From Verrucomicrobium sp. BvORR034 (GTDB lineage: Bacteria; Verrucomicrobiota; Verrucomicrobiia; Verrucomicrobiales; Verrucomicrobiaceae): a stretch of 58,701 bases of DNA. Under the pieces are notes generated by a model, which saw only the letters and a program-made list of their open reading frames with translations, made no database searches and was not told the origin of the DNA. The number at the start of each line of letters is the position of its first letter. Positions within the stretch are counted from its first letter, which is position 1. Position numbers and translations under genes: made by a program. Positions 1 to 58,701 of the stretch are shown here, piece after piece. The stretch is taken from contig NZ_BATQ01000120.1 in NCBI RefSeq assembly GCF_000739635.1, forward strand, positions 1 through 58,701, written 5' to 3'.

Positions 1-1543
1 TGGCCTGGCTGTTCCTGGCCCAGGTGCAGCCCGCCCCGGCTTCGCTCACCAGAAACCCCGCCTTTTCATTCGCCACCACATTGATCCAGGGGAGCGGCGG
101 CCGCTGCAGTCTGCCACCCCGCTGCGGCAGGCGAATGACATACTCCGTGCCATCCTGGCTGAAGCCTCCATACCCATTGAAGAACTGGAGCGGCTCACCC
201 GGCACGGTGCCCGGAGCTTCCTCCGGCTGCAGCTTTGGCACCACGGGTGGGCGCGGCGGCGCGGTCAGCACCGCCACCGCAGGCAGGCGGTGCTCCACCA
301 CCAGGGATGCTGCCGCCAGTAGCACGGCGCGTTGGGCACTGTCCAGCTCCCGTGAGTTCAAGGTAAACACGCGGTCGTCCAGCCCAGGCGGTGCAGGTTT
401 GGCATCATCCGCCAGAACGATGAAGTTTGTGAAGAACCCCTTCGCGCTCCAGTAGCGACGGGCGCGAAGGGCCTCCTGCGTCACCGGCCTGCCCCAGCCT
501 CCGCACACCACGATCTGCATGCGGTCCCGGGGAATGTGGTGCTGCCCGAACACAGCGTTCACATCCGTGTCCAGCGGCAGGGGCACTGCCGCCGGCTTCA
601 ATTCGCGACTTCCATAGTGCATGGCCGCCGCCAGTGACTGGAAGTCCGCCGCCTGATCGGCAGTGAGCTGGAGCTCCGCCCAAAGATTGCCCTCCTGACC
701 TTCTGCCGCCGCAAAGACTCCCTCCCACTGCGCGGCGGCACGGTGCCCTTCCACTACCGTACGCACCTCACGGGTGGTCTCCGCAATGCCCGTAAGAAAA
801 GCCAACTGCAAGGTCTCCCCCGGGTCCAGGTCCACCACGGCACGGAGACTGCAGCACGGGTCCAGCACATTCCCCACCGTACCGGAGAGATTCCCCTCCA
901 GCGCCGCCGGATGCGCCGCAGTGCGCCCCCGCCCCAGGAAGCACAGGCGATCGGTCTCCCACCCCACCGGACGGGCACCGGCGAGGGCATGGTACAGGCA
1001 GGGCCACTTCTCATCATTGCCCCGCGGCCGCCGCTCCGTGACCAGGACAGCCTGCTCCGGCACATAGCGGGTTTGCAGAAACAACTTGGAGAAGGCCGGA
1101 TGCCCGACGTCCGCCCCCTGCCAAGTGAGCACGCTCTCCAGGTAGCTCGTCACCTCGATGGTGCGTTTGCGCCCAGAGAGGTTCTTCAGCTGCAGACGGC
1201 GGATTTCCATGTCATGGACCGGGGAGACGGCGATGTCCACCTGCGAGAGGATGTTCCCGTACTCATGCAGCAGACGGCACGCTCCTGCCGAGGCGGAGAA
1301 TCCATAGCGCCCGCCCGGGCTCTGCACCGGCTGCAGGCCGGCGGACCACAGTTCGCCGTTCGTCATATCACGGAGGTAGATGAACTGGCCATGGGCATCT
1401 TCCACCGGATCTCCCGGCCAGCGGTTCACGACATGGCCGTGGCGCCGGGACTGCCCGGTGCCAGCAGCCGTGACAAAGGCGAAGTAGCGCCCGTTGGCCA
1501 GCAGCCGGGCCTCCGGAATGGCAATGGGAAGCGGAGCACTCAT
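1..1543 (-). CDS. GH94-family protein (cyclic beta-1,2-glucan synthase/phosphorylase-like), partial
   Basis: The frame is open from an ATG at 1543 to the left edge (514 codons), so the catalytic C-terminal part lies outside the window. The N-terminus reads RLLANGRYFAFVTAAG and then FIYLRDMTNGELWS. Around residues 440-500 it reads LQFFNGYGGF, PWINVVANEKAGFLVSE and GCTWARNSQA. These match the beta-sandwich blocks preceding the GH94 (former GT36) domain in NdvB/ChvB cyclic glucan synthases and 1,2-beta-oligoglucan phosphorylases. No glycosyltransferase or membrane region precedes it, so a cytoplasmic phosphorolytic enzyme is more likely than a synthase. It starts 31 bases after the glycosidase gene and is probably last or near last in the pckA operon. 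Family is well supported; substrate is unknown. Confidence 0.8.
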   Translation of the reverse strand, partial: MSAPLPIAIPEARLLANGRYFAFVTAAGTGQSRRHGHVVNRWPGDPVEDAHGQFIYLRDMTNGELWSAGLQPVQSPGGRYGFSASAGACRLLHEYGNILSQVDIAVSPVHDMEIRRLQLKNLSGRKRTIEVTSYLESVLTWQGADVGHPAFSKLFLQTRYVPEQAVLVTERRPRGNDEKWPCLYHALAGARPVGWETDRLCFLGRGRTAAHPAALEGNLSGTVGNVLDPCCSLRAVVDLDPGETLQLAFLTGIAETTREVRTVVEGHRAAAQWEGVFAAAEGQEGNLWAELQLTADQAADFQSLAAAMHYGSRELKPAAVPLPLDTDVNAVFGQHHIPRDRMQIVVCGGWGRPVTQEALRARRYWSAKGFFTNFIVLADDAKPAPPGLDDRVFTLNSRELDSAQRAVLLAAASLVVEHRLPAVAVLTAPPRPPVVPKLQPEEAPGTVPGEPLQFFNGYGGFSQDGTEYVIRLPQRGGRLQRPPLPWINVVANEKAGFLVSEAGAGCTWARNSQA

Positions 1544-1574
1544 AGGAAAGGTTCGGGCTATGTGAAGAGAAGGA

Positions 1575-4500
1575 TCAATTTTCCGGGTTGGCAAAGGAAA
1601 CAACTACCCTCGCCGGCAGTTCGCGCACCACCACCTCGCGGGCGTCGAATTCCCGCAGGTCTCTTTCATTCACGGTGACAGCGCAGATAGCTCGGCCCCC
1701 GGGTGGCCGCAGGACGAAACCGCCTCGCGGCACCCGCAGTCCTCCACCCAGCTCGACCAGTACGGAACCATCCGGCCGACGGTCCAGGCTCAGGTCGAGC
1801 CGGCCATACCAGGTAGGCAGCCCGCAGACAGAAATGCCGCCGCGCAGCGTGAGCCAGCGTTCATCCACCCCCGCCCCGATGATGAGAGCGTCATCCACCT
1901 CCCGCTCATAGGCAAAGAGCGCCGCAAAGACGAGCATGTACTCCGCCGCGATCCACGTGTGCGGCACGTCCCCCAGATGACCCGGGCTGCGAGGATCCTT
2001 CCAGGAGATCTCCGGCCACTGGTTCCAGTGCCGGGGCCGGCGGTCTGTCAGGAAGAACTCCAGCAGTTCCAGCGCGTCCGCCCGCTTGCCCAGATGCACC
2101 AGCGCCCCCACGATGCGGATTTCATACGCCGTGTAGTTGTTCCACTCCATCTCCCCGCCGTGCTTGCGGCGGAAGTCCCGCACAAAGAGCGAGAACATCT
2201 CGTCCAGTTGTTTCATCGGCAGGTGGGCCATGCTCTGCAGCAGGGTCACAGCGTTGGACGTGGCCGTGGGATCAAAGTCCGCCCACTCCACCGAGCCCGG
2301 CACATAGTGCAGCCCCTTGTCGGCGATCACCCGGTTGATCGAGTCACACAGCGTGTCCCGGAAGGCGTAGGCCAGCGCGGAAAAGTCTCGCGCTTCATCA
2401 GGGTGGCCCAGCTCCGCAGCCATGGCTGCGGCATCCCTCAGACCACGCAGGGCCCAGAAGTCATCCCAATAGGCATGCACAGGGTGAGACAGATACCCCT
2501 CGTGGCTGGCAGACTCCGGGAGCAACCCATACCTGGCCAGCTTTTCCGGTGTCTCGTACTCCGGCGTCATTCGCTGGGAGCGGAGCAGTTCGATGAAACG
2601 CGCCGCCTTCTGCACATACGGCCACATCTCAAGAAGGAAATCCCGGTCCCCGGTGAAACGGAACGACTCCATCACCCCGTAGATGAGCTGCCCGTGGCTG
2701 TCGTGCTCCACCAGCCAGTCCGGCCCCGTGCGGTCCACACAGCAGGGCACAAAGCCATCCTCCCGCTGGTAGGGCGCGAACCACCGGACGAACTCCGGCA
2801 GCGCCTCGTAGTCTCCAATGCGCATCAGCGCCGCGCCCATGATCACGCCATCCCGCACCCAGGAGCGGGTGTAACGCCGCGGACCCGGCTGGAGCGCCGG
2901 GCCGTCTCGGTTGATGAGGATCTGCCCCGCCGCCGTGCGGAAGGTGCGGGCCGCCTCATGGGCCATCCCTTCCGGCACCTTGTAGGTCACCGTGCCTGTG
3001 CGGCGTCGCATCACGCGCACCGCTTCCTCGAACTGGGCCGCCCCATCCAGCGCTGCCATGGCGTGGCGACGGTCCGCATCAATCATGCGCTTGAAGCCGA
3101 ACGGCGCCGCCAGATACAGGTCATGATCCTTCCCGGGCTGGAGCGTTACGTCAAACCGCATGGCCGCCGAGGCAAAGCCGAAGTCGTCCCGCACCGCGGT
3201 CTGCGTGGGCAGCCTCCCCTCCGCGATAAAGTCCGTGATATTCCCCTGCTGAAAGGCCAGCGTGCCAAAGGAGTGGGCCTTCTGCAGCGGTACCACCCAC
3301 TTGTCTCCGTTGATCTGGGCGGCTCCATCCTTCCACGCTATTTCATAGATCTCACTTACCCCGCCCAGGCCCGGCCAGCCCTGGCACCCGTGCGCGCTCT
3401 GCCAGGGCGGGTTCACCTCAAACGGACGCAGCGCCACATAGAAGCGGAGCTTCACAGGCTGCCGCCCCGTGTTGCGCAGGCGGTAGCGCACTAACATCAC
3501 CGCATCCGCATTGCGCCCGGTGCCAAAGACCGTCGTCTCCAGCGTCAGGCCGGGCAGCTTCCACAACGCAGAGGGAATGGCCAGCCCGTCCTCGCCCTGG
3601 TGCACGCTGCGTTGGGCGTCTGCCCAGGAGCTCACCCGCCCCTTCATCTCGATCCACGGTTCGAGGGTAAAAGTGCCCATGTCCGGCTCCACCAGCCCGT
3701 CCTCATTGAGGAGGGCGCAGGTCCTGCCCTCCGGCGCCCCGGCGCAGGTCCAGTAGCTCTGCTCCCGCAGCAGCCAGCGCGGGTAGTGCCCCCGCCCGCT
3801 CCGTAGGGCGATGGCGTGGAAAAAGTCCACCACGGACCGGGAGAACTCAAAGGACTTCACCTCCAGATGCTGGACGGCTGCGGGACCGTCAAAGGAGAGA
3901 AGCAGGTGCTGCGACTCCCCGCCCGGCAGGTAGAGGTAGCTCCTCGATCCCTGGTCGTTCGTGGACTGGTGGAGCTGCCTCCAGGTCTCCCCGTCATCTG
4001 AAGCACTCACGGTAAAGGACCGGGTGGCTGGCTTTGATACCCATTCGATGATGAGACCGCCGTACTCCCGCGGGCCGTGAAAGTCCAACCTCACCCATGG
4101 GTTGGCATCCCCGCGGGCACTGCGCCAGCCCGGCCCCGCCTTGTTCCCCAGCAGATGGGCGGCGTCCGTGCCCCGCGCACTGGTGGAGGCCGTCACCAGC
4201 GGAGTCTTGCGCAGGGTTCGGTTCACATAGCGGAAGTCCTCCAGCCACACCGTGCCCTTCCCGCCAGGCCCGGCACTGATGACAAACTCCACAGCCCCCA
4301 ACTTCCGCAGGATGCCCCCACCCGCAGGCCCCCAGGCAAACTCCATCTGGCTGCTCTTGATGTTGAGGGAACGAGGCTCTCCGCTGAACTGAAACGCCTG
4401 CTCCATCCAGCGCCAGACATTCCGGCCGGACGAGTCCGCCAGTTTGAATTCCAGGTTGTTTTTTGGAGCCTCCCCGCGCACAGCAAAGGAAAAGCCATAC

Positions 4501-4691
4501 GCCTCCGGCAGCCGCATGGCGAAGACCTTCCGCACCACCACGAACCCGCCGCCGCCCATGAAGTCAAAGTCCAGCCGCAGGGCACGGCCCCGTAGTCCCT
4601 CATCGCTCGTCACGGTGAGCCGGGCGTTCCCAGAGGTGACGGCCAGCCAACTCGCTGGATCTGAAAAATCGTCCATGAGACGTGCATTCAT
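1575..4691 (-). CDS. Discoidin-domain six-hairpin glycosidase-like protein
   Basis: 1038 residues without a signal peptide. Residues 1-165 look like a carbohydrate-binding beta sandwich (it begins DDFSDPASW; GFSFAVRG near 65). Residues 165-285 resemble an F5/8-type discoidin domain (WVRLDFHGPREYGGLIIEW, FTVSASDDGETW). After a beta-rich linker, residues 570-960 form an alpha/alpha-barrel glucosidase-like domain with RSWVRDGVIMGAALM and FAPYQREDGFVPC, typical of amylo-alpha-1,6-glucosidase/GH15-GH63-like folds. It sits between PFK (44 bases) and the GH94 gene (31 bases), which suggests cytoplasmic processing of a glucan feeding glycolysis. The exact GH family and linkage cannot be set from sequence alone. 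Confidence 0.75.
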   Translation of the reverse strand: MNARLMDDFSDPASWLAVTSGNARLTVTSDEGLRGRALRLDFDFMGGGGFVVVRKVFAMRLPEAYGFSFAVRGEAPKNNLEFKLADSSGRNVWRWMEQAFQFSGEPRSLNIKSSQMEFAWGPAGGGILRKLGAVEFVISAGPGGKGTVWLEDFRYVNRTLRKTPLVTASTSARGTDAAHLLGNKAGPGWRSARGDANPWVRLDFHGPREYGGLIIEWVSKPATRSFTVSASDDGETWRQLHQSTNDQGSRSYLYLPGGESQHLLLSFDGPAAVQHLEVKSFEFSRSVVDFFHAIALRSGRGHYPRWLLREQSYWTCAGAPEGRTCALLNEDGLVEPDMGTFTLEPWIEMKGRVSSWADAQRSVHQGEDGLAIPSALWKLPGLTLETTVFGTGRNADAVMLVRYRLRNTGRQPVKLRFYVALRPFEVNPPWQSAHGCQGWPGLGGVSEIYEIAWKDGAAQINGDKWVVPLQKAHSFGTLAFQQGNITDFIAEGRLPTQTAVRDDFGFASAAMRFDVTLQPGKDHDLYLAAPFGFKRMIDADRRHAMAALDGAAQFEEAVRVMRRRTGTVTYKVPEGMAHEAARTFRTAAGQILINRDGPALQPGPRRYTRSWVRDGVIMGAALMRIGDYEALPEFVRWFAPYQREDGFVPCCVDRTGPDWLVEHDSHGQLIYGVMESFRFTGDRDFLLEMWPYVQKAARFIELLRSQRMTPEYETPEKLARYGLLPESASHEGYLSHPVHAYWDDFWALRGLRDAAAMAAELGHPDEARDFSALAYAFRDTLCDSINRVIADKGLHYVPGSVEWADFDPTATSNAVTLLQSMAHLPMKQLDEMFSLFVRDFRRKHGGEMEWNNYTAYEIRIVGALVHLGKRADALELLEFFLTDRRPRHWNQWPEISWKDPRSPGHLGDVPHTWIAAEYMLVFAALFAYEREVDDALIIGAGVDERWLTLRGGISVCGLPTWYGRLDLSLDRRPDGSVLVELGGGLRVPRGGFVLRPPGGRAICAVTVNERDLREFDAREVVVRELPARVVVSFANPEN

Positions 4692-4735
4692 CTGTGAAAG
4701 GCATGGGTTGTTGGAAATAAACTCGTTCCGGGCCG

Positions 4736-6004
4736 CTACATGAGCCGTGCGGGCTGTCCGGTGGTGGCCAGCACCGCCCGCCAGAGTTCACCGTTCACGT
4801 CCACCTGCTTGCTGGACCGGGCGATGAGATCGATGGGCACATGCACATAATGACCATGAAGGAAGCTCACGACCAGCCCCGTACGACCCGACATGGCGGC
4901 ATGCACAGCGTGCCGGCCCATGCGATCGCAGATCAGCGCGTCCTCCGTGTTCGCCGGGCAGCCACGGATCTGGTAGCTGGGGTCGAAGTAGCGCATCGTC
5001 ATCTCGATCCCCCTCGCCTGGAAGTGTGCGTTGAGCGCATCCCGGAGGTGCAGGCCGATGTCCTGCAGCTTCGTGTTTCCCGAGGCATCCTTCGCTCCGG
5101 TAGCTTGCAGCAGGTCCTGCCCTGCCCCCTCTGCCACCACCACCACAGCATGAGCCTTGGCCGCCAGCCGCCGCTCCAACGCGGCGAACAACCCTGACAC
5201 TCCCTCCAGTGCGAAAGGCACCTCCGGCACCAGGCAGAAGTTCACATCCTGGCTGGCCACACACGCGGCCGCCGCGATAAAGCCGGCGTGGCGGCCCATG
5301 AGCTTCACCACCGACACCCCGTTGTCCACACTGCGCGCCTCTGTGTGGGCGGAGTTGATGACCCGCACCGCCTCATCCACCGCCGTGCCAAAGCCGAATG
5401 TGCGCGAGACGTAGCGCACATCATTGTCAATGGTTTTGGGGATCCCTACCACTGCCAGGTCATGCCCCTGGCGTCGTGCCTCCTCATAGATCGCGTTTCC
5501 CCCACGCTGGGTGCCATCACCACCGACGGTGAAAAGGATGTCCACGCCCAGTTTCACGAGGTACTCCACCGCCACGGTCACCGCCACCGGACCCCGGGAG
5601 GTGCCCAGCAGGGTGCCACCCTCCTTGTGGATGTCCTCCACCACATCATCCGTGAGCGCCATCGGTGCCTTGCCCACCGCCGGATCCAGCCCCCGGTAGC
5701 CACCCCGGATGCCCAGCACGGAACGCACGCCATACCCTCGAACCAGCTCCCGCGTCACCGAGCGGATCACGTTGTTCAGCCCGGGGCACAGGCCGCCGCA
5801 GGTGACGATCGCCGCGCGGGTTTCTGCCGGGGCAAAGAACAGCCTCTTCTTCGGGCCGGCCTTCTCAAACAGCAGGAGGTCCTCCGGTACGGTCCCGTTC
5901 TGCCAGTTGGCGGTGGAGGGCACACACCCACCGTCGTCTTCCGCATTCAAAATGGGTGTGTCATACCTGGCCTCCCCCAGGCGGGTGATCGTGGCAGTCT
6001 TCAT
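4736..6004 (-). CDS. 6-phosphofructokinase (long, plant/trypanosome-like clade)
   Basis: 422 residues. Phosphorylates fructose 6-phosphate to fructose 1,6-bisphosphate. CGGLCPG (69-75), GGDGT (161-165), PKTIDND (189-195) and MGRHAGF are the phosphofructokinase core motifs. The donor-site residues are mixed. Gly in GGDGT is the ATP-type choice (PPi enzymes carry GGDD), while Lys in PKTIDND is the PPi-type choice (E. coli PfkA has PGTIDND). That Gly/Lys pair occurs in the plant and trypanosome ATP-dependent PFKs, so ATP is the likelier donor, but PPi cannot be excluded. Its start overlaps the transporter stop as ATGA, so the two are translationally coupled. Pairing with pckA places both directions of the PEP/hexose route in one transcript. 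Confidence 0.9.
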   Translation of the reverse strand: MKTATITRLGEARYDTPILNAEDDGGCVPSTANWQNGTVPEDLLLFEKAGPKKRLFFAPAETRAAIVTCGGLCPGLNNVIRSVTRELVRGYGVRSVLGIRGGYRGLDPAVGKAPMALTDDVVEDIHKEGGTLLGTSRGPVAVTVAVEYLVKLGVDILFTVGGDGTQRGGNAIYEEARRQGHDLAVVGIPKTIDNDVRYVSRTFGFGTAVDEAVRVINSAHTEARSVDNGVSVVKLMGRHAGFIAAAACVASQDVNFCLVPEVPFALEGVSGLFAALERRLAAKAHAVVVVAEGAGQDLLQATGAKDASGNTKLQDIGLHLRDALNAHFQARGIEMTMRYFDPSYQIRGCPANTEDALICDRMGRHAVHAAMSGRTGLVVSFLHGHYVHVPIDLIARSSKQVDVNGELWRAVLATTGQPARLM

Positions 6005-7671
6005 GAGCAGAGAGTGATCGCGAGGATCTGCGCGGCAAGGATCCGCAACAGGGTGGTAAAAGGAAACACCGTCGCATACGCCACGGCAGGCGCATCGGAG
6101 CCCGCCATGCTGGAGGCAAATGCGAGGGCTGGCGGATCTGTCATGCTGCCCGCGACCAGCCCGCTCAGATCCATATAATTCATCTTAAATACGATTCTCG
6201 CCAATACCGCGACCGTGACAAGCGGAACAACCGTCACACACACACCCGCCAGCAGCCACATCACCCCGGTGGTGCTCACGATCGTTTCAAAGAACTTGGC
6301 CCCGGCGCTCAGTCCGACGGCCGCGAAGAAGAGTGCGATGCCAAACTCGCGGAAGGCGAGGTTCGTGTTTACCGGCATGTGCCATACTTGGCGGCGGATG
6401 CGTCCCACACGGCCCAAGATCAAGGCCACCACCAGCGGACCTCCCGCCAGCCCAAGCCGCACCGGATGAGGCAGCCCCGGCACCGGAATCGGCAGAGTAC
6501 CCAGGAGGACGCCTAGGGCAAGCCCAATGAAAAAGGGGATGAAGTGCGTCTCGCTGAGTTCCTTGAGCGAGTTCCCCACCACGCTGGCGGCCCGGTTGAG
6601 ATCCTCCTCACGTCCCACCATCTGCAACTGATCCCCATACTGGAGCCGGAGCCCCGGCACAGCGGACATCTCCAGATCCGCCCGGGTCACTCGCGTCACC
6701 GCCACTTGGAAACGCTTGTCGAGGTGCAACTCTCCCACCGACCTACCCAAGACACCGCGGTCGGTCACAACCACCCGCCTGAAGGTGACCGGACTCTCAT
6801 CCAGCAGGAGGTCCTCCTCGCTGCGGCGCCCGATGGCACCTTCCATCTCCTCCAGCCCGCCGACCGTTCCCACCACGGACAAAAAATCCCCCAGATGAAC
6901 GACCGACTCTTCCGTGGCCACCAGGGTCTCGCCGTCATGCCGGATCCGCGAGAAGGTGACTCCGGCCTCCACCCGGCTGGCGATCGCCCCCAAAGTGGCC
7001 CCTTCCAGCTCCAGGTGCGTGACCACCATTGTGCGCCGCTCCAGCGGTTCCGTCTGCACCCGGTGGCTGGCGGCAAAATGGGCGGCCTCTCGGGCAACAT
7101 CGATCTTGAGCAGGCGCGGCAGCCACAGCAGGGTGGCGATGATGCCGATGGTGGCCGTAGGGTACGTCACAGCGTACGCCAGTGCGGGCAGCGCCAGCCT
7201 GTCAGGGGAGACATCCGGCATCAATCCCAGCGTCTGGGTTCCCGCACCGAGTGAGGGCGTGTTCGTGGTGCCGCCGGAAAAGATTCCGAGCACGGCTGCA
7301 GGATCGAACCCTGCCAGCCAGCCTGCCGCCGCCGCCAGCAAAGCCCCGATCAGCACCACGGCCGCCGCCAGGAGATTCAGCCTCATCCCCTGCTGTCGCA
7401 ACGCGGCAAAGAATCCCGGACCGAGCTGCAGTCCGATGGTGAAGACAAAGAGGACGAGCCCGAACTCCTTCACAAAAGCAATGATGTGACCGTCCACCGC
7501 CTCCACGAAATGCCCCACCAGAATGCCGGCGAACAACACACCCGCCGTGCCCAGCTTGACTCCATGAACCTTGATGCTCCCCAGCGCCATGCCCGCCACG
7601 CACACCAGCGCCATCACTGCGATGGCGTGAGGGATGGGTTGCGTCTCGTGGAGTTCGAGGAGCCAGTTCAT
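6001..7671 (-). CDS. AspT/YbjL-type transporter with two TrkA-C domains
   Basis: 556 residues, close to E. coli YbjL/YidE. Two hydrophobic halves (about 15-200 and 375-556) flank two RCK_C/TrkA-C domains (about 213-285 and 297-368; DRGVLGRSVGELHL marks the second). The N-half carries FSGGTTNTPSLGAGTQ and the C-half GLVAGSMTDPPALAFASS, the paired conserved loops of the aspartate:alanine exchanger (AAE) superfamily. Inner-membrane exchange of a dicarboxylate or amino acid is the family role. Next to PEP carboxykinase a C4 dicarboxylate or aspartate substrate is attractive, but this is inference. Four-base ATGA overlaps on both sides put it firmly inside the operon. Confidence 0.85.
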   Translation of the reverse strand: MNWLLELHETQPIPHAIAVMALVCVAGMALGSIKVHGVKLGTAGVLFAGILVGHFVEAVDGHIIAFVKEFGLVLFVFTIGLQLGPGFFAALRQQGMRLNLLAAAVVLIGALLAAAAGWLAGFDPAAVLGIFSGGTTNTPSLGAGTQTLGLMPDVSPDRLALPALAYAVTYPTATIGIIATLLWLPRLLKIDVAREAAHFAASHRVQTEPLERRTMVVTHLELEGATLGAIASRVEAGVTFSRIRHDGETLVATEESVVHLGDFLSVVGTVGGLEEMEGAIGRRSEEDLLLDESPVTFRRVVVTDRGVLGRSVGELHLDKRFQVAVTRVTRADLEMSAVPGLRLQYGDQLQMVGREEDLNRAASVVGNSLKELSETHFIPFFIGLALGVLLGTLPIPVPGLPHPVRLGLAGGPLVVALILGRVGRIRRQVWHMPVNTNLAFREFGIALFFAAVGLSAGAKFFETIVSTTGVMWLLAGVCVTVVPLVTVAVLARIVFKMNYMDLSGLVAGSMTDPPALAFASSMAGSDAPAVAYATVFPFTTLLRILAAQILAITLCS

Positions 7672-9272
7672 GCTTCACCCCTTGGGGCGGCCGCCCGCAC
7701 TTCAGCGCTTGCGCCATCTGCGTAAGCTTCAAAGTTCTTGATGAAGAGTCCCGCCAGCCGGGCGGCCGTTGCATCATAGGACGCCTTGTCGTTCCAGCTG
7801 TCCCGCGGGCGGAGCATCTCCCCAGGCACTCCGGGACACTCCACAACCGTGTCAAAGCCAAAGACGGCATCACGCTCCGTGCGAGCCCCAGCCAGCGCCC
7901 CACTGTGAATGGCATCGATGATGGCGCGGGTGTGTTTGAGGCTGATGCGTTTCCCCACCCCGTGGCCGCCACCACCCCATCCTGTGTTTACCAACCACAC
8001 GCGCGTACGGTGCCGGCGCATCTTCTCAGCCAGGAGCTCAGCGTACTTGCTGGGGTGCCACATCAAGAAAGGCCCTCCAAAGCAGGGCGAGAAGGTGGCC
8101 TGGGGCTCCGTTACCCCCATTTCGGTGCCCGCCACCTTGGCCGTATAGCCGCTGATGAAGTGGTACATGGCATGCTCCGGTGAGAGTGCACTCACGGGTG
8201 GCAGCACGCCAAAGGCATCACACGTTAGGAAGATGATGTCCGTAGGGTGCCCGGCCATGCAGGGTACACGGGCGTTCTGAATGAACTCGATGGGATAAGC
8301 ACCCCGGGTGTTCTGGGTGATGCTGGTGTCCGTATAGTCCACGTCACGATCCTCATCCAGCACCACGTTCTCCAGCACGGCGCCGAAACGCAGAGCCTGA
8401 AAGATATCCGGCTCGCTCTCCGGCGTGAGGTTGATGGCCTTGGCATAGCATCCACCTTCAATGTTGAAGATACCATCATCGCTCCAGCAGTGCTCATCAT
8501 CGCCGATGAGATTCCGTTTGGGATCCGCCGAGAGCGTGGTTTTGCCCGTGCCGCTCAAGCCAAAGAGCAATGAGGACGCCCCGCTCTGGCGGTCTGACGT
8601 GGCCGAGCAGTGCATGGAAAGCACGCCTCGCAAGGGGGCCAGGTAGTTGGCCACCGTGAAAACGCCTTTCTTCATCTCGCCTGCATACTCGGTACCCAGG
8701 ATGACCAGTTCCCGGTCCTCCAGGCTCAAGTCAATGCTGGTAGAAGAACCCATGCCCTGCGTCAGCCGGTTCGCGGGAAAAGCGCCCGCATTGTAGATCA
8801 CAAAGTCCGGCGTGCCGAAATCGTCCAATTCCTCCCTGCCGGGCCGGATGAGCATGTTGTGCATGAACAGCGCATGGTAGGGCCGTGAGCAGATGACCCG
8901 CACCTTGATCCGGTGCTGTGGATCCCAGCCCGCGTAGCCGTCAAAGCAGTACAGCCGCTCCCGTGTGTTGAGATAGTCAATGGCCCGCTGATGATTGATG
9001 GCAAAGACTTCCTTGGTCATCGCCACATTTACCGCCCCCCACCAGATGTTGTCCCGGGAGGCGGGATGGCTCACCACCCGTTTGTCCTTGGGCGAACGGC
9101 CGGTCTTTACCCCGGAGTAGGCCACCAGTGCGCCGTTGTCCGCGATGCTCGCATCCTTCTCATACCGGATGGCGTGCTCATAGAGGGCACCTGGTGGCAG
9201 GTTGCGGTGCACTTCTCCCACGGTGAGTCCATAAGGGGTGAGATCGGTTGTACAACCGTGCAGGAAGCTCAT
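7668..9272 (-). CDS. pckA: Phosphoenolpyruvate carboxykinase (ATP)
   Basis: 534 residues, about the usual length (E. coli 540). Converts oxaloacetate plus ATP to PEP and CO2, the entry step of gluconeogenesis. The P-loop GLSGTGKTTLSADP lies near residue 240, followed by LIGDDEHCWSDDG with the metal-binding acidic pair. YSGVKTGRSPKDKR near residue 55 and RVWLVNTGWGGGGHG near 425 are further conserved blocks. It is the first gene of the minus-strand operon; its stop overlaps the transporter start as ATGA. The 140-base leader region 9273-9413 must hold the promoter, but I see no clear operator. Start at 9272 fits the family N-terminus; an ATG nine bases upstream is in frame too. Confidence 0.96.
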   Translation of the reverse strand: MSFLHGCTTDLTPYGLTVGEVHRNLPPGALYEHAIRYEKDASIADNGALVAYSGVKTGRSPKDKRVVSHPASRDNIWWGAVNVAMTKEVFAINHQRAIDYLNTRERLYCFDGYAGWDPQHRIKVRVICSRPYHALFMHNMLIRPGREELDDFGTPDFVIYNAGAFPANRLTQGMGSSTSIDLSLEDRELVILGTEYAGEMKKGVFTVANYLAPLRGVLSMHCSATSDRQSGASSLLFGLSGTGKTTLSADPKRNLIGDDEHCWSDDGIFNIEGGCYAKAINLTPESEPDIFQALRFGAVLENVVLDEDRDVDYTDTSITQNTRGAYPIEFIQNARVPCMAGHPTDIIFLTCDAFGVLPPVSALSPEHAMYHFISGYTAKVAGTEMGVTEPQATFSPCFGGPFLMWHPSKYAELLAEKMRRHRTRVWLVNTGWGGGGHGVGKRISLKHTRAIIDAIHSGALAGARTERDAVFGFDTVVECPGVPGEMLRPRDSWNDKASYDATAARLAGLFIKNFEAYADGASAEVRAAAPRGEA

Positions 9273-9413
9273 GGTGGTTCATGAATTAACCCGACTGACA
9301 CGCACCCCGCCGCAGGAGTCCTGCGCAGACGAAGAGCATGCCAGTCACGGGAGGTTGCAGGAAACTGGGGACCCGCCCCGGTCACCAGGACAGATCACCG
9401 GCTTGTCTGATGA

Positions 9414-11483
9414 TTATTTGGGCGGCATCACGGGATTGAGCGGCGGCAGCGTACGCTGGATCTGCGGTACCGCAGCAGGCTGACCGGTCTCTGCCGGTTC
9501 CTTCATGCGGACCAGTATCCAGGTCTCCGTACGGTTGCCATGGAAGTGCAGTGCCACCGTGCAGACGTCCTCTGTCAGGTTCGCCAGGCTGGTCGTGCAG
9601 ATCGTGTTGCGATTCTCACCGATGCGCCACGCCACTGTCTGGGTCTTCTTGTCCAGCTGTCCAGTGATGGGACGCTGGTCCTCCGTCAGCACGTTTTGAT
9701 AGGCCCCCGAGATAACGCCCTCCCGGTTGATCGAGAGCTGCATGAAGAGGATGGGGTCCCCCTTCTCCTCCTGGACGAGTGAGAACACTCCCAGCGTCAT
9801 CCATTCCTCCGGCTGGCCCTCTGGTGCCGGAGCGGGAGGCGGTGCCTGTTCCTGCACCGCCACCTTTTCAATCACGGGCTGCGTGTACTCCGCCACCGGC
9901 AGGGGCTGGTTGTCCAGATACACGGTGTCCCCTTCATAGACCACGGTGGTGCCATAGTCCGGGTAAACCGGGGGCGGTACCGTGGCACCGTACACCCAGC
10001 TCGAAACACCGCCCCATGCACATGGCCGCCACCACCACCAGGGGTTTACTGGATAGTGCCCAAAACCATGGTACACGCCATGCCCCAGCCAGCCGCAGCG
10101 GCCCCACCAGTGGTCGTCAAAGCAATCGTCGTAGAAGTCACGGGCGTTATCCCAGACTTCATCGGCACGATCCCAACGGTAATCCCACATGTCCTTCCGG
10201 TGCTCCTGCCAGTCGTCGCGGTTCTGGTTCCGCCAGTCCTGGCGGTCATTCCGGGCGTTCTCCAGCTCACTCCACCGCTGGTCGCGGTTGTTCTGGAAGC
10301 TGTCCATGCGCTGCTGGTTGTTCTGCTGCCAGTTGTTCCAGGTGTCGTGCCGGTTGTCCACCCGCTGCTGCCAGTTGTCTCCTCGATTCTCCGACCAGTT
10401 GCCCCAGTTGGGCCGGTCCTGAGGCCGTGCTGGCAGGTTCCCCGGCCGTTCCCCCATGCCAGGCCGGTCGCCAATATGGGCTGGCAGTTGGGAGGGCCGC
10501 TCTCCGATGCCGGGACGCCCTTCACCGAGCCCCGGCCGCTCTCCAATGTTGGCAGGCAGCTGGGAAATGGCCGCGCCCGCTCCCGCCCCTGCTGCGATAC
10601 CGAGGAAATTACCCAGATCTCCCTTGCTGGGGCGTTGGGCTGGCAGGTTGGCCGGGGTGCCCGGCCGGCCCGCATCTCCAGGACGCTGGGTGATCCCTGC
10701 ACCCCCATCTGGCCGTGCAGGAAGCTGGGACGGGCGGTCTCCTGCTCCTGGTCTATCTCCCCCGCCTGGCCGTTGCGCCGGCAATTGCGTGGGGCGGTCT
10801 CCCGCACCCGGCCGCGTCGGCAGTTGCGACGGCCTGCCGCCCACATTGGGCCGGTCACCGCCACCCGAGCCGGGCCGCTGAGCAGGAAGCTGGGAGGGCC
10901 GGTTGGCACCTGAACCCGCCCCGCCAGGACGGCTTGTGGAAGGCAACTGGGAAGCGCTGCCTCCACCAGAAGGGCGATTACCAGCGACATTGCCACCACC
11001 GCCCGAGGGCTTCGAAGGAACCCGCCCCCCGCTGGGCTTGGAACCACCTGCAGGCCGCTGGCTCGGACGCGAGGCAGAACTGCCGCTGCCACTGCCTCCT
11101 GAAGGCCGGGAGACACTGCCACCGCCAGAAGGTCGCGAAGCCCCGCTCCCACCCGAGGGCCGGGTGGATCCGCCCGACGGCCGGGAACTCCCGCCGGACG
11201 GCTTTGAGTAATTTCCTCCACCTGATGGTCGCGAAGAGCCTCCGCCAGACGGTTTGGAGAAACTGCCCCCGCCACCGGATGGCTTGGGCCGGCTGCCACC
11301 ACCACCTCCTCCGCCGCCAGAGGGCCGCGACATCCCACCGCCGCCGCCGCCTCCCCGGCTGCCGCCACCTCCTCCACCACCACCCCGGCCACCACCGCCG
11401 CCACGTGCCTCCACCTCGGCATGCTCAAACACAATGGCCAGGCCCAGCACCATGGCCAGCACCGCGTAAACTTTGGACTTCAT
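9414..11483 (-). CDS. Secreted Gly/Ser/Pro-rich repeat protein with C-terminal globular domain
   Basis: 689 residues. A signal peptide (VYAVLAMVLGLAIVFEHAEV) precedes a Gly-rich stretch with an RGGGG pattern, SRPSGGG-type repeats (about 50-170), SQLPxRPG-type repeats (about 175-350) and an Asn/Gln/Trp/Asp/Arg-rich segment (about 355-440; RWSELENARNDRQDWRNQNR). A Trp/Cys cluster (DDHWWGRCGWLGHG) and Pro-rich linker follow. The last 120 residues are a globular beta-rich domain starting EEWMTLGVFSLVQEEKGD. Similar low-complexity proteins in Planctomycetes and Verrucomicrobia are often called mu-protocadherin-like. Probably an extracellular matrix or envelope protein; no enzymatic motif seen. Only 12 bases separate it from the SnoaL-like gene, so they form one transcript. 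Confidence 0.8.
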   Translation of the reverse strand: MKSKVYAVLAMVLGLAIVFEHAEVEARGGGGGRGGGGGGGGSRGGGGGGGMSRPSGGGGGGGGSRPKPSGGGGSFSKPSGGGSSRPSGGGNYSKPSGGSSRPSGGSTRPSGGSGASRPSGGGSVSRPSGGSGSGSSASRPSQRPAGGSKPSGGRVPSKPSGGGGNVAGNRPSGGGSASQLPSTSRPGGAGSGANRPSQLPAQRPGSGGGDRPNVGGRPSQLPTRPGAGDRPTQLPAQRPGGGDRPGAGDRPSQLPARPDGGAGITQRPGDAGRPGTPANLPAQRPSKGDLGNFLGIAAGAGAGAAISQLPANIGERPGLGEGRPGIGERPSQLPAHIGDRPGMGERPGNLPARPQDRPNWGNWSENRGDNWQQRVDNRHDTWNNWQQNNQQRMDSFQNNRDQRWSELENARNDRQDWRNQNRDDWQEHRKDMWDYRWDRADEVWDNARDFYDDCFDDHWWGRCGWLGHGVYHGFGHYPVNPWWWWRPCAWGGVSSWVYGATVPPPVYPDYGTTVVYEGDTVYLDNQPLPVAEYTQPVIEKVAVQEQAPPPAPAPEGQPEEWMTLGVFSLVQEEKGDPILFMQLSINREGVISGAYQNVLTEDQRPITGQLDKKTQTVAWRIGENRNTICTTSLANLTEDVCTVALHFHGNRTETWILVRMKEPAETGQPAAVPQIQRTLPPLNPVMPPK

Positions 11484-11495
11484 GGCTCGGAGGGG

Positions 11496-12401
11496 TTAGT
11501 TGCCCTTCACACGCTTGACCTCAATGACACCGATGGAAGGCAGCGGCTCGCCATCCAGCGTGCGATTGCCCGACTGCCAGGTGAGCTTGTCCTCGCCGAC
11601 CTTTGTGATCGTATTCTCAACGGTCGTCCTGCCGCCATCAGGATTCACTCCCGACTCTCGCACCAGCCAGCGCTCCCCTTCCCGGGTCCAGCGCCCTTCC
11701 GCGAAACCGCCCTCCGCATCAAAGGTCCAGGAGCGGATGGATCCCTCCACAGGGTCCCAGCCGATGATCTGCCACCCCTCCAGCAAAGTCTCCTCACCCT
11801 GCTTCACCGTCACATTGCGGGTGATGAAGGCCGCCCCCTTGGACCACACATACTGGCTGCGGACAGACAGGTCGTTTTCCTTGTCCACATCCTCCCAGTC
11901 ACCGATCAGCCAGTCGAGTTCTGCCAGCTTGGCCCCCGGCGACTCTTCGGGATACGGTGTCTCGATCAACTGGCTGATCCGCCACTTGTCGTCTTTCTTG
12001 ACGTGAATCGCCGTGTAGGTGGAGCGCTCCACATCACCGTCCTTGGCCGTCACCTTCGTGGCTCCCTTCTCCACCACCACGTCCGCGGACAACCTGCGCA
12101 CCGAGATCGAGGCGATCTCGAGCTTCGACCCCTTGCTCCCTGCGAACGAATCACGGATACCCTCCTCAATCGCAGCATGCCCGGTGAGCGTCCGACCGTC
12201 TTCCGTGGAAAACTCGGCATCCTCCGCAAAGAAGCTTGCCAGGGCTTTTACGTCTCCTTTGTTGTAGGCCACTTCATACGCCCTGTTCAGGGCATTGACG
12301 GCAGTCTGTTCCGGGGTGGTGGCAGCTTGATCAGTCTCTTGGGCGGACACGCCGCCCACCACCATGAGCAATGAGGCAATGGACAAGGACAGTACTTTCA
12401 T
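11496..12401 (-). CDS. Exported SnoaL-like/DUF4440 protein with C-terminal lipocalin-like half
   Basis: 301 residues from the chosen ATG (12401), which starts the signal peptide MKVLSLSIASLLMVVGGVSA; an in-frame ATG at 12422 would add seven poor residues. Residues 22-150 are an NTF2-like fold of the YybH/SgcJ type (AYEVAYNKGDVKALASFFAEDAEF, WRISQLIETP). The rest is beta-rich (WLIGDWEDVDKEN, GWDPVEGSIRSWTFDAEGGF), as in proteins annotated SgcJ/EcaC family. Likely periplasmic, ligand unknown. It leads the two-gene unit with the Gly-rich protein, and the palindrome at 12464-12482 lies 62 bases before its start, linking it to the FixJ-type regulon proposed here. Confidence 0.8.
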   Translation of the reverse strand: MKVLSLSIASLLMVVGGVSAQETDQAATTPEQTAVNALNRAYEVAYNKGDVKALASFFAEDAEFSTEDGRTLTGHAAIEEGIRDSFAGSKGSKLEIASISVRRLSADVVVEKGATKVTAKDGDVERSTYTAIHVKKDDKWRISQLIETPYPEESPGAKLAELDWLIGDWEDVDKENDLSVRSQYVWSKGAAFITRNVTVKQGEETLLEGWQIIGWDPVEGSIRSWTFDAEGGFAEGRWTREGERWLVRESGVNPDGGRTTVENTITKVGEDKLTWQSGNRTLDGEPLPSIGVIEVKRVKGN

Positions 12402-12463
12402 GGCTGGTAAGCAAGGGTGCAACTTTCAGGCTTTCAGTCTCCCCGGTTTGAATCGATCACGCC

Positions 12464-12482
12464 ATAGGACCATGGTCCGATG
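12464..12482 (-). promoter_or_regulatory. Palindromic operator candidate, site 1
   Basis: Read toward the SnoaL-like gene the site is CATCGGACCATGGTCCTAT, followed by GGC. Core GGACC-AT-GGTCC is a perfect inverted repeat. The same 19-base pattern recurs at 23947, 25356 and 26254, each time 36-70 bases before a start codon and followed by (G/T)AT(A/G)G. It fits binding of a dimeric LuxR/NarL-type helix-turn-helix, here probably the FixJ-family regulator at 25474. Confidence 0.6.
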
Positions 12483-12993
12483 CCAGGGAGGGCGTTCTCA
12501 CACCGGCAGCCGCTTTCTTTCAGGGTGCGCCATCGGATTTTGGATGAACCGTGAAAGAAACGGCTGGTAGAAGAGCGGCGCGACCACCTTGAGATGGTGA
12601 CGACGCAAAAGGTCACGCCATTGGGCGCGATAGTCGCGTACACCTTTGGCATCGCCAGCGGCATGAACGCCACGGCAAAAGTGAGCCCCCATTCCGACCA
12701 TAGTTCCCAGACAGTCCTGTCGATGCAAGATCAACTCGCGCTCTGCGGCTGGGGTCTGGCCGCCATTGTCTCCATCACCACATGGCTGTTGAACAGCCAC
12801 GCCGAAAAGCGGACGCAATCGTAGCCCGAGCTTCAGCAGACCTCGTGCGCCGCTTGAACCGGCTTGTCCCCTTACGCAGGCTGAAGGCCGCACCCCCTGC
12901 AGCACTCCGCATCATCACCCTGATCCCCAACACGCCCGCCAACACCTCAAACCCTCCGGGTTCATGAGCCAACGCACAGGAGAACCCTTCCCC
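12483..12993. other. Intergenic region between SnoaL-like gene and kinase gene
   Basis: About 510 bases containing no certain gene. The one plausible reading frame is the small plus-strand ORF 12594-12824, listed separately. The minus-strand frames here are Arg/Gly/Cys-rich and look like shadows. No terminator hairpin with a T run is obvious after the kinase gene that ends at 12994. Confidence 0.5.
12594..12824 (+). CDS. Possible small single-pass membrane protein
   Basis: 76 codons, or 53 from the internal ATG at 12663. The C-terminal half has a hydrophobic helix (LALCGWGLAAIVSITTWLL) followed by a basic tail (HAEKRTQS). Third codon positions are mostly G or C, as in neighbouring genes. There is no good ribosome-binding site before either ATG and I do not recognise a family. 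It is the only plus-strand candidate in a run of minus-strand genes. It may be a chance frame. Confidence 0.3.
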   Translation: MVTTQKVTPLGAIVAYTFGIASGMNATAKVSPHSDHSSQTVLSMQDQLALCGWGLAAIVSITTWLLNSHAEKRTQS

Positions 12994-15900
12994 TCACTCC
13001 TCCACCGTTCGCAGCGTGAAGCTGAACGTCGCCCCGCCTTCGGAATGGTTGCCCGCCCACAGCCGCCCTCCATGCGCTCCGACGATGGCTTTGCAGATGG
13101 ACAGCCCCATGCCAAGGCCTTGCATTTTGGTGGAGAAAAAGGGCTTGAAGATGCGCTCCGCCATTTCAGGCGCGAGCCCCGGCCCACGATCCGACACCGC
13201 CACGAGAATGAAGCCAGGGTCCGCTGGCCGCGTCTCCACCACCAGCTGCCGGATCTCTGGCGGATTGGCCGCCATCGCATCGCATCCGTTCAGGATCAAA
13301 TTCAGCAGCACCTGTTGGAGCTGAATGTGATCCCCCTTCACGAGCAGCACCTCAGAGGAAAAGCGCGTCTCGATGGAGACCTTCCGCTCGATGAGGTCGT
13401 TGTTGATGAGCAGCAGCGCCTGCTCGATGTCGGCATTGATGTCGCGCGACTCCATCTCTGCCTCGCCCTTTTTCACCATGTTCCGCATGCGCTCGATGAT
13501 CTCGTTCGCCCGGCGGTCGGCGGCGGTAATGTCCTCCAGGCTATGGCGCACTTCCTCAATCTCCACCGGCTCGGTGGTGAGGAAGCGCATGGCCGCCTGG
13601 GAATTTGCCAAAATGGTGGTGAGCGGCTGTTTCAACTCATGGGCCAGGGAGGCGGAAAGCTCACCCAGCAGGGACACGCGACTCATGTGAGCCAGCTCGG
13701 CACGCATCTGCCGGGTGCGCTCCATCTCCGCCAGCTCTCGCCGGTGCCTCGCATTCATGATCCCCAGGCCAGCGGCGCCGCCCACGGCCACTAGCAGCAC
13801 CATGCCCCCAGCTCGAAACCACCAACTCTCCCAGGGCTGGGGCCGCACCGTGATAGCGAGGCTGGCCGCCGCGTCGCTCCAGTTGCTCCGGCTGTCAGAT
13901 GCGCCCACGTGAAAGACGTACCTTCCCGGTGCGAGACCGCCATAGGATACCTGACGGCGGTTCCCGGCCTTGACCCAGCCGGTGTCCAACCCTTCCAGAC
14001 GGTGGCGAAAGCGGATCCACTCCCCGCCCGACAGCGCGGGGGCAGTGTAGCTGATCTCCAGCCGGTGCTGTCCGGCGGAAAGCACCAGAGCATCGCCCAG
14101 AGCCTGCGGCATCCCGTCCACCAGCACGCTCTCCACCACCACTCGGGGTTGGGTCATGCTCATGGCCTGCAGCCGCTGCGGATGAAACTCCGCAATGCCG
14201 CCCACGGTGGGAAAGAGCAGCCTGCCGTCCCGCGTCTTCATGGCCGAGGGCGAGCAACCGCTGGCGCACTGGGGTGAGAGCACACCTTCATTCTTGCCAA
14301 AGACCACCGGGTGCAGCTCGGTGATCGAGCCAGCGTCCAGTGCGTCGAAGTCCCGGCGGTCGATCCGCATGATGCCGCGGTTGCAGCCGAGCCAGACCGC
14401 CCCGTGGTCATCAGGCAGGATTTGGGAAACAACATCATCCACCAGCCCCTCCCGCATGGTGTAGTTCACCACCCGCCCCTCCCTCAGGCGGGAGAGACCA
14501 CCGCCCAGCGTACCGATCCACACGGTGCCGTCTGGATCGCGATGGAGGGCGCGGACGTTTCCTGAGACCAGCCCCTCCACCCGGCCCCACTTGCGCAGGC
14601 TGTCTGCCTGCCAGCGGTACACCCCGGAGGCGCTCCCCACCCACAGGGTGCCCACATCCTCCGGCACCAGGCAGGTGATGCCGCCGCGGAAGGTGCCGCG
14701 CGGGGCGGAGACTTGAAACTCCCGCCCGTCCCACCTCAGCAGGGTGGCATAGTAGGTGCCCAGCCAGACCGTGTTCCCCAGAGCAGCCACCGCCCGTACT
14801 GCTTCGTTCTGCACGGGAGGCGCCCGGTGCAGCACCGTAGGCTGCCCGGTCTGCACTCGGCAGACAAACTGCTCCCCGGAGAACCAGGCGCTGCCATCCC
14901 CGGCCACCATGCCAGCATAGGCATGCGGGCGGAAGGGGCCAATCACTTCATCGGTTAGCTTCTCGAACCGCCCGTTTTCAAAACGGAGGATGCCGTCACC
15001 GGAGGCGCAGACAAGCCAGGCACTGGAGGGCGATGGCTCCTCTACGATGGAGGTGATGGTCCCAGCTTGGGCAAGACCGGCCTCTGCCCCCCAGAAGTTC
15101 AACACCCGGCGGGAGAGCCGGTACAGTCCTCCAAAGGAGGTGCCGGCCCAGATGCTGCCATCCTGGTCCACCAGCAGGCTCCGCACATGACTGGAGCCCA
15201 GCCTCTGCTCCATTTCAGGTTCGAACCTCCCTCCCTTCAGGCAGTACACCCCCCCTTTGCGGACGCCCGTCCAGATCGTGCCGTCCCCGCTCTGGGCCAG
15301 GCACTCAAAGCTGGAAAAAGGCAGCCCGTCGCGGGTGTCGAGTTTCTTCCATGAACCATCACGCATCTCCCACATGCATCCGTTGCCCATGCCAGCCCAC
15401 ACGCCTCCCTCCCGGTCCGCCAGAAGGCTGTAGCAATCACCCGACACGGGACCCGGCCCCGGCACTTTCACGAACCGGCCGGTGGAATTCTCAAACAACC
15501 CTGCCTCAATCACGGACACCCACATGACGCCGCGGAAGTCCTCCGCCACCGCGCGGATTTGATCCCGCGGCAATCCGTGCTCAGGCCCGATGAGCTCGAA
15601 CCTCCCCTGCTGCCAGCGCACCAGCCCTTCACTCGTGCCAATCCACACCGCGTCATTCCCTCCTGCGGTCATGCACACCACATCCCCGCCAGAGGGGAAG
15701 CCCTCCTTCTGCTCATAGGTGGTAAACTTCCCGCCATCCCAACAGCTCACCCCGCCTCCGCTGGTCCCAATCCACAGCTTGCCGTCCCGGCTTTCTGCCA
15801 GCGCCGCAATGCGCAGGGAACGCAGCCCGTCCTGCAAAGCAAAGTTGCGAAAGCGATATCCGTCGAACCGCGCAAGCCCGCCCCCTGTCCCCACCCAGAG

Positions 15901-16149
15901 GAAACCATCGTGCGTCTGCACCAGCGCGTTCACCGTGTTCTGAGGCAGGCCGTCCTCCGTCTGCCAGTTGCGCGCCACCCAGTCTTGCGAAGCCGGGACG
16001 GAGACGGACGCAGAAGCAGCATGCTCCACCTCTGAGGCCTGACTGCTGGCAGCCCACCAGGCCAGACCCAATCCCACAATCCATCCCGCCCATGAGAATT
16101 GACTCCCACAAGTTGCCGCGCCCCCCTTCCGCCTGACAATCCGCCGCAT
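12994..16149 (-). CDS. Two-component sensor kinase with periplasmic beta-propeller
   Basis: 1051 residues. A signal/anchor segment (WAGWIVGLGLAWWAAS) is followed from about residue 57 by a two-component regulator propeller: repeated units such as GFLWVGTGGGLARFDGYRF, KLWIGTSGGGVSCWDGGKF and GTIWTGVRKGGVYCLKGGRF. A Y_Y_Y domain (about 690-765; LEISYTAPALSGGEWIRFRH) and one membrane helix (about 785-805) follow. The cytoplasmic kinase resembles FixL: GELSASLAHELKQPL with His837 as the likely phospho-acceptor, N-box LNLILNGCDAM, DRGPGLA and GLGMGLSIC. No receiver or DNA-binding domain is fused, unlike many propeller hybrids, so it needs a separate regulator. The FixJ-type protein at 25474, at the other end of this locus, is the obvious partner. 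Confidence 0.93.
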   Translation of the reverse strand: MRRIVRRKGGAATCGSQFSWAGWIVGLGLAWWAASSQASEVEHAASASVSVPASQDWVARNWQTEDGLPQNTVNALVQTHDGFLWVGTGGGLARFDGYRFRNFALQDGLRSLRIAALAESRDGKLWIGTSGGGVSCWDGGKFTTYEQKEGFPSGGDVVCMTAGGNDAVWIGTSEGLVRWQQGRFELIGPEHGLPRDQIRAVAEDFRGVMWVSVIEAGLFENSTGRFVKVPGPGPVSGDCYSLLADREGGVWAGMGNGCMWEMRDGSWKKLDTRDGLPFSSFECLAQSGDGTIWTGVRKGGVYCLKGGRFEPEMEQRLGSSHVRSLLVDQDGSIWAGTSFGGLYRLSRRVLNFWGAEAGLAQAGTITSIVEEPSPSSAWLVCASGDGILRFENGRFEKLTDEVIGPFRPHAYAGMVAGDGSAWFSGEQFVCRVQTGQPTVLHRAPPVQNEAVRAVAALGNTVWLGTYYATLLRWDGREFQVSAPRGTFRGGITCLVPEDVGTLWVGSASGVYRWQADSLRKWGRVEGLVSGNVRALHRDPDGTVWIGTLGGGLSRLREGRVVNYTMREGLVDDVVSQILPDDHGAVWLGCNRGIMRIDRRDFDALDAGSITELHPVVFGKNEGVLSPQCASGCSPSAMKTRDGRLLFPTVGGIAEFHPQRLQAMSMTQPRVVVESVLVDGMPQALGDALVLSAGQHRLEISYTAPALSGGEWIRFRHRLEGLDTGWVKAGNRRQVSYGGLAPGRYVFHVGASDSRSNWSDAAASLAITVRPQPWESWWFRAGGMVLLVAVGGAAGLGIMNARHRRELAEMERTRQMRAELAHMSRVSLLGELSASLAHELKQPLTTILANSQAAMRFLTTEPVEIEEVRHSLEDITAADRRANEIIERMRNMVKKGEAEMESRDINADIEQALLLINNDLIERKVSIETRFSSEVLLVKGDHIQLQQVLLNLILNGCDAMAANPPEIRQLVVETRPADPGFILVAVSDRGPGLAPEMAERIFKPFFSTKMQGLGMGLSICKAIVGAHGGRLWAGNHSEGGATFSFTLRTVEE

Positions 16150-16277
16150 GTGCTCTTATGCCATAACGGGCCAGCAACCGGATGTCAGTAGAAAAAATTC
16201 ACAATTACCTCTTCTCATGTTTCCCCGATCTTCCAGAACCCCAGTCCATGCACTCTCCGCAGACGCACAGCGGGCGG

Positions 16278-16646
16278 TCAAGCCCGGCTGATTTTCCCCC
16301 ATAACCCGGTGATGGTGGACTGGGCTGCCGCTTTCAGCTTTTCAATAGAGGTGCCTTCAGGCAAAGAGGTGTCCACCAGCGGGTCCCCTGCCAGTTCACT
16401 CAGCAGGGCGACGACCGCCCCGGTGTTCTCATACAGAAAGTCCTCCTTCTCTTTCTCCGTGAGGGCGAAGACGGCGAGGTTCAGCACCCAAGTGCCATCC
16501 TTGCGCAGGAGGAAACGGTCCAGCTGCAGCGTCATGCTGCCAGGCGCGCTGGCCTCCTGCCGCACGATGAAGGGGCCGCGCCCGCCGGGGCCATAGCCCA
16601 GGTTGAGAATTTCACAGTTGTGATAGCTGTTGGTCAGTGTGGCCAT
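16278..16646 (-). CDS. Hypothetical 122-aa soluble protein
   Basis: I do not recognise a family. The sequence begins MATLTNSYHNCEILNLG and contains PFIVRQEASAPGSMTLQLDRFLLRKDGTWVLNL in two adjacent blocks, predicted beta-rich, then a helical C-terminus (IEKLKAAAQSTITGLWGKI). No signal peptide or membrane helix. It lies 36 bases after SulP and 128 bases before the kinase gene on the same strand. It probably travels with the exporter/PPK2/SulP unit and might have a stress-related role, but nothing in the sequence fixes one. Confidence 0.7.
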   Translation of the reverse strand: MATLTNSYHNCEILNLGYGPGGRGPFIVRQEASAPGSMTLQLDRFLLRKDGTWVLNLAVFALTEKEKEDFLYENTGAVVALLSELAGDPLVDTSLPEGTSIEKLKAAAQSTITGLWGKISRA

Positions 16647-16682
16647 GGTTGATGAAGGTTTGAAGTGACCGCCCGGGAGTTC

Positions 16683-18401
16683 TCAACGTTCCGCCGGCGG
16701 GGAGGACGGGACGCCAACAGGTTGTGCAGAAGAAAAATGGTCCACAGCATCGGCGACTGAGGTGAGCCGGTTGATCGGACCGATACTTTCCTCGAACCCC
16801 TCCAGCCGCAGGGTCTCGCGAACGGACGCATGGGCCTCCACCACCTGGAGCTGGCTACCCAGGGCCGTCACATCCCGGTGAAGCGAGATCAGGGTCTGTG
16901 CAGACTGCATGTCCACATGCGGTGCCGCCGACAGGTCCAGCACCACCAGGGCCGGGACACTCACCAGCGCGCGGACCTTGTTCACGATGGCATCACGCAC
17001 ATGTTCCACATTGAAGTAATAGAGCGCCGACTCCGGCCGTGCGATCAGGAGGCCGCTCAAGGCCTCGTTGTCCGGATTCTTGGCCACGTCTGAATAGCGC
17101 CGGGTACCGGGTATGCGACCGAGGAAAGCCACATGAGGATGGGAGGACCGGCGCAGCAACTGCAGCAGGGAAATGATGGCACCGATCAGCACCCCGCGGA
17201 GCAGGCCTGACCCCAGCACTCCCGCCATGGCGGCGATGGCCACCACGAACTCCGCGCGATAGCATGTCCACAACCGCACCAGGGCCTTGAGCTTGAAGAG
17301 CCCGGCGATGGCAAAGAGCACGATGGCGGCCAGCACTGGCTGGGGCAGATGCCGCAGCACCCCGGAGAGGAAGACAGTGATCAGCAACACGATAACCGCA
17401 GAAATCAGCCCAGACAAAGGCGTGCGGGCCCCGGCGCTCTCATTCACCAGCGACTGGGACATTCCGCCGCTCACCGGGAAGGAGCGTCCCAGACCAGCGG
17501 CGAGGTTCGCCCCCGCCAGGGCCAGCAGCTCCTGGTTGCCATCAAACCGGCCGCCGTGTTTGGCGCAGAACATCCGCCCGATGGCGGCCGTCTCCACTGC
17601 CCCAAGAAGGAAGCACGCCAGGGCCAGGGGAAGCAGCTCATTGAGATCTGCCCATTGAACGGCAGGCAGGCCCGGCATCGGCAGTCCCTGAGGCACGGTC
17701 CCCAGCAGCTTGACCCCACGAGCCTCCAGGCCCAGGAGGGGCGAGAGCACGATGCCGCCCGCCACCACAAAGAGGGCCACGGGCTTGTTCTTGAGATAGA
17801 TCTTACCTAGAACCATCACCCCCAATGCCAGGAGGCCGATGGTGAGCGAGGCCAAATTGGTCTCGCCCAGATGCGAGAAGAAATGCCCGGCCCGCTCCCA
17901 AAAGTCCCCGTGGCTGCCTTTGAATCCACACAGCTTGGGCAGCTGCGTGGAAGCCAGAAACAACGCGAGACCGGACTTAAACCCGATCATCACGGGATCA
18001 GAGATGAAGTGCACCACCGCGCCCGCCTTGAGCAGCCACGCCGCAAAGGCCAGCACGGCCACGATGAGGGCTGTGCATGCCGCCAGAGCGGAGTAACGGC
18101 TGACATCCCCCTGGGCGATGGACCCCAACGAAGCTCCCACCAACAGAGAGATGGCCGAGGTGACCGTGACCGCAGTGTGACGCGAACTGCAAAACAACCA
18201 AAAGACCAGCCCGGAAAACAGACACGCATACAGCCCTGCCTCCGGGGGCAGATTGGCCAGCGAGGCATCCCCAATGCCGGCTGGCAGCAGATACGCTGCC
18301 AGCGTGATGCCGGCCAACAGGTCCTGTTTGAACCAGCCGGGCTGATACTCACGCAGCCAGCGCATGGCTGGCAACACAGTGCGGGAGGACAGGGCGCTCA
18401 T
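16683..18401 (-). CDS. SulP-family anion transporter with STAS domain
   Basis: 572 residues. The N-terminus WLREYQPGWFKQDLLAGITLAAYLLPAGI, seen across the first 50 residues, is the SulP signature, followed by about 11-12 hydrophobic segments to residue 420. The cytoplasmic C-terminal STAS domain (about 440-555) includes VPALVVLDLSAAPHVDMQSA. Family members carry sulfate, bicarbonate or other anions across the inner membrane; the substrate here is not determined. It follows the polyphosphate kinase gene by 54 bases, so co-expression of anion uptake with PPK2 is likely. Confidence 0.92.
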   Translation of the reverse strand: MSALSSRTVLPAMRWLREYQPGWFKQDLLAGITLAAYLLPAGIGDASLANLPPEAGLYACLFSGLVFWLFCSSRHTAVTVTSAISLLVGASLGSIAQGDVSRYSALAACTALIVAVLAFAAWLLKAGAVVHFISDPVMIGFKSGLALFLASTQLPKLCGFKGSHGDFWERAGHFFSHLGETNLASLTIGLLALGVMVLGKIYLKNKPVALFVVAGGIVLSPLLGLEARGVKLLGTVPQGLPMPGLPAVQWADLNELLPLALACFLLGAVETAAIGRMFCAKHGGRFDGNQELLALAGANLAAGLGRSFPVSGGMSQSLVNESAGARTPLSGLISAVIVLLITVFLSGVLRHLPQPVLAAIVLFAIAGLFKLKALVRLWTCYRAEFVVAIAAMAGVLGSGLLRGVLIGAIISLLQLLRRSSHPHVAFLGRIPGTRRYSDVAKNPDNEALSGLLIARPESALYYFNVEHVRDAIVNKVRALVSVPALVVLDLSAAPHVDMQSAQTLISLHRDVTALGSQLQVVEAHASVRETLRLEGFEESIGPINRLTSVADAVDHFSSAQPVGVPSSPPAER

Positions 18402-18455
18402 GTGCTTCTCGGCTCGTTCGTGGCCAGCGGATTCTCCTGCGCCCCAGCCCGGGCA

Positions 18456-19361
18456 TCACTTCTCTGCCGTCAGCTCCTGTTTGGCGGCTGCCAGTTCCTC
18501 AAGCTTGGCCTTGCCCACATGCGGATAGGCGAGGTCCAACGTGGACAGCGCGTCGATAATGGCGGCAGCCACCACCACCCGGGTGTACCACTTGTTGTCC
18601 GCGGGCACCACATACCAGGGGGCCTCGTCAGTCGCCGTGTTCCGGATGGTGTCTTCATACGCCCTCGCGTAGTCCTTCCAGTGCTTGCGCTCAGCGGCGT
18701 CATTCGCGGAAAACTTCCAGTTCTTTTCCGGCCTCTCGATGCGTTGCAGGAAGCGCTTCTTCTGCTCATCCTTTGAGACGTGCAGGAAGAACTTGCGCAC
18801 GATGATGCCGTTGTTTCCCAAATACCGCTCAAACCCGCGAATGTCCTTGTACCGAGTGTCCCAGATGTCCTTGCCGGCATGCTTCTCCGGCAGCTTCTGT
18901 TTTTTGAGAATCTCCGGGTGCACCCTCACCACAAGGGTCTCCTCATAGTAGCTGCGGTTGAAGATGCCAATCCTGCCCCGCTCCGGCAGGTGCTTCTGGC
19001 ACCGCCAGAGATAGTCATGGTCAAGGTCCTCGGACGAGGGCATCTTGAACGAGGCCACCTGACAGCCCTGCGGATTCACCCCGCTCATGACATGTTTGAT
19101 GGCGCCATCTTTGCCGGCGGCATCCATGGCCTGGAAGATCAGGAGCACTCCCCACCGGTCCTGCGCATAGAGCATGTCCTGCAACTCTGCCAGTGCCGTC
19201 ACCCCGGTTTGGAGCGCCTCCTTGGCCTCCGGCTTGTTTTCCGCCGTGAGACGCCCCGTGTCACCCGGGTCGATGTCGTCCAGACGGAACTTGCCCCCGT
19301 CAGAGATGCAATAGGGCTGGGAAAGCTTGCGGGCGCGCTTGATGACTTCCTTGAGTTTCAT
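18456..19361 (-). CDS. ppk2: Polyphosphate kinase 2 family protein
   Basis: 301 residues from ATG 19361, whose product starts MKLKEVIKRARKLSQPY; an in-frame ATG at 19397 would add 12 atypical residues. PPK2 enzymes transfer phosphate between polyphosphate and nucleotides. Visible motifs are the Walker A-like QAMDAAGKDGAIKHVMSGVN, the Walker B-like region IGIFNRSYYEETLVVRVHPE, and the lid/adenosine region PWYVVPADNKWYTRVVVAAA. Length and single domain match class I or III PPK2, which favour NDP or AMP/ADP phosphorylation. It lies in the exporter-PPK2-SulP run, which suggests stress physiology. Confidence 0.93.
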   Translation of the reverse strand: MKLKEVIKRARKLSQPYCISDGGKFRLDDIDPGDTGRLTAENKPEAKEALQTGVTALAELQDMLYAQDRWGVLLIFQAMDAAGKDGAIKHVMSGVNPQGCQVASFKMPSSEDLDHDYLWRCQKHLPERGRIGIFNRSYYEETLVVRVHPEILKKQKLPEKHAGKDIWDTRYKDIRGFERYLGNNGIIVRKFFLHVSKDEQKKRFLQRIERPEKNWKFSANDAAERKHWKDYARAYEDTIRNTATDEAPWYVVPADNKWYTRVVVAAAIIDALSTLDLAYPHVGKAKLEELAAAKQELTAEK

Positions 19362-19469
19362 GGCTGGCAGGTTGGGTTGGGCAGTGCAAGGGGTCACCGG
19401 TCCGCGGCAAGGGAACTTGCAGCCAGCCCCGGCAGACTCCCCGGGAAGGGGGAAAATTCCTGTTGACTC

Positions 19470-19700
19470 CTAGTACGCCAGGCCCCTGCGCCCGCGGGCC
19501 TTGTCGTTCACGTTCTCCCGGCGGTCATAACGGTTCTCAAGGTGATCGCCCGGCCCGTCGTAGTGGCGCCGGTCATAGCGGTCTTCACGGCGGTCGTAGC
19601 GGTCCTCCACCCGGTCCACCGTGCCCACACACCCTGTCAGCCCGGCGAGCAGCACTCCGGCGGAAGCAGCCATCAGTATCTTGCTTTGCAGTGTTTTCAT
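19470..19700 (-). CDS. Small lipoprotein with RYDRRE repeats
   Basis: 76 residues. The signal ends in a lipobox (VLLAGLTGC), so Cys24 is probably lipidated. The mature part is short, charged and repetitive: VEDRYDRREDRYDRR, then LENRYDRREN. The alternating Asp/Arg pattern suggests an extended or electrostatic surface peptide. No family recognised. It follows the outer-membrane factor gene by 34 bases and precedes PPK2 by about 108, so it may be an accessory of the exporter. Confidence 0.75.
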   Translation of the reverse strand: MKTLQSKILMAASAGVLLAGLTGCVGTVDRVEDRYDRREDRYDRRHYDGPGDHLENRYDRRENVNDKARGRRGLAY

Positions 19701-19734
19701 AGATTGGGTCGGTTAAAGGGTGCGGGTCATCCGG

Positions 19735-21225
19735 CTACTTCTGGGTCGAGGTGGTGAACCCGCCGCCCAGCGCCAGATGCAGGTTCGCCCGCTCACGCAA
19801 CCGCGAGGCGCGGATCTTGGTAAGCTCGATCTTGGCCGCGAGATTCTCCCCCACCAGCCTGAGGATGGTGAACATGTCTGCATGCCCCTGATCCACCTGC
19901 TCCCTGCCGAGCTTCACGGCCGTGCCGCTGTTGCTCACCATTTCGCTCAAGGCCCCTTCACGGCGCCTCAGGTGGTACTCACTGGCCAGGGCATCCTCCA
20001 CTTCGGCAAAGGCGCGCAAGGCTGCGGAGGTGTAGTCTGAGGCAGCGGCCCGCTGTTCATGAGTGCGAAGGTCTTGGGCCGCCTTCAACTCCCCACCCAG
20101 AAAGATGGGCTGCACCACACCGGTGGCGAGGCTCCAGTTGATAGAGTCCAGCACCCCTACCCCGTCCAGATCTGCTGTGCCCGCCCCGCCCATGGCACTG
20201 ATGGCAAAGCGCGGCAGCCTCGCGGCTTTGGCTTCATTCACCCGATGGAAGGCTGCGGCAAAGTGGCGCTCTGCCGCGATGAGGTCGGGCCGCCTCTCCA
20301 GCAGTTCCATGGGCATGCCTGCTGGCACGGGGCGGAGGCCGGAGGGAAAGCTGGTGCGGATGGAGGCCTTCCCCGCGGGATAGTGGCTGGTGACCACCTC
20401 GATGGCCCGCACGGCGTGATCATGCGCAGCCTCTGCTGCATACAAGGTGTCTCGCGCAGCGGCGGTGCGGGAGTTGACCTGGGCCAGCTCAAAGTCGCTG
20501 GAGAAGCCCTGCTCCTTGCGCTTGTCCGTAAGCTTGCCGTAGTCCTGGTAGAGGCCCAGTGTCTCCCTCGCATTGGCAGCCTGCTGGGAGGCCTCTATCG
20601 CGGAGAAGTATGCCTTGGCCACCTGGGCGGCGAGCGACTGCCGCGCATACTCATAGGTCGCCTCCAGCGCCGCACTGTCTGACTTGGCCGCCGCCTTCCG
20701 GGAGCGAACCCGCCCCCAGACATCCGCCTCCCACGCAGCGCCGATGCCGAGACCGTACACCCACCGCTGGGACGAGGAGTCAACCGTGCGGGTGTCCGGG
20801 CTGCCGCCGCTCAGATTGATGCCAAAGGAACCCAGCTCAGCGGGGTCAATCCCCACCCCCAGATCACCGGAAAGCTCACTGCCCTGGCGCTCGCCCAGCC
20901 CTTTGAGCCCCACCTGGGGATACAGAGATGAGGCTGCGATGCGCACCGCCGCACGCGAGGCATCCACGCGGGCTGCCGCGGCCTTCAGATCCGGATTCCG
21001 CAGGATGGCCTCCTCCACCAGCCGGGTGAGAGAGGGATCATTGAAACTACGGATCCAGTCCGGGGCCACCCGCCCCCTCGTGTGGGGCGAGGCCCACTTC
21101 TCATTTACCTGGGAACGGGCGTAGTCCGTCATGATGTCACCACCCGCGGGCGGTTCCTTGATCGCGCAGCCTGCCAGCAGCAGGCCTGTGACCAACGAAA
21201 GTGATGCCGTAGTCTTGGAGTGCAT
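19735..21225 (-). CDS. NodT/TolC-family outer-membrane efflux lipoprotein
   Basis: 496 residues with lipobox LVTGLLLAGC (Cys near 20). Two OEP repeats follow: ILRNPDLKAAAARVDASRAA near residue 80-100 and LLERRPDLIAAERHFAAAFH near 315-335, both standard TolC/NodT family blocks. It forms the outer-membrane channel of a tripartite exporter. Its start is 27 bases from the HlyD-type gene stop, so adaptor and channel are co-translated. No RND, MFS or ABC pump is encoded nearby; the DUF3302-like protein upstream is the only inner-membrane partner, as in AaeA/YiaV-type systems. Confidence 0.93.
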   Translation of the reverse strand: MHSKTTASLSLVTGLLLAGCAIKEPPAGGDIMTDYARSQVNEKWASPHTRGRVAPDWIRSFNDPSLTRLVEEAILRNPDLKAAAARVDASRAAVRIAASSLYPQVGLKGLGERQGSELSGDLGVGIDPAELGSFGINLSGGSPDTRTVDSSSQRWVYGLGIGAAWEADVWGRVRSRKAAAKSDSAALEATYEYARQSLAAQVAKAYFSAIEASQQAANARETLGLYQDYGKLTDKRKEQGFSSDFELAQVNSRTAAARDTLYAAEAAHDHAVRAIEVVTSHYPAGKASIRTSFPSGLRPVPAGMPMELLERRPDLIAAERHFAAAFHRVNEAKAARLPRFAISAMGGAGTADLDGVGVLDSINWSLATGVVQPIFLGGELKAAQDLRTHEQRAAASDYTSAALRAFAEVEDALASEYHLRRREGALSEMVSNSGTAVKLGREQVDQGHADMFTILRLVGENLAAKIELTKIRASRLRERANLHLALGGGFTTSTQK

Positions 21226-21252
21226 GGCGAAGCAGGGAGGGACAGCGCAGTC

Positions 21253-22437
21253 TCAGTGAAGCTTGAAAACGAACCAGTCGACCTTCGTGGACACACGGAC
21301 GAAGACCTTTCGAATGATGTGGAGAAACTTGCCCTTCTCCGTATAGATGGCACCGCCGCCGCGGGCACCTGCAGCGAGAAAGAGGTCCTTGTCCCGCGGC
21401 TCTACCAGCAGCCGCACGGCGATGCGCTGGTCCGGCATTTCATGGGGCAGAGTGTTGGGCAGATTCCCGCTGATGGGCATCTGCCCCTGGGCTGTGGCCC
21501 AGAGGATGGAGTCCACCTTGCACTTGATGATGCGGTCCGGATAAGTCTTCAGGAAGATCTCGGCCTCGTTCCCCTCCTCCACATAGCGCAGCTCATTCTG
21601 GCTGTAGAAGGCCAGCACCCAGGGATCGTCCTCCTCTATAAAACTCATCACCGGTGAGAGGGGCAGCTGCACGGCCCGCACTCCGGGACGGAGCGCGAGG
21701 TTTGCCACCCTGCCATTCGCAGGTGCGAGGAAAGTGGTTCCTTCCAGATCATACTTGGCCGACACCAGATCCGCCTCCGCTTTGGCGATCTGCGCCTTGG
21801 CCTGGGCCACCTCGTCGATCTCCCCGGCCTCGGTGCGAGCATCAATCTTCTGCTTGATCTTGGACTCCATGGCCTTGGCCCCGGCAATCTGGCTCGTCAG
21901 CTGCGCCACATCCGACTCGGACTGCTCCTGCTCCGCCCTACGGCCGGCACCTGAGGTGGCCAGTTGGGTGAACTGGGACACGCGCTTCTTCGCCAGCTCA
22001 AGTTTCACGTTGAGCGCCTCTGTACTGGCTTGGGCGTTCTTCAACTCATCATCCAGCCCGCGTTGGTAGGCCTGCGCCGTCACCAGGCCGACTTTGAGTT
22101 CAGCCAGCTTGGCCTCCGCCGCATTCACCGCCTCCTGGAATGGCACCGGATCGATCTTGAAAAGCACATCGCCCTTCTTGATCGGCCGGTTGGGCTCAAT
22201 AGGCACATCCGTGACCTGACCGGACACCCGCGGCACCACAGGGATCACATAGTTCATGGCCCGCACATCATGCGACGATGGCGCGACGATGTTCATGAAC
22301 AGAATGATCACTGTGAGCGCGAAGATGGGCAGAGTGACCACGATCACCTGACTCACAATGTTCCAGGGCAGCAGCTTGAACTTGAAGAAGATCAGCCAGA
22401 CGATGATCGAGTAGATGATGAGAAGGATAAGCTCCAT
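21253..22437 (-). CDS. HlyD-family membrane fusion protein (YiaV/AaeA-like)
   Basis: 394 residues. Starts with two hydrophobic segments (LILLIIYSIIVWLIFFKF; IFALTVIILFMNIVAPS), then the biotinyl-lipoyl half VIPVVPRVSGQVTDVPIEPN with KKGDVLFKIDPVPFQ. A coiled-coil hairpin spans about residues 95-205 and the second lipoyl half is FLAPANGRVANLALRPG. This bridges the inner-membrane partner and the NodT channel. Its ATG shares one base with the stop of the upstream DUF3302-like gene (TGATG), indicating translational coupling. A paralogue with the same partner type is at 44589. Confidence 0.92.
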   Translation of the reverse strand: MELILLIIYSIIVWLIFFKFKLLPWNIVSQVIVVTLPIFALTVIILFMNIVAPSSHDVRAMNYVIPVVPRVSGQVTDVPIEPNRPIKKGDVLFKIDPVPFQEAVNAAEAKLAELKVGLVTAQAYQRGLDDELKNAQASTEALNVKLELAKKRVSQFTQLATSGAGRRAEQEQSESDVAQLTSQIAGAKAMESKIKQKIDARTEAGEIDEVAQAKAQIAKAEADLVSAKYDLEGTTFLAPANGRVANLALRPGVRAVQLPLSPVMSFIEEDDPWVLAFYSQNELRYVEEGNEAEIFLKTYPDRIIKCKVDSILWATAQGQMPISGNLPNTLPHEMPDQRIAVRLLVEPRDKDLFLAAGARGGGAIYTEKGKFLHIIRKVFVRVSTKVDWFVFKLH

Positions 22438-22853
22438 CAGACAGTCCCTCCTTTTTCAGTTTCCGACTTCTTCCCGTGGCCATGCCCGATGGTCTCGTCC
22501 ACATCCGTGCCGTACGCCGCCTTGTAGAGGACAGGTTTCATGTACGCCCACAGCCAGGCCAGCGGCCAGAGCAGCCCGCCAAACACGAGGGAAAGCAGGC
22601 ACAGGCACTGGATGGCAGCGGTCTGAGGATGCTTCTTCTTCTCCGCAATCTTCTCCGGAAGAATGTGCACCAGCCAGAACACCACGATGCCGATGATGGG
22701 GGCGAGGATGATGGCCACCCAGGAGATGACATTCGCCACAGCATCCAGCGTCTCGCCGTGGAACAAGGAGGCATGAGCCTGCGCAGGCAAGGCCATCAAG
22801 AGCAGGAGAACCGACATCGCCGCTCGGGGATGTCGGTCATGATGAAGCTTCAT
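22437..22853 (-). CDS. DUF3302-like small inner-membrane protein (YiaW-like)
   Basis: 138 residues from ATG 22853, which opens the signal-like MKLHHDRHPRAAMSVLLLLM; the longer frame to 23093 is Arg/Pro-rich and rejected. Two membrane segments (VISWVAIILAPIIGIVVFWL; LLSLVFGGLLWPLAWLWAYM) surround a conserved loop PEKIAEKKKHPQTAAIQCLC. The loop and the WP motif align with YiaW-type DUF3302 protein at 44236 (YEQAKKRNHPQAEAIHVACW). Unlike that protein it carries a cleavable-looking N-terminus. Function of the family is unknown; it is consistently encoded beside HlyD-type adaptors, which is also the case here. Confidence 0.75.
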   Translation of the reverse strand: MKLHHDRHPRAAMSVLLLLMALPAQAHASLFHGETLDAVANVISWVAIILAPIIGIVVFWLVHILPEKIAEKKKHPQTAAIQCLCLLSLVFGGLLWPLAWLWAYMKPVLYKAAYGTDVDETIGHGHGKKSETEKGGTV

Positions 22854-22902
22854 GGTGGGGAGTCGGGGTTGGGTTGAGCTGTCCAAAAGGAAGTCCACCA
22901 TG

Positions 22903-23877
22903 CTAGGCGGATCCGGCTTTCTGCTTCGCGATCGCGGCCTTCGTGGCATTGATGTTGGCGAGTTCGATGACAAACTCGGAATACCCCTGGAAAAGGGCGG
23001 TGAAGTCGCGCCGCAGTGTGACCACGGCTGCACGCAGGGCATCATCCATGCTCTTGGCATCCTTCGCCCCCACAGACAGGGTCGCTGTCTCATAGCCGGA
23101 GGCCACCTCCAGCTGCTGGGCCTTCCGTGTCTTCACCAGCTCATCACAGCGCACCAGTTCCGTCATCAGCGTATTGCGGTCAGCTTCGGAGCCGGAGGCG
23201 GCGATGCGGTCTGAGATGGTGCGCTTTTGCCGCTCGATGGAGTCAATGCTGCGCTGCAGCCCTTTGCTCACCTTTTCCCGCTGCGAGTTGGTGTGCGAGC
23301 TGAGCCGCCGGTTCTGCTTGTAGTCCTCGTTCTCCGCGTAGGTGGGGCCGTTCCAGCTGTCTCCGGTGACCTTGTAGCGCTCATATTCTTTGGGCGTGGG
23401 CAGGGACGCGGTGAGGCTCATGACCTGCTGCACCCGCTTCTCGATGCGGGCGTCGAACTTGGCGATGGCCTGCTGCTTCTGCTCCGGTGTGAGGTTCACC
23501 GTGGGGCGGCGCAGCTCCTCTTGCAGTCGGGCACGGCGCTGCTGGTAGTAGGTGATGTTCTTCCCCAGCGCATCGATGGTCTCCACCTTGATCCTCGTCA
23601 TCTTGGATTTGGTGTCATTGGAGTCCCCCACCTTGCGCAACGTTTCCACGATATGATCCACCGTGTTTTCGATGCGGGAGTCGGAGGCCTTCAGCTCCCC
23701 TCTGAGAAGGGCGGCGCGGTCTTCTCGTGCCTTGAGCTGTGTCTCCAGGGCCGTCGGTTCTTTTCCCATCACTGGTGCCGGCACCGCCAGGGCCGCCCAT
23801 CCCGCCACCGTGGCCGCTATGAGCAACATCGTGCCGGAACTGTGCGCCGGCGTGCAGAGGATTCGTACTTTTTTCAT
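22903..23877 (-). CDS. Exported coiled-coil protein, unknown function
   Basis: 324 residues from ATG 23877 ([15 protein letters not shown]), giving a signal peptide ending near PAPVMGKE; the in-frame ATG at 23931 gives a poorer N-terminus. The mature part is almost entirely helical and charged, with heptad-like stretches ([40 protein letters not shown]). No catalytic motif or family recognised. It is the first gene of the run coiled-coil, DUF3302-like, HlyD, OMF, lipoprotein, and a shared palindrome lies 70 bases before its start. A periplasmic partner of the exporter or an envelope scaffold is possible. Confidence 0.75.
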
Positions 23878-23946
23878 AGCCGTCGTGTGCTGAAAATTGC
23901 GATCTGAAATGCCTGCCTCATGCTCAGTCATTCACGCGGGCAATGC

Positions 23947-23965
23947 TATCGGCCTTTGGTCCTAC
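23947..23965 (-). promoter_or_regulatory. Palindromic operator candidate, site 2
   Basis: Read toward the coiled-coil/exporter operon: GTAGGACCAAAGGCCGATA, then GC. It differs from the strongest site (25356) at four of 19 positions. It lies 70 bases before the chosen start of the coiled-coil gene, in the 98-base gap after the porin gene. GAAT some 11 bases further could be part of a -10 region. Confidence 0.5.
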
Positions 23966-23975
23966 AAGATCCCGG

Positions 23976-25319
23976 TCAGAAGGTGTAAGTGTAGTTACAG
24001 ATGACGCGGAGATCCGTGAGATCGTCCCCCGTGCCGCCACGCTCATCCACCACGGCATAGCGCAGGCGCAGAGACAGCCCCTTCAACACCCCCTTGGGAG
24101 CGGTCCACTGGAGGTTCAAGTCGTACTCATCTCTCGCGTAGAGTCCCGCAGGATCAGGGTCCAACCCATGAACCCACAGTGCATAGGCACTCAATCCTTT
24201 GACCCAGGGGATGTCATATGCAGCCCTCAACATCAAGGCGTCCTCACCATCGCGATTATAGTCCTCCACCTGCACGGCGGTGTAACCCGGATAACCACTC
24301 CAGGGGGATTGAATGGCACCATCCCCAAAAATGTTGGTGTAGGCCGCAGTGAACAACGCTCCGCCCACGGGAAGCTCGGCCTTGATGCCAAACTGCTGAC
24401 TGGAGTCACCGTCCTCCAGCAAGAGATCATCCCCCACACTGCGCTGGTCGATGAACTGCACGGCGAACCTGGGTTTCAGCTTCTCGCTGATGGCCACCTC
24501 CAGCTTGGCCTCGGCATAGCCGATGTTGATGACATCGGGGCAGTAGTAGTCAATGGCCCCCACGGAGAAGTCCCCCTTCTTGTAGAGAGCCCCCGCGGTG
24601 TAAACGCCACGGTCCGCATCCGCGCCAGCATCCCTGCCCATGGAGACAAAGTCATCGGAATTGCGGTCTTTGATCGCATCCACATATCCCAGTCCGTACT
24701 TGAGCGTGGCCCCTTCACTCCCCAGATCTGTCGTACCTTGCAGGGTGATCGCCTCAAAGGTGTTGGGCGTCATCCGCGAATCGTTCCGGTTGATGAACGG
24801 GGTGTCGTACTCCTTGCGACCCACGTACAAATGGAACTTCTCCACGAGGCGAAGGTCTACATAGGCCTCCCCCAACACGGTATATCCCTCCTGCCCGGAC
24901 GCCAGAATGAGCGAGCCGTCCCGGTCATCATCCCCCGACAGATGCTGGGAGGTGTAAGCGGTCACACCGAAGGACACGTGATCGAGGAAGTACCCTGTCT
25001 TCACCCCTGCCCAGCCCCCGGTCGCCAGGGCTTCGCTGATGGAGCCATCGTACTTCTCCCGGTAGAAATAGTAGGTGCGGGAGTGCAGCTTGAACTCGGT
25101 GTCTTCCAGGGCCCCCTTCCGCTTCTGCAGACGCCATTCGCGTCCCCTCCAGTCAAAGGATTCATCAAGAGGAGTCTGGCCCTGCTCCGTGGAGGACGCG
25201 GCCGCTCCTTCATCTTCAACAGGCTGTTGACCCGACACTGTGGAAGCAGTGCCAACGCTCAAGGCAAGCATTCCACCTGCCACCACCATCTCAAGCCGGA
25301 AGCAATGCAAGGTTCTCAT
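23976..25319 (-). CDS. OprD-like outer-membrane porin
   Basis: 447 residues from ATG 25319 (MRTLHCFRLEMVVAGGMLAL), which gives a signal peptide ending near TVSGQ. The mature protein has alternating beta strands, e.g. FKLHSRTYYFYREKY near the N-terminus, FHLYVGRKEYDTPFINRNDS mid-protein and LSLRLRYAVVD near the end, and finishes in YTYTF with a terminal aromatic as in outer-membrane barrels. The RTYYF and GRKEYDTPFIN features fit the OprD family of substrate-specific porins. It is divergent from the FixJ-type regulator, with a strong copy of the shared palindrome 36 bases before its start, so it is a probable direct target. Confidence 0.82.
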   Translation of the reverse strand: MRTLHCFRLEMVVAGGMLALSVGTASTVSGQQPVEDEGAAASSTEQGQTPLDESFDWRGREWRLQKRKGALEDTEFKLHSRTYYFYREKYDGSISEALATGGWAGVKTGYFLDHVSFGVTAYTSQHLSGDDDRDGSLILASGQEGYTVLGEAYVDLRLVEKFHLYVGRKEYDTPFINRNDSRMTPNTFEAITLQGTTDLGSEGATLKYGLGYVDAIKDRNSDDFVSMGRDAGADADRGVYTAGALYKKGDFSVGAIDYYCPDVINIGYAEAKLEVAISEKLKPRFAVQFIDQRSVGDDLLLEDGDSSQQFGIKAELPVGGALFTAAYTNIFGDGAIQSPWSGYPGYTAVQVEDYNRDGEDALMLRAAYDIPWVKGLSAYALWVHGLDPDPAGLYARDEYDLNLQWTAPKGVLKGLSLRLRYAVVDERGGTGDDLTDLRVICNYTYTF

Positions 25320-25355
25320 CAAGGTCGAAGCATGCCCACTCCGGTCCCACAAAGC

Positions 25356-25374
25356 CATCGGACCTTGGTCCTAT
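25356..25374 (-). promoter_or_regulatory. Palindromic operator candidate, site 3
   Basis: Read toward the porin gene: ATAGGACCAAGGTCCGATG, then GC. It has a perfect GGACC-NN-GGTCC core and differs from site 1 mainly in the flanks. It lies in the porin/FixJ divergent region, 36 bases before the porin start and about 100 before the regulator start, so it may serve both directions. Confidence 0.65.
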
Positions 25375-25446
25375 TCCACCCACTGCTTTGCATTAGCATG
25401 CAAACAACCTGAGATTCCGTTTCCCTGTAGAAACTAGAAATCATCT

Positions 25447-25473
25447 TGACACTTAGCTTCGAAATGGAGAAAA
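25447..25473 (+). promoter_or_regulatory. Possible promoter of the FixJ-type gene
   Basis: TTGACA occurs at 25447-25452 in the divergent region, with an A-rich stretch about 17 bases downstream. If this is the promoter, translation probably begins at a later ATG (about 25495 or 25519) rather than 25474. Weak evidence, since no clean TATAAT is present. Confidence 0.3.
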
Positions 25474-26166
25474 ATGGCGGACTTTTCGCAGCTCCGCATG
25501 CAACCGGAACCAAGAGCCATGCCCACATCCTCCGCTCCAGAAGATGGTATGGTGTACGTGGTGGATGACGATGGGCCGGTGAGGAGAAGCATTGAGCGGC
25601 TGATCCGGTCGTGGCGCATCCAGGCCACCAGCTTCCCCTCGGCGGCCACCTATCTTGACTGGGTCCGCCAGACCCCGCCTCCGGCGGCCTGCTGCCTGGT
25701 GCTGGATGTCTGCATGCCCGGTTCCGATGGCTTGGAGCTTCAGCAGACTCTCGCAGACCAAAGCATGCAGATTGTGTTCCTGACCGGGCATGGTGACGTG
25801 CCCACTTGCGCCACAGCGATGAAGGCCGGAGCCGTGGACTTCCTGACCAAACCCGTCGAAGAAGACAGACTCTACGGTGCCGTCACCATTGCGCTGGAAA
25901 AATCCCGTCAGGCCCGTCGGGAGGCCCAGGAGAGCATCTCCGCAAGAAAGCGTCTGCACACGCTGACAACCCGCGAGACGGAGGTCATGCGCTGCGTCAT
26001 TGCAGGCATGCTGAACAAACAGATTGCAGACGTGCTGGGCGCTGCAGAAAAAACCGTCAAGATCCACCGCGGACGCGTCATGGAGAAAATGGGTGTGTAT
26101 TCCGTGGCGGATCTGGTGCGTGCGGCTCAGGCGGCGGGTGTCCGCCCCATGGAAACCGTCCTCTAA
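25474..26166 (+). CDS. FixJ-family response regulator
   Basis: 230 residues in the longest form; the receiver starts at VYVVDDDGPV (about residue 27), so a start at the second or third ATG is plausible. The receiver has DDD for metal, Asp78 in LVLDVCMPG as phospho-acceptor, LTGHG and the Lys in LTKPVEED. A LuxR-type helix-turn-helix follows: LTTRETEVMRCVIAGMLNKQ and KTVKIHRGRVMEKM. It is the only DNA-binding regulator in the first locus, divergent from the porin and next to the single-domain receiver. I infer that it binds the recurring palindrome and is phosphorylated by the kinase at 12994. Part of this gene is duplicated, decayed, near 29665. Confidence 0.95.
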   Translation: MADFSQLRMQPEPRAMPTSSAPEDGMVYVVDDDGPVRRSIERLIRSWRIQATSFPSAATYLDWVRQTPPPAACCLVLDVCMPGSDGLELQQTLADQSMQIVFLTGHGDVPTCATAMKAGAVDFLTKPVEEDRLYGAVTIALEKSRQARREAQESISARKRLHTLTTRETEVMRCVIAGMLNKQIADVLGAAEKTVKIHRGRVMEKMGVYSVADLVRAAQAAGVRPMETVL

Positions 26167-26253
26167 CTGGACGCCCATTGCGTCACCTTGCCACAGGTGA
26201 CAAACCGGGATCACGCAACCGTTGCGCTGCGATTCGGCCCCTCCAACGCGCGT

Positions 26254-26272
26254 GTAAGACCTAGGTCCGATA
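26254..26272 (+). promoter_or_regulatory. Palindromic operator candidate, site 4
   Basis: Read toward the receiver gene: GTAAGACCTAGGTCCGATA, then GG. Core AGACC-TA-GGTCC has one mismatch from perfect symmetry. It ends 44 bases before ATG 26317; AATATT some 18 bases after GGTCCGAT is a fair -10-like element. Confidence 0.6.
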
Positions 26273-26316
26273 GGCTACGGGGAGCGAATATTGGAGTGTA
26301 AAGCTGACCCCAAACC

Positions 26317-26730
26317 ATGTCCCCGCCCCCCATCCATGTTTACATCGTGGACGACGATCCCTCAGTACGGACCGCCTATGCGCGATTGCTGCGGTCAGCC
26401 TTGATCGAAGCTCAAACCTTCAGTTGCGTGGAAGAATTCCTAAATGCGAGGGTTACTGATGCCAATGCCTGCGTCGTCTCAGACATTGTGATGCCCGGCA
26501 CCAGTGGTCTGGAACTACCCAACAAACTGGCCCACTCTGGCCGGAAGTTGCCGATCATCTTTATCACCGCGCATGACTCCAAGGAACTGCGCAACAGGGC
26601 GCAAAGCATCGGTGCGGTGGCGTTGTTCCGCAAACCCGTCGACGGTCAGGCGCTGCTGGATGCCATCGCTTGGGCTGTGAACAGAACCCCAGTGACAGGC
26701 ACCCACCCTACGGAGCCGAACGGCAAATAG
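26317..26730 (+). CDS. Single-domain response regulator (receiver only)
   Basis: 137 residues with all receiver hallmarks: VYIVDDDPSVR, phospho-acceptor Asp56 in SDIVMPG, Thr in FITAHD and Lys in FRKPVD. No output domain; the tail after residue 120 is short and disordered. Such proteins act as phosphate sinks or shuttles for FixL/FixJ-type kinases. Preceded by operator site 4 and followed by no co-directional gene. A near-identical but decayed copy is at 29927-30356. Confidence 0.92.
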   Translation: MSPPPIHVYIVDDDPSVRTAYARLLRSALIEAQTFSCVEEFLNARVTDANACVVSDIVMPGTSGLELPNKLAHSGRKLPIIFITAHDSKELRNRAQSIGAVALFRKPVDGQALLDAIAWAVNRTPVTGTHPTEPNGK

Positions 26731-26794
26731 GAGCAAGAATCCACAAATAGGTGACCCTATGCAGAGCAGGATGGGACCAAGCCTATTCGCACTG

Positions 26795-27093
26795 GTCGCG
26801 CTGCGATCACATTAGCAGCTTGAGGGAAGAGGCTGGAATGACACAGAGAGAAAGTCCTCCAGCAGCATCGGGCAGGCTTAATCTGCCAAGGCTCATTGTC
26901 TAGCATTCCCGCCTTCCCTTTCGGCGACCATCAATCATTGAAGCGTGCGCCTGCTGACCACACAGCCAGCCACCCCTTGTGCCAAGATGGCCACCCAGCA
27001 CACTGATGCAATTGTTCGCATCGCCCAACTTGTGTGCTGTTAGCCCTTTGCTTGGGGCCAACCACGTGTGAATAGAAATGAACAAATAACTCG
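26795..27093. other. Intergenic region after receiver gene
   Basis: About 300 bases between the end of the duplicated segment and the convergent ice-binding autotransporter gene. I see no credible gene and no clear terminator hairpin. Confidence 0.5.
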
Positions 27094-28992
27094 CTACCAA
27101 CTCACCCGGAGTCCGACCAGTCCGCTGTGATTTTCGTAGTTCTCGCGACCCAGACTGGCCTGATAGGCAATGTAGGCGGCATAGCGTTTCCATGAGACAT
27201 TGAGCGCTGCTGTCAGCAGAAGACTGTCGCGTCCCATCTCGGGCCCATACACGGTGAAGAGGCTGCCGCTGTCATTGGCGAAGCGGGCCTGAAAGGGAAG
27301 GCTGTCATCATGGAACTCATGTTGCCACTGAATGCCCACCGAAGGGGTCACAAGGGCAGAACCCACCTTGGTGGTGTAGGCGACCCGAGGTCCAATGCGG
27401 GTGCGCAGCGAGCTTGCGTCCTGGGATTCAATGACGAGGGGCAAGAGTGAACCGACTTCGTCGTAGCCATCAATGCTGACCAGGGTGTAGAGCACAGAGG
27501 CCATAGGGGTGATCGTCCAACCGCCCAGTTTGAAGTCGTAACCCATCCCCAGATAAGCGTCGAACTGTTTCCCCTCCGTTTCACCACGAGCCGTGCCGAG
27601 AAATGCGCTTCTCTCAATGTCATATGAATTGTAGCCGCCACCCACTATGGCCTCGGTAAAGAAGCCGCCATCGTGATACATGGCATAGACCGCGGCTTTT
27701 CCGCCATCGGCTTCCACGTTGCTCGTCCCCGTGAGGTCGCCTTCTGTATGGGAATAGCCCACACTGACGCCTACGACGAACTGTTCACTGAGACGGTAGT
27801 CCACACCCATGGCCGTGCCCACCGTTGTACCGTCGTAGCTGTTGGCACCACCGGCAGTGAGGTAGTCCCCGGTCCCTACGATGAAGAAGCCCCAACGCAG
27901 GTCCTCATCCTCTTGCACTTCTTTAGGTTGCACGCCTTCACCTCTTTTGCCGCCCCAGCTGTTCTTGCCCCCTGTGGGATTTTTTCCGCTCCACGGATTT
28001 TTCTCACTCGGCACAGACTCCGGACTGTAAACATCGGGAGCCCGGTTGGACCAGGCGTAGGATTGGGCACGAAGGTCAGCGAATCGCTGCTGAACGCTGA
28101 ACACCTCGGTGTCGAACTGGGAAAAGCCCTGGGTGTAGATGGAGGTAAGGCCTGGCAGGGAGGCGATGTCCACCACTTGGGCTGCCAGCAGAAGCGTCTT
28201 CCGCAGTTCAGCAGCCTTTTCTGCATCGCTCCCTCCAGAGGAATCCCCTTCACCTTCCCCCTCATCATCAGGGGTGGTATCAACCACCTCCGCACAGATC
28301 GCTTTGATGATCTCATTTGTGTCCAGGGTCACCGCCCCATTTCGCGCCAGGAGCCGTCCCGTGACGGACGCTCCTGTCGTGGCGGTGATGGAGGTGAGGG
28401 CAAGGACATTTCCCTGGAAAGTGGAGTTGGTGCCCAGCGTGGCCGAGCTGCCCACCTGCCAGAAAATATGACACGCCTGCCCCCCGTTGATAATGACCAC
28501 GGAGCTATTGGAAGCTGTGATCAGGGTGGATCCGGTCTGGAAAACCCACACCGCGTCAGGATTGCCCTGCGCATCCAGAGTGAGCGTACCTGTAAGCCCC
28601 AGAGAAAAACCGCCATCGTTATAAACGCCCGCAACGAGCGTCAACCCACCGAGTGTACCTGCGGTGATGGTGCCTGTAGGGGCCAGACCAGCGGCATTGT
28701 TATACGCAGTCACCAGGTCAATTTTGGCCTGCGCCGTGACCGCGTCGTCGGCATGATTCGTTCCTGTAAGGGTGATGCTGCCACCGTTTGTGATCGCGGG
28801 GTTTGGATGGGTTCCGATATCCCCGACGATGGTGGTGGGACCGGTATTGCTGATCCCAGACCCCGCCAGCACCGCAAAACTGTCAGCTGTGCCGAGGTCT
28901 ACAGATTGCGCATGGATAGCATGGTGGAGAATCAACGCTAGAAACGCGGAAATAACGTGCAGCAGGAGCCGCTTGCATTTTTTAGGACTCAT
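27094..28992 (-). CDS. DUF3494 ice-binding-like domain fused to autotransporter beta-barrel
   Basis: 632 residues from ATG 28992 (MSPKKCKRLLLHVISAFLAL), which gives a signal peptide ending near HAQS; an in-frame ATG at 29040 is less likely. The first 220 mature residues match the DUF3494 ice-binding fold: FAVLAGSGISNTGPTTIVGD, ITLTGTNHADDAVTAQAKID, YNDGGFSLGLTGTLTLDAQG and VWVFQTGSTLITASNSSVV. A 130-residue Ser/Gly/Lys-rich linker follows. The C-terminal 260 residues form an autotransporter barrel (VVGVSVGYSHTEGDL; ending LVGLRVSW). DUF3494 proteins adsorb to ice or act as adhesins; display through a type V barrel is unusual in my experience. AT-rich DNA lies immediately upstream. Confidence 0.87.
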   Translation of the reverse strand: MSPKKCKRLLLHVISAFLALILHHAIHAQSVDLGTADSFAVLAGSGISNTGPTTIVGDIGTHPNPAITNGGSITLTGTNHADDAVTAQAKIDLVTAYNNAAGLAPTGTITAGTLGGLTLVAGVYNDGGFSLGLTGTLTLDAQGNPDAVWVFQTGSTLITASNSSVVIINGGQACHIFWQVGSSATLGTNSTFQGNVLALTSITATTGASVTGRLLARNGAVTLDTNEIIKAICAEVVDTTPDDEGEGEGDSSGGSDAEKAAELRKTLLLAAQVVDIASLPGLTSIYTQGFSQFDTEVFSVQQRFADLRAQSYAWSNRAPDVYSPESVPSEKNPWSGKNPTGGKNSWGGKRGEGVQPKEVQEDEDLRWGFFIVGTGDYLTAGGANSYDGTTVGTAMGVDYRLSEQFVVGVSVGYSHTEGDLTGTSNVEADGGKAAVYAMYHDGGFFTEAIVGGGYNSYDIERSAFLGTARGETEGKQFDAYLGMGYDFKLGGWTITPMASVLYTLVSIDGYDEVGSLLPLVIESQDASSLRTRIGPRVAYTTKVGSALVTPSVGIQWQHEFHDDSLPFQARFANDSGSLFTVYGPEMGRDSLLLTAALNVSWKRYAAYIAYQASLGRENYENHSGLVGLRVSW

Positions 28993-29149
28993 ATTTTGTC
29001 TGGGTAGGCTGACATGGCGAGACGCAAGGGCTCGAGACACCGTGGCAATTGTGCCAATTATATTTTCGCCATATATTTATATAACACCGCCACTCTTTCA
29101 GGTTGGCTCCATGCGCACAATGCATATTTTTCTTTATATTTATGTTAAT

Positions 29150-29434
29150 TTATTCATATATTGCCTCTTCTAATTTTTTACATGGCGCTTTTGGGGCACA
29201 TTTGCTGTGCCACCACTTTAACATTTCGATGAAGTCCGCCTCTTGCAGAAACCTCATTCTCAGCAGATCACGCCAGTGGCCCTCTCGTTTTGACAAGCAT
29301 TCGAAGCTTCCAAGAGAAGAATGGGTTTCTTCGCAAATGCTCGCGGCATATTGCATCAGTTTCCATACTCGCTGCTCCTCAAAGATGCCGGCATCACGCG
29401 TTTCGTTAGCGACAAAGTCGTCCTGACGGCGCAC
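29150..29434 (-). CDS. Possible degenerate four-helix-bundle protein
   Basis: 94 codons, with a helical, Glu/Lys-rich product. LSKREGHWRDLLRMRFLQEA resembles the ECREAxYWLRLL-type segment of small four-helix-bundle (23S rRNA intervening-sequence-like) proteins, and KLMQYAASICEE resembles the preceding helix, but conserved residues are mostly missing. Codon use is less GC-rich than in neighbours. It may be a remnant or a chance frame. Confidence 0.25.
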   Translation of the reverse strand: MRRQDDFVANETRDAGIFEEQRVWKLMQYAASICEETHSSLGSFECLSKREGHWRDLLRMRFLQEADFIEMLKWWHSKCAPKAPCKKLEEAIYE

Positions 29435-29497
29435 AAAAGGACAGAAGGCTCACCGATTGCAGCTCGCATTGAGGGTCATGTACACCGACCTGCGCTT

Positions 29498-29526
29498 CAT
29501 CAACCATCAACCATCAACCATCAACC
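29498..29526. repeat. Short tandem repeat, 4 x CATCAAC
   Basis: Four head-to-tail copies of the heptamer CATCAAC in the spacer just before the decayed duplicate of the regulator genes. No coding role. Possible slippage site. Confidence 0.8.
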
Positions 29527-29664
29527 AAATCTCGCGGCTCCTCAGCCGAGGGCCGCATCACGTTCTCGCTCGGTCAACTGTGGCACCCCAAAAACTTGGC
29601 GTCTTCCCATGCCATCCGCACCGGCCACAAATATCGCAAGCGCCCCACCTGAGGCGATTGCGTC

Positions 29665-29860
29665 TGGTGATTCAAACCCGTTGAAGAAGGCAGACTCTAC
29701 AGTGCCGTCACCATTGCGTTGAGAATCTCATCAGGCACTTCGGGAAGCCCACGAGAGCGACTCCCCGCAAGAAAGCGCCGGCACAAGCTGACAACCCGCA
29801 AAGTGGAGGTCATGGCGTTGCGTCATTGCAGGCATGTTGAATAAACAGATCGCAGACGTG
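29665..29860 (+). pseudogene. Decayed fragment of a FixJ-type regulator gene
   Basis: About 195 bases align with 25844-26034 of the FixJ gene: AACCCGTTGAAGAAGG and CAGACTCTACAGTGCCGTCA match with few changes, then ACAAGCTGACAACCCGC and GTCATTGCAGGCATGTTGAA. Several insertions and deletions break the frame. The fragment stops inside the HTH region at ACGTG and continues directly into sequence that in the intact locus lies 220 bases further on. It cannot encode a working regulator. Confidence 0.85.
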
Positions 29861-29878
29861 TGAGACCTAGGTCCGATA
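29860..29878 (+). promoter_or_regulatory. Duplicated operator, site 5
   Basis: GTGAGACCTAGGTCCGATA, one base different from site 4. It is retained upstream of the receiver pseudogene although that gene has lost its start, so it could still bind the regulator as a decoy. Confidence 0.5.
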
Positions 29879-29926
29879 GGCTACGGGGAGCGAATATTGG
29901 AGGGTAAAGCTGACCCCGAGTTAGTC

Positions 29927-30356
29927 CCCGCCCCCCATCCACGTTTACATCGTGGACGACGATCCCGCAGTACGGACCGCCTATGCGCGATTGCTGCGAT
30001 CAGCCTTGATCGAAGCTCAGACCTTCAGTTGCGTGGAAGAATTCCTAAATGCCAGGGTCACAGATGCCAATGCCTGCGTCGGCTCAGACATTGTGATGCC
30101 CCGCGCCAGTGGTCTGGAACTACCCAACAAACTGGCCCACTCTGGCCGGAAGTTGCCGATCATCTTCATCACTGCGCATGACTCCAAGGAACTGCGCAAC
30201 AGGGCGCAAAGCATCGGCGCGGTGGCGTTGTTCCGCAAACCCGTAGATGGTCAGGCGCTGCTGGATGCCATTGCTTGGGCTGTGAACAAAACTCCAGTGA
30301 CAGCCAACCAACCTACGGAACCGAATGGGCAAATAGGAGCAAGAGTCCACAGATAG
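29927..30356 (+). pseudogene. Receiver-gene copy without start codon
   Basis: Same protein as the receiver at 26317, but AAACCATGTCC has become GAGTTAGTCC, so the initiator ATG is replaced by an in-frame TAG. The nearest alternative start is a GTG at 29952, which would remove the first strand and begin inside the acidic DDD motif. An extra G near the end (AATGGGCAAATAG) shifts the last codons and extends the tail to 30356. The body still has the phospho-acceptor Asp in SDIVMPR, the Thr and the Lys. Most likely inactive; the intact body suggests recent loss. Confidence 0.75.
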
Positions 30357-30400
30357 GTCACCCTATGCAGCGCAGGATGGGACCAAGCCTATTCGCACTG

Positions 30401-30851
30401 CGACCTCCTTCTGTCCGCCGCTTCCTACAGGAAACTCCTCACCCGCACGGCTGTACTGCCAGACGGTGGGCGATTTTTGCCTTGTCTTTCATGACACGGG
30501 ACGCAGCGTAGCGCTTCCAGGTCAGCATTCCGGAAGTTTGCATTGGGGACTCACCCGACATGTGGCATTTCCTAAAACCCAACGCCGAACACACGGCTCC
30601 GAATACCGCGACCTTTACAGTTCACGCAATTTAGCTGCCAAAATGGTTTTGAATCTGTTTGGACAAAATGCTGGAGGAGTGTCGCGAGACCTTTTGAGGC
30701 TGGACTAGGCGCGAGGAGGGTCGTGAATCGAGATTCACAACCGACAAGCAACGCCGTCCGGTCTCCAAAGGACCGCAAGCCACAGGGCAGGCCGTCATCC
30801 TGATGAAGCCGCCCTTCACCCGCCACCTCCGGCTGTTTTCCAAACAGGCTC
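30401..30851. other. Intergenic region after duplicated segment
   Basis: No intact gene. On the minus strand 30501-30529 encodes LTWKRYAA, resembling the SWKRYAAY segment near the end of the autotransporter (27177-27203), so a sliver of a second barrel gene may remain. The frames across the rest look like chance. Confidence 0.4.
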
Positions 30852-31139
30852 TTAGCCCTTGGCAGTCTTTTTCACGGTCTTCTTGGCTGACTTTCCTTGA
30901 GGGGACTTTGCAGCGGATTTTGATGCTTTCTGCACCTGCTTCAGCTCCTTGCCCGCCTCCTTTGCCTTTTTCTTTGCCTGCTTAAAGGCAGCTCTGGCAG
31001 CTTTAACCGCCTGCTTGGCGGCCACTACCAGGGAACTTGCCTCCTCAGCATTTTGCTGGGCGGCTGAAAGAGCCGAGGGAACTGCGGCCACAGCTTTTTT
31101 GCGAGTGGCAGCTTTTTTGGATGCTTTGGGCACTTTCAT
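30852..31139 (-). CDS. Histone H1-like Lys/Ala-rich protein
   Basis: 95 residues from ATG 31139 (MKVPKASKKAATRKKAVAAV); the longer frame to 31193 adds an unlike segment. Composition is mostly Lys and Ala with an amphipathic middle (AAKQAVKAARAAFKQAKKK) and a KSAKKTVKKTAKG tail, as in bacterial histone H1/AlgP-like nucleoid proteins. Likely binds DNA non-specifically. Divergent from the choice-of-anchor I gene; the shared spacer carries two inverted repeats. Confidence 0.75.
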   Translation of the reverse strand: MKVPKASKKAATRKKAVAAVPSALSAAQQNAEEASSLVVAAKQAVKAARAAFKQAKKKAKEAGKELKQVQKASKSAAKSPQGKSAKKTVKKTAKG

Positions 31140-31175
31140 TGGGGAAGGGCAGATGTTCTCGTTGGCGGGGTTGTC

Positions 31176-31191
31176 GTTACGAAAACGTAAC
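31176..31191. promoter_or_regulatory. Inverted repeat GTTACG-AAAA-CGTAAC
   Basis: A perfect 6-base inverted repeat with AAAA spacer in the divergent region between the histone-like gene (37 bases upstream of its start) and the choice-of-anchor gene. Suitable size for an operator of a dimeric repressor; no identified regulator. Confidence 0.45.
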
Positions 31192-31193
31192 AC

Positions 31194-31231
31194 AATGTCA
31201 CATATGGATGCAATTCATGGAATGTGACATT
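31194..31231. promoter_or_regulatory. Inverted repeat AATGTCACAT-N18-ATGTGACATT
   Basis: Perfect 10-base arms separated by 18 bases, three bases after the previous inverted repeat and in the same divergent promoter region. Could be a pair of half-sites on two helical turns, or a hairpin in the leader RNA. Confidence 0.5.
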
Positions 31232-31320
31232 TACATTCCTCCTCCCCCTCGCCCCTGCGTGACGAAAGTTTTGCACGTCGCCTCGCCCACTGCTCAAACC
31301 GCCACACGACTATGCGCTGC

Positions 31321-32822
31321 ATGAAAACCATTTTACCGCCACTTCTCACCGCAGTAGCCTCAGCGTCGCTCCTCACCACCTCCCCGGCCGCTTCGCTGAG
31401 GTTTCTGAGCCAGTTCCAACCCAAGGATGGCGGGGCGGAGATTGTCGGTTTCACTCCAGACGGGCATCGGCTCGCCACCATGTTCTCCGGCGGGAAAGAT
31501 GGCAACGGTGTGCAAATCCTGAAACTAGACGGCAACGGCGTCCTTGCGGAAGAGCACGTCCTCGATCTGGGCAAGTTGTTTGACGGCAAAATCCTCACCC
31601 TCAGCAGCGTTGCCCTGGATCCTCTAGGCCGCGGCCTGGGTGCGGTGGTGGCGGTGCCCACTGAGAACAGCAAGGTGCAGGGGAAGCTGGTGCTCTTCGA
31701 CTACCGAAGCGGGACCCTGCTGGGGGAGACGCTCGATGTCGGCTCCCACCCCGACTGCGTTCGTTTCTCTGAGGACGGACAACATCTCCTCGTGGCCAAT
31801 GAAGGCGAGTATGTGAAGGACTCTTCCGCTCCCGGCTCCCTTTCCTTGGTGGACATTTCTGGAGTGAAAGAAGCCTCGGCAGAAGGCGTCAAGGGATTGA
31901 CGGTACAGACCTACGATTTCAAGGATCAGGACTTGGCCAAGATTCGCGTCAACGAGCCCGGTGTCCCCCGATACGAAGCGGTGGAACCCGAGTATGTGGT
32001 CGGGCTGGATGGGAGAGCCTATGTCACGCTTCAGGAAAACAACGCCATCGCGGTGTTTGATCTCAGGGCGAAGCGCTGGATCGCCGTGCATTCGCTCGGG
32101 ACCATCGCCCAGACGGTGGACGCCAACAGCCAGGACAAGAAGGCGGAGATCCGCTACAAGATCTCTGGCATGCCCATGCCGGACACGCTGGCGGTGTTCC
32201 ACCAGGACGGAAAAGTCCTCATCGCAACCGCCAACGAAGGCGATGCCCGGCCCGACGACTTTGACCGGATCGCCCTGGCCGCGGCAAAGCTCGCCCCAGA
32301 AGTAGCGGCCAGCCTCCCTCTCAATGAGATCGGCAGCCTTGAGATCTCCAAACTGGACGGCGATACCGATCAGGACGGAGACATCGACGTCCCGACGATG
32401 TTCGGCACCCGCTCGCTTTCCGTGTGGGATGCAGCAACCGGCAAGCTCGTCGCTGACACCGGCTCGCTCGAAACGGTGCTGCTTGAGCAAGACAAAACCC
32501 TTCACAACATTGAGGAAGGCAATCCCGGAAAGTTTGACAAACGCTCTGCCAAAAAGAGCCCCGAGCCGGAAGCGCTCACGATCGGCAGACTGGGCCAACG
32601 CCTCTGGGCATGGAACGGCAGAATGGCATCGTGATGTACGACATCACGTCACCCAGCCAGCCCATCTTCACGGCCTACGCCAACACCATTGCCCAAAAAC
32701 TGGTCGCACCCGAGTGTCTGGTTTTCATCCCCGGTGACAAGAATCCCACCGGCAAAGCGCTGCTCATCGGCGGTTATGAACTCAACGGTGGCGGCATCGG
32801 CGTCTTCGAAGTCGCCCCGTGA
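31321..32822 (+). pseudogene. Choice-of-anchor I family gene split by a frameshift
   Basis: Frame one (31321-32634) encodes a signal peptide and a beta-propeller-like domain: AEIVGFTPDGHRLATMFSGG, VGSHPDCVRFSEDGQHLLVA, NEGEYVKDSS, VEPEYVVGLDGRAYVTLQEN, IATANEGDARPDD, MFGTRSLSVWDA and KSPEPEALTIGRLGQRLWAW. It then stops after NGRMAS. The expected continuation MERQNGIVMYDITSPSQP lies in the next frame (32610-32822) and runs to the normal end. In the family the junction usually reads like a Trp/Phe-Val-Gly-Met-Glu-Arg sequence, so a short stretch is probably missing around 32605-32612. Secreted, perhaps a phosphatase/esterase-like propeller. Interrupted unless this is a base-calling error. Confidence 0.8.
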
Positions 32823-32851
32823 TAGGTAAGAGCCGTTCGATGCACTTGAAG

Positions 32852-32882
32852 GGCGCTCACTTTGGTGAACAAGGTGAGCGCT
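32852..32882 (+). terminator. Terminator-like hairpin
   Basis: GGCGCTCAC (32852-32860) pairs with GTGAGCGCT (32874-32882) around a 13-base loop, followed by CTTTGGTT. It lies 30 bases after the end of the choice-of-anchor gene. The T run is weak. Confidence 0.5.
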
Positions 32883-33046
32883 CTTTGGTTCCGTGAAATA
32901 GGGCTGGGCACCACAGGCTTCAGCCTGCCCCAGGATATTCGTTGTATGAACCTTAGTTTCGCTACGCTGGGTTGCCTCGTCTGAGAGATCGGGATAGCGC
33001 CTTCAAGTCACGCATTGGAGGGGAGGCTCGACTCCGGAGACTGATT

Positions 33047-33195
33047 CCGCCTAAAGGCGGTACTCCAACCCTGCTGCGCATGTTTTTTTGGAGTTCGAAT
33101 GGTGGATTGCGCTGCTCACAGCCTGTCTCTGGAGGTGAGGTTCCAAACTCCCTGTGAGGGTTCCCACCATGGTTGGAGTACCGACTTGGGTCGGC
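33047..33195. repeat. REPIN-like element (inverted REP pair)
   Basis: Left unit: hairpin CCGCC-TAAA-GGCGG followed by TACTCCAACC. Right unit, inverted: GGTTGGAGTA followed by hairpin CCGAC-TTGG-GTCGG. The arms GGTACTCCAACC (33059-33070) and GGTTGGAGTACC (33171-33182) are perfect reverse complements about 100 bases apart. This architecture, two palindromic REP units facing each other, is that of REPINs moved by RAYT transposases. No transposase is in the window. Confidence 0.6.
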
Positions 33196-33303
33196 TTAGG
33201 GAAGCAGTTTAAAGTACAAACACAGTTTGTCTACGTTGCGGTCCTCCCTGAGGTGGCTGCAAGACTCTAGGCAGCCGGATTTTGTTGTTTAATCTGAAGT
33301 CCT
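33196..33303. other. Spacer between REPIN-like element and gspE remnant
   Basis: No feature seen. The stretch 32883-33046 before the element holds only a small hairpin, CAGGC-TTCA-GCCTG near 32918-32931, and no gene. Confidence 0.4.
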
Positions 33304-34163
33304 TCACGCCGGTGGCGGATCTTCAGTTGCCGCGTGATCACGCGAGGCCATCACCTCCTCCACCGTGGTGTGGCCAGCTAGCACCTTCAGCCAGCCGTAC
33401 TCCCTCAGAGACAGAAATCCTTCCTCCCTCGCCTGGCGCAGCAGTTCATTGGCACTGGCCCGGCTTGCCACCAGATCCTGGATCGCGGGGGTGAGCAGAG
33501 CTATTTCATAGATCGCCAACCGCCCGTGATAGCCGGTGCTGCGGCAGGCATGGCAGCCCCCTGGATTCGCACCGTAGAACGTCTGCCCCTGGCCCTCGGC
33601 AAAGCCGCAGGCACGCAGCTTTTCCTCACTGTACTCCACCGGCACCCCACAGTGCGGGCACAAGGATCTCATCAGCCGTTGTGCGAGGAAGGCACGCACG
33701 GAGGTCGCCACTAAGAAAGACTCCACTCCCATCTCCACCAGACGAGTGATGCCACCTATGGAGTCATTCGTGTGAAGGGTGGAGAACACCAAGTGACCGG
33801 TGAGCGAGGCACGCACGGCGATCTCAGCTGTCTCTAGATCGCGGATTTCACCGATCATCACCACATTGTGATCACCGCGCAGGATGCTGCGGAGACCGGC
33901 AGCAAAGGTCAGGTTGATCTCAGGCTTCACCGCGATCTGCACCACTCCCGGGGCTTGTGCTCCACAGGATCTTCAATGGTCACGATGCGGCGGTGAATAC
34001 TGTTCAGCGCAGAGAGAAAGGTGTAGAGCGTGGTGCTCTCGCCACTGCCGGTGAGGCCGGTGACGAGAACGATGCCATTGGGCTTGGCCAGCAGTTGATC
34101 AATCTTCGCCCGATAGGCGGGCGTGAATCCCAAGAGAATACCGCGGCACCTTGCTGAGGACAT
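33304..34163 (-). pseudogene. gspE/pilB-type ATPase pseudogene
   Basis: The C-terminal 213 residues (33304-33945) are clearly a type II secretion/type IV pilus ATPase: LRSILRGDHNVVMIGEIRDL, GHLVFSTLHTNDSIGGITRL and a CPHC...CHAC zinc motif. The preceding part (33927-34163) reads LLAKPNGIVLVTGLTGSGES and RRIVTIEDPVEHK, in another frame. Three lesions: a frameshift just after EDPVEHK; Walker A GSGKS/T changed to GSGES with loss of the catalytic Lys; and absence of the N-terminal half. No other gsp or pil genes are near. Not a working ATPase. Confidence 0.88.
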
Positions 34164-34622
34164 GCCAGACCCTCTATTTCCAAGGATCTGAAGTCAAAAA
34201 GCCACCCGTGACGAATCCGCCACGTCAACTCTGATGAATCATCTGCGATACTATATTCCGATAGTTTTCTCAAGAATTGCGCGCCAAGCATTTTCGCCTT
34301 CTGGATTCGAATGGAAAAAGCGCCATGAGAAGTTTTTCACCTGAAATGTCCGACCTGCGCCAGTGCCACCGCACCCGAGTTTGGCATTATCCTCTCAAAC
34401 CAACCGGCTTTCATCAGCATATTGATATGCCAAAATATACTTTGCAGCGGCCCCAGTTTTCTCCCACTGTGTCGTGTTGTGAGAATGATCTTCGCCGTCA
34501 TTTTCTGCGTCGTGCTGGAACTTGGGCTGGTGATACTGGTGACAATGCCACCAGGATGCCACTTTGCTCTTTCATCAGCCAGCGCAGCGCCCCCTGCTGG
34601 ACCGGGCTATGAGTTCAGCCGT

Positions 34623-34651
34623 ACCAACCGCCCCTTGGTCGGCCGGTTGGT
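34623..34651. repeat. Inverted repeat ACCAACCG...CGGTTGGT
   Basis: Eight-base perfect arms separated by 13 bases, 23 bases before a second hairpin. The pair resembles a small dispersed palindromic element rather than an operator, because no gene starts within 270 bases. Confidence 0.5.
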
Positions 34652-34673
34652 GGGTCGTGTCGACCGATGGTGC

Positions 34674-34688
34674 AGGGGCGCTGCCCCT
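34674..34688 (+). terminator. Hairpin AGGGGC-GCT-GCCCCT with T tract
   Basis: Perfect six-base GC-rich stem with a three-base loop followed by TTT, a terminator-like shape. No gene ends just before it, so it is more likely part of a dispersed repeat with the inverted repeat at 34623. Confidence 0.4.
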
Positions 34689-34924
34689 TTTCATTCCCCA
34701 TGGGTGAAACCGAGGGCATCCACCGAGTAGCACGCTCAAGCTACGGGAGCCGTTGTTCGCGAACGATTTCCAAGGACATACAGTTCCGATGTCTCTGGGC
34801 AGTAGCCCGGCGCGACGCATTGAACATGTATAGCTCAAAAAATGTTGCCTCCGAATCACATTTTCGGCTACAACATGGAGACAACCCAGTCCTCCTCTGA
34901 CTTCTACCCCTGCTCCACACCACC

Positions 34925-35842
34925 ATGGACTACGAAATTCTCCTCACCGACCTTGGTTTTACTCGGAGGCAACGCCTTGATCGCGCCGTTCACACGCTTG
35001 AAGGCATTCTAACAGGGATTGCGATTGATGGGACCATCAATCCGAAAGAGCTCGAAGAACTGAAAGCTTGGGTAAATGACCATCGGAAGCTCATCGGGAA
35101 CCACCCCTTTACAGAACTGATCCCCACCATCGATGCAGCACTTGCAGATGGCGTCATCGATACCGAGGAACAGGCTGATCTGCTCTGGCTCTGTCAGAAT
35201 CTCCAGGGCGGGAGCGAATACTACGACGAGATCACTTCCGACATCCAGCGTCTCCAGGGCATCCTTCACGGCATCCTGGCGGACGGCGAGGTGCGGGATG
35301 AGGAAATACGTCAGCTAAGTCAATGGGCAGACGATCATGGTCACCTGAAGGGCTGCTATCCATTTGACGAGATCGACGCCTTGCTCACCCAGGTACTCCG
35401 GGATGGCCAGATTGACTCGATGGAACGCGAAATGCTGAAGGTGTTTTTCGAGGATTTCGTCTCCTATTCGCTTTCTCGAAGGATGTTAGACCGGCGATCA
35501 GGTGTGACAGGCTCTCGGAAACTGTCTGGCATTTGCGCCGTGTGTCCAGAACTCGCGTTCGCAGATCGCATCTATTCATTCACCGGCGCCTCGGTAAAGG
35601 CCAGCCGGTCCCAGATGGCATCCCACGTTGAGTCATTGGGCGGTCGGTTCTCACGCAATGTCACTCCAGTGGTCCACTACCTTGTTGTCGGGGCCAATGG
35701 CAATCCAGCATGGGCGTATGCCTGCTACGGTCGCAAAGTTGAGCAGGCTATGAAATTGCGGGCCGACGGACACGCTGTGGTGATCGTGCATGAGAATGAC
35801 TTCTGGGACGCACTACAGGATCACACAATCAGCGCTAGTTGA
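34925..35842 (+). CDS. TerB-like repeats plus C-terminal BRCT domain protein
   Basis: 305 residues, no signal peptide. Residues 10-185 consist of two or three similar helical units, each with GIxxDGxIxxxExxxLxxW-type spacing (GILTGIAIDGTINPKELEEL; GILHGILADGEVRDEEIRQL; QVLRDGQIDSMEREMLKVF), like TerB/calcium-binding-type acidic repeats. A short Cys pair (CAVC) follows. The last 90 residues form a BRCT domain: IYSFTGASVKASRSQMASHV, LGGRFSRNVTPVVHYLVVG and KVEQAMKLRADGHAVVIVHE. BRCT domains bind phosphopeptides or DNA ends and in bacteria are mostly found in LigA. Here it stands alone, suggesting a role in DNA damage or signalling. Solitary gene. Confidence 0.8.
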   Translation: MDYEILLTDLGFTRRQRLDRAVHTLEGILTGIAIDGTINPKELEELKAWVNDHRKLIGNHPFTELIPTIDAALADGVIDTEEQADLLWLCQNLQGGSEYYDEITSDIQRLQGILHGILADGEVRDEEIRQLSQWADDHGHLKGCYPFDEIDALLTQVLRDGQIDSMEREMLKVFFEDFVSYSLSRRMLDRRSGVTGSRKLSGICAVCPELAFADRIYSFTGASVKASRSQMASHVESLGGRFSRNVTPVVHYLVVGANGNPAWAYACYGRKVEQAMKLRADGHAVVIVHENDFWDALQDHTISAS

Positions 35843-36017
35843 CAGGTCCTATCCAGCGGGGGCCAGGATTCGCTGACGACCCTCTCTCCCTTGCGACTAG
35901 CCAGAACGCCACCCGGCCCTACGTGCCTTCAGGAAGGGCACTTGCTCCGTCATCCCTGAGCGGCATGCCGGAATAAGAGGGCGACAGAGTCAGGCTCAAG
36001 CTGCACCACGGTGGCGG

Positions 36018-36296
36018 CTAGTCCACCCTGGCTTTCTTTGGCGCAGCCCCATTCCCCTTGCTGCTGGCGTTGCGCTTGGCAGTCACCCTGTCATTGCCGC
36101 CCGAAAGTTCCTTGATGGGCACGGCATCTTGGGCCCCTGAAATCCATGCATGCAACGGAATCCAGGTTTCGCCGCCGTCCAAACGTACAAAGTCGTTTTC
36201 TGTCAGGATGTTTCTTTTGTGGAAGTCAATGATTTCGGCGGATCGGAAGCCACCCAGTTCTGTGAAGTTGCGACTGATGAAGATGAGGTGAGACAT
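36018..36296 (-). CDS. Small GYF_2-like domain protein
   Basis: 92 residues from ATG 36296 (MSHLIFISRNFTELGGFRSA); the longer frame to 36356 is less likely. The pattern GGFRSAEIIDFHKRNILTEND, split over the first half, with GGETWIPLHAWIS resembles the GYF_2 (DUF4339) fold, in which a GxLxxxDxxxxxGxxxWxPL sequence binds Pro-rich peptides. The tail is Lys/Ala-rich (AAPKKARVD). Cytoplasmic, function unknown; no operon partner within 260 bases. Confidence 0.6.
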   Translation of the reverse strand: MSHLIFISRNFTELGGFRSAEIIDFHKRNILTENDFVRLDGGETWIPLHAWISGAQDAVPIKELSGGNDRVTAKRNASSKGNGAAPKKARVD

Positions 36297-36604
36297 GGAG
36301 AGAGGTGTAAAAGGGTTGTGCCATGCGGTCACGAGGGCCCACGGCGTCGCTATCATTCGCGATGAAACACCCTAGCGGTCTTCTGTATCGCAACCCCTGA
36401 TGCAGGATTCTGCGTTGGCGCGTCACCTCCCCCCGGATCGGCCCTGGAGCTCCTTAAAGAATTGCACGGATACCTTCTTTGACCAGGGCATGGGCCAGCG
36501 ATCTGGTGAAGAGCGAAACCGTCCAGCAACGTGGGACCTCTCCCAACCGGAAGTGACGGAAGAGCTGTTTCAGGCACCATCTCTAGTGGGACTACGGGTG
36601 CACG

Positions 36605-36623
36605 CACCGGCCTGAAGCCGGTG
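36605..36623 (-). terminator. Hairpin directly after the 209-aa gene
   Basis: CACCGGC-CTGAA-GCCGGTG is a perfect seven-base stem with a five-base loop beginning at the stop codon of the minus-strand gene ending at 36624. No T run follows, so it may be a palindromic repeat unit as much as a terminator. Confidence 0.5.
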
Positions 36624-37253
36624 TCACCTCCCTCCCGCCAAACTCTCGATCAGTTCATACGCTGGCAGCTGATTGCCATTTTTCCATGCCGCCAGTGCCG
36701 ACTTCGCCTTTTTTCGAACCAGTGCATTCGACTTCGCGGAGGCTTCCGCCTTAGCCTTCTTGAATCGAGACGCAGCCTTTTTGACGTCTCTCTTAGGCTG
36801 GGAAGGAGCTTCTGCCTTCTGAGGCGGGAGCTGGATGATGTTGTCTGCAGGCTCCTCCCTGCTCTCTTTATTGACGTTCTCCGCTTGCCGACGCTCCACT
36901 TTGCCACGGGTGGATGCGGCAGGTTTTTGACGGGCAGTGGTGGGCTTTTTGGCAGGGCGGCCTGAGGCCTCAGGCGGCGTCTTCAGCAGGTGGTAGTCGA
37001 TGCCCACCACCCGTTTGCCATCGATCTTTCCCAGACTCTTGGGAAAGACCAGAATCTGCCCACCCAGGTCCTCGCCCAAGCCGACCTCCCCCCAATCCTT
37101 TTTGGTGCCCGTCCGCGGCTGAGCAAGTGTCATCACACGACGCTGGGCTACGAGCTTGCGCAGTGCAGTGTCCTTGGCGGGTTCCTTCCACATCAGGTAG
37201 ATTTCCGGACTGCCGGAATCCTTCACTACCTTGCTAAAACGGACGGTCTGCAT
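36624..37253 (-). CDS. Hypothetical basic protein with disordered Lys-rich tail
   Basis: 209 residues from ATG 37253 (MQTVRFSKVVKDSGSPEIYL); the in-frame ATG at 37304 adds 17 residues without similarity. The N-terminal 95 residues look folded and are conserved in style (WKEPAKDTALRKLVAQRRVM; GQILVFPKSLGKIDGKRVVG). The rest is Lys/Ala/Pro-rich and probably disordered, ending in a helical piece (KSALAAWKNGNQLPAYELIE). No named family recognised. The basic tail suggests nucleic-acid binding, but this is inference. Confidence 0.65.
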   Translation of the reverse strand: MQTVRFSKVVKDSGSPEIYLMWKEPAKDTALRKLVAQRRVMTLAQPRTGTKKDWGEVGLGEDLGGQILVFPKSLGKIDGKRVVGIDYHLLKTPPEASGRPAKKPTTARQKPAASTRGKVERRQAENVNKESREEPADNIIQLPPQKAEAPSQPKRDVKKAASRFKKAKAEASAKSNALVRKKAKSALAAWKNGNQLPAYELIESLAGGR

Positions 37254-37437
37254 GGTTGTGCGGAGTCTCTCAGACCCCATCCTCCAGCTCAGAATCGATG
37301 CCACCCCCGGTGCGCGGCTGTCTCTCCTTGCTCATCGGCAGAGTTGTTGGGCACGAACCGCACCCGTCATGCAGGAGGCTAGGCGAAACATCTGTCTTAT
37401 GCACAGCGTATGAATGCTCACTTCATTCTCCACGTTC

Positions 37438-38265
37438 ATGCTCCCATCGCGCATTTTTGGCTTTCTTTCACTCGTCATCACTCTGGCCCTGTCCGGAGCT
37501 GCTCCGGCGGCAGACTACCAGGGGGTGCGCCTGATCGCCCACCGTGGGGCAGGTCACGAGTTCGATGAAAACACGATCGAGGGCTGCAGGCAGAGCTACG
37601 GACGCGGGCTCCGGGGTTTTGAGGTCGATATCCGTCTCACGAAGGACGATCACCTGGTGCTCATGCATGATACGGACGCCTCCCGAACGACCAAAGGTAC
37701 AGGGAAAATTGAAACGCTGACTCTTGTCGAAGTACAGCAACTCCGCACCAAGGATCACGGCGTTCCTGTTCCGGCCATGGCGGACTTCGTGGCATATTTC
37801 AAGGACAAACCCGATGTCACGCTGCTTCTGGAACTGAAGACCTCAGATACACAAGCCTACAACGAAGATCGGCTGGAGACCTATGGCCGCCTGGTGGCCG
37901 CGGCAGTGAAAGACCTGCCCAAAGGAACCTTCTGGTTCACGTCTTTTGACCGCCGGGTGCTGGCGCTGATGAAACGCTTATTGCCCGAATCCCCTACCGG
38001 ACTGCTGACGGGCACGCCTCCCACTCCCGAATTCATCCAGGATGCGATCAAGCTCGGCTGTGGCAGACTGTCTGTGTCATTGGACCACACGAGCCGCCAG
38101 TATGCACACGAGGTGAAAAAAGCCGGCCTCCAGCTCTCCCTCTGGCCCATCAGGTCCAAGGAAGACGCAGACCTCGCCGTGATGCTTGGAGCCAACATCC
38201 TCTGCACAGACATCCCAAGCGACCTGCTGGAGGCGGCGGGCGCCACATCCCGTGTCAAACCATAG
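37438..38265 (+). CDS. Exported glycerophosphodiester phosphodiesterase
   Basis: 275 residues from ATG 37438 (MLPSRIFGFLSLVITLALSG), a clear signal peptide; an upstream in-frame ATG at 37414 is possible. The GDPD hallmarks are LIAHRGAGHEFDENT (catalytic His-Arg and Glu), EVDIRLTKDDHLVLMHD (second His with metal ligands) and LLLELKTS. Hydrolyses glycerophosphodiesters to glycerol 3-phosphate and alcohol, probably in the periplasm. The following ceramidase-like gene is close and on the same strand, so both may act in lipid head-group turnover. Confidence 0.92.
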   Translation: MLPSRIFGFLSLVITLALSGAAPAADYQGVRLIAHRGAGHEFDENTIEGCRQSYGRGLRGFEVDIRLTKDDHLVLMHDTDASRTTKGTGKIETLTLVEVQQLRTKDHGVPVPAMADFVAYFKDKPDVTLLLELKTSDTQAYNEDRLETYGRLVAAAVKDLPKGTFWFTSFDRRVLALMKRLLPESPTGLLTGTPPTPEFIQDAIKLGCGRLSVSLDHTSRQYAHEVKKAGLQLSLWPIRSKEDADLAVMLGANILCTDIPSDLLEAAGATSRVKP

Positions 38266-38325
38266 GTGTGTGACGGCGCCTCCGCGGCACGCCCTGTCTG
38301 TCTGAACCACTTCTTCCTCGAACTC

Positions 38326-39780
38326 ATGAACATTCGCCTCCGGCATTCTTTCAGAGATTTGGGTCTTGCCATCATGCTGCTGGCAGGCGCGCCCCTTCTG
38401 TCCGCGTCTGATCTACATGTGGGCGCGGCGACTCTCGATATCACCCCTGCCCGGCCTGTGCCTCTGGACGGCCAGATGCATGTGCGCATCTCGGAAAGCG
38501 CGGCCACGCCGATCGTGGTCACGGCGCTGGCCCTGGAATCACGTGACAGTGACCGGGTGCTGGATCAGGCGATCATGGTCTCCTGCGACATCGTGGCCAT
38601 ACGTGAGGGGGTCATTGAAAAGGTGCGTGAGAAGGCGAAGGACAAGCTCCCCGGATTCGACCTCAACAAGCTGTTTCTGAACGCCACCCATACGCACACT
38701 GCGCCCGTGACGATGAAGGGCGAGCACTATCGGCTGCTGAGGAGCGATGTGATGAAACCCGAGGAGTACACGGACTTCATGACTGATCGTATCGTGGAGG
38801 CTGCCTCACTGAGCTGGACACAACGGAAGCCTGGCAAGGCAGGCTGGGGCCAAGGGCAGGCCGTCATCGCCCAAAACCGGCGAGCGACCTACGCGGACGG
38901 CAGTGCCAAAATGTACGGAGCCACGAACGTGCCGGAGTTCCGCGGCATTGAAGGATATGAGGACCACAATCTGAATGTGCTCTTCTTCTGGGACTTGAAG
39001 GACCAGCTTGTCGCCACAGCAGTGAATGTCCCCTGTCCATCGCAGGAGGTGGAAGGTCTGAAGGTTGTACATGCGGATTTCTGGGACCCGGTGCGCCGTC
39101 AACTACGCGAACGTCACGGCAAGGACCTGCACATCCTGGCCTGGACCGGGGCGGGTGGAGATCAGGTGCCCCGCCCCATGTATGACAAGGCGGCTGATGA
39201 ACGCATGCGCCGGCTGCGTGGCCTCACCCGGCTGGAAGAAGTGGCCCGGCGGGTGGTCCGTGGTTGGGAGGAGGCGTACGAGGGCGCGAAGCTGGAGCCC
39301 GTCACCGGAGCCCTGCTGGATCACCGGGTGGAAAAGATCAATCTGCCCTGGCGTGTCGTCACGGAGACGGAACTGACCAATGCCCAGAAGGAGGTGGAGA
39401 AGTACAAGGATGTCCCCGGGGAGCAATGGAAGCACCTCTGGAACAAAAGCGTCGTTGATCGCTACGAAACAGAGAAGGCAGGCACGTCGGGCACTTTTGA
39501 GATGGAACTCCACGTCCTTCGCCTCGGCGATGTCGCCATTGCCACCAACGAGTTCGAGTTGTACACGGACTACGGGGTGCAGATGAAGGCCCGCAGCCCG
39601 GCGGTGCAGACTTTTCTGATTCAACTGACCGGTTCCGGCGGTTATCTCCCCACACCGAGAGCGGTGGCAGGCGGCAGCTACAGCGCCATCATCCAGAGTA
39701 GCCGCGTGGGCCCGGAAGGCGGCCAGGTGCTGGTGGATCGCACGGTTGAAAATCTGAACGCACTCTGGAGCAAAAAATAG
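38326..39780 (+). CDS. Neutral ceramidase-like (non-lysosomal ceramidase N-terminal domain) exported protein
   Basis: 484 residues from ATG 38326 (MNIRLRHSFRDLG), followed by a signal peptide ending near PLLSAS. The start of the mature part, VGAATLDITPARPVPLDGQM, and the later NATHTHTAPVTM are the characteristic N-terminal and metal-binding blocks of the neutral/alkaline ceramidase family. GTFEMELHVLRLGDVAIATN and GSGGYLPTPRAVAGGSYSA mark the distal part. Many such proteins in Planctomycetes and Verrucomicrobia are of unknown substrate. It begins 60 bases after the GDPD gene. True ceramidase activity is not established. Confidence 0.85.
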   Translation: MNIRLRHSFRDLGLAIMLLAGAPLLSASDLHVGAATLDITPARPVPLDGQMHVRISESAATPIVVTALALESRDSDRVLDQAIMVSCDIVAIREGVIEKVREKAKDKLPGFDLNKLFLNATHTHTAPVTMKGEHYRLLRSDVMKPEEYTDFMTDRIVEAASLSWTQRKPGKAGWGQGQAVIAQNRRATYADGSAKMYGATNVPEFRGIEGYEDHNLNVLFFWDLKDQLVATAVNVPCPSQEVEGLKVVHADFWDPVRRQLRERHGKDLHILAWTGAGGDQVPRPMYDKAADERMRRLRGLTRLEEVARRVVRGWEEAYEGAKLEPVTGALLDHRVEKINLPWRVVTETELTNAQKEVEKYKDVPGEQWKHLWNKSVVDRYETEKAGTSGTFEMELHVLRLGDVAIATNEFELYTDYGVQMKARSPAVQTFLIQLTGSGGYLPTPRAVAGGSYSAIIQSSRVGPEGGQVLVDRTVENLNALWSKK

Positions 39781-39797
39781 CCTCAGCCACTACCGCG

Positions 39798-39977
39798 ATG
39801 AGCGTCCCCTCCACACCGCAACAGCAGCCCGACCCCGAAAGCGAGCCTCCATCCCTCCCTCATCCCACTCATCCTACTGACGACGAGAGGGTGGATGAAG
39901 CGATTGATGAGTCCTTTCCGGCCAGCGATCCTCCCTCCTGGACGGGTGGTCTGGAGCATACAGACGAGGATTCCTGA
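39798..39977 (+). CDS. 59-aa acidic small protein with DEAIDESFPASDPPSW motif
   Basis: The ORF starts MSVPSTPQQQPDPESEPPS and continues with a Pro/Asp-rich stretch to the motif VDEAIDESFPASDPPSWTG, ending HTDEDS. The segment DEALxESFPASDPPSW recurs in short bacterial proteins of unknown function that I know from many proteobacterial and other genomes, which supports a real gene despite its size. It starts 17 bases after the ceramidase-like gene. Probably disordered except for a short helix; function unknown. Confidence 0.75.
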   Translation: MSVPSTPQQQPDPESEPPSLPHPTHPTDDERVDEAIDESFPASDPPSWTGGLEHTDEDS

Positions 39978-40108
39978 TCATCGCGCAGACAGGGTGGAAG
40001 AGGCATTGTTGTGTTTGGCAAACAAGCTTTCCCAACGACGAGGCAGTTGCAGCGGAGAGACTATTTCCCTACAATCGCTCGCATTCATTTTCCTCACACT
40101 TCCGCCGC

Positions 40109-40687
40109 ATGAATCCCAAAGTCGACGACTTCCTGAGCAGGGCCAAGAAATGGCAGGATGAACTGACGAAGTTGCGAGCCCTCGCCCTCTCCTGTGGACT
40201 GACGGAGGAACTGAAATGGGGCAAACCCTGCTACACCTTTGAGGGCAGCAACGTGGTGATTCTCTTGGGCTTCAAGGAATACTGCGCCGTGCTCTTTTGC
40301 AAAGGCGCCCTGCTCCAGGATGCCAAGGAGATCCTCGTACGCCCCACGGAGAACACGCAGGCAGCACGTCAGGCCCGGTTCACCAAGAGCACCGACATCG
40401 TCAACAACCAGACCATTCTGAAGACCTACATCCGGGAGGCGATGGAGGTGGAGAAGGCCGGACTGGAAGTGCCGTACAAGGACATCTCCGAGCACAAGGT
40501 GCCGGAAGAGTTCCAACACAAGCTGGACAAGAACCCGAAGCTGAAAGCTGCCTTCAAGGCCCTCACTCCTGGACGGCAACGCGCCTACTTGCTGCACTTC
40601 TCCAGTGCCAAACAATCCAAAACGAGAGAGTCGAGGATTGAAAAATGCGAACCCCAGATTCTGGCTGGAAAGGGCTTGGACGATTAA
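40109..40687 (+). CDS. YdeI/DUF1801-family protein
   Basis: 192 residues. N-terminal DUF1801-like fold (LTEELKWGKPCYTFEGSNVV; FKEYCAVLFCKGALLQDAKE) and C-terminal YdeI domain with PEEFQHKLDKNPKLKAAFKA, LTPGRQRAYLLHFSSAKQS and TRESRIEKC. YdeI-type proteins are linked to bacteriocin and antimicrobial peptide tolerance in some species, with no defined biochemistry. Cytoplasmic. Solitary, 130 bases after the small acidic protein gene. Confidence 0.9.
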   Translation: MNPKVDDFLSRAKKWQDELTKLRALALSCGLTEELKWGKPCYTFEGSNVVILLGFKEYCAVLFCKGALLQDAKEILVRPTENTQAARQARFTKSTDIVNNQTILKTYIREAMEVEKAGLEVPYKDISEHKVPEEFQHKLDKNPKLKAAFKALTPGRQRAYLLHFSSAKQSKTRESRIEKCEPQILAGKGLDD

Positions 40688-40866
40688 GGTGTACTTGATC
40701 GGATAGCGTCCGCGTTCGTTGATGAAAGTGGCGACCGCCTCGGTTGCCTCAGTCAGGGATGGGCGCGGCCTTAAGGCGATTGTGCCGCCCTGTCTCCAAG
40801 ATCACTGGCCACCTTCCTCATCTGTCGCACGACTTTCCATTGCATCCCTAGACGTCCGGGCATTCA

Positions 40867-43095
40867 ATGGCCCCACGGATGAACTGGCTTACCTTGATCT
40901 GGGCGGTTGGCATGGGGGCGTGCCTCACGCTCGGGCTGATGCACCTCTCCATCTGGTGCCGGACCACCCGCGCATGGGCGCAGTTGAGCTATGTGATCGC
41001 CACGCTCGGGATCATGTGCATGGCTGCCAGTGAGATGGGCATCATCAAGGCCCAGACACCGGAGGGATTCGCAGGAGCCGCTAGGCTCGCCCATGTCGCG
41101 ACGGGCCTGTTCACCTTCGGCTGCGTGGCCTTTGTGCACCACTACTTCAAGACGGACCGGCCCTGGTTGATGTTCACCGCGCTGGGGGCCAGGCTCCTGG
41201 CGGTCCTGCTCAACTTCACCACGGGATCGAGCCTGCACTTCCGCTCTGTTGAAAGCATTCAGCAAAGCACGTTCTGGGGCGAGCAGGTGACCCTGGTGGA
41301 TCAGGCGGTGCTGAACCCTTGGATGCCCTTCGGCCCATTGGCCTCCTTCCTCTTCATGGTATATGTGGCGGACACCTCCATCCGCCACTTCCGGCATGGG
41401 CCGCCGGAATCGCGACGGCGGGCCCTGGTCGTGGGGGGAGCCCTCGTTCTCTTTGTCTGTCTGGCATCCGTCCAGGTTGCCTTGGTCGCGCTTCAGGTGC
41501 TCCGGGCTCCCTTCCTCTTCAGCCTGCCCTTCATGGCCATGGTGATGGCGATGGGTTACGAATTGAGTCACGAGGTGCTGCGGGCAGCACGCACCGCTCA
41601 GGAGCTGCGCCAGTACCAGGAACGGCTTACCCTCGCCGCCTCCTCTGCCCGACTGGTCCTCTGGGAGTGGGACATTCGCGCAGACCGCATCTGGCTGTCC
41701 GAGACGGGCCGCGCGATCTTTGCCTCCGGATTGCAGACTGGCTGCACCATCCAGCAGTTCGAGGACATGTTGCACCCGGAGGACCGCCCCCACGTGCATG
41801 CTGCCCTGCAGAGCGCCATTCACAGCACCGACCCCTACGCCAGCGAGTACCGCATGCTCCGGCCAGATGGTGCCGCACGCTGGCTCGCTGCCTCTGGGCG
41901 GGTGGAGCGGGATGCCCAGGGGCGCGCCACCCTGTTGCGTGGCGTGGCCATCGATGTGACCGCCCGCAAAGAAGCAGAAGACGCCGTCCGCGACAGCGAG
42001 ACCCGCTTCCGCAACATGGCCGACAACGCCCCGGTCATGATCTGGATGGCCGACACCGAGAAGCACTGCACGTTTGTCAACAAAGGCTGGCTCGACTTCA
42101 CCAGCCGCACGCCGGAGCAGGAGATGGGCCACGGCTGGCTCGACAACGTTCACCCCAGCGACCTCGACCGTTGCCAGCAGGCGTTCGCCACCGCCTTTGA
42201 GAAACGGGAACCCTTCCTCATGGAGTACCGGCTCCGGCGTCATGACGGGCAGTACCGCTGGCTTCTGGACAACGGCGTGCCCCGCTTCGCCACAGAGGGC
42301 CAATTCCTCGGCTACATCGGCTCCGCGCTCGATGTCTCCGCGCTGAAGCTCGCCGAGGCAGAGACCTCCCGCCAGCGCCATGAGCTGGCCCATCTCTCCA
42401 GGGTGGCCACTCTGGGCGAGCTCTCCGGCTCCCTCGCGCATGAGCTCAATCAACCGCTCGCCATTGTCCTAAGCAACGCCCAGGCCGCCCAGCGCCTGCT
42501 CGCCCAGCCGCAGCCCGATCTCGCAGAAGTGCGTGAAATTCTGAATGACATCGTCTCGGAAGACCGCCGGGCCGGCGAGGTCATCAAGCGCCTGCGCGCC
42601 CTGCTCAAGCACGGCGAAGCCAACCTGCAACCGCTCTCCCTGGAGCAGGTCACGGGTGAGGTCCTGGCTCTCATGCGGAGTGACTTGATCGATCGCGGAG
42701 TGGCCGTGGAGCGAGCCTTTGACCGCGGGATGCCGGCCGTGTCTGGGGACTCCGTGCAGCTTCAGCAGGTGCTCCTCAACCTCATGCTCAATGCCTGCGA
42801 TGCCATGGCCCACAACGCGCCCCATGAGCGCCCTCTGCGCGTGGCAGTGCAGCAGGTGCACGGCTTCGTGCGCCTCTCCGTGCAGGATCGCGGTTGCGGC
42901 CTGCCCGAGGGCGAGACGGAGCGCATTTTTGATCCCTTCTTCACCACCAAGAGAGAAGGCCTCGGCATGGGCCTGGCCATCTGCCGCTCCATCGCCACCG
43001 CCCACGGCGGCAGGCTCACCGCAGAGACCCGCACTCCCTCTGGCACGACCTTCCATCTGGAACTTCCCGCTCTAGACACTCATGACGAGTCCTGA
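40867..43095 (+). CDS. FixL-type PAS sensor histidine kinase
   Basis: 742 residues. About seven membrane helices in residues 1-235, then a linker coil, PAS domain 1 (about 255-375; LTLAASSARLVLWEWDIRAD) with a PAC-type end, and PAS domain 2 (about 380-500; FRNMADNAPVMIWMADTEKH). The kinase part carries GELSGSLAHELNQPLAIVLS with phospho-acceptor His525, LLNLMLNACDAM, DRGCGLP and GLGMGLAIC. No heme motif is certain in the PAS domains. The gene overlaps the following fixJ-type gene by 14 bases, so this pair is cognate. It is the functional counterpart of the propeller kinase at 12994, with similar kinase domain but different sensor. Confidence 0.95.
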   Translation: MAPRMNWLTLIWAVGMGACLTLGLMHLSIWCRTTRAWAQLSYVIATLGIMCMAASEMGIIKAQTPEGFAGAARLAHVATGLFTFGCVAFVHHYFKTDRPWLMFTALGARLLAVLLNFTTGSSLHFRSVESIQQSTFWGEQVTLVDQAVLNPWMPFGPLASFLFMVYVADTSIRHFRHGPPESRRRALVVGGALVLFVCLASVQVALVALQVLRAPFLFSLPFMAMVMAMGYELSHEVLRAARTAQELRQYQERLTLAASSARLVLWEWDIRADRIWLSETGRAIFASGLQTGCTIQQFEDMLHPEDRPHVHAALQSAIHSTDPYASEYRMLRPDGAARWLAASGRVERDAQGRATLLRGVAIDVTARKEAEDAVRDSETRFRNMADNAPVMIWMADTEKHCTFVNKGWLDFTSRTPEQEMGHGWLDNVHPSDLDRCQQAFATAFEKREPFLMEYRLRRHDGQYRWLLDNGVPRFATEGQFLGYIGSALDVSALKLAEAETSRQRHELAHLSRVATLGELSGSLAHELNQPLAIVLSNAQAAQRLLAQPQPDLAEVREILNDIVSEDRRAGEVIKRLRALLKHGEANLQPLSLEQVTGEVLALMRSDLIDRGVAVERAFDRGMPAVSGDSVQLQQVLLNLMLNACDAMAHNAPHERPLRVAVQQVHGFVRLSVQDRGCGLPEGETERIFDPFFTTKREGLGMGLAICRSIATAHGGRLTAETRTPSGTTFHLELPALDTHDES

Positions 43096-43714
43096 CACCT
43101 TCAAATCCGGAGCCGACATGGTTTACCTGCTCGATGATGAGCCGGGGATGCTCAAGGCCCTGCAACGTCTCCTCACCGCAGAGGGGTTCAGAGTGCGCCC
43201 CTTCACCACCATGTCCGCATTTCTCGATGCCTATCGCACCGGGGAACCCGCGTGCCTGGTGCTGGATGTCTCCATGCCCGACCTCGATGGCATGGAGGTG
43301 CAGGAGAAACTTCACCGCGATGGCTTGCTGATCCCCATCGTCTTCCTCACCGGCCGGGGCAGCATCCCCCTCAGCGTGCGGGCCATCAAGGCAGGCGCGA
43401 TCGACTTCCTCACCAAGCCCGTGGATGATGCCGACCTCCTCCGTGCTGTGCGGGCCGGGCTGGAGCAGGCGGCAGACCACGCCGCGCTGGCCACAAGCAT
43501 GGCCAGGCTCACCCCACGTGAACGGCAGGTGATGAAGCACGTCGTGGCAGGCCGGCTCAACAAACAGATCGCCGCCGAGCTCGGCACCGGGGAGCAGACC
43601 ATCAAGGTCCACCGCGCCCGCCTCATGCAAAAACTCAATCTCGATTCCGTGGCCGACCTTGTCCGGGCTGCGGAAAAATCCGGACTCCACCGGCAGCCTC
43701 TTGCAGGCGGATGA
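43082..43714 (+). CDS. FixJ-family response regulator
   Basis: 210 residues. Receiver with MVYLLDDEPGML, phospho-acceptor Asp62 in LVLDVSMPD, FLTGRGSIPL and FLTKPVDDA; LuxR-type HTH with LTPRERQVMKHVVAGRLNKQ and KVHRARLMQKLNLDSVADLV. Close paralogue of the protein at 25474, which it resembles even in the tail. Translationally coupled to the PAS kinase. I infer that it binds the variant palindrome at 43737 in front of the next gene. Confidence 0.95.
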   Translation: MTSPDTFKSGADMVYLLDDEPGMLKALQRLLTAEGFRVRPFTTMSAFLDAYRTGEPACLVLDVSMPDLDGMEVQEKLHRDGLLIPIVFLTGRGSIPLSVRAIKAGAIDFLTKPVDDADLLRAVRAGLEQAADHAALATSMARLTPRERQVMKHVVAGRLNKQIAAELGTGEQTIKVHRARLMQKLNLDSVADLVRAAEKSGLHRQPLAGG

Positions 43715-43736
43715 AGCCGCAACTATTTGCGCCATG

Positions 43737-43756
43737 TTGTACTAAAGTGCAATAGC
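43737..43756 (+). promoter_or_regulatory. Variant palindromic operator before receiver gene
   Basis: TTGTACTAAAGTGCAATAGC, whose core TACT-AA-AGTG is an imperfect palindrome. It matches 14 of 20 positions of the exporter-operon site in locus 1 (TAGGACCAAAGGCCGATAGC) and, like it, is followed by ATAGC. It ends 34 bases before ATG 43790. A likely site for the FixJ protein of this module. Confidence 0.45.
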
Positions 43757-43789
43757 GGCATCATCCCCCCTGCTTCACAATGCCCCTTA

Positions 43790-44155
43790 ATGAAAGCAGG
43801 CGGACCAGTAGTGGGAGTGCTGGATGACGAGGATCAGATGCGGAAAGCTCTGAGCCGTCTGCTCGCGACCTACGGTTATCAGGTCGAGGCCTACGCCTGC
43901 AGCGCAGATCTGCTGGCAGTCCTCTCATTCAGTCACCTGGGCTGCCTGATTCTGGATCTTCACATGCCAGACCTCAACGGCTTCGAAGTGCTCCAGACCT
44001 TTATCGACCGATGCGTGAACCTGCCGGTCATCGTCATCACCGGCCATGACATGCCTGGCACAGAGGAGCGTGTCCGCTCGCTGGGTGCCGCAGCCTATCT
44101 GTTAAAGCCAGTGGATGATGCCGCGCTTGTCGCGGCCATCCGCCATGTCACCTGA
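43790..44155 (+). CDS. Single-domain response regulator (receiver only)
   Basis: 121 residues from ATG 43790; the frame continues upstream to 43727 but those codons overlap the operator. VVGVLDDEDQMRKAL, Asp56 in LILDLHMPD, VITGHD and Lys in YLLKPVDD complete the receiver. No output domain. Counterpart of the receiver at 26317, in the same position relative to fixJ. It probably takes part in the same phosphorelay. Confidence 0.9.
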   Translation: MKAGGPVVGVLDDEDQMRKALSRLLATYGYQVEAYACSADLLAVLSFSHLGCLILDLHMPDLNGFEVLQTFIDRCVNLPVIVITGHDMPGTEERVRSLGAAAYLLKPVDDAALVAAIRHVT

Positions 44156-44235
44156 TGCCTTTTCTTCCTCCATCAGACCACATTCCACATTTCAAGTTTC
44201 ATTCACACATCCTCCTACAACAACCCAATGCTACC

Positions 44236-44574
44236 ATGTTCCTGAGCTACTTCGCCCTCGCCGTCCTATTGATTGGATTGATGCTCGTCTTCTACACCTT
44301 CATCTACATCCACGACATCCCCTACGAACAGGCCAAAAAACGCAACCATCCCCAGGCCGAGGCCATCCACGTCGCCTGCTGGCTGAGCCTCTTCACGCTG
44401 CACGCCATCTGGCCGATCGTGTTCCTTTGGGCCGTTGCCAAGCCCCGCCCCCTCTCCGTCGCCATTGAAAGCGGCGGCCTGCCCGGTCATGACAGTGCGA
44501 CACTGGATCGCATCAAACAGCTTGAGGAACGGCTGCAAAAACTGGAAGCGACCACCCCATCAACCAAGGCTTAA
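44236..44574 (+). CDS. yiaW: DUF3302 inner-membrane protein YiaW
   Basis: 112 residues from ATG 44236 (MFLSYFALAVLLIGLMLVFY); the extension to 44155 is not credible. Two membrane helices around HDIPYEQAKKRNHPQAEAIH and the WLSLFTLHAIWP block, which closely follow E. coli YiaW as I remember it. C-terminus is a short coiled coil (IKQLEERLQKLEA). Family function is unknown; it is the usual neighbour of the YiaV adaptor. Fifteen bases separate it from the next gene, whose ATG is preceded by AACAGGAGACA, a good ribosome-binding site. Confidence 0.9.
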   Translation: MFLSYFALAVLLIGLMLVFYTFIYIHDIPYEQAKKRNHPQAEAIHVACWLSLFTLHAIWPIVFLWAVAKPRPLSVAIESGGLPGHDSATLDRIKQLEERLQKLEATTPSTKA

Positions 44575-44588
44575 ACAGGAGACAAATC

Positions 44589-45896
44589 ATGATTGAACTC
44601 GTCATCGGTGTTTACGGTGGGCTCTGCTGGCTCATCTTCAAGAAGTGGAAGCTCGTTCCGACGAACTCCTATACAGTGTGCACCGCCATCCTTGGCGGCC
44701 TGGGCATCCTGCTCCTCATTGCCATTCTGCTTTCGCTGTTCCATCCCTCCACCAAGGACGGTCGGCTCTATGCCACCACGGTGCCCGTCGTGCCCCAGGT
44801 GCGCGGCATGGTGGTGGAAGTGCCCGTCGTGGCCAATCAGCCTCTTAAGAAGGGTGACATCCTCTTCCGCATCGATCCCAAGCCCTATGAAATCGAGGTG
44901 CAGCGGCTCGAAGCCACCCTGGCAGGTGAGAACACCCGCGTGGCCCAGCTTGAAAACAAGCTCGCCGCCGCGGAAGCGCTCGTCTCCCAGGCCAAGGAAA
45001 ACCTGCGCGTGGCCGAATCAGTCAATGACCGGCAGCTCCGCGAAACAGTGGAGAATGCAGCCGGCAAAGTGAGCGAGATGCAGGCCAAGGTGGACTACGC
45101 GAAGACGCAGGACGTGCGCCGGACCGAACTGCTGGCCAAAGGCGCGGTGTCTAGAGAAGAGGCCGACTTCGGCAAGAAACAAGTCGGCACCACGGAAGGT
45201 GAACTGCGCCAGGCCCAGGCCAGCCTCCGCGAGGCAGAGGAAAAACTCAGCGCCGGTGGCAGCCGCACCATGGCCTCACGCGAAGATCTGAAACGCGCCG
45301 AGGCCCAGGCCCAGGAAGTGCGGGTGGAGATCGCCAGCGAGAGCGGTGGCTTCAACCCCAAGGTACGTGAAACCATGGCCGCCCTCGATGCGAAGCGTTG
45401 GGAACTGGAGCAGACGGTCGTGCGCGCCCCCAGTGATGGCTTTGCCACCCAGGTCATGCTGCGCAGCGGCCAGATGGCAGTCCCCCTCCCGCTCGCACCC
45501 GTGATGGTCTTCGTGCCAGCGGAATCGCCGACCTTTATCGCCACCTATCCACAGACGGTCATCCCGGGTGTGAAGCCGGGACTCGAGGCGGAGCTGGCCT
45601 TCAAGGCCTATCCGGGCCGCATCTTCAAAGCCAAGGTCGTGCGGGTCATGCCCATCATCTCCGAGGGTCAGGTGCAGGCCAGCGGGCAGCTCGCCACTGC
45701 CACCTCCGCCTATGCCCCGGGAAGAGTGCCGGTCGTCTTCGAATACGACGAGGAGCTTGCCACGCTGAATCTCCCGGTCGGCGCCCAGGCCACTACCGCC
45801 ATCTACATGGAGCAGGCCCACGCCCTCTCCATCGTGCGGAAGATCCTCCTGCGCATCAAGAGCTGGGAGCACTACCTGTTCTTTGTTACGGGTTGA
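44589..45896 (+). CDS. yiaV: HlyD-family membrane fusion protein YiaV
   Basis: 435 residues. Two N-terminal hydrophobic segments (VYGGLCWLIFKKW; AILGGLGILLLIAILLSLF), lipoyl half one TTVPVVPQVRGMVVEVPVVA with KKGDILFRIDPKPYE, a long coiled-coil hairpin (about 100-270), and lipoyl half two APSDGFATQVMLRSGQMAV. It should bridge YiaW to an outer-membrane channel; no channel gene is encoded in this module, so the NodT protein at 19735 or another genomic copy may serve. Longer hairpin than its paralogue at 21253. Confidence 0.93.
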   Translation: MIELVIGVYGGLCWLIFKKWKLVPTNSYTVCTAILGGLGILLLIAILLSLFHPSTKDGRLYATTVPVVPQVRGMVVEVPVVANQPLKKGDILFRIDPKPYEIEVQRLEATLAGENTRVAQLENKLAAAEALVSQAKENLRVAESVNDRQLRETVENAAGKVSEMQAKVDYAKTQDVRRTELLAKGAVSREEADFGKKQVGTTEGELRQAQASLREAEEKLSAGGSRTMASREDLKRAEAQAQEVRVEIASESGGFNPKVRETMAALDAKRWELEQTVVRAPSDGFATQVMLRSGQMAVPLPLAPVMVFVPAESPTFIATYPQTVIPGVKPGLEAELAFKAYPGRIFKAKVVRVMPIISEGQVQASGQLATATSAYAPGRVPVVFEYDEELATLNLPVGAQATTAIYMEQAHALSIVRKILLRIKSWEHYLFFVTG

Positions 45897-45943
45897 AACC
45901 CCATTGCCTGAGAAGAAGACCACGCTCACCCCTCACCCAGCCC

Positions 45944-47611
45944 ATGAGACGTCATCTCCCTGTCCTCCCCCTCTCCGCACTGCTCGTCTGCACCACGCTC
46001 TCCAGTTGCGTACGCATCGCGGAGGTCCGGGAGAGACGTCCCACCTATCGGTCTATCCAAAATGCCCCGGGGGCCTCCACCGAGGTGGAGCGGGGCATCA
46101 CGGACGGCCTGCGCCGCAGCAAACGTGAGCCGATGGCGGCCTTAGGAAACTATCTCTCCGCCGCAAAGGCCGCCTCCATGCAGTTGCAGCTCCATCCTGG
46201 GGACAAGGCCGCACGCGAGGACTACAACTTCGCCGTGGCCCGCATCTTCACCAGCATCCGGGATGCGAAGCTCGACCCGTGGACGAAGCCGCTCACCGTG
46301 CCCGCAGAGGGCGGCGACTTCGTGCTCACCCGCCGCCCGGATGCTCGCAAGACCTGGAATCCCGCACTCTATGACTTCACCCCCGCAGACCAGTTCGATG
46401 TGGGCGGCAGCTTTGTGAAAGAGCGCTCCATCAAGGAGGGCGTGGGAGCGCCGCTGGTAGCCGTGGGCCGCAAGGAGAACACCGACTCCCGGGAAAACTT
46501 CGGCCTCCCCCGCACCTACTACGGAATCACTGCGGTTGCGCGGTTCTCAGGCCGCACCTGTGAGATCGCCTTTGAGGACCCACTCGCCACAGAGGATGTC
46601 CGCATGGGCACGCATAACTTCCCCATGAGCGCGGACTTCACCGTGCCCGTGGCCGTCATGCTCGCGAGCACCAAGCCGGAGAAAATGGGGCTCGCCCGTC
46701 TCCTCAATCCAGAGAAATACGCGGATACCGCCCGCATCTCCCGGCTCCAGCCCTATGATCCCAACAAGACCGTGGTGCTCGTCATCCACGGGCTGAACTC
46801 CTCCCCCGCCACCTACACGCCGCTGATCAACTCGCTGCGATCCAACGAGGAGATCCGGCGTCACTACCAGTTCTGGTTTTACAGTTATCCCAGCGGCTAC
46901 CCCTACCCCTACTCCGCCGCCATCCTGCGCAAAGAGCTGGATGCCGTGCAGAAACGCTTCCCGTTGAAGAAGAAGATGGTCGTCATCGGTCACAGCATGG
47001 GGGGCTGCATCAGCCGCCTCCTCATCACCGATGTGGATGACAAACTCTGGCTCAAGACCTTTGGCAAGCCACCATCCGAGGTGAAAGTCTCCGCGGAGAA
47101 CAAGGCCCTGCTCATGGAGTCATTGATCTTCAACCACCGCCCGGAGGTCGGTCGCGTCATCTTCGTCTCCGCTCCGCTCAGAGGGGCAGACATGGCCTCT
47201 GGCATGGCGGGCCGTATCGGTTCCCGTCTGGTGAGGGCCCCGGTCAAACTCCTCGCTGTGGGCACAGAGGCCCTCACCCTGCTCACCCCGCTGCCCGAAG
47301 GCACCCTCAAGCTCAACCGCATCCCCAACAGCGTGGACACCCTCGCACCGAACAACCGTTTCGTGATGAACATCAACACGTTTCCTCTAACCCCTGGCAT
47401 TCCCTACAACGCCATCGTGGGCGACCGGGGCAAGGGCGGGAACAAGGACAAGACCAAACCCTGCTGCTCAGACGGCATCGTGCCCTACTGGAGCAGCTAC
47501 CTTCCCGGGGCAGAGAGTGAGCTGACCGTCCCCTCCGGCCACAACGCCCACCAGAACCCGCAGGCCATTGCAGAGGTCCGCCGCATCCTGCTGTTGCACG
47601 CCGGCGGGTAG
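45944..47611 (+). CDS. Alpha/beta-hydrolase lipoprotein (esterase/lipase-like)
   Basis: 555 residues from ATG 45944, giving a signal with lipobox CTTLSSC (Cys near 22). After about 250 residues without recognised motif, the hydrolase core begins VVLVIHGLNSSPATYTPLIN. Nucleophile Ser351 lies in VIGHSMGGCISRLL; a likely acid is Asp in SDGIVPYWSS and the His is in VPSGHNAHQNP. Secreted esterases of this lipoprotein type are common beside envelope exporters. It lies 47 bases after yiaV and is probably co-transcribed. Substrate not known. Confidence 0.85.
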   Translation: MRRHLPVLPLSALLVCTTLSSCVRIAEVRERRPTYRSIQNAPGASTEVERGITDGLRRSKREPMAALGNYLSAAKAASMQLQLHPGDKAAREDYNFAVARIFTSIRDAKLDPWTKPLTVPAEGGDFVLTRRPDARKTWNPALYDFTPADQFDVGGSFVKERSIKEGVGAPLVAVGRKENTDSRENFGLPRTYYGITAVARFSGRTCEIAFEDPLATEDVRMGTHNFPMSADFTVPVAVMLASTKPEKMGLARLLNPEKYADTARISRLQPYDPNKTVVLVIHGLNSSPATYTPLINSLRSNEEIRRHYQFWFYSYPSGYPYPYSAAILRKELDAVQKRFPLKKKMVVIGHSMGGCISRLLITDVDDKLWLKTFGKPPSEVKVSAENKALLMESLIFNHRPEVGRVIFVSAPLRGADMASGMAGRIGSRLVRAPVKLLAVGTEALTLLTPLPEGTLKLNRIPNSVDTLAPNNRFVMNINTFPLTPGIPYNAIVGDRGKGGNKDKTKPCCSDGIVPYWSSYLPGAESELTVPSGHNAHQNPQAIAEVRRILLLHAGG

Positions 47612-47713
47612 GCGGGCTCCATTTCCTTTAACCACCATTCGCCCCCAAACAAAGCGGCCTGGCCGTCCTTCCTCCCGCAATGTTAGCACCTAGACACGCC
47701 ACTTCTCACATCC

Positions 47714-48351
47714 ATGAAATTTTCCTCAATCCCGTTCCTGGCCCTTGCCCTGGCGGCGGGCCTGACCACGTCCTGCCGATAGATGACCGCCGCTCCGAGC
47801 GCTTCAACCCCACCATCGCCGGCCGCCCCGATCTCCTGAACGGACGCAAAACCCTCACCGTCTATCCCGGCATGATCGGCATGCTGGAGAACGCCTTCAT
47901 CAACGTAAAAGGCGTACACCACACCGTTGAGGCCGAGGTGGAGGTGACCGGTGCGCAGAGCAACGGCGTCATCATCGCCCAGGCGGGCTACTTCGGGGGT
48001 TGGACGCTCTACCTCAAAGAAGGCAAGCCGCGACACGAGTACAACTACTTCGCGCTTGAGCGCACAAACATCGGAGGTGACGCGCCGCTTGCTCCAGGCA
48101 AACACATCATCCACTACGAGTTCATCCCCGACGAGAAGAAACCCGGCACCGGCGGCAAATCCATTCTCAGTGTCGATGGCACGAAAGTCGCCGAAGCCCA
48201 GATTCCCAAGACCCAGCCCTTCATGTTCTCCGGCGATGAAGGAGCCGATGTGGGCATCGATGCCGAGACCAACGTCTCCCCCGACTACAAGCCCGGCCTC
48301 CCCAGCACCTTCACCGGCAAGATCGTGAGAGTCACCGTGGAGCAGAAGTAA
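47714..48351 (+). pseudogene. Collapsed arylsulfatase lipoprotein gene
   Basis: The 5' part (47714-47782) encodes a lipoprotein signal, MKFSSIPFLALALAAGLTTS followed by Cys-Arg-stop. Immediately after, in a different frame, comes the C-terminal segment of an arylsulfatase: DDRRSERFNPTIAGRPDLLN, then ENAFINVKGVHHTVEAEVEV and VIIAQAGYFGGWTLYLKEGK. The sulfatase catalytic domain with its CxPSR-type formylglycine motif is missing. The simplest reading is an internal deletion of well over 1 kb that fused signal peptide and tail out of frame. An open frame exists from 47680 but has no sensible N-terminus. Confidence 0.85.
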
Positions 48352-48520
48352 AAGACTCCTCCAGGCAAGACCTCTCTGAACCGGGTCGCGTCGGTTCATC
48401 CACCCGGCGCGGCCTCGTCTCTTTTTTCGACCCCTCCCCTTCATCAACACATGACTCACCCCTTTTCTTCTCATTTCCTCGCACCCGCCATCGCCGTCCT
48501 CAAACCTTTCGCGGTACCCA
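48352..48520. other. Spacer between sulfatase remnant and vWA gene
   Basis: Convergent intergenic DNA. A plus-strand frame from 48451 begins MTHPFSSHFLAPAIAVL, looking like the start of a signal peptide, but soon runs antisense into the vWA gene; possibly the stump of another deleted gene. Confidence 0.3.
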
Positions 48521-49906
48521 TCACTTCTTGGCCGACAACCCCGCCGTCGCAGTTGGCGAGTTGTTCTCTCGCAGCAACTGGTCATACTTGCCTCGATTTG
48601 CAAAGTAAGCCGACCCATCCAGAGGGGTGCCATCATTGAAAACAATGTGGAAGCGGCCGCCCGTCTCCTGCGCCAGGCGTTGCATGGCGGGAGCGCCGGA
48701 GCTGGTGTGCATCAGAAATGTGTTGATGCTGGCATTTGCCTTCTTCTCCTTGTTGTAGCCCAGGATGAGATCCACGTCGGCCCCGCCCGTGCCATCGGTC
48801 ATGAAGATGATGGTCTTGGGCGCAGGACTCATGTTCAGCGCCATCTTGAATGGCCAGCGCCAGTCCGTGCCGAACCAGCGATCTTTGCCCTCCAGGTCCT
48901 TCATGGTTTCTCGCGTGTGCAACGGAGTGGAATCTATCCAGTCATCGGAGGGAAGTTCCTCATTCTTGCCTTCGAAAGCCCAGTCACTGGCCACTCCATT
49001 GGGGGAAAAGAACCGGTACTTCGTCCGGCTACGGTGGACGGCATAGGTGTTGCGAAGGTCGCCTCGTTGTTGGTCAATCTTCCAGCGACTGCCCGCAAAC
49101 CGGGCTCCACCTGCAAAGAGAATCACTTGATATTGGGAGCGCGGAGGCAGCTTGGAGAGCGTCTTCCCCATTTCTGCCACGACCAGATCCATCTGGTTGG
49201 CTTTCATGGAATTCGAAAAATCCAGGATAAAGACCACACGATCCAGTGGCGTGGTGAAGCCGAAGAAACTGACACCTTTGGCTGAGCCGATACCCATTCC
49301 CACCCCCGATCCACCTCCTTTGCCGAGAGAGCCAAAGCCCCCAGCCTTCATCCATTGAGTGCCGAGGAACTCGCCAGACTCCGGCATTTCCAAAGCCTCC
49401 AGCGGAAGATCTGGAAGCGCAATGGATGCCCGGTCGCTGGTGCTGACAAGCCGCTGGCGTTGCACCGGGTTTCGCAGGTGCTTTTGTCGCTTGGTCTGCA
49501 CCCGGTGAGCAAGCTCACGTGAGGCTTCCTCCCCCTGCTTGCTTCCGCCTCCCGGAAGAAAATCCACGCGACGCTCCGTGACCAGCGTATTGACGACGAA
49601 GGCCGCCAGAGTGAGCAGTCCCGCATGGATGCCCAAGCTCACGAGCAAAGATCCACCCCCGAGCCGACGCCAATAACTCACAGCCACGGGAGGCGATGGC
49701 GATTGCGGGGTCAAAGACGGAGATGGAGAAGAATCTGGAGACTCCAGTAGAGATGAAGCAGGCTCGGGAGGTTGAAAGTTTGGTGCAGGCGGGCTGCCCT
49801 TGGGATCCCCGCTTTTGACATGCCAGGGGTTGTCTTCGGGCGGACGCAGTTCCCTGATCTGCACAACGGGTACAGACTTGCGGGCAAAGGAGGAATGGGA
49901 CATCAC
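48521..49906 (-). CDS. vWA-domain membrane protein
   Basis: 461 residues. Pro/Ser-rich cytoplasmic N-terminus (about 1-75), one membrane helix (LLVSLGIHAGLLTLAAFVVN, about 90-110), a basic linker and Gly-rich loop (GKGGGSGVGMGIGSAKG), then a von Willebrand factor A domain from about 215. MIDAS residues are visible: DFSNS (DxSxS) in VVFILDFSNSMKANQMD, and IIFMTDGTGGAD for the distal Asp. TonB-like architecture with an N-terminal anchor and extracytoplasmic vWA is common in Planctomycetes/Verrucomicrobia. Role probably protein-protein contact in the envelope. Faces away from the Verru_Chthon gene across a 940-base spacer. Confidence 0.85.
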   Translation of the reverse strand: MMSHSSFARKSVPVVQIRELRPPEDNPWHVKSGDPKGSPPAPNFQPPEPASSLLESPDSSPSPSLTPQSPSPPVAVSYWRRLGGGSLLVSLGIHAGLLTLAAFVVNTLVTERRVDFLPGGGSKQGEEASRELAHRVQTKRQKHLRNPVQRQRLVSTSDRASIALPDLPLEALEMPESGEFLGTQWMKAGGFGSLGKGGGSGVGMGIGSAKGVSFFGFTTPLDRVVFILDFSNSMKANQMDLVVAEMGKTLSKLPPRSQYQVILFAGGARFAGSRWKIDQQRGDLRNTYAVHRSRTKYRFFSPNGVASDWAFEGKNEELPSDDWIDSTPLHTRETMKDLEGKDRWFGTDWRWPFKMALNMSPAPKTIIFMTDGTGGADVDLILGYNKEKKANASINTFLMHTSSGAPAMQRLAQETGGRFHIVFNDGTPLDGSAYFANRGKYDQLLRENNSPTATAGLSAKK

Positions 49907-50183
49907 AATGTTGTTTCAAAGACAGGCCAGCGCTTTCGACGTGAATAGACAGTCCGGGTGCGAAAGCAGGAGTCTCGCGACCCGTTCAGGTCAGGCCTCG
50001 CCGCGGAGTGAAATCACCGTCCGCAGGGCAGAGGCGATCAGATGGGATGACATCAGGAAACCGGGGGTGATCATGAGTGAAAAGAGTCAGGGAGGCCCGA
50101 TGCCCTTCTCGCTTGGAGATCAGTGTATCGTGATGAGGTGCTTACCTTCCGCTATCTGGATGGGTCCACTCAGCCAGCGCAAC

Positions 50184-50212
50184 TCAATGCACACTGATCC
50201 AGTGTGCATTGA
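50184..50212. promoter_or_regulatory. Perfect 13-base palindrome TCAATGCACACTG-ATC-CAGTGTGCATTGA
   Basis: Two 13-base arms that are exact reverse complements, separated by three bases. An imperfect second version is 244 bases downstream. The length and tight spacing suggest an operator of a dimeric regulator, or a very stable hairpin in RNA. No T tract follows, so it is not a standard terminator. Confidence 0.6.
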
Positions 50213-50427
50213 ACCTAGGCGGCAGTTTCGCCTTGTCCACCGGAAAAGGCAGAGATTTCACTCTGCAACCAAGATCGACTCCCGACTGTGCTCGGTCAAA
50301 CCACCCAACAACTCATCGATTTCCTCGTACCGGAATTCCGGCTTTCGAAGGCTATATTCCACAGTCTTTCACCCAAAACCATAAATCTGTTTAATTCTTC
50401 TGGACAAAGCCAACACCACGCGTAGGA

Positions 50428-50455
50428 TCAATTCACACTGAACTAGTGTACTTTG
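50428..50455. promoter_or_regulatory. Imperfect copy of the palindrome
   Basis: Starts TCAATTCACACTGAACTAG and continues with TGTACTTTG: ACACT-GAACT-AGTGT is symmetric and the left arm TCAATxCACACTGA matches the site at 50184. Two such sites in the same spacer support a specific binding protein. Confidence 0.5.
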
Positions 50456-50843
50456 CAGTTCCAACACGGCTGCATCGTCTTTCCCTATCCAGACAGCGGA
50501 TGGAATCAGCTATCTCCCGGTGGACCGATCTCAAGGATGAGAAGGCCTCGGACCATCCCTAACACATGCTCCCTTCCCCTCCCAGCATTGTCTCCAGGCC
50601 CCATAGGGGCTGTTGATCCCACCTAGCGATTTTCGTCTCCAGATTCTGGTCCCCTGACCAGAACAGGGCCGCATGCTGCCAGACCGCCTCCTGCACGTTG
50701 TCGGCGGTCGGAAGCTTTGTCGCGCCCTGCTCTGACCGGCATGCAGCAAATGGTCATCCATGCGCCTGTGCCTGGTTAGTTCTATGAAATAGTTCTTCCA
50801 TCATCTCCTGTTCCACTTGCGACGCCAATTTTCTCTCTGAGCC

Positions 50844-53800
50844 ATGCATCCCCGGCCATTTCCCCATCGCCCCCACCGACACCCGTCGGGGGCTGCTCTC
50901 ATCATGACCCTGTTTATCCTGGGAGTGTTGACCATCCTGGTGGTCGGCTTCCTCTCGACGATGACGACGGAAAAGCAGGCTGCCAGCGCCTACGAGGAGT
51001 CGCAACGGACCAAGCTCGTCGCTCAGGGCGCGGTAGCGCATGCGATCGATCTGCTGCGCACCAACATCCCAGAACCTGCGCGGTTGTCGGAAGGTCCTGA
51101 TACCGCACCGGGTGAGAACTGGGTGACAAATCCAGGCCGTCTCACCATCCTGCGGGAGAACGGAGGACCCCAACACATTCCGCTTCATACAGGTGAAGTC
51201 ACCACCGCACCTGCTCCTGGTGCCCTGCGGGATGCGGAGTCCGTGGATCTCAATAAACCGCTGCCGGGAAGAACCTCTCCCGCCATTGTGCCGGCAGCCG
51301 GCGGTGGCTCAGCGCGTCCTGAAATGCGGGTGAAATGGGTGAATCTCCTGCAAGATCCCTCTCGCACTGCAGCGGACGACAACCGCATCTCCGGACGGTA
51401 CGCCTTTTGGGTGGATGATGAGAGCACCCGCCTCAACTTCAACACCGCCATGGGCAAGCCCGCCACCGGCGCAGACTCCCATTACGACGCCCAGGTGGCA
51501 GCGGGATTCATGCCTCCTGTGTTCACCCGTGGAGGCACCACCACCACCGCCAACGGCCAACCCGCCCAGTGGGCGCTGGGCAAGCCTCAGTCCGTGAATC
51601 TGGATGTGCTGTTCAGCAATGCCGCCGACCTGCAGCATGAGAAGCTGCTGGCCCACTCCTTTCTCAACGGATTCGCCAGGTATCCCGAGGCCATCAAGGA
51701 CTTCATCAGCGTGGCCGATCCCGACGCTTGGTATGAGACCAACAAGTTCAACCTGACATTTTACAATCGCAGCCCGGAGTTCAACGCCTTTGGCCGCTCC
51801 CGGCTCTTCACCAGTTATGTGCCGCTCTCCCTTGAGGCCGGCCCCAACTTCCAGCTGCCTTTCATCTACGACGCGTCTGCAAACAACGGTGTCGTCATCC
51901 CGAAAGGCGTGGAAGGTGACCTCGTGGCCGGCACGCTGGAGTCGGGGCGTCTGGAGGACAATCAGATCCTGCACCTGAACTCACTGCTTGGCTTCTTCGG
52001 TGCCAGTGCCGATATCACCGGTCCCAGCGGCTATGTCTCAGATCAGGCCAACATGGTGAACCGGAACCAGATCCGGATGTTGGTGGAGTACTTCCGTAGA
52101 AAATGGCCCGGCTACAACCGGAGCTTCGTGGAGAAGTACGGTGAGGTGGGAACCTACCAGATCGCCCTGAACATCCTGCAGCAGGCGCGCATGAGCACCA
52201 CACAGATCGCAAAGAATCTGGGTAATTTCAGCAATGCATGGGGCATGCGCAGCACGAGCGTGATCTTCTTTCCCAACGGCTCGGAGTTGAGTGGATACGC
52301 TCCAGAGCGCTTCTACTGGCGGCTTAAGGACCCCACCACGAACAAAGTGGTGCTCATGCTGCCGCAGACCCCTGGACCGCACATCACCGAAGTACGCCTG
52401 TTCGCCCAGGCTTGCGAGGCCACGCCCGCGCCCAAAAACGGCACCCTCACCGCCAACTCGCGGTACATCAAATACTGGTACGAGGTGGAGTACTACATGC
52501 ACCCGCTCGGCCCCGTCGTGGATCTGAGTTATTTCCCCACCCGCATGGACTACTTTCAGCTCAACGTGCGCGGCGGCGGCAAGACTGCGGCCCAGCAGTT
52601 CGGCCCTACAGACGGCAACGACACCCGCGGGGACAAGCAATGGCAGAACGACTGGATGAACCTGCTCGCCACTTATCCCAAGGCAGGGACGCTCATTGGC
52701 CCCGCCGGGGCCAAGTGGGAGAATGCCGATGTGCCCAACCGCGTGGTGGTGAAGAGCCCTGAGTTCTACGTGAGCCAATGGCAGCGAAACGACGCAAACG
52801 CCTCCGGTGGCAAGAGCGACACGGTGGCCCGCTTCGACAGCGAAATCCCCAACCTCAATGCGGATCAGAAGGACAAAATCTGGGACCCGGTCATTTTTGA
52901 CAAAACCCTCACTCAAGGCAAAGCCCAGTTCACCGTCAAGTGGCGTCCCGGACAGGGCATCACCGGCGCGAGCAACCGCCCCCGCCAAATGATCCCGCTC
53001 GGCCTCACCCAGAGCGACACACTCCAGGCCAGCTATGTGGTGGACCTGACCAACACCACCACCCCGCAGGTCGTCTCCTGGCAGATCGCCGATCCCAACT
53101 TGAGCCACGATGCGACCCAGTGGGTGATGACCGGCCCTGGTCAGGAGGGAGCCATCGGCACCCCCGGAAAGGTCAACTCCAACGAGCCGGATGAGGGATC
53201 CTCAGAGAAGAGCAAGTTCCGCTATGTGCAGCGCACTCCCGAGGATGCCTTGATCGGCGAGGAGCCCTACGATCGTCCCGATGAATATGAGCAAACCAGC
53301 CGTGTCGCCTCCCCCGGCTACTGGTCCTTGCTGCACACCGGCATGCGCAGCAGCACGCCGTGGCAGACCGTTGACCTGAGCGCGAATGCCTCCACCAACA
53401 CCCCACCGGACTGGCTGCTCCTCGATCTCTTCGGCGCGACCTATCCCATGGCGCATGACCAGTGGAAGATTGATCAGAAGCTTCCGGACAGCTTCTCCAC
53501 CGCCTCCTACATGAGTTCCACCGCCGGGCAGGTCAATCTCAACTCCCGCATCTACCCGCGGAATACCTGGTTCAATCCTCCCGCCCGCAAGCTCCCGCTG
53601 GAGGCAGTTTTCAAACATCTCCGCTCGGACTCACAGGTCACCTCTCTGGTGGACAATATCGACAGCTACCAGACAGACAGCCAGGTCTTTGACTATGTGG
53701 GAGAGCTGGCCAACGTCCCGGGCTATGAGGGCAGTGCAGGCACACGCTGGGGAAAGGAATCCCTGCTCCGCAACATGGCCGGCGTCCTCACCACCCGTAC

Positions 53801-54287
53801 CAACACCTTTGGCGTCTGGGGAGTGGCCCAGACGGTGAAGAAGCTGCCTCGCAACACTGACAACGGCACGTTTGAAAGCGGTGACCGCGTCACCGGCGAG
53901 AAGCGCTTTTACGCCCTGATCGAGCGCTACATCTGGCCAGGCCGCGATGGGGTTCCAGGAAATGGCCACACCAGCAATGTCGGCAAGTGGGACCGGCTCG
54001 CCACCCAGACGTCAAACATCACCACCTCAGACGGCACCACCGACACCCTGTTCCAGCTGCCGGGTTCCCCGCCCCTGAAGCGCAGCGGTGATGGAGAGCG
54101 GCTCGATCTGGATGCCACCGGCACGTATCCCAAGTTCGACGGGCCGGAACCCGTGGGCATGGATGCCTACACCAAGTCTGCCCTGGGCACCATCACCTAC
54201 ACACCCAGCTCTCTGGAAGACGCATACAACCCGCCCCAACCGGTGGTGAAGTACCGCGTGGTGTACTTCAAGTACCTCGACCAATAG
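50844..54287 (+). CDS. Verru_Chthon cassette protein A
   Basis: 1147 residues. The N-terminus HPSGAALIMTLFILGVLTIL with VVGFLSTMTTEKQ is a prepilin-like helix followed by helical QAASAYEESQRTKLVAQGAV, as in GspK-like minor pseudopilins and the TIGR Verru_Chthon_A model. The long rest is rich in beta structure and Asn/Gly/Pro, e.g. RYAFWVDDESTRLNFNTA, which is typical for the family. In other genomes the cassette carries proteins B, C and D and lies beside exoproteins with PATR repeats. Here the PATR gene follows by 128 bases and B-D are not seen within the window. Pseudopilin-like assembly or export of the exoprotein is a reasonable guess. Confidence 0.88.
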   Translation: MHPRPFPHRPHRHPSGAALIMTLFILGVLTILVVGFLSTMTTEKQAASAYEESQRTKLVAQGAVAHAIDLLRTNIPEPARLSEGPDTAPGENWVTNPGRLTILRENGGPQHIPLHTGEVTTAPAPGALRDAESVDLNKPLPGRTSPAIVPAAGGGSARPEMRVKWVNLLQDPSRTAADDNRISGRYAFWVDDESTRLNFNTAMGKPATGADSHYDAQVAAGFMPPVFTRGGTTTTANGQPAQWALGKPQSVNLDVLFSNAADLQHEKLLAHSFLNGFARYPEAIKDFISVADPDAWYETNKFNLTFYNRSPEFNAFGRSRLFTSYVPLSLEAGPNFQLPFIYDASANNGVVIPKGVEGDLVAGTLESGRLEDNQILHLNSLLGFFGASADITGPSGYVSDQANMVNRNQIRMLVEYFRRKWPGYNRSFVEKYGEVGTYQIALNILQQARMSTTQIAKNLGNFSNAWGMRSTSVIFFPNGSELSGYAPERFYWRLKDPTTNKVVLMLPQTPGPHITEVRLFAQACEATPAPKNGTLTANSRYIKYWYEVEYYMHPLGPVVDLSYFPTRMDYFQLNVRGGGKTAAQQFGPTDGNDTRGDKQWQNDWMNLLATYPKAGTLIGPAGAKWENADVPNRVVVKSPEFYVSQWQRNDANASGGKSDTVARFDSEIPNLNADQKDKIWDPVIFDKTLTQGKAQFTVKWRPGQGITGASNRPRQMIPLGLTQSDTLQASYVVDLTNTTTPQVVSWQIADPNLSHDATQWVMTGPGQEGAIGTPGKVNSNEPDEGSSEKSKFRYVQRTPEDALIGEEPYDRPDEYEQTSRVASPGYWSLLHTGMRSSTPWQTVDLSANASTNTPPDWLLLDLFGATYPMAHDQWKIDQKLPDSFSTASYMSSTAGQVNLNSRIYPRNTWFNPPARKLPLEAVFKHLRSDSQVTSLVDNIDSYQTDSQVFDYVGELANVPGYEGSAGTRWGKESLLRNMAGVLTTRTNTFGVWGVAQTVKKLPRNTDNGTFESGDRVTGEKRFYALIERYIWPGRDGVPGNGHTSNVGKWDRLATQTSNITTSDGTTDTLFQLPGSPPLKRSGDGERLDLDATGTYPKFDGPEPVGMDAYTKSALGTITYTPSSLEDAYNPPQPVVKYRVVYFKYLDQ

Positions 54288-54415
54288 GCCGGCAGCACGC
54301 CACCGGATCCTGCCCAGGAACGGCCTGCCTTGCCCCTGTCTAATTACCTCAAACCGTCGCTGACCCTGCCCGGGAAGGACTGGATCGCTCTCCTCCCCCT
54401 CCCGTTCCCAGCGTC
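54288..54415. other. Spacer between Verru_Chthon A and PATR gene
   Basis: 128 bases. No terminator hairpin is visible, so read-through from protein A into the exoprotein gene is possible. Confidence 0.4.
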
Positions 54416-57400
54416 ATGTCATTGTTGTCCCGTCCCCTGTTCCTGGCCGCCCTGCCCATCCTGTCGCTTCTCCCACTAGGAAGCACACCCGCCGCAGACG
54501 TCTATAAAGCCAACAACAACACCCAGATCGCCCAGGCAGCAGCGTGGGAGGGCGGAGTACTCCCCACCAGCGCTGATACCTTTGTTATCAGCGACATCTA
54601 CGCACAGACAGGGAACTTCGGCACGGGTGCCCCGCTCACTTACTATGGTTTGCGCGTTGAGGGAACGCTGACCACCGGCATCAACATCAACAATACGGCG
54701 GTCGCCAACTTCGTGGCGCTGGGTGCAGGCGGGCTCAATCTCTACACCGGACTCCGCAGCCTCATCATCGCGGGACTCAAGGCGGATGTGGACCAAACCT
54801 GGAACCTGGGAGCCAACTCCCTCACCGTGGGCAGTGCCCGCTTGCAAGGGGCGGGCAACGTCAGCGTCATCGGCACCGGGGAGCTGAATGTCCTGGCCAG
54901 CAACATCATGACCAAGGGGTTCAATGTCACGGGTGTACGGGTCAACGCCAGCACGGCTACTTCATTGGGGGCCGCCGCCACCGTTGTCCAGACCATCAAC
55001 CCCGCCGGTCAGGCTTATCTCACCGCCTCCGGTACCTATGCCAACAGCTTTAATCTCTCCGGGACCGGCTGGGGCCAGGAGACCACCAAACTGGGGGCAC
55101 TGCGACTGGCGAACGGAGCCACAGTTTCAGGAAACATCACCCTGGGTGGAGATGCCCTCATCACCGCCTATCAGAGCACCGGCACCCTGGCCGGCGCCAT
55201 CAGCGAGAGCGGTGGCTCTCGCATCCTCCAGCTCGGCATCGCGGATGACACAGGCATCGTTACCCTTTCCGGCACGGTCAACCTCACCGGCGGCACCCTC
55301 GTGCGCGGTGGGACAGTCCGTTTCGGGGCCAACCATGTCTTTGCCGATACCAACGCCCTCACTGTCAATGGCGCCATCCTGGATTTGAACGGCTTCAGCG
55401 ACACCCTGGGCACTCTCACCCTGACCTCCGGCAGCATCACCAATTCCGGCGCAGCCGCAACGCTCTCCGCGACTGACATCATCGCCCAGAGCGGTGCCAT
55501 TTCGGCCAGTCTCGGCGGAGGCAAGCTCACCAAGACCACAGGCGGCACCGTGACCATCACCGGCGTGCAGAGCTACACCGGAGGCACTCAGATCGATGAG
55601 GGTATCCTGGTACTGGATGGGGCCGACCTGCTCTCCCCCACTGGAGCCGTCCAGGTCAATGGCGGCTCATTGGACATCTCCGGTCACAACAACCATGTCG
55701 GAGCTGTGACGCTCGCAAGTGGCAGCATCGTAAACACCGGCGGCACGGCGGCCCTCACCGCCACCGCGTATGAGGTTCAGTCCGGGCAGATCAGCGCCGT
55801 ACTGGCTGGTTCAGGAGTCAATCTGGTGAAGAACACCACCGGCACCGTCTGGCTGACGGCCGCCAACACCTATTCCGGCCTCACCACGGTGAATGCCGGC
55901 ACCCTCCAGGTCACCACGCAACACGCTGGCGGTGGAGGCTTCACTGTCAACAATGGTGCCCGCCTCGCGGTAGCCCTAACCACCACGGGCGATTCCTTGG
56001 CGGCCAGTTCCCTCACGCTGGATGGCGGCACGCTCGTCATCGACCTCGGCACTCTCCCCAATCCCGCCACCGGCGCCCCGGTCTTGGAAGTAGGTTCATT
56101 CAGCATCGCTGCATTGTCGCAGATCGATCTCAGCGGCTCCGCCCTCTCCCTCGGCCAGTTCAGCCTGCTGAGCTACAGCACCATCACGGGCAACTTTACG
56201 GACCTTGTTCTGGGCTCACTCCCCGCCCGCACCCTGGCTGAGCTCATCCACAACACATCCACCAAGACGATCGACCTCAAGATCACTGGCGTGGACGTGC
56301 CTCGGTGGACCGGCCTCTCCGGCGCCAACTGGGACGTGAACACCACTTCCAACTGGTCCCTCGTCACGGCAGGCACCACCACTACCTATCTGCAGGGGCC
56401 GGCAGGCACAGACAGCGTGCTCTTCAATGATCTGGCGACGAACACCACCGTCAACCTGACCACCGAGCTCACACCTATTTCCACCACAGTGGACAACAGC
56501 TCGAAGACCTACACCTTCACTGGCAGTGGCGCACTTGCCGGCACTGGCGGACTGACCAAGAACGGCGCCGGCACCCTCATCCTGGCAGGGACCGGCATCT
56601 ACACCTTCAGCGGTGGCATTTCCCTCAACAATGGGACCTTGCAACTCGGTGACGGGGCCACGACCGGCATCTCCCAGCCCGGCACCGGAGCCATCGCCAT
56701 CGCTGCATCAGGCCGGCTGGAGTTTTTCCTCGCCCCAGGCCAGAACCTGACCGTGACCAACGTGATCCAGGGTACCGGCACGATCGTCCAGAAAGGCGCC
56801 AATGTCATCACCCTGGCGGGCGGTAACAGCGGCTTCAGCGGCGCCATCCTGGTATCCAACGGCACACTCAAGGCCGGCTACGACAGTGCCTTCGGCACCG
56901 CCGCTATCGAGGTCGGGCCGACTGGCACTCTCGACACCACCGGCTACGACGTTGACAACCACATCCTCCTACGTGGCGGTAAACTGGCCGTCACCTCCGG
57001 CTTGGAGAACTCCCTGGGCGGCACCATCACTCTGGACAATGGAGGCTCCATCAACACGGCGCTGAACTCCCAGCTCACGGTGGACGGCATCATCTCAGGC
57101 ACCGGCGGGTTCACCAAAGGGGAGGCAGGTGCCCTCATCCTTTCAGGTGCCAATACCTACACCGGCGTCACCACCGTGGAACTGGGTCTGCTCCGCCTGG
57201 GGCACACCTCCGGACTGGGGGCTGTTGGTTCCGGTAACCAAACGGTGGTCAAGGCCCCCGCCACCCTGGACCTGGCCGGCCAGAATGTGGGCGAGTCTTT
57301 CGACCTCCAGGGCGGCAAGCTGGCCAACTCAACCGGCACCGCCACGGTGACGGGTGGCATCACACTCACCGCCGCCTCCGTCTTGGACGCGGCCCTCAAT

Positions 57401-58701
57401 ACCAACCTGCTCCTGCAGGGAGTCGTGGACGGCGCGGGGAGCCTCACCAAAACAGGCACCGGAAAACTCGTGCTCAGCGGTACCAATACTTATAACGGTG
57501 GCACCCTCCTCACCGGTGGAGCCCTCGTCTTTGCCAACGCGGCCTCCCTGCCGAACACCGGTGTGGTCACTGTGTCGGCGGGCACTGTCCTGGGCTTTGG
57601 TTTTGCCATTGATCAGGCGCTGCTGGACTCTCATGTGGCCGCCACCGCCAATGCCCTCGTTCTCGCACTCGGCACCAGCACCTCCTCGAACCTCAATCTC
57701 TCCGCCTACACCGCCGCCAGCCTGGGGGCCCTCACTGATCTCACCTATTCCGGTTCGCTCACCGTGGGCAGCACCAGCTACCTCTTCGGCGGTGGAGGTG
57801 GCGTGTTGACCGTGGCCAGCAACCTCAGCGGGAATCGGGGCATCACCGTCGGCAACGGCGGCACAGTGGTGCTCTCGGGAAACAACACCCATGTGGGCAC
57901 CAACACCGTCTCCTCCGGCCTGCTCAAGCTGGGTAGCAGCACCGCTCTGGGCAGCGCCACCAACATCCTGGCCCTCCAGTACACTGCCGGCCTCACCACC
58001 ACCGTGGACCTGAACGGCTACGACGTCACCGTCGGCGGATTCACCGCTCCGCAAAACCCTGCCGCCCTCGTCCAGGTCACCGACAACTCCTCCGCTCCCG
58101 GCATCACCACCCTTACGGTCAACATCGCCTCCGGCAGCAACACCTTCGGCAGTTGGATCCGCGACGGTGCGAATGGACGCCAGATCGCTCTGGTGAAGAC
58201 CGGAGCCGGGACGCTCGTCTTCAGCAGCGCCACCAATGCAGTCGGCGGCCACACCTTCACCGGAGGCCTGTATCTGAATCAAGGCACCGTGGACGTCCGC
58301 ACCAACCAAAACCAAGCCCTGCCCTCCACCACTGACATCTACTTCACCGGCACCAGCACGCTGCTGGCCAACAACAACGGCGGTGCCGCAGTCTCAGCCA
58401 CCATCCTGGCGAACAGCGTGCATTTCCAGGCCGGTCTGGGCACCATCTCCCAGAGCAAGTCCAACAACAGCACCAACAGCCTCTTCACCTTCAACGGTAC
58501 CATGTCCCGGGAAATCGGGGCTGCAGGCAACTTCGCCTTCACCGGAGTAACGGCCACCGATGTGTACCGCTACAGCTTCAGCGACTTCTTCCTGCCCGCT
58601 GATGAACTGTTCGACAGCGGCATCTACTTCAATGGCAGTGCCTTCGCGACCATCGACTACAACACCGGCTTCCTCCGTGGGCTGGACTACGTGGGAGATC
58701 C
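54416..58701 (+). CDS. Giant PATR-repeat autotransporter-type exoprotein, partial
   Basis: 1428 codons to the right edge, frame still open. A signal peptide (SRPLFLAALPILSLLPLGST) is followed by AADVYKANNNTQIAQAAAW. Most of the rest is parallel beta-helix with autotransporter-associated repeats: LTKTTGGTVTITGVQSYTGG, LVKNTTGTVWLTAANTYSGL, LTKNGAGTLILAGTGIYTF, FTKGEAGALILSGANTYTGV and LTKTGTGKLVLSGTNTYNGG, spaced 60-250 residues apart. The matrix contains WTGLSGANWDVNTTSNWSL, the linker often found between PATR blocks. The C-terminus (barrel, PEP-CTERM or other anchor) is outside the window. Surface or secreted protein. Function unknown. Confidence 0.9.
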   Translation, partial: MSLLSRPLFLAALPILSLLPLGSTPAADVYKANNNTQIAQAAAWEGGVLPTSADTFVISDIYAQTGNFGTGAPLTYYGLRVEGTLTTGININNTAVANFVALGAGGLNLYTGLRSLIIAGLKADVDQTWNLGANSLTVGSARLQGAGNVSVIGTGELNVLASNIMTKGFNVTGVRVNASTATSLGAAATVVQTINPAGQAYLTASGTYANSFNLSGTGWGQETTKLGALRLANGATVSGNITLGGDALITAYQSTGTLAGAISESGGSRILQLGIADDTGIVTLSGTVNLTGGTLVRGGTVRFGANHVFADTNALTVNGAILDLNGFSDTLGTLTLTSGSITNSGAAATLSATDIIAQSGAISASLGGGKLTKTTGGTVTITGVQSYTGGTQIDEGILVLDGADLLSPTGAVQVNGGSLDISGHNNHVGAVTLASGSIVNTGGTAALTATAYEVQSGQISAVLAGSGVNLVKNTTGTVWLTAANTYSGLTTVNAGTLQVTTQHAGGGGFTVNNGARLAVALTTTGDSLAASSLTLDGGTLVIDLGTLPNPATGAPVLEVGSFSIAALSQIDLSGSALSLGQFSLLSYSTITGNFTDLVLGSLPARTLAELIHNTSTKTIDLKITGVDVPRWTGLSGANWDVNTTSNWSLVTAGTTTTYLQGPAGTDSVLFNDLATNTTVNLTTELTPISTTVDNSSKTYTFTGSGALAGTGGLTKNGAGTLILAGTGIYTFSGGISLNNGTLQLGDGATTGISQPGTGAIAIAASGRLEFFLAPGQNLTVTNVIQGTGTIVQKGANVITLAGGNSGFSGAILVSNGTLKAGYDSAFGTAAIEVGPTGTLDTTGYDVDNHILLRGGKLAVTSGLENSLGGTITLDNGGSINTALNSQLTVDGIISGTGGFTKGEAGALILSGANTYTGVTTVELGLLRLGHTSGLGAVGSGNQTVVKAPATLDLAGQNVGESFDLQGGKLANSTGTATVTGGITLTAASVLDAALNTNLLLQGVVDGAGSLTKTGTGKLVLSGTNTYNGGTLLTGGALVFANAASLPNTGVVTVSAGTVLGFGFAIDQALLDSHVAATANALVLALGTSTSSNLNLSAYTAASLGALTDLTYSGSLTVGSTSYLFGGGGGVLTVASNLSGNRGITVGNGGTVVLSGNNTHVGTNTVSSGLLKLGSSTALGSATNILALQYTAGLTTTVDLNGYDVTVGGFTAPQNPAALVQVTDNSSAPGITTLTVNIASGSNTFGSWIRDGANGRQIALVKTGAGTLVFSSATNAVGGHTFTGGLYLNQGTVDVRTNQNQALPSTTDIYFTGTSTLLANNNGGAAVSATILANSVHFQAGLGTISQSKSNNSTNSLFTFNGTMSREIGAAGNFAFTGVTATDVYRYSFSDFFLPADELFDSGIYFNGSAFATIDYNTGFLRGLDYVGD

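Follow-up and report, generated by a model that had tools for sequence, protein, structure and literature searches.

A palindromic box, RTAGGACC-NN-GGTCCKAT, stands upstream of envelope genes and of fumarate/fermentation genes in Verrucomicrobium sp. BvORR034, and very likely serves as operator for the response regulator of FixJ type encoded at 25474; a FixL-type kinase would act on FixJ, and FixJ would act as class II activator of a gene cluster and of remote genes. Read from its sequence, the system is most likely a predicted new regulon of the Verrucomicrobium group, built from known kinds of parts. The computed evidence consists of the sites themselves, their conservation among relatives, a fixed promoter geometry, and an association between the box and the recognition helix of the regulator. 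The window is the whole stretch analyzed, 58,701 nucleotides of contig NZ_BATQ01000120.1, and its relevant features are as follows.

9414 to 11483, minus strand: gene for a Gly-rich protein, separated by 12 bases from the SnoaL-like gene upstream
11496 to 12401, minus strand: SnoaL/DUF4440-like protein gene, predicted target
12436 to 12441: predicted -10 element of the SnoaL-like gene promoter (GAGACT)
12464 to 12481, minus strand: box of the SnoaL-like gene, ATCGGACCATGGTCCTAT on the gene-facing strand, whose gene-side end bears a predicted -35-like TRG
12994 to 16149, minus strand: sensor kinase with a Reg_prop/Y_Y_Y propeller and a FixL-type HisKA/HATPase core, the proposed FixJ partner
19735 to 23877, minus strand: operon for a coiled-coil protein, a DUF3302 protein, an HlyD adaptor, and an OEP outer-membrane exporter component, predicted target
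23948 to 23965, minus strand: box of the exporter operon, with a predicted -10 at 23920 to 23925 (GAGCAT)
23976 to 25319, minus strand: OprD-family porin gene, predicted target
25357 to 25374, minus strand: box of the porin gene, with a predicted -10 at 25329 to 25334 (CATGCT)
25474 to 26166, plus strand: FixJ-type response regulator (receiver plus GerE/LuxR helix-turn-helix) whose recognition helix, EKTVKIHRGRVMEKM, contains Lys193 and Lys196; proposed to bind the box
26254 to 26271, plus strand: box of the lone-receiver gene, with a predicted -10 at 26294 to 26299 (GAGTGT)
26317 to 26730, plus strand: single-domain receiver protein whose promoter carries a box, a proposed feedback element that would be FixT-like in role
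29860 to 29877, plus strand: fifth box, within a degenerate second copy of the receiver gene and the 3' end of FixJ

The motif RTAGGACCNNGGTCCGAT matches the window without mismatch at 12464 (plus strand) and 25357 (minus strand), with one mismatch at 26254 (plus strand), and with two at 23948 (minus strand). This motif scan confirmed the original prediction of four shared palindromes correctly placed upstream of four genes, at unchanged positions for 12464 and 26254 and one base away from the reported 23947 and 25356. A further site that had been overlooked (29860, plus strand, two mismatches) is probably a relic, and a sixth place with three mismatches (9667) lies within the Gly-rich gene. 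These six places yield eight strand-matches, palindromic sites being scored on both strands; shuffled controls gave a mean of 0.69 matches (maximum, 4), and none of 100 shuffles reached eight, which bears out the assertion that four such sites are unlikely to have arisen by chance. Measured to the start codons judged likeliest, the boxes lie 62 bases from the SnoaL-like gene (ATG 12401), 70 from the coiled-coil gene (ATG 23877), 37 from the porin gene (ATG 25319), and 45 from the receiver gene (ATG 26317), in keeping with the 36 to 70 bases given earlier. The SnoaL-like and Gly-rich genes had been named as a target pair: the former has a box and the latter has none of its own, though it may be cotranscribed with its neighbor.

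A genome-wide scan, which the original prediction had proposed, found 64 distinct places at ≤3 mismatches, and these were classified in 483 kb of fetched DNA (83% called coding). Intergenic positions account for all four places with 0 or 1 mismatch, 4 of 7 with two, and 15 of 53 with three; since the best matches are intergenic in DNA that is 83% coding, the good ones do not follow a random distribution within genes. On contig C82 the box precedes an operon of Dcu-aspartase-acetate kinase-fumarate reductase type and a phospholipase-D-type gene, and on contig C30 it lies 5' of two genes. The gene at the left end of the window and the gene at the right end of C82 match two parts, about 220 bases apart, of a single gene (1,266 amino acids) in the relative G065, and C82 is therefore very probably continuous with the left end of the window. 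We accordingly rejected C82 as a remote locus, leaving C30 as the only remote one in this genome. The proposal of a local regulon is supported by computation for the shared operator, the FixJ-linked promoters, and the named targets, but a regulon limited to the window is too narrow, given the boxes on C82 and C30 and the remote sites of relatives.

We compared this genome with those of three relatives (G065, G061, and G062). In all four genomes, which represent two genera, the box precedes the SnoaL-like gene, the porin gene, the receiver gene, the exporter operon, and the Dcu operon. The matrix behind this comparison was trained in part on the weaker C82 sites. For the exporter operon, the box precedes the coiled-coil gene in G065, and in G061 and G062 it precedes the DUF3302 gene; in these last two genomes the Dcu operon begins with pyruvate kinase. 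The relatives have further boxed members on other contigs or far off. A boxed receiver gene is also present in G012; in G061 and G012 the receiver box falls inside a called gene that has probably been called too long. The four genomes whose FixJ is ≥64% identical gave 9 to 13 box strand-matches, versus 1 to 4 for reversed controls, and 3 to 5 were also found in some genomes without a close FixJ (G006, G021, G024, G037, G040, and G041).

The protein encoded at 25474 belongs to the FixJ/NarL-type superfamily (Response_reg, 5.7e-22; GerE, 4.3e-19) and matches PDB entries 1yio (E = 1.5e-43) and FixJ 5xso (E = 3.6e-38); of the 13 listed PDB matches with E ≤ 1e-10, none is DosR. The FixJ equivalog NF006900 scores best among the 25 models listed of 81 (175.7 bits, below its cutoff of 255), far from the 40.9 bits (cutoff, 390) of NF041830 for ErdR, which we take to be the CrbR of P. 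aeruginosa. Across 46 FixJ homologs in 68 genomes, classified by lysine at one recognition-helix position, a box lies within 10 kb of 15 of 17 Lys-helix homologs versus 1 of 29 others (p = 4e-9), or of 8 of 9 versus 1 of 20 distinct helices (p = 1.8e-5); at the two remaining Lys-helix loci (L210 and L213) none was found within this distance. The Lys loci carry 29 real box matches, versus a mean of 0.68 (maximum, 3) for 40 permuted palindromes. This co-occurrence ties the box to the regulator. Lys193 and Lys196, which correspond to two lysines through which DosR binds DNA, would recognize the half-sites (GGAC) of the box: the core DNA-binding residues described for DosR (K179, K182, and N183) fit the KTVK stretch of the 25474 helix, and the DosR test site TTGGGGACTAAAGTCCCTAA shares GGAC...GTCC with the box, whereas the OsdR consensus AGGGCCGATCGGCCCT has flanking bases unlike those seen here (PMC5999986, PMC5069765). 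DosR/DevR and OsdR are a likeness in that they control hypoxia/dormancy regulons and differ in being actinobacterial regulators (PMC5999986, PMC5069765).

The promoters share a fixed geometry. The box ends on the gene side in a -35-like TRG, and 28 of the 44 promoters aligned have a -10 element (nAnnnT) at one fixed distance of 17 bp from it; the A..T pair of this element is at offset 42 in those 28 and in seven of the eight promoters of this genome, and no other offset between 22 and 69 reaches 9 of 44. The exact A42..T46 occurs in only 6 of 13 promoters of G061 and 5 of 10 of G062, where some seem shifted by one base. This geometry explains the gene-side extension (G/T)AT(A/G)G noted earlier, for which a -35-like promoter element is a better reading than more operator. 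Relative to the predicted start sites, the box would reach from about -52 to about -35, the position of a class II activator. CrbR of Pseudomonas fluorescens, a LuxR-type response regulator, recognizes an imperfect inverted repeat, the ACTU motif, with a GACC-WW-GGTC core in several of its listed sites (e.g., GTCGACCAAGGTCGTGT), and in the acs promoter this motif occupies -52 to -36, immediately 5' of the RpoD promoter, and is required for activation (PMC5715377). The box shares a core of that kind, the position relative to a sigma-70 promoter (start sites being predicted here), and the type of regulator, which places it in the CrbR/ACTU operator class; CrbR differs in its acetate utilization targets (acs, actP) and its SLC5-type hybrid kinase (PMC5715377).

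From this arrangement we infer binding by FixJ, its phosphorylation, activation, feedback, and the nature of the signal. A FixL-type kinase, for which the propeller protein encoded at 12994 is the likeliest candidate in this genome, would phosphorylate FixJ, and a FixJ dimer would bind the box over a poor -35 and recruit a sigma-70-type RNA polymerase to the -10 element. The core of the regulon would be a cluster of about 32 kb with the porin, exporter, SnoaL-like, lone-receiver, and phospholipase-D-type genes and the Dcu-aspartase-acetate kinase-fumarate reductase type operon, joined by remote lipoprotein-like and DUF1269 genes. Such a set of targets suggests that the regulon serves to adapt the cell to limiting oxygen or energy. 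The lone receiver would probably feed back on the kinase, as a single-domain receiver does in the FixL-FixJ type circuit of Caulobacter, where FixT binds an Fe-S cluster via a 4-Cys motif (PMC7078487); by inspection, the receiver here differs in having two Cys.

The propeller kinase is most likely the partner of FixJ by gene order, elimination, and co-absence: in G067, of the same genus, neither it nor the Dcu transporter was found at E ≤ 1e-60, and G065, G061, and G062 have both. FixL gives the best NCBIfam score for its kinase core (NF041777, 172.5 bits over that core only, against a cutoff of 850), so that FixLJ of the Alphaproteobacteria supplies the best-scoring models for both proteins, each below its equivalog cutoff. 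The domain search found no PAS domain, the sensor being a Reg_prop/Y_Y_Y propeller instead. A different kinase adjoins FixJ in G061 and G062, a FixJ paralog on C134 is also without a kinase among the five listed, and the propeller kinase of G065 reads as two frames, so the assignment is not firm. The FixJ site TAAGTAATTTCCCTTA has a 16-bp frame, TARG-N8-CYTA, that matches TAGG-N8-CCTA here with different inner letters, and FixLJ has few predicted targets (fixK, nifA, fixX, and one hydroxylase) compared with the many here (PMC4999443).

We consider it improbable that the box is a true operator of another FixJ paralog. The genome encodes six FixJ homologs (E ≤ 1e-25), one of which, on C95, also combines a Lys helix with a GGACC-core box, and cross talk between the two box types is possible. 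However, the C95 clade adjoins ATTGGACC-NN-GGTCCAAT boxes (9 of 10 with the A..T pair in one orientation), not RTAGGACC...GGTCCGAT; G067, whose best FixJ is 53% identical, retains the C95-type system, yet the scan shows only its single paralog-type box; and the other four paralogs lack the lysine and have no box within 10 kb. Repression by FixJ is somewhat less probable again: a site overlapping the -35 position could block RNA polymerase, but a -35 reduced to TRG and a -10 of nAnnnT are weak elements, which fit a promoter needing help and argue against repression. CrbR, with its similarly placed motif, activates (PMC5715377), and FixJ regions on S. meliloti fixK lie at -69/-44 and -57/-31 (PMC4999443).

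A role of the palindromes as RNA (hairpin or attenuator) or as a mobile repeat is very improbable. Two of the four window boxes (12464 and 25357) contain a perfect GGACC-NN-GGTCC inverted repeat, but transcription is predicted to start downstream of the box, on which ground we rejected an RNA hairpin, and the sites diverge outside the box, -35, and -10. A chance origin was rejected on the shuffles, the intergenic best matches, and the permuted palindromes. The asymmetric flanks that the box prefers (TAGG/CCGAT) would be unneeded by a symmetric dimer site and count against a dimer operator. Binding of the box by the 25474 protein, with activation, is the reading we retain.

More widely, the chances are about even that an EKT-V/I-K helix reads GGACC-NN-GGTCC throughout a FixJ-type family spanning Verrucomicrobiota, Burkholderiales, and Desulfobacterales, in which several insulated circuits coexist in one cell, each with its own kinase and often a box-driven receiver, and are distinguished by flanks (RTAGG..CCGAT versus ATTGG..CCAAT). 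If true, this would amount to a simple recognition code and to a low-oxygen or energy-stress regulon, as yet without a name, that crosses phyla. The association of Lys helix and box offers a rule for predicting which operators go with the many FixJ-type regulators still unassigned. A search of the literature, including PMC4603805, PMC5234846, PMC3333781, PMC6115532, and the papers cited above, did not turn up the box, a weak negative given this partial coverage; for the Verrucomicrobium group, for which that literature showed no such regulon, the present system would supply an operator, a promoter geometry, a regulator, and a likely kinase, and would link genes of unknown function (DUF3302 exporter, DUF1269, SnoaL, and lone receivers) to an operon of fumarate/fermentation type.

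Ten genomes, nine of them Burkholderiales, were reached via cross-phylum loci, and loci were available for 30 of the 50 matches. Each of the nine Burkholderiales genomes has an EKT-helix FixJ. Of the 11 EKT loci listed, only 3 have a box at a distance of up to about 1.5 kb, and none of the 10 listed Lys loci with other helix types (seven IKTVE and three VKT) has one, which indicates that the lysine alone is insufficient. Over at least 118 cross-phylum pattern loci, a mixed set in which many palindromes are from Prevotella and of a different kind, and with genes called by a simple caller that performs poorly in GC-rich DNA, the -10 was not enriched in the gene-facing orientation (7/63 versus 25/174, p = 0.67). 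Among 23 of the listed 118 loci, selected as Burkholderiales, a retrained caller placed all 23 boxes between genes, and A42..T46 occurs in at least one orientation at 11, where we estimate that about 3 would be expected.

All four palindromes of the original prediction were present in the window, as matches to RTAGGACCNNGGTCCGAT upstream of the SnoaL-like gene, the exporter operon, the porin gene and the lone-receiver gene. The window holds 8 strand-matches, against a mean of 0.69 in shuffles, and 0 of 100 shuffles got to 8.

Boxes in the window (mismatches to RTAGGACCNNGGTCCGAT; start codons chosen from likely signal peptides and gene starts) and good boxes on two other contigs, C30 and C82
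12464, +, box, 0 mismatches; 62 bases from start 12401
25357, -, box, 0 mismatches; 37 bases from start 25319
26254, +, box, 1 mismatch; 45 bases from start 26317
23948, -, box, 2 mismatches; 70 bases from start 23877
C30:142676, box, 0 mismatches; lipoprotein-like gene
C30:143214, box; DUF1269 gene
C82:66692, box; DcuA/B transporter operon
C82:67634, box; phospholipase-D-type gene

A fifth box, at 29860, lies within a decayed second copy (29660-30380) of the 3' part of FixJ plus the receiver gene; in this copy the receiver gene lacks its ATG.

To connect box and regulator, we scanned the surroundings of all 46 FixJ homologs (10 kb, less at contig ends) for TNGGACCNNGGTCCNA at ≤1 mismatch. The box occurs near 15 of 17 homologs in which the second residue of the helix stretch EKTVKIHRGRVMEKM is Lys, and near 1 of 29 in which it is not (Fisher p = 4.0e-9, with related sequences counted more than once); by distinct helix the association is 8/9 versus 1/20 (p = 1.8e-5). 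Outside the window, the real palindrome gave 29 hits in 16 Lys loci and 1 in 26 other loci, and 40 permuted palindromes gave means of 0.68 (largest, 3) and 1.75 (largest, 8), respectively. For DosR, the core DNA-contacting residues are K179, K182, and N183 (PMC5999986, PMC5069765); the counterparts of the first two are Lys193 and Lys196 of the FixJ protein at 25474. A second FixJ-type regulator in the window (43082-43714; helix EQTIKVHRARLMQKL) adjoins a kinase at 40867-43095, and no GGACC box was found within 10 kb of it, so this pair apparently forms a separate circuit. Further FixJ loci (L264, L265, L308) carry boxes with other flanks (TAGGACC..GGTCCAA, TAGGACC..GGTCCTA), which suggests that operator flanks drift stepwise between clades.

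Alignment of 44 gene-oriented boxes from five genomes revealed conserved columns beyond the 18-bp box, namely G20 (36/44), A42 (32/44), and T46 (31/44). The A42..T46 pair occurs in 28/44 boxes, and every other offset from 22 to 69 in fewer than 9. These columns are interpreted as promoter elements: nAnnnT at 41-46 would be the -10 hexamer and TRG at 18-20 a -35-like element, the spacer measuring 17 bp. Were transcription to begin near position 53, the box would lie at about -52 to -35. The pair is present at 4/4 window sites, at 7/8 boxes in this genome (G000) and 9/11, 5/10, and 6/13 in the related genomes G065, G062, and G061, and in one orientation at 9/10 boxes examined of a paralogous FixJ clade (ATTGGACC-NN-GGTCCAAT). 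Among 32 boxes in Lys loci, 30 carry it and 28 are intergenic. With a start near position 53, some messages would be leaderless or nearly so: the ATG of the DUF1269 gene coincides with the predicted transcription start, and start codons at L030:19267, L031:13688, and window 25319 lie on or a few bases from theirs, making these messages possibly leaderless.

Across 68 genomes from the family, FixJ orthologs were identified in G065 (83% identity), G062 (68%), and G061 (64%). Scanning the family with TAGGACCNNGGTCCGATRG (≤2 mismatches) gave 9, 11, 13, and 9 strand-hits in G000, G065, G061, and G062, against 2, 4, 3, and 1 for the reversed sequence; the remaining genomes mostly had 0 to 2, with 3 to 5 in six. 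In 4/4 of these box-rich genomes, a box lies upstream of the SnoaL, porin, and receiver genes, the exporter operon, the Dcu operon (whose first gene is a pyruvate kinase in G061 and G062), and, with some weaker scores, DUF1269-type genes and the CBS/phospholipase-D region. Some targets are predicted in single relatives, among them PPK2, L,D-transpeptidase, LamB porin, and proteins resembling bestrophin and the SbmA/BacA transporter.

In a genome-wide motif scan, 64 distinct places in 8.58 Mb matched at ≤3 mismatches. All were classified with a simple codon-usage gene caller (coding, 83% of 483 kb fetched DNA): 4/4 places with 0 to 1 mismatch were intergenic, as were 4/7 with 2 (the others lie inside genes on C16, C147, and C189) and 15/53 with 3. 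Ranking by score is partly circular, as 8/18 training boxes came from G000; mismatch counts are not. The proposed local regulon is computationally supported for its window targets but is not confined to the window, given the good sites on C30 and C82. Contig C82 very probably adjoins the window's own contig, C81, since the window's left-end gene (1-1543) and the C82 right-end gene (L031:17039-19077) correspond to two parts of one G065 gene, both 80% identical to it with ~220 bases between them; this would place the Dcu box ~32 kb from FixJ, in the same cluster. The C30 sites are remote from it. The C82 operon runs Dcu, aspartate ammonia-lyase, acetate kinase, DUF1269, Sdh/Frd membrane subunit (weak match), and Sdh/Frd flavoprotein. 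Within L031:7370-11196, beside the Dcu transporter and Sdh/Frd subunits, the acetate kinase has an N-terminal cyclic-nucleotide-binding domain, and the lyase a long N-terminal extension weakly matching a cyclic-nucleotide-type regulator/binding domain. At L032:9499-10123 (also L201 and L203; three genomes), box and promoter face 500 to 600 bases without a called gene, a candidate box-controlled small RNA.

An elimination that is not strict leaves the propeller kinase (12994..16149, -) as the likely partner of the FixJ at 25474. Five kinase cores were found in G000 at E≤1e-40, and the four besides the propeller kinase (C95, C76, C158, C81:42334) each adjoin another FixJ paralog; however, the C134 FixJ also lacks a kinase among the five. 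FixL is the top-scoring model for the propeller core (172.5 bits), and the propeller kinase gene adjoins SnoaL in 4/4 genomes. G061 and G062 have a kinase between FixJ and receiver (with PAS and GAF domains in G062), of which no full-length counterpart was found in G000 or G065. G067, a genome from the same genus, has a FixJ of at most 53% identity; the propeller kinase and Dcu transporter had no match there at E≤1e-60 (G065, G061, and G062 matched), nor did the exporter adaptor, in a search that had no control. The G065 propeller kinase (G065:C98:140889-144058) reads as two overlapping frames, a real split or a sequencing error.

In the proposed circuit, phosphorylated FixJ would bind the box and activate its promoters, and the lone receiver may feed back. 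The signal may be oxygen or energy limitation, a tentative idea drawn from the Dcu-aspartase-acetate kinase-fumarate reductase type of operon and the FixL/FixJ likeness only. Likenesses to and differences from known systems indicate that the parts are known and that the predicted operator-regulator pairing and regulon are new. The box agrees in core and position (from predicted start sites here) with the ACTU motif of CrbR, a LuxR-type regulator that activates acetate genes in Pseudomonas (PMC5715377). It shares a 16-bp frame, TARG-N8-CYTA, with the Sinorhizobium meliloti FixJ site (PMC4999443). By model score the 25474 regulator is FixJ-like without reaching the FixJ cut-off, and it is distant from ErdR. 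A lone receiver that has a box within its own circuit is reminiscent of FixT but lacks the 4-Cys feature given for FixT (PMC7078487). Many Prevotella records (L080, L094, L099, L118, L123, L138, L153, and others) contain, mostly between called genes, a conserved palindrome like TCGCGTAGGACC-NN-GGTCCTATCAGCTT, which looks like another conserved element.
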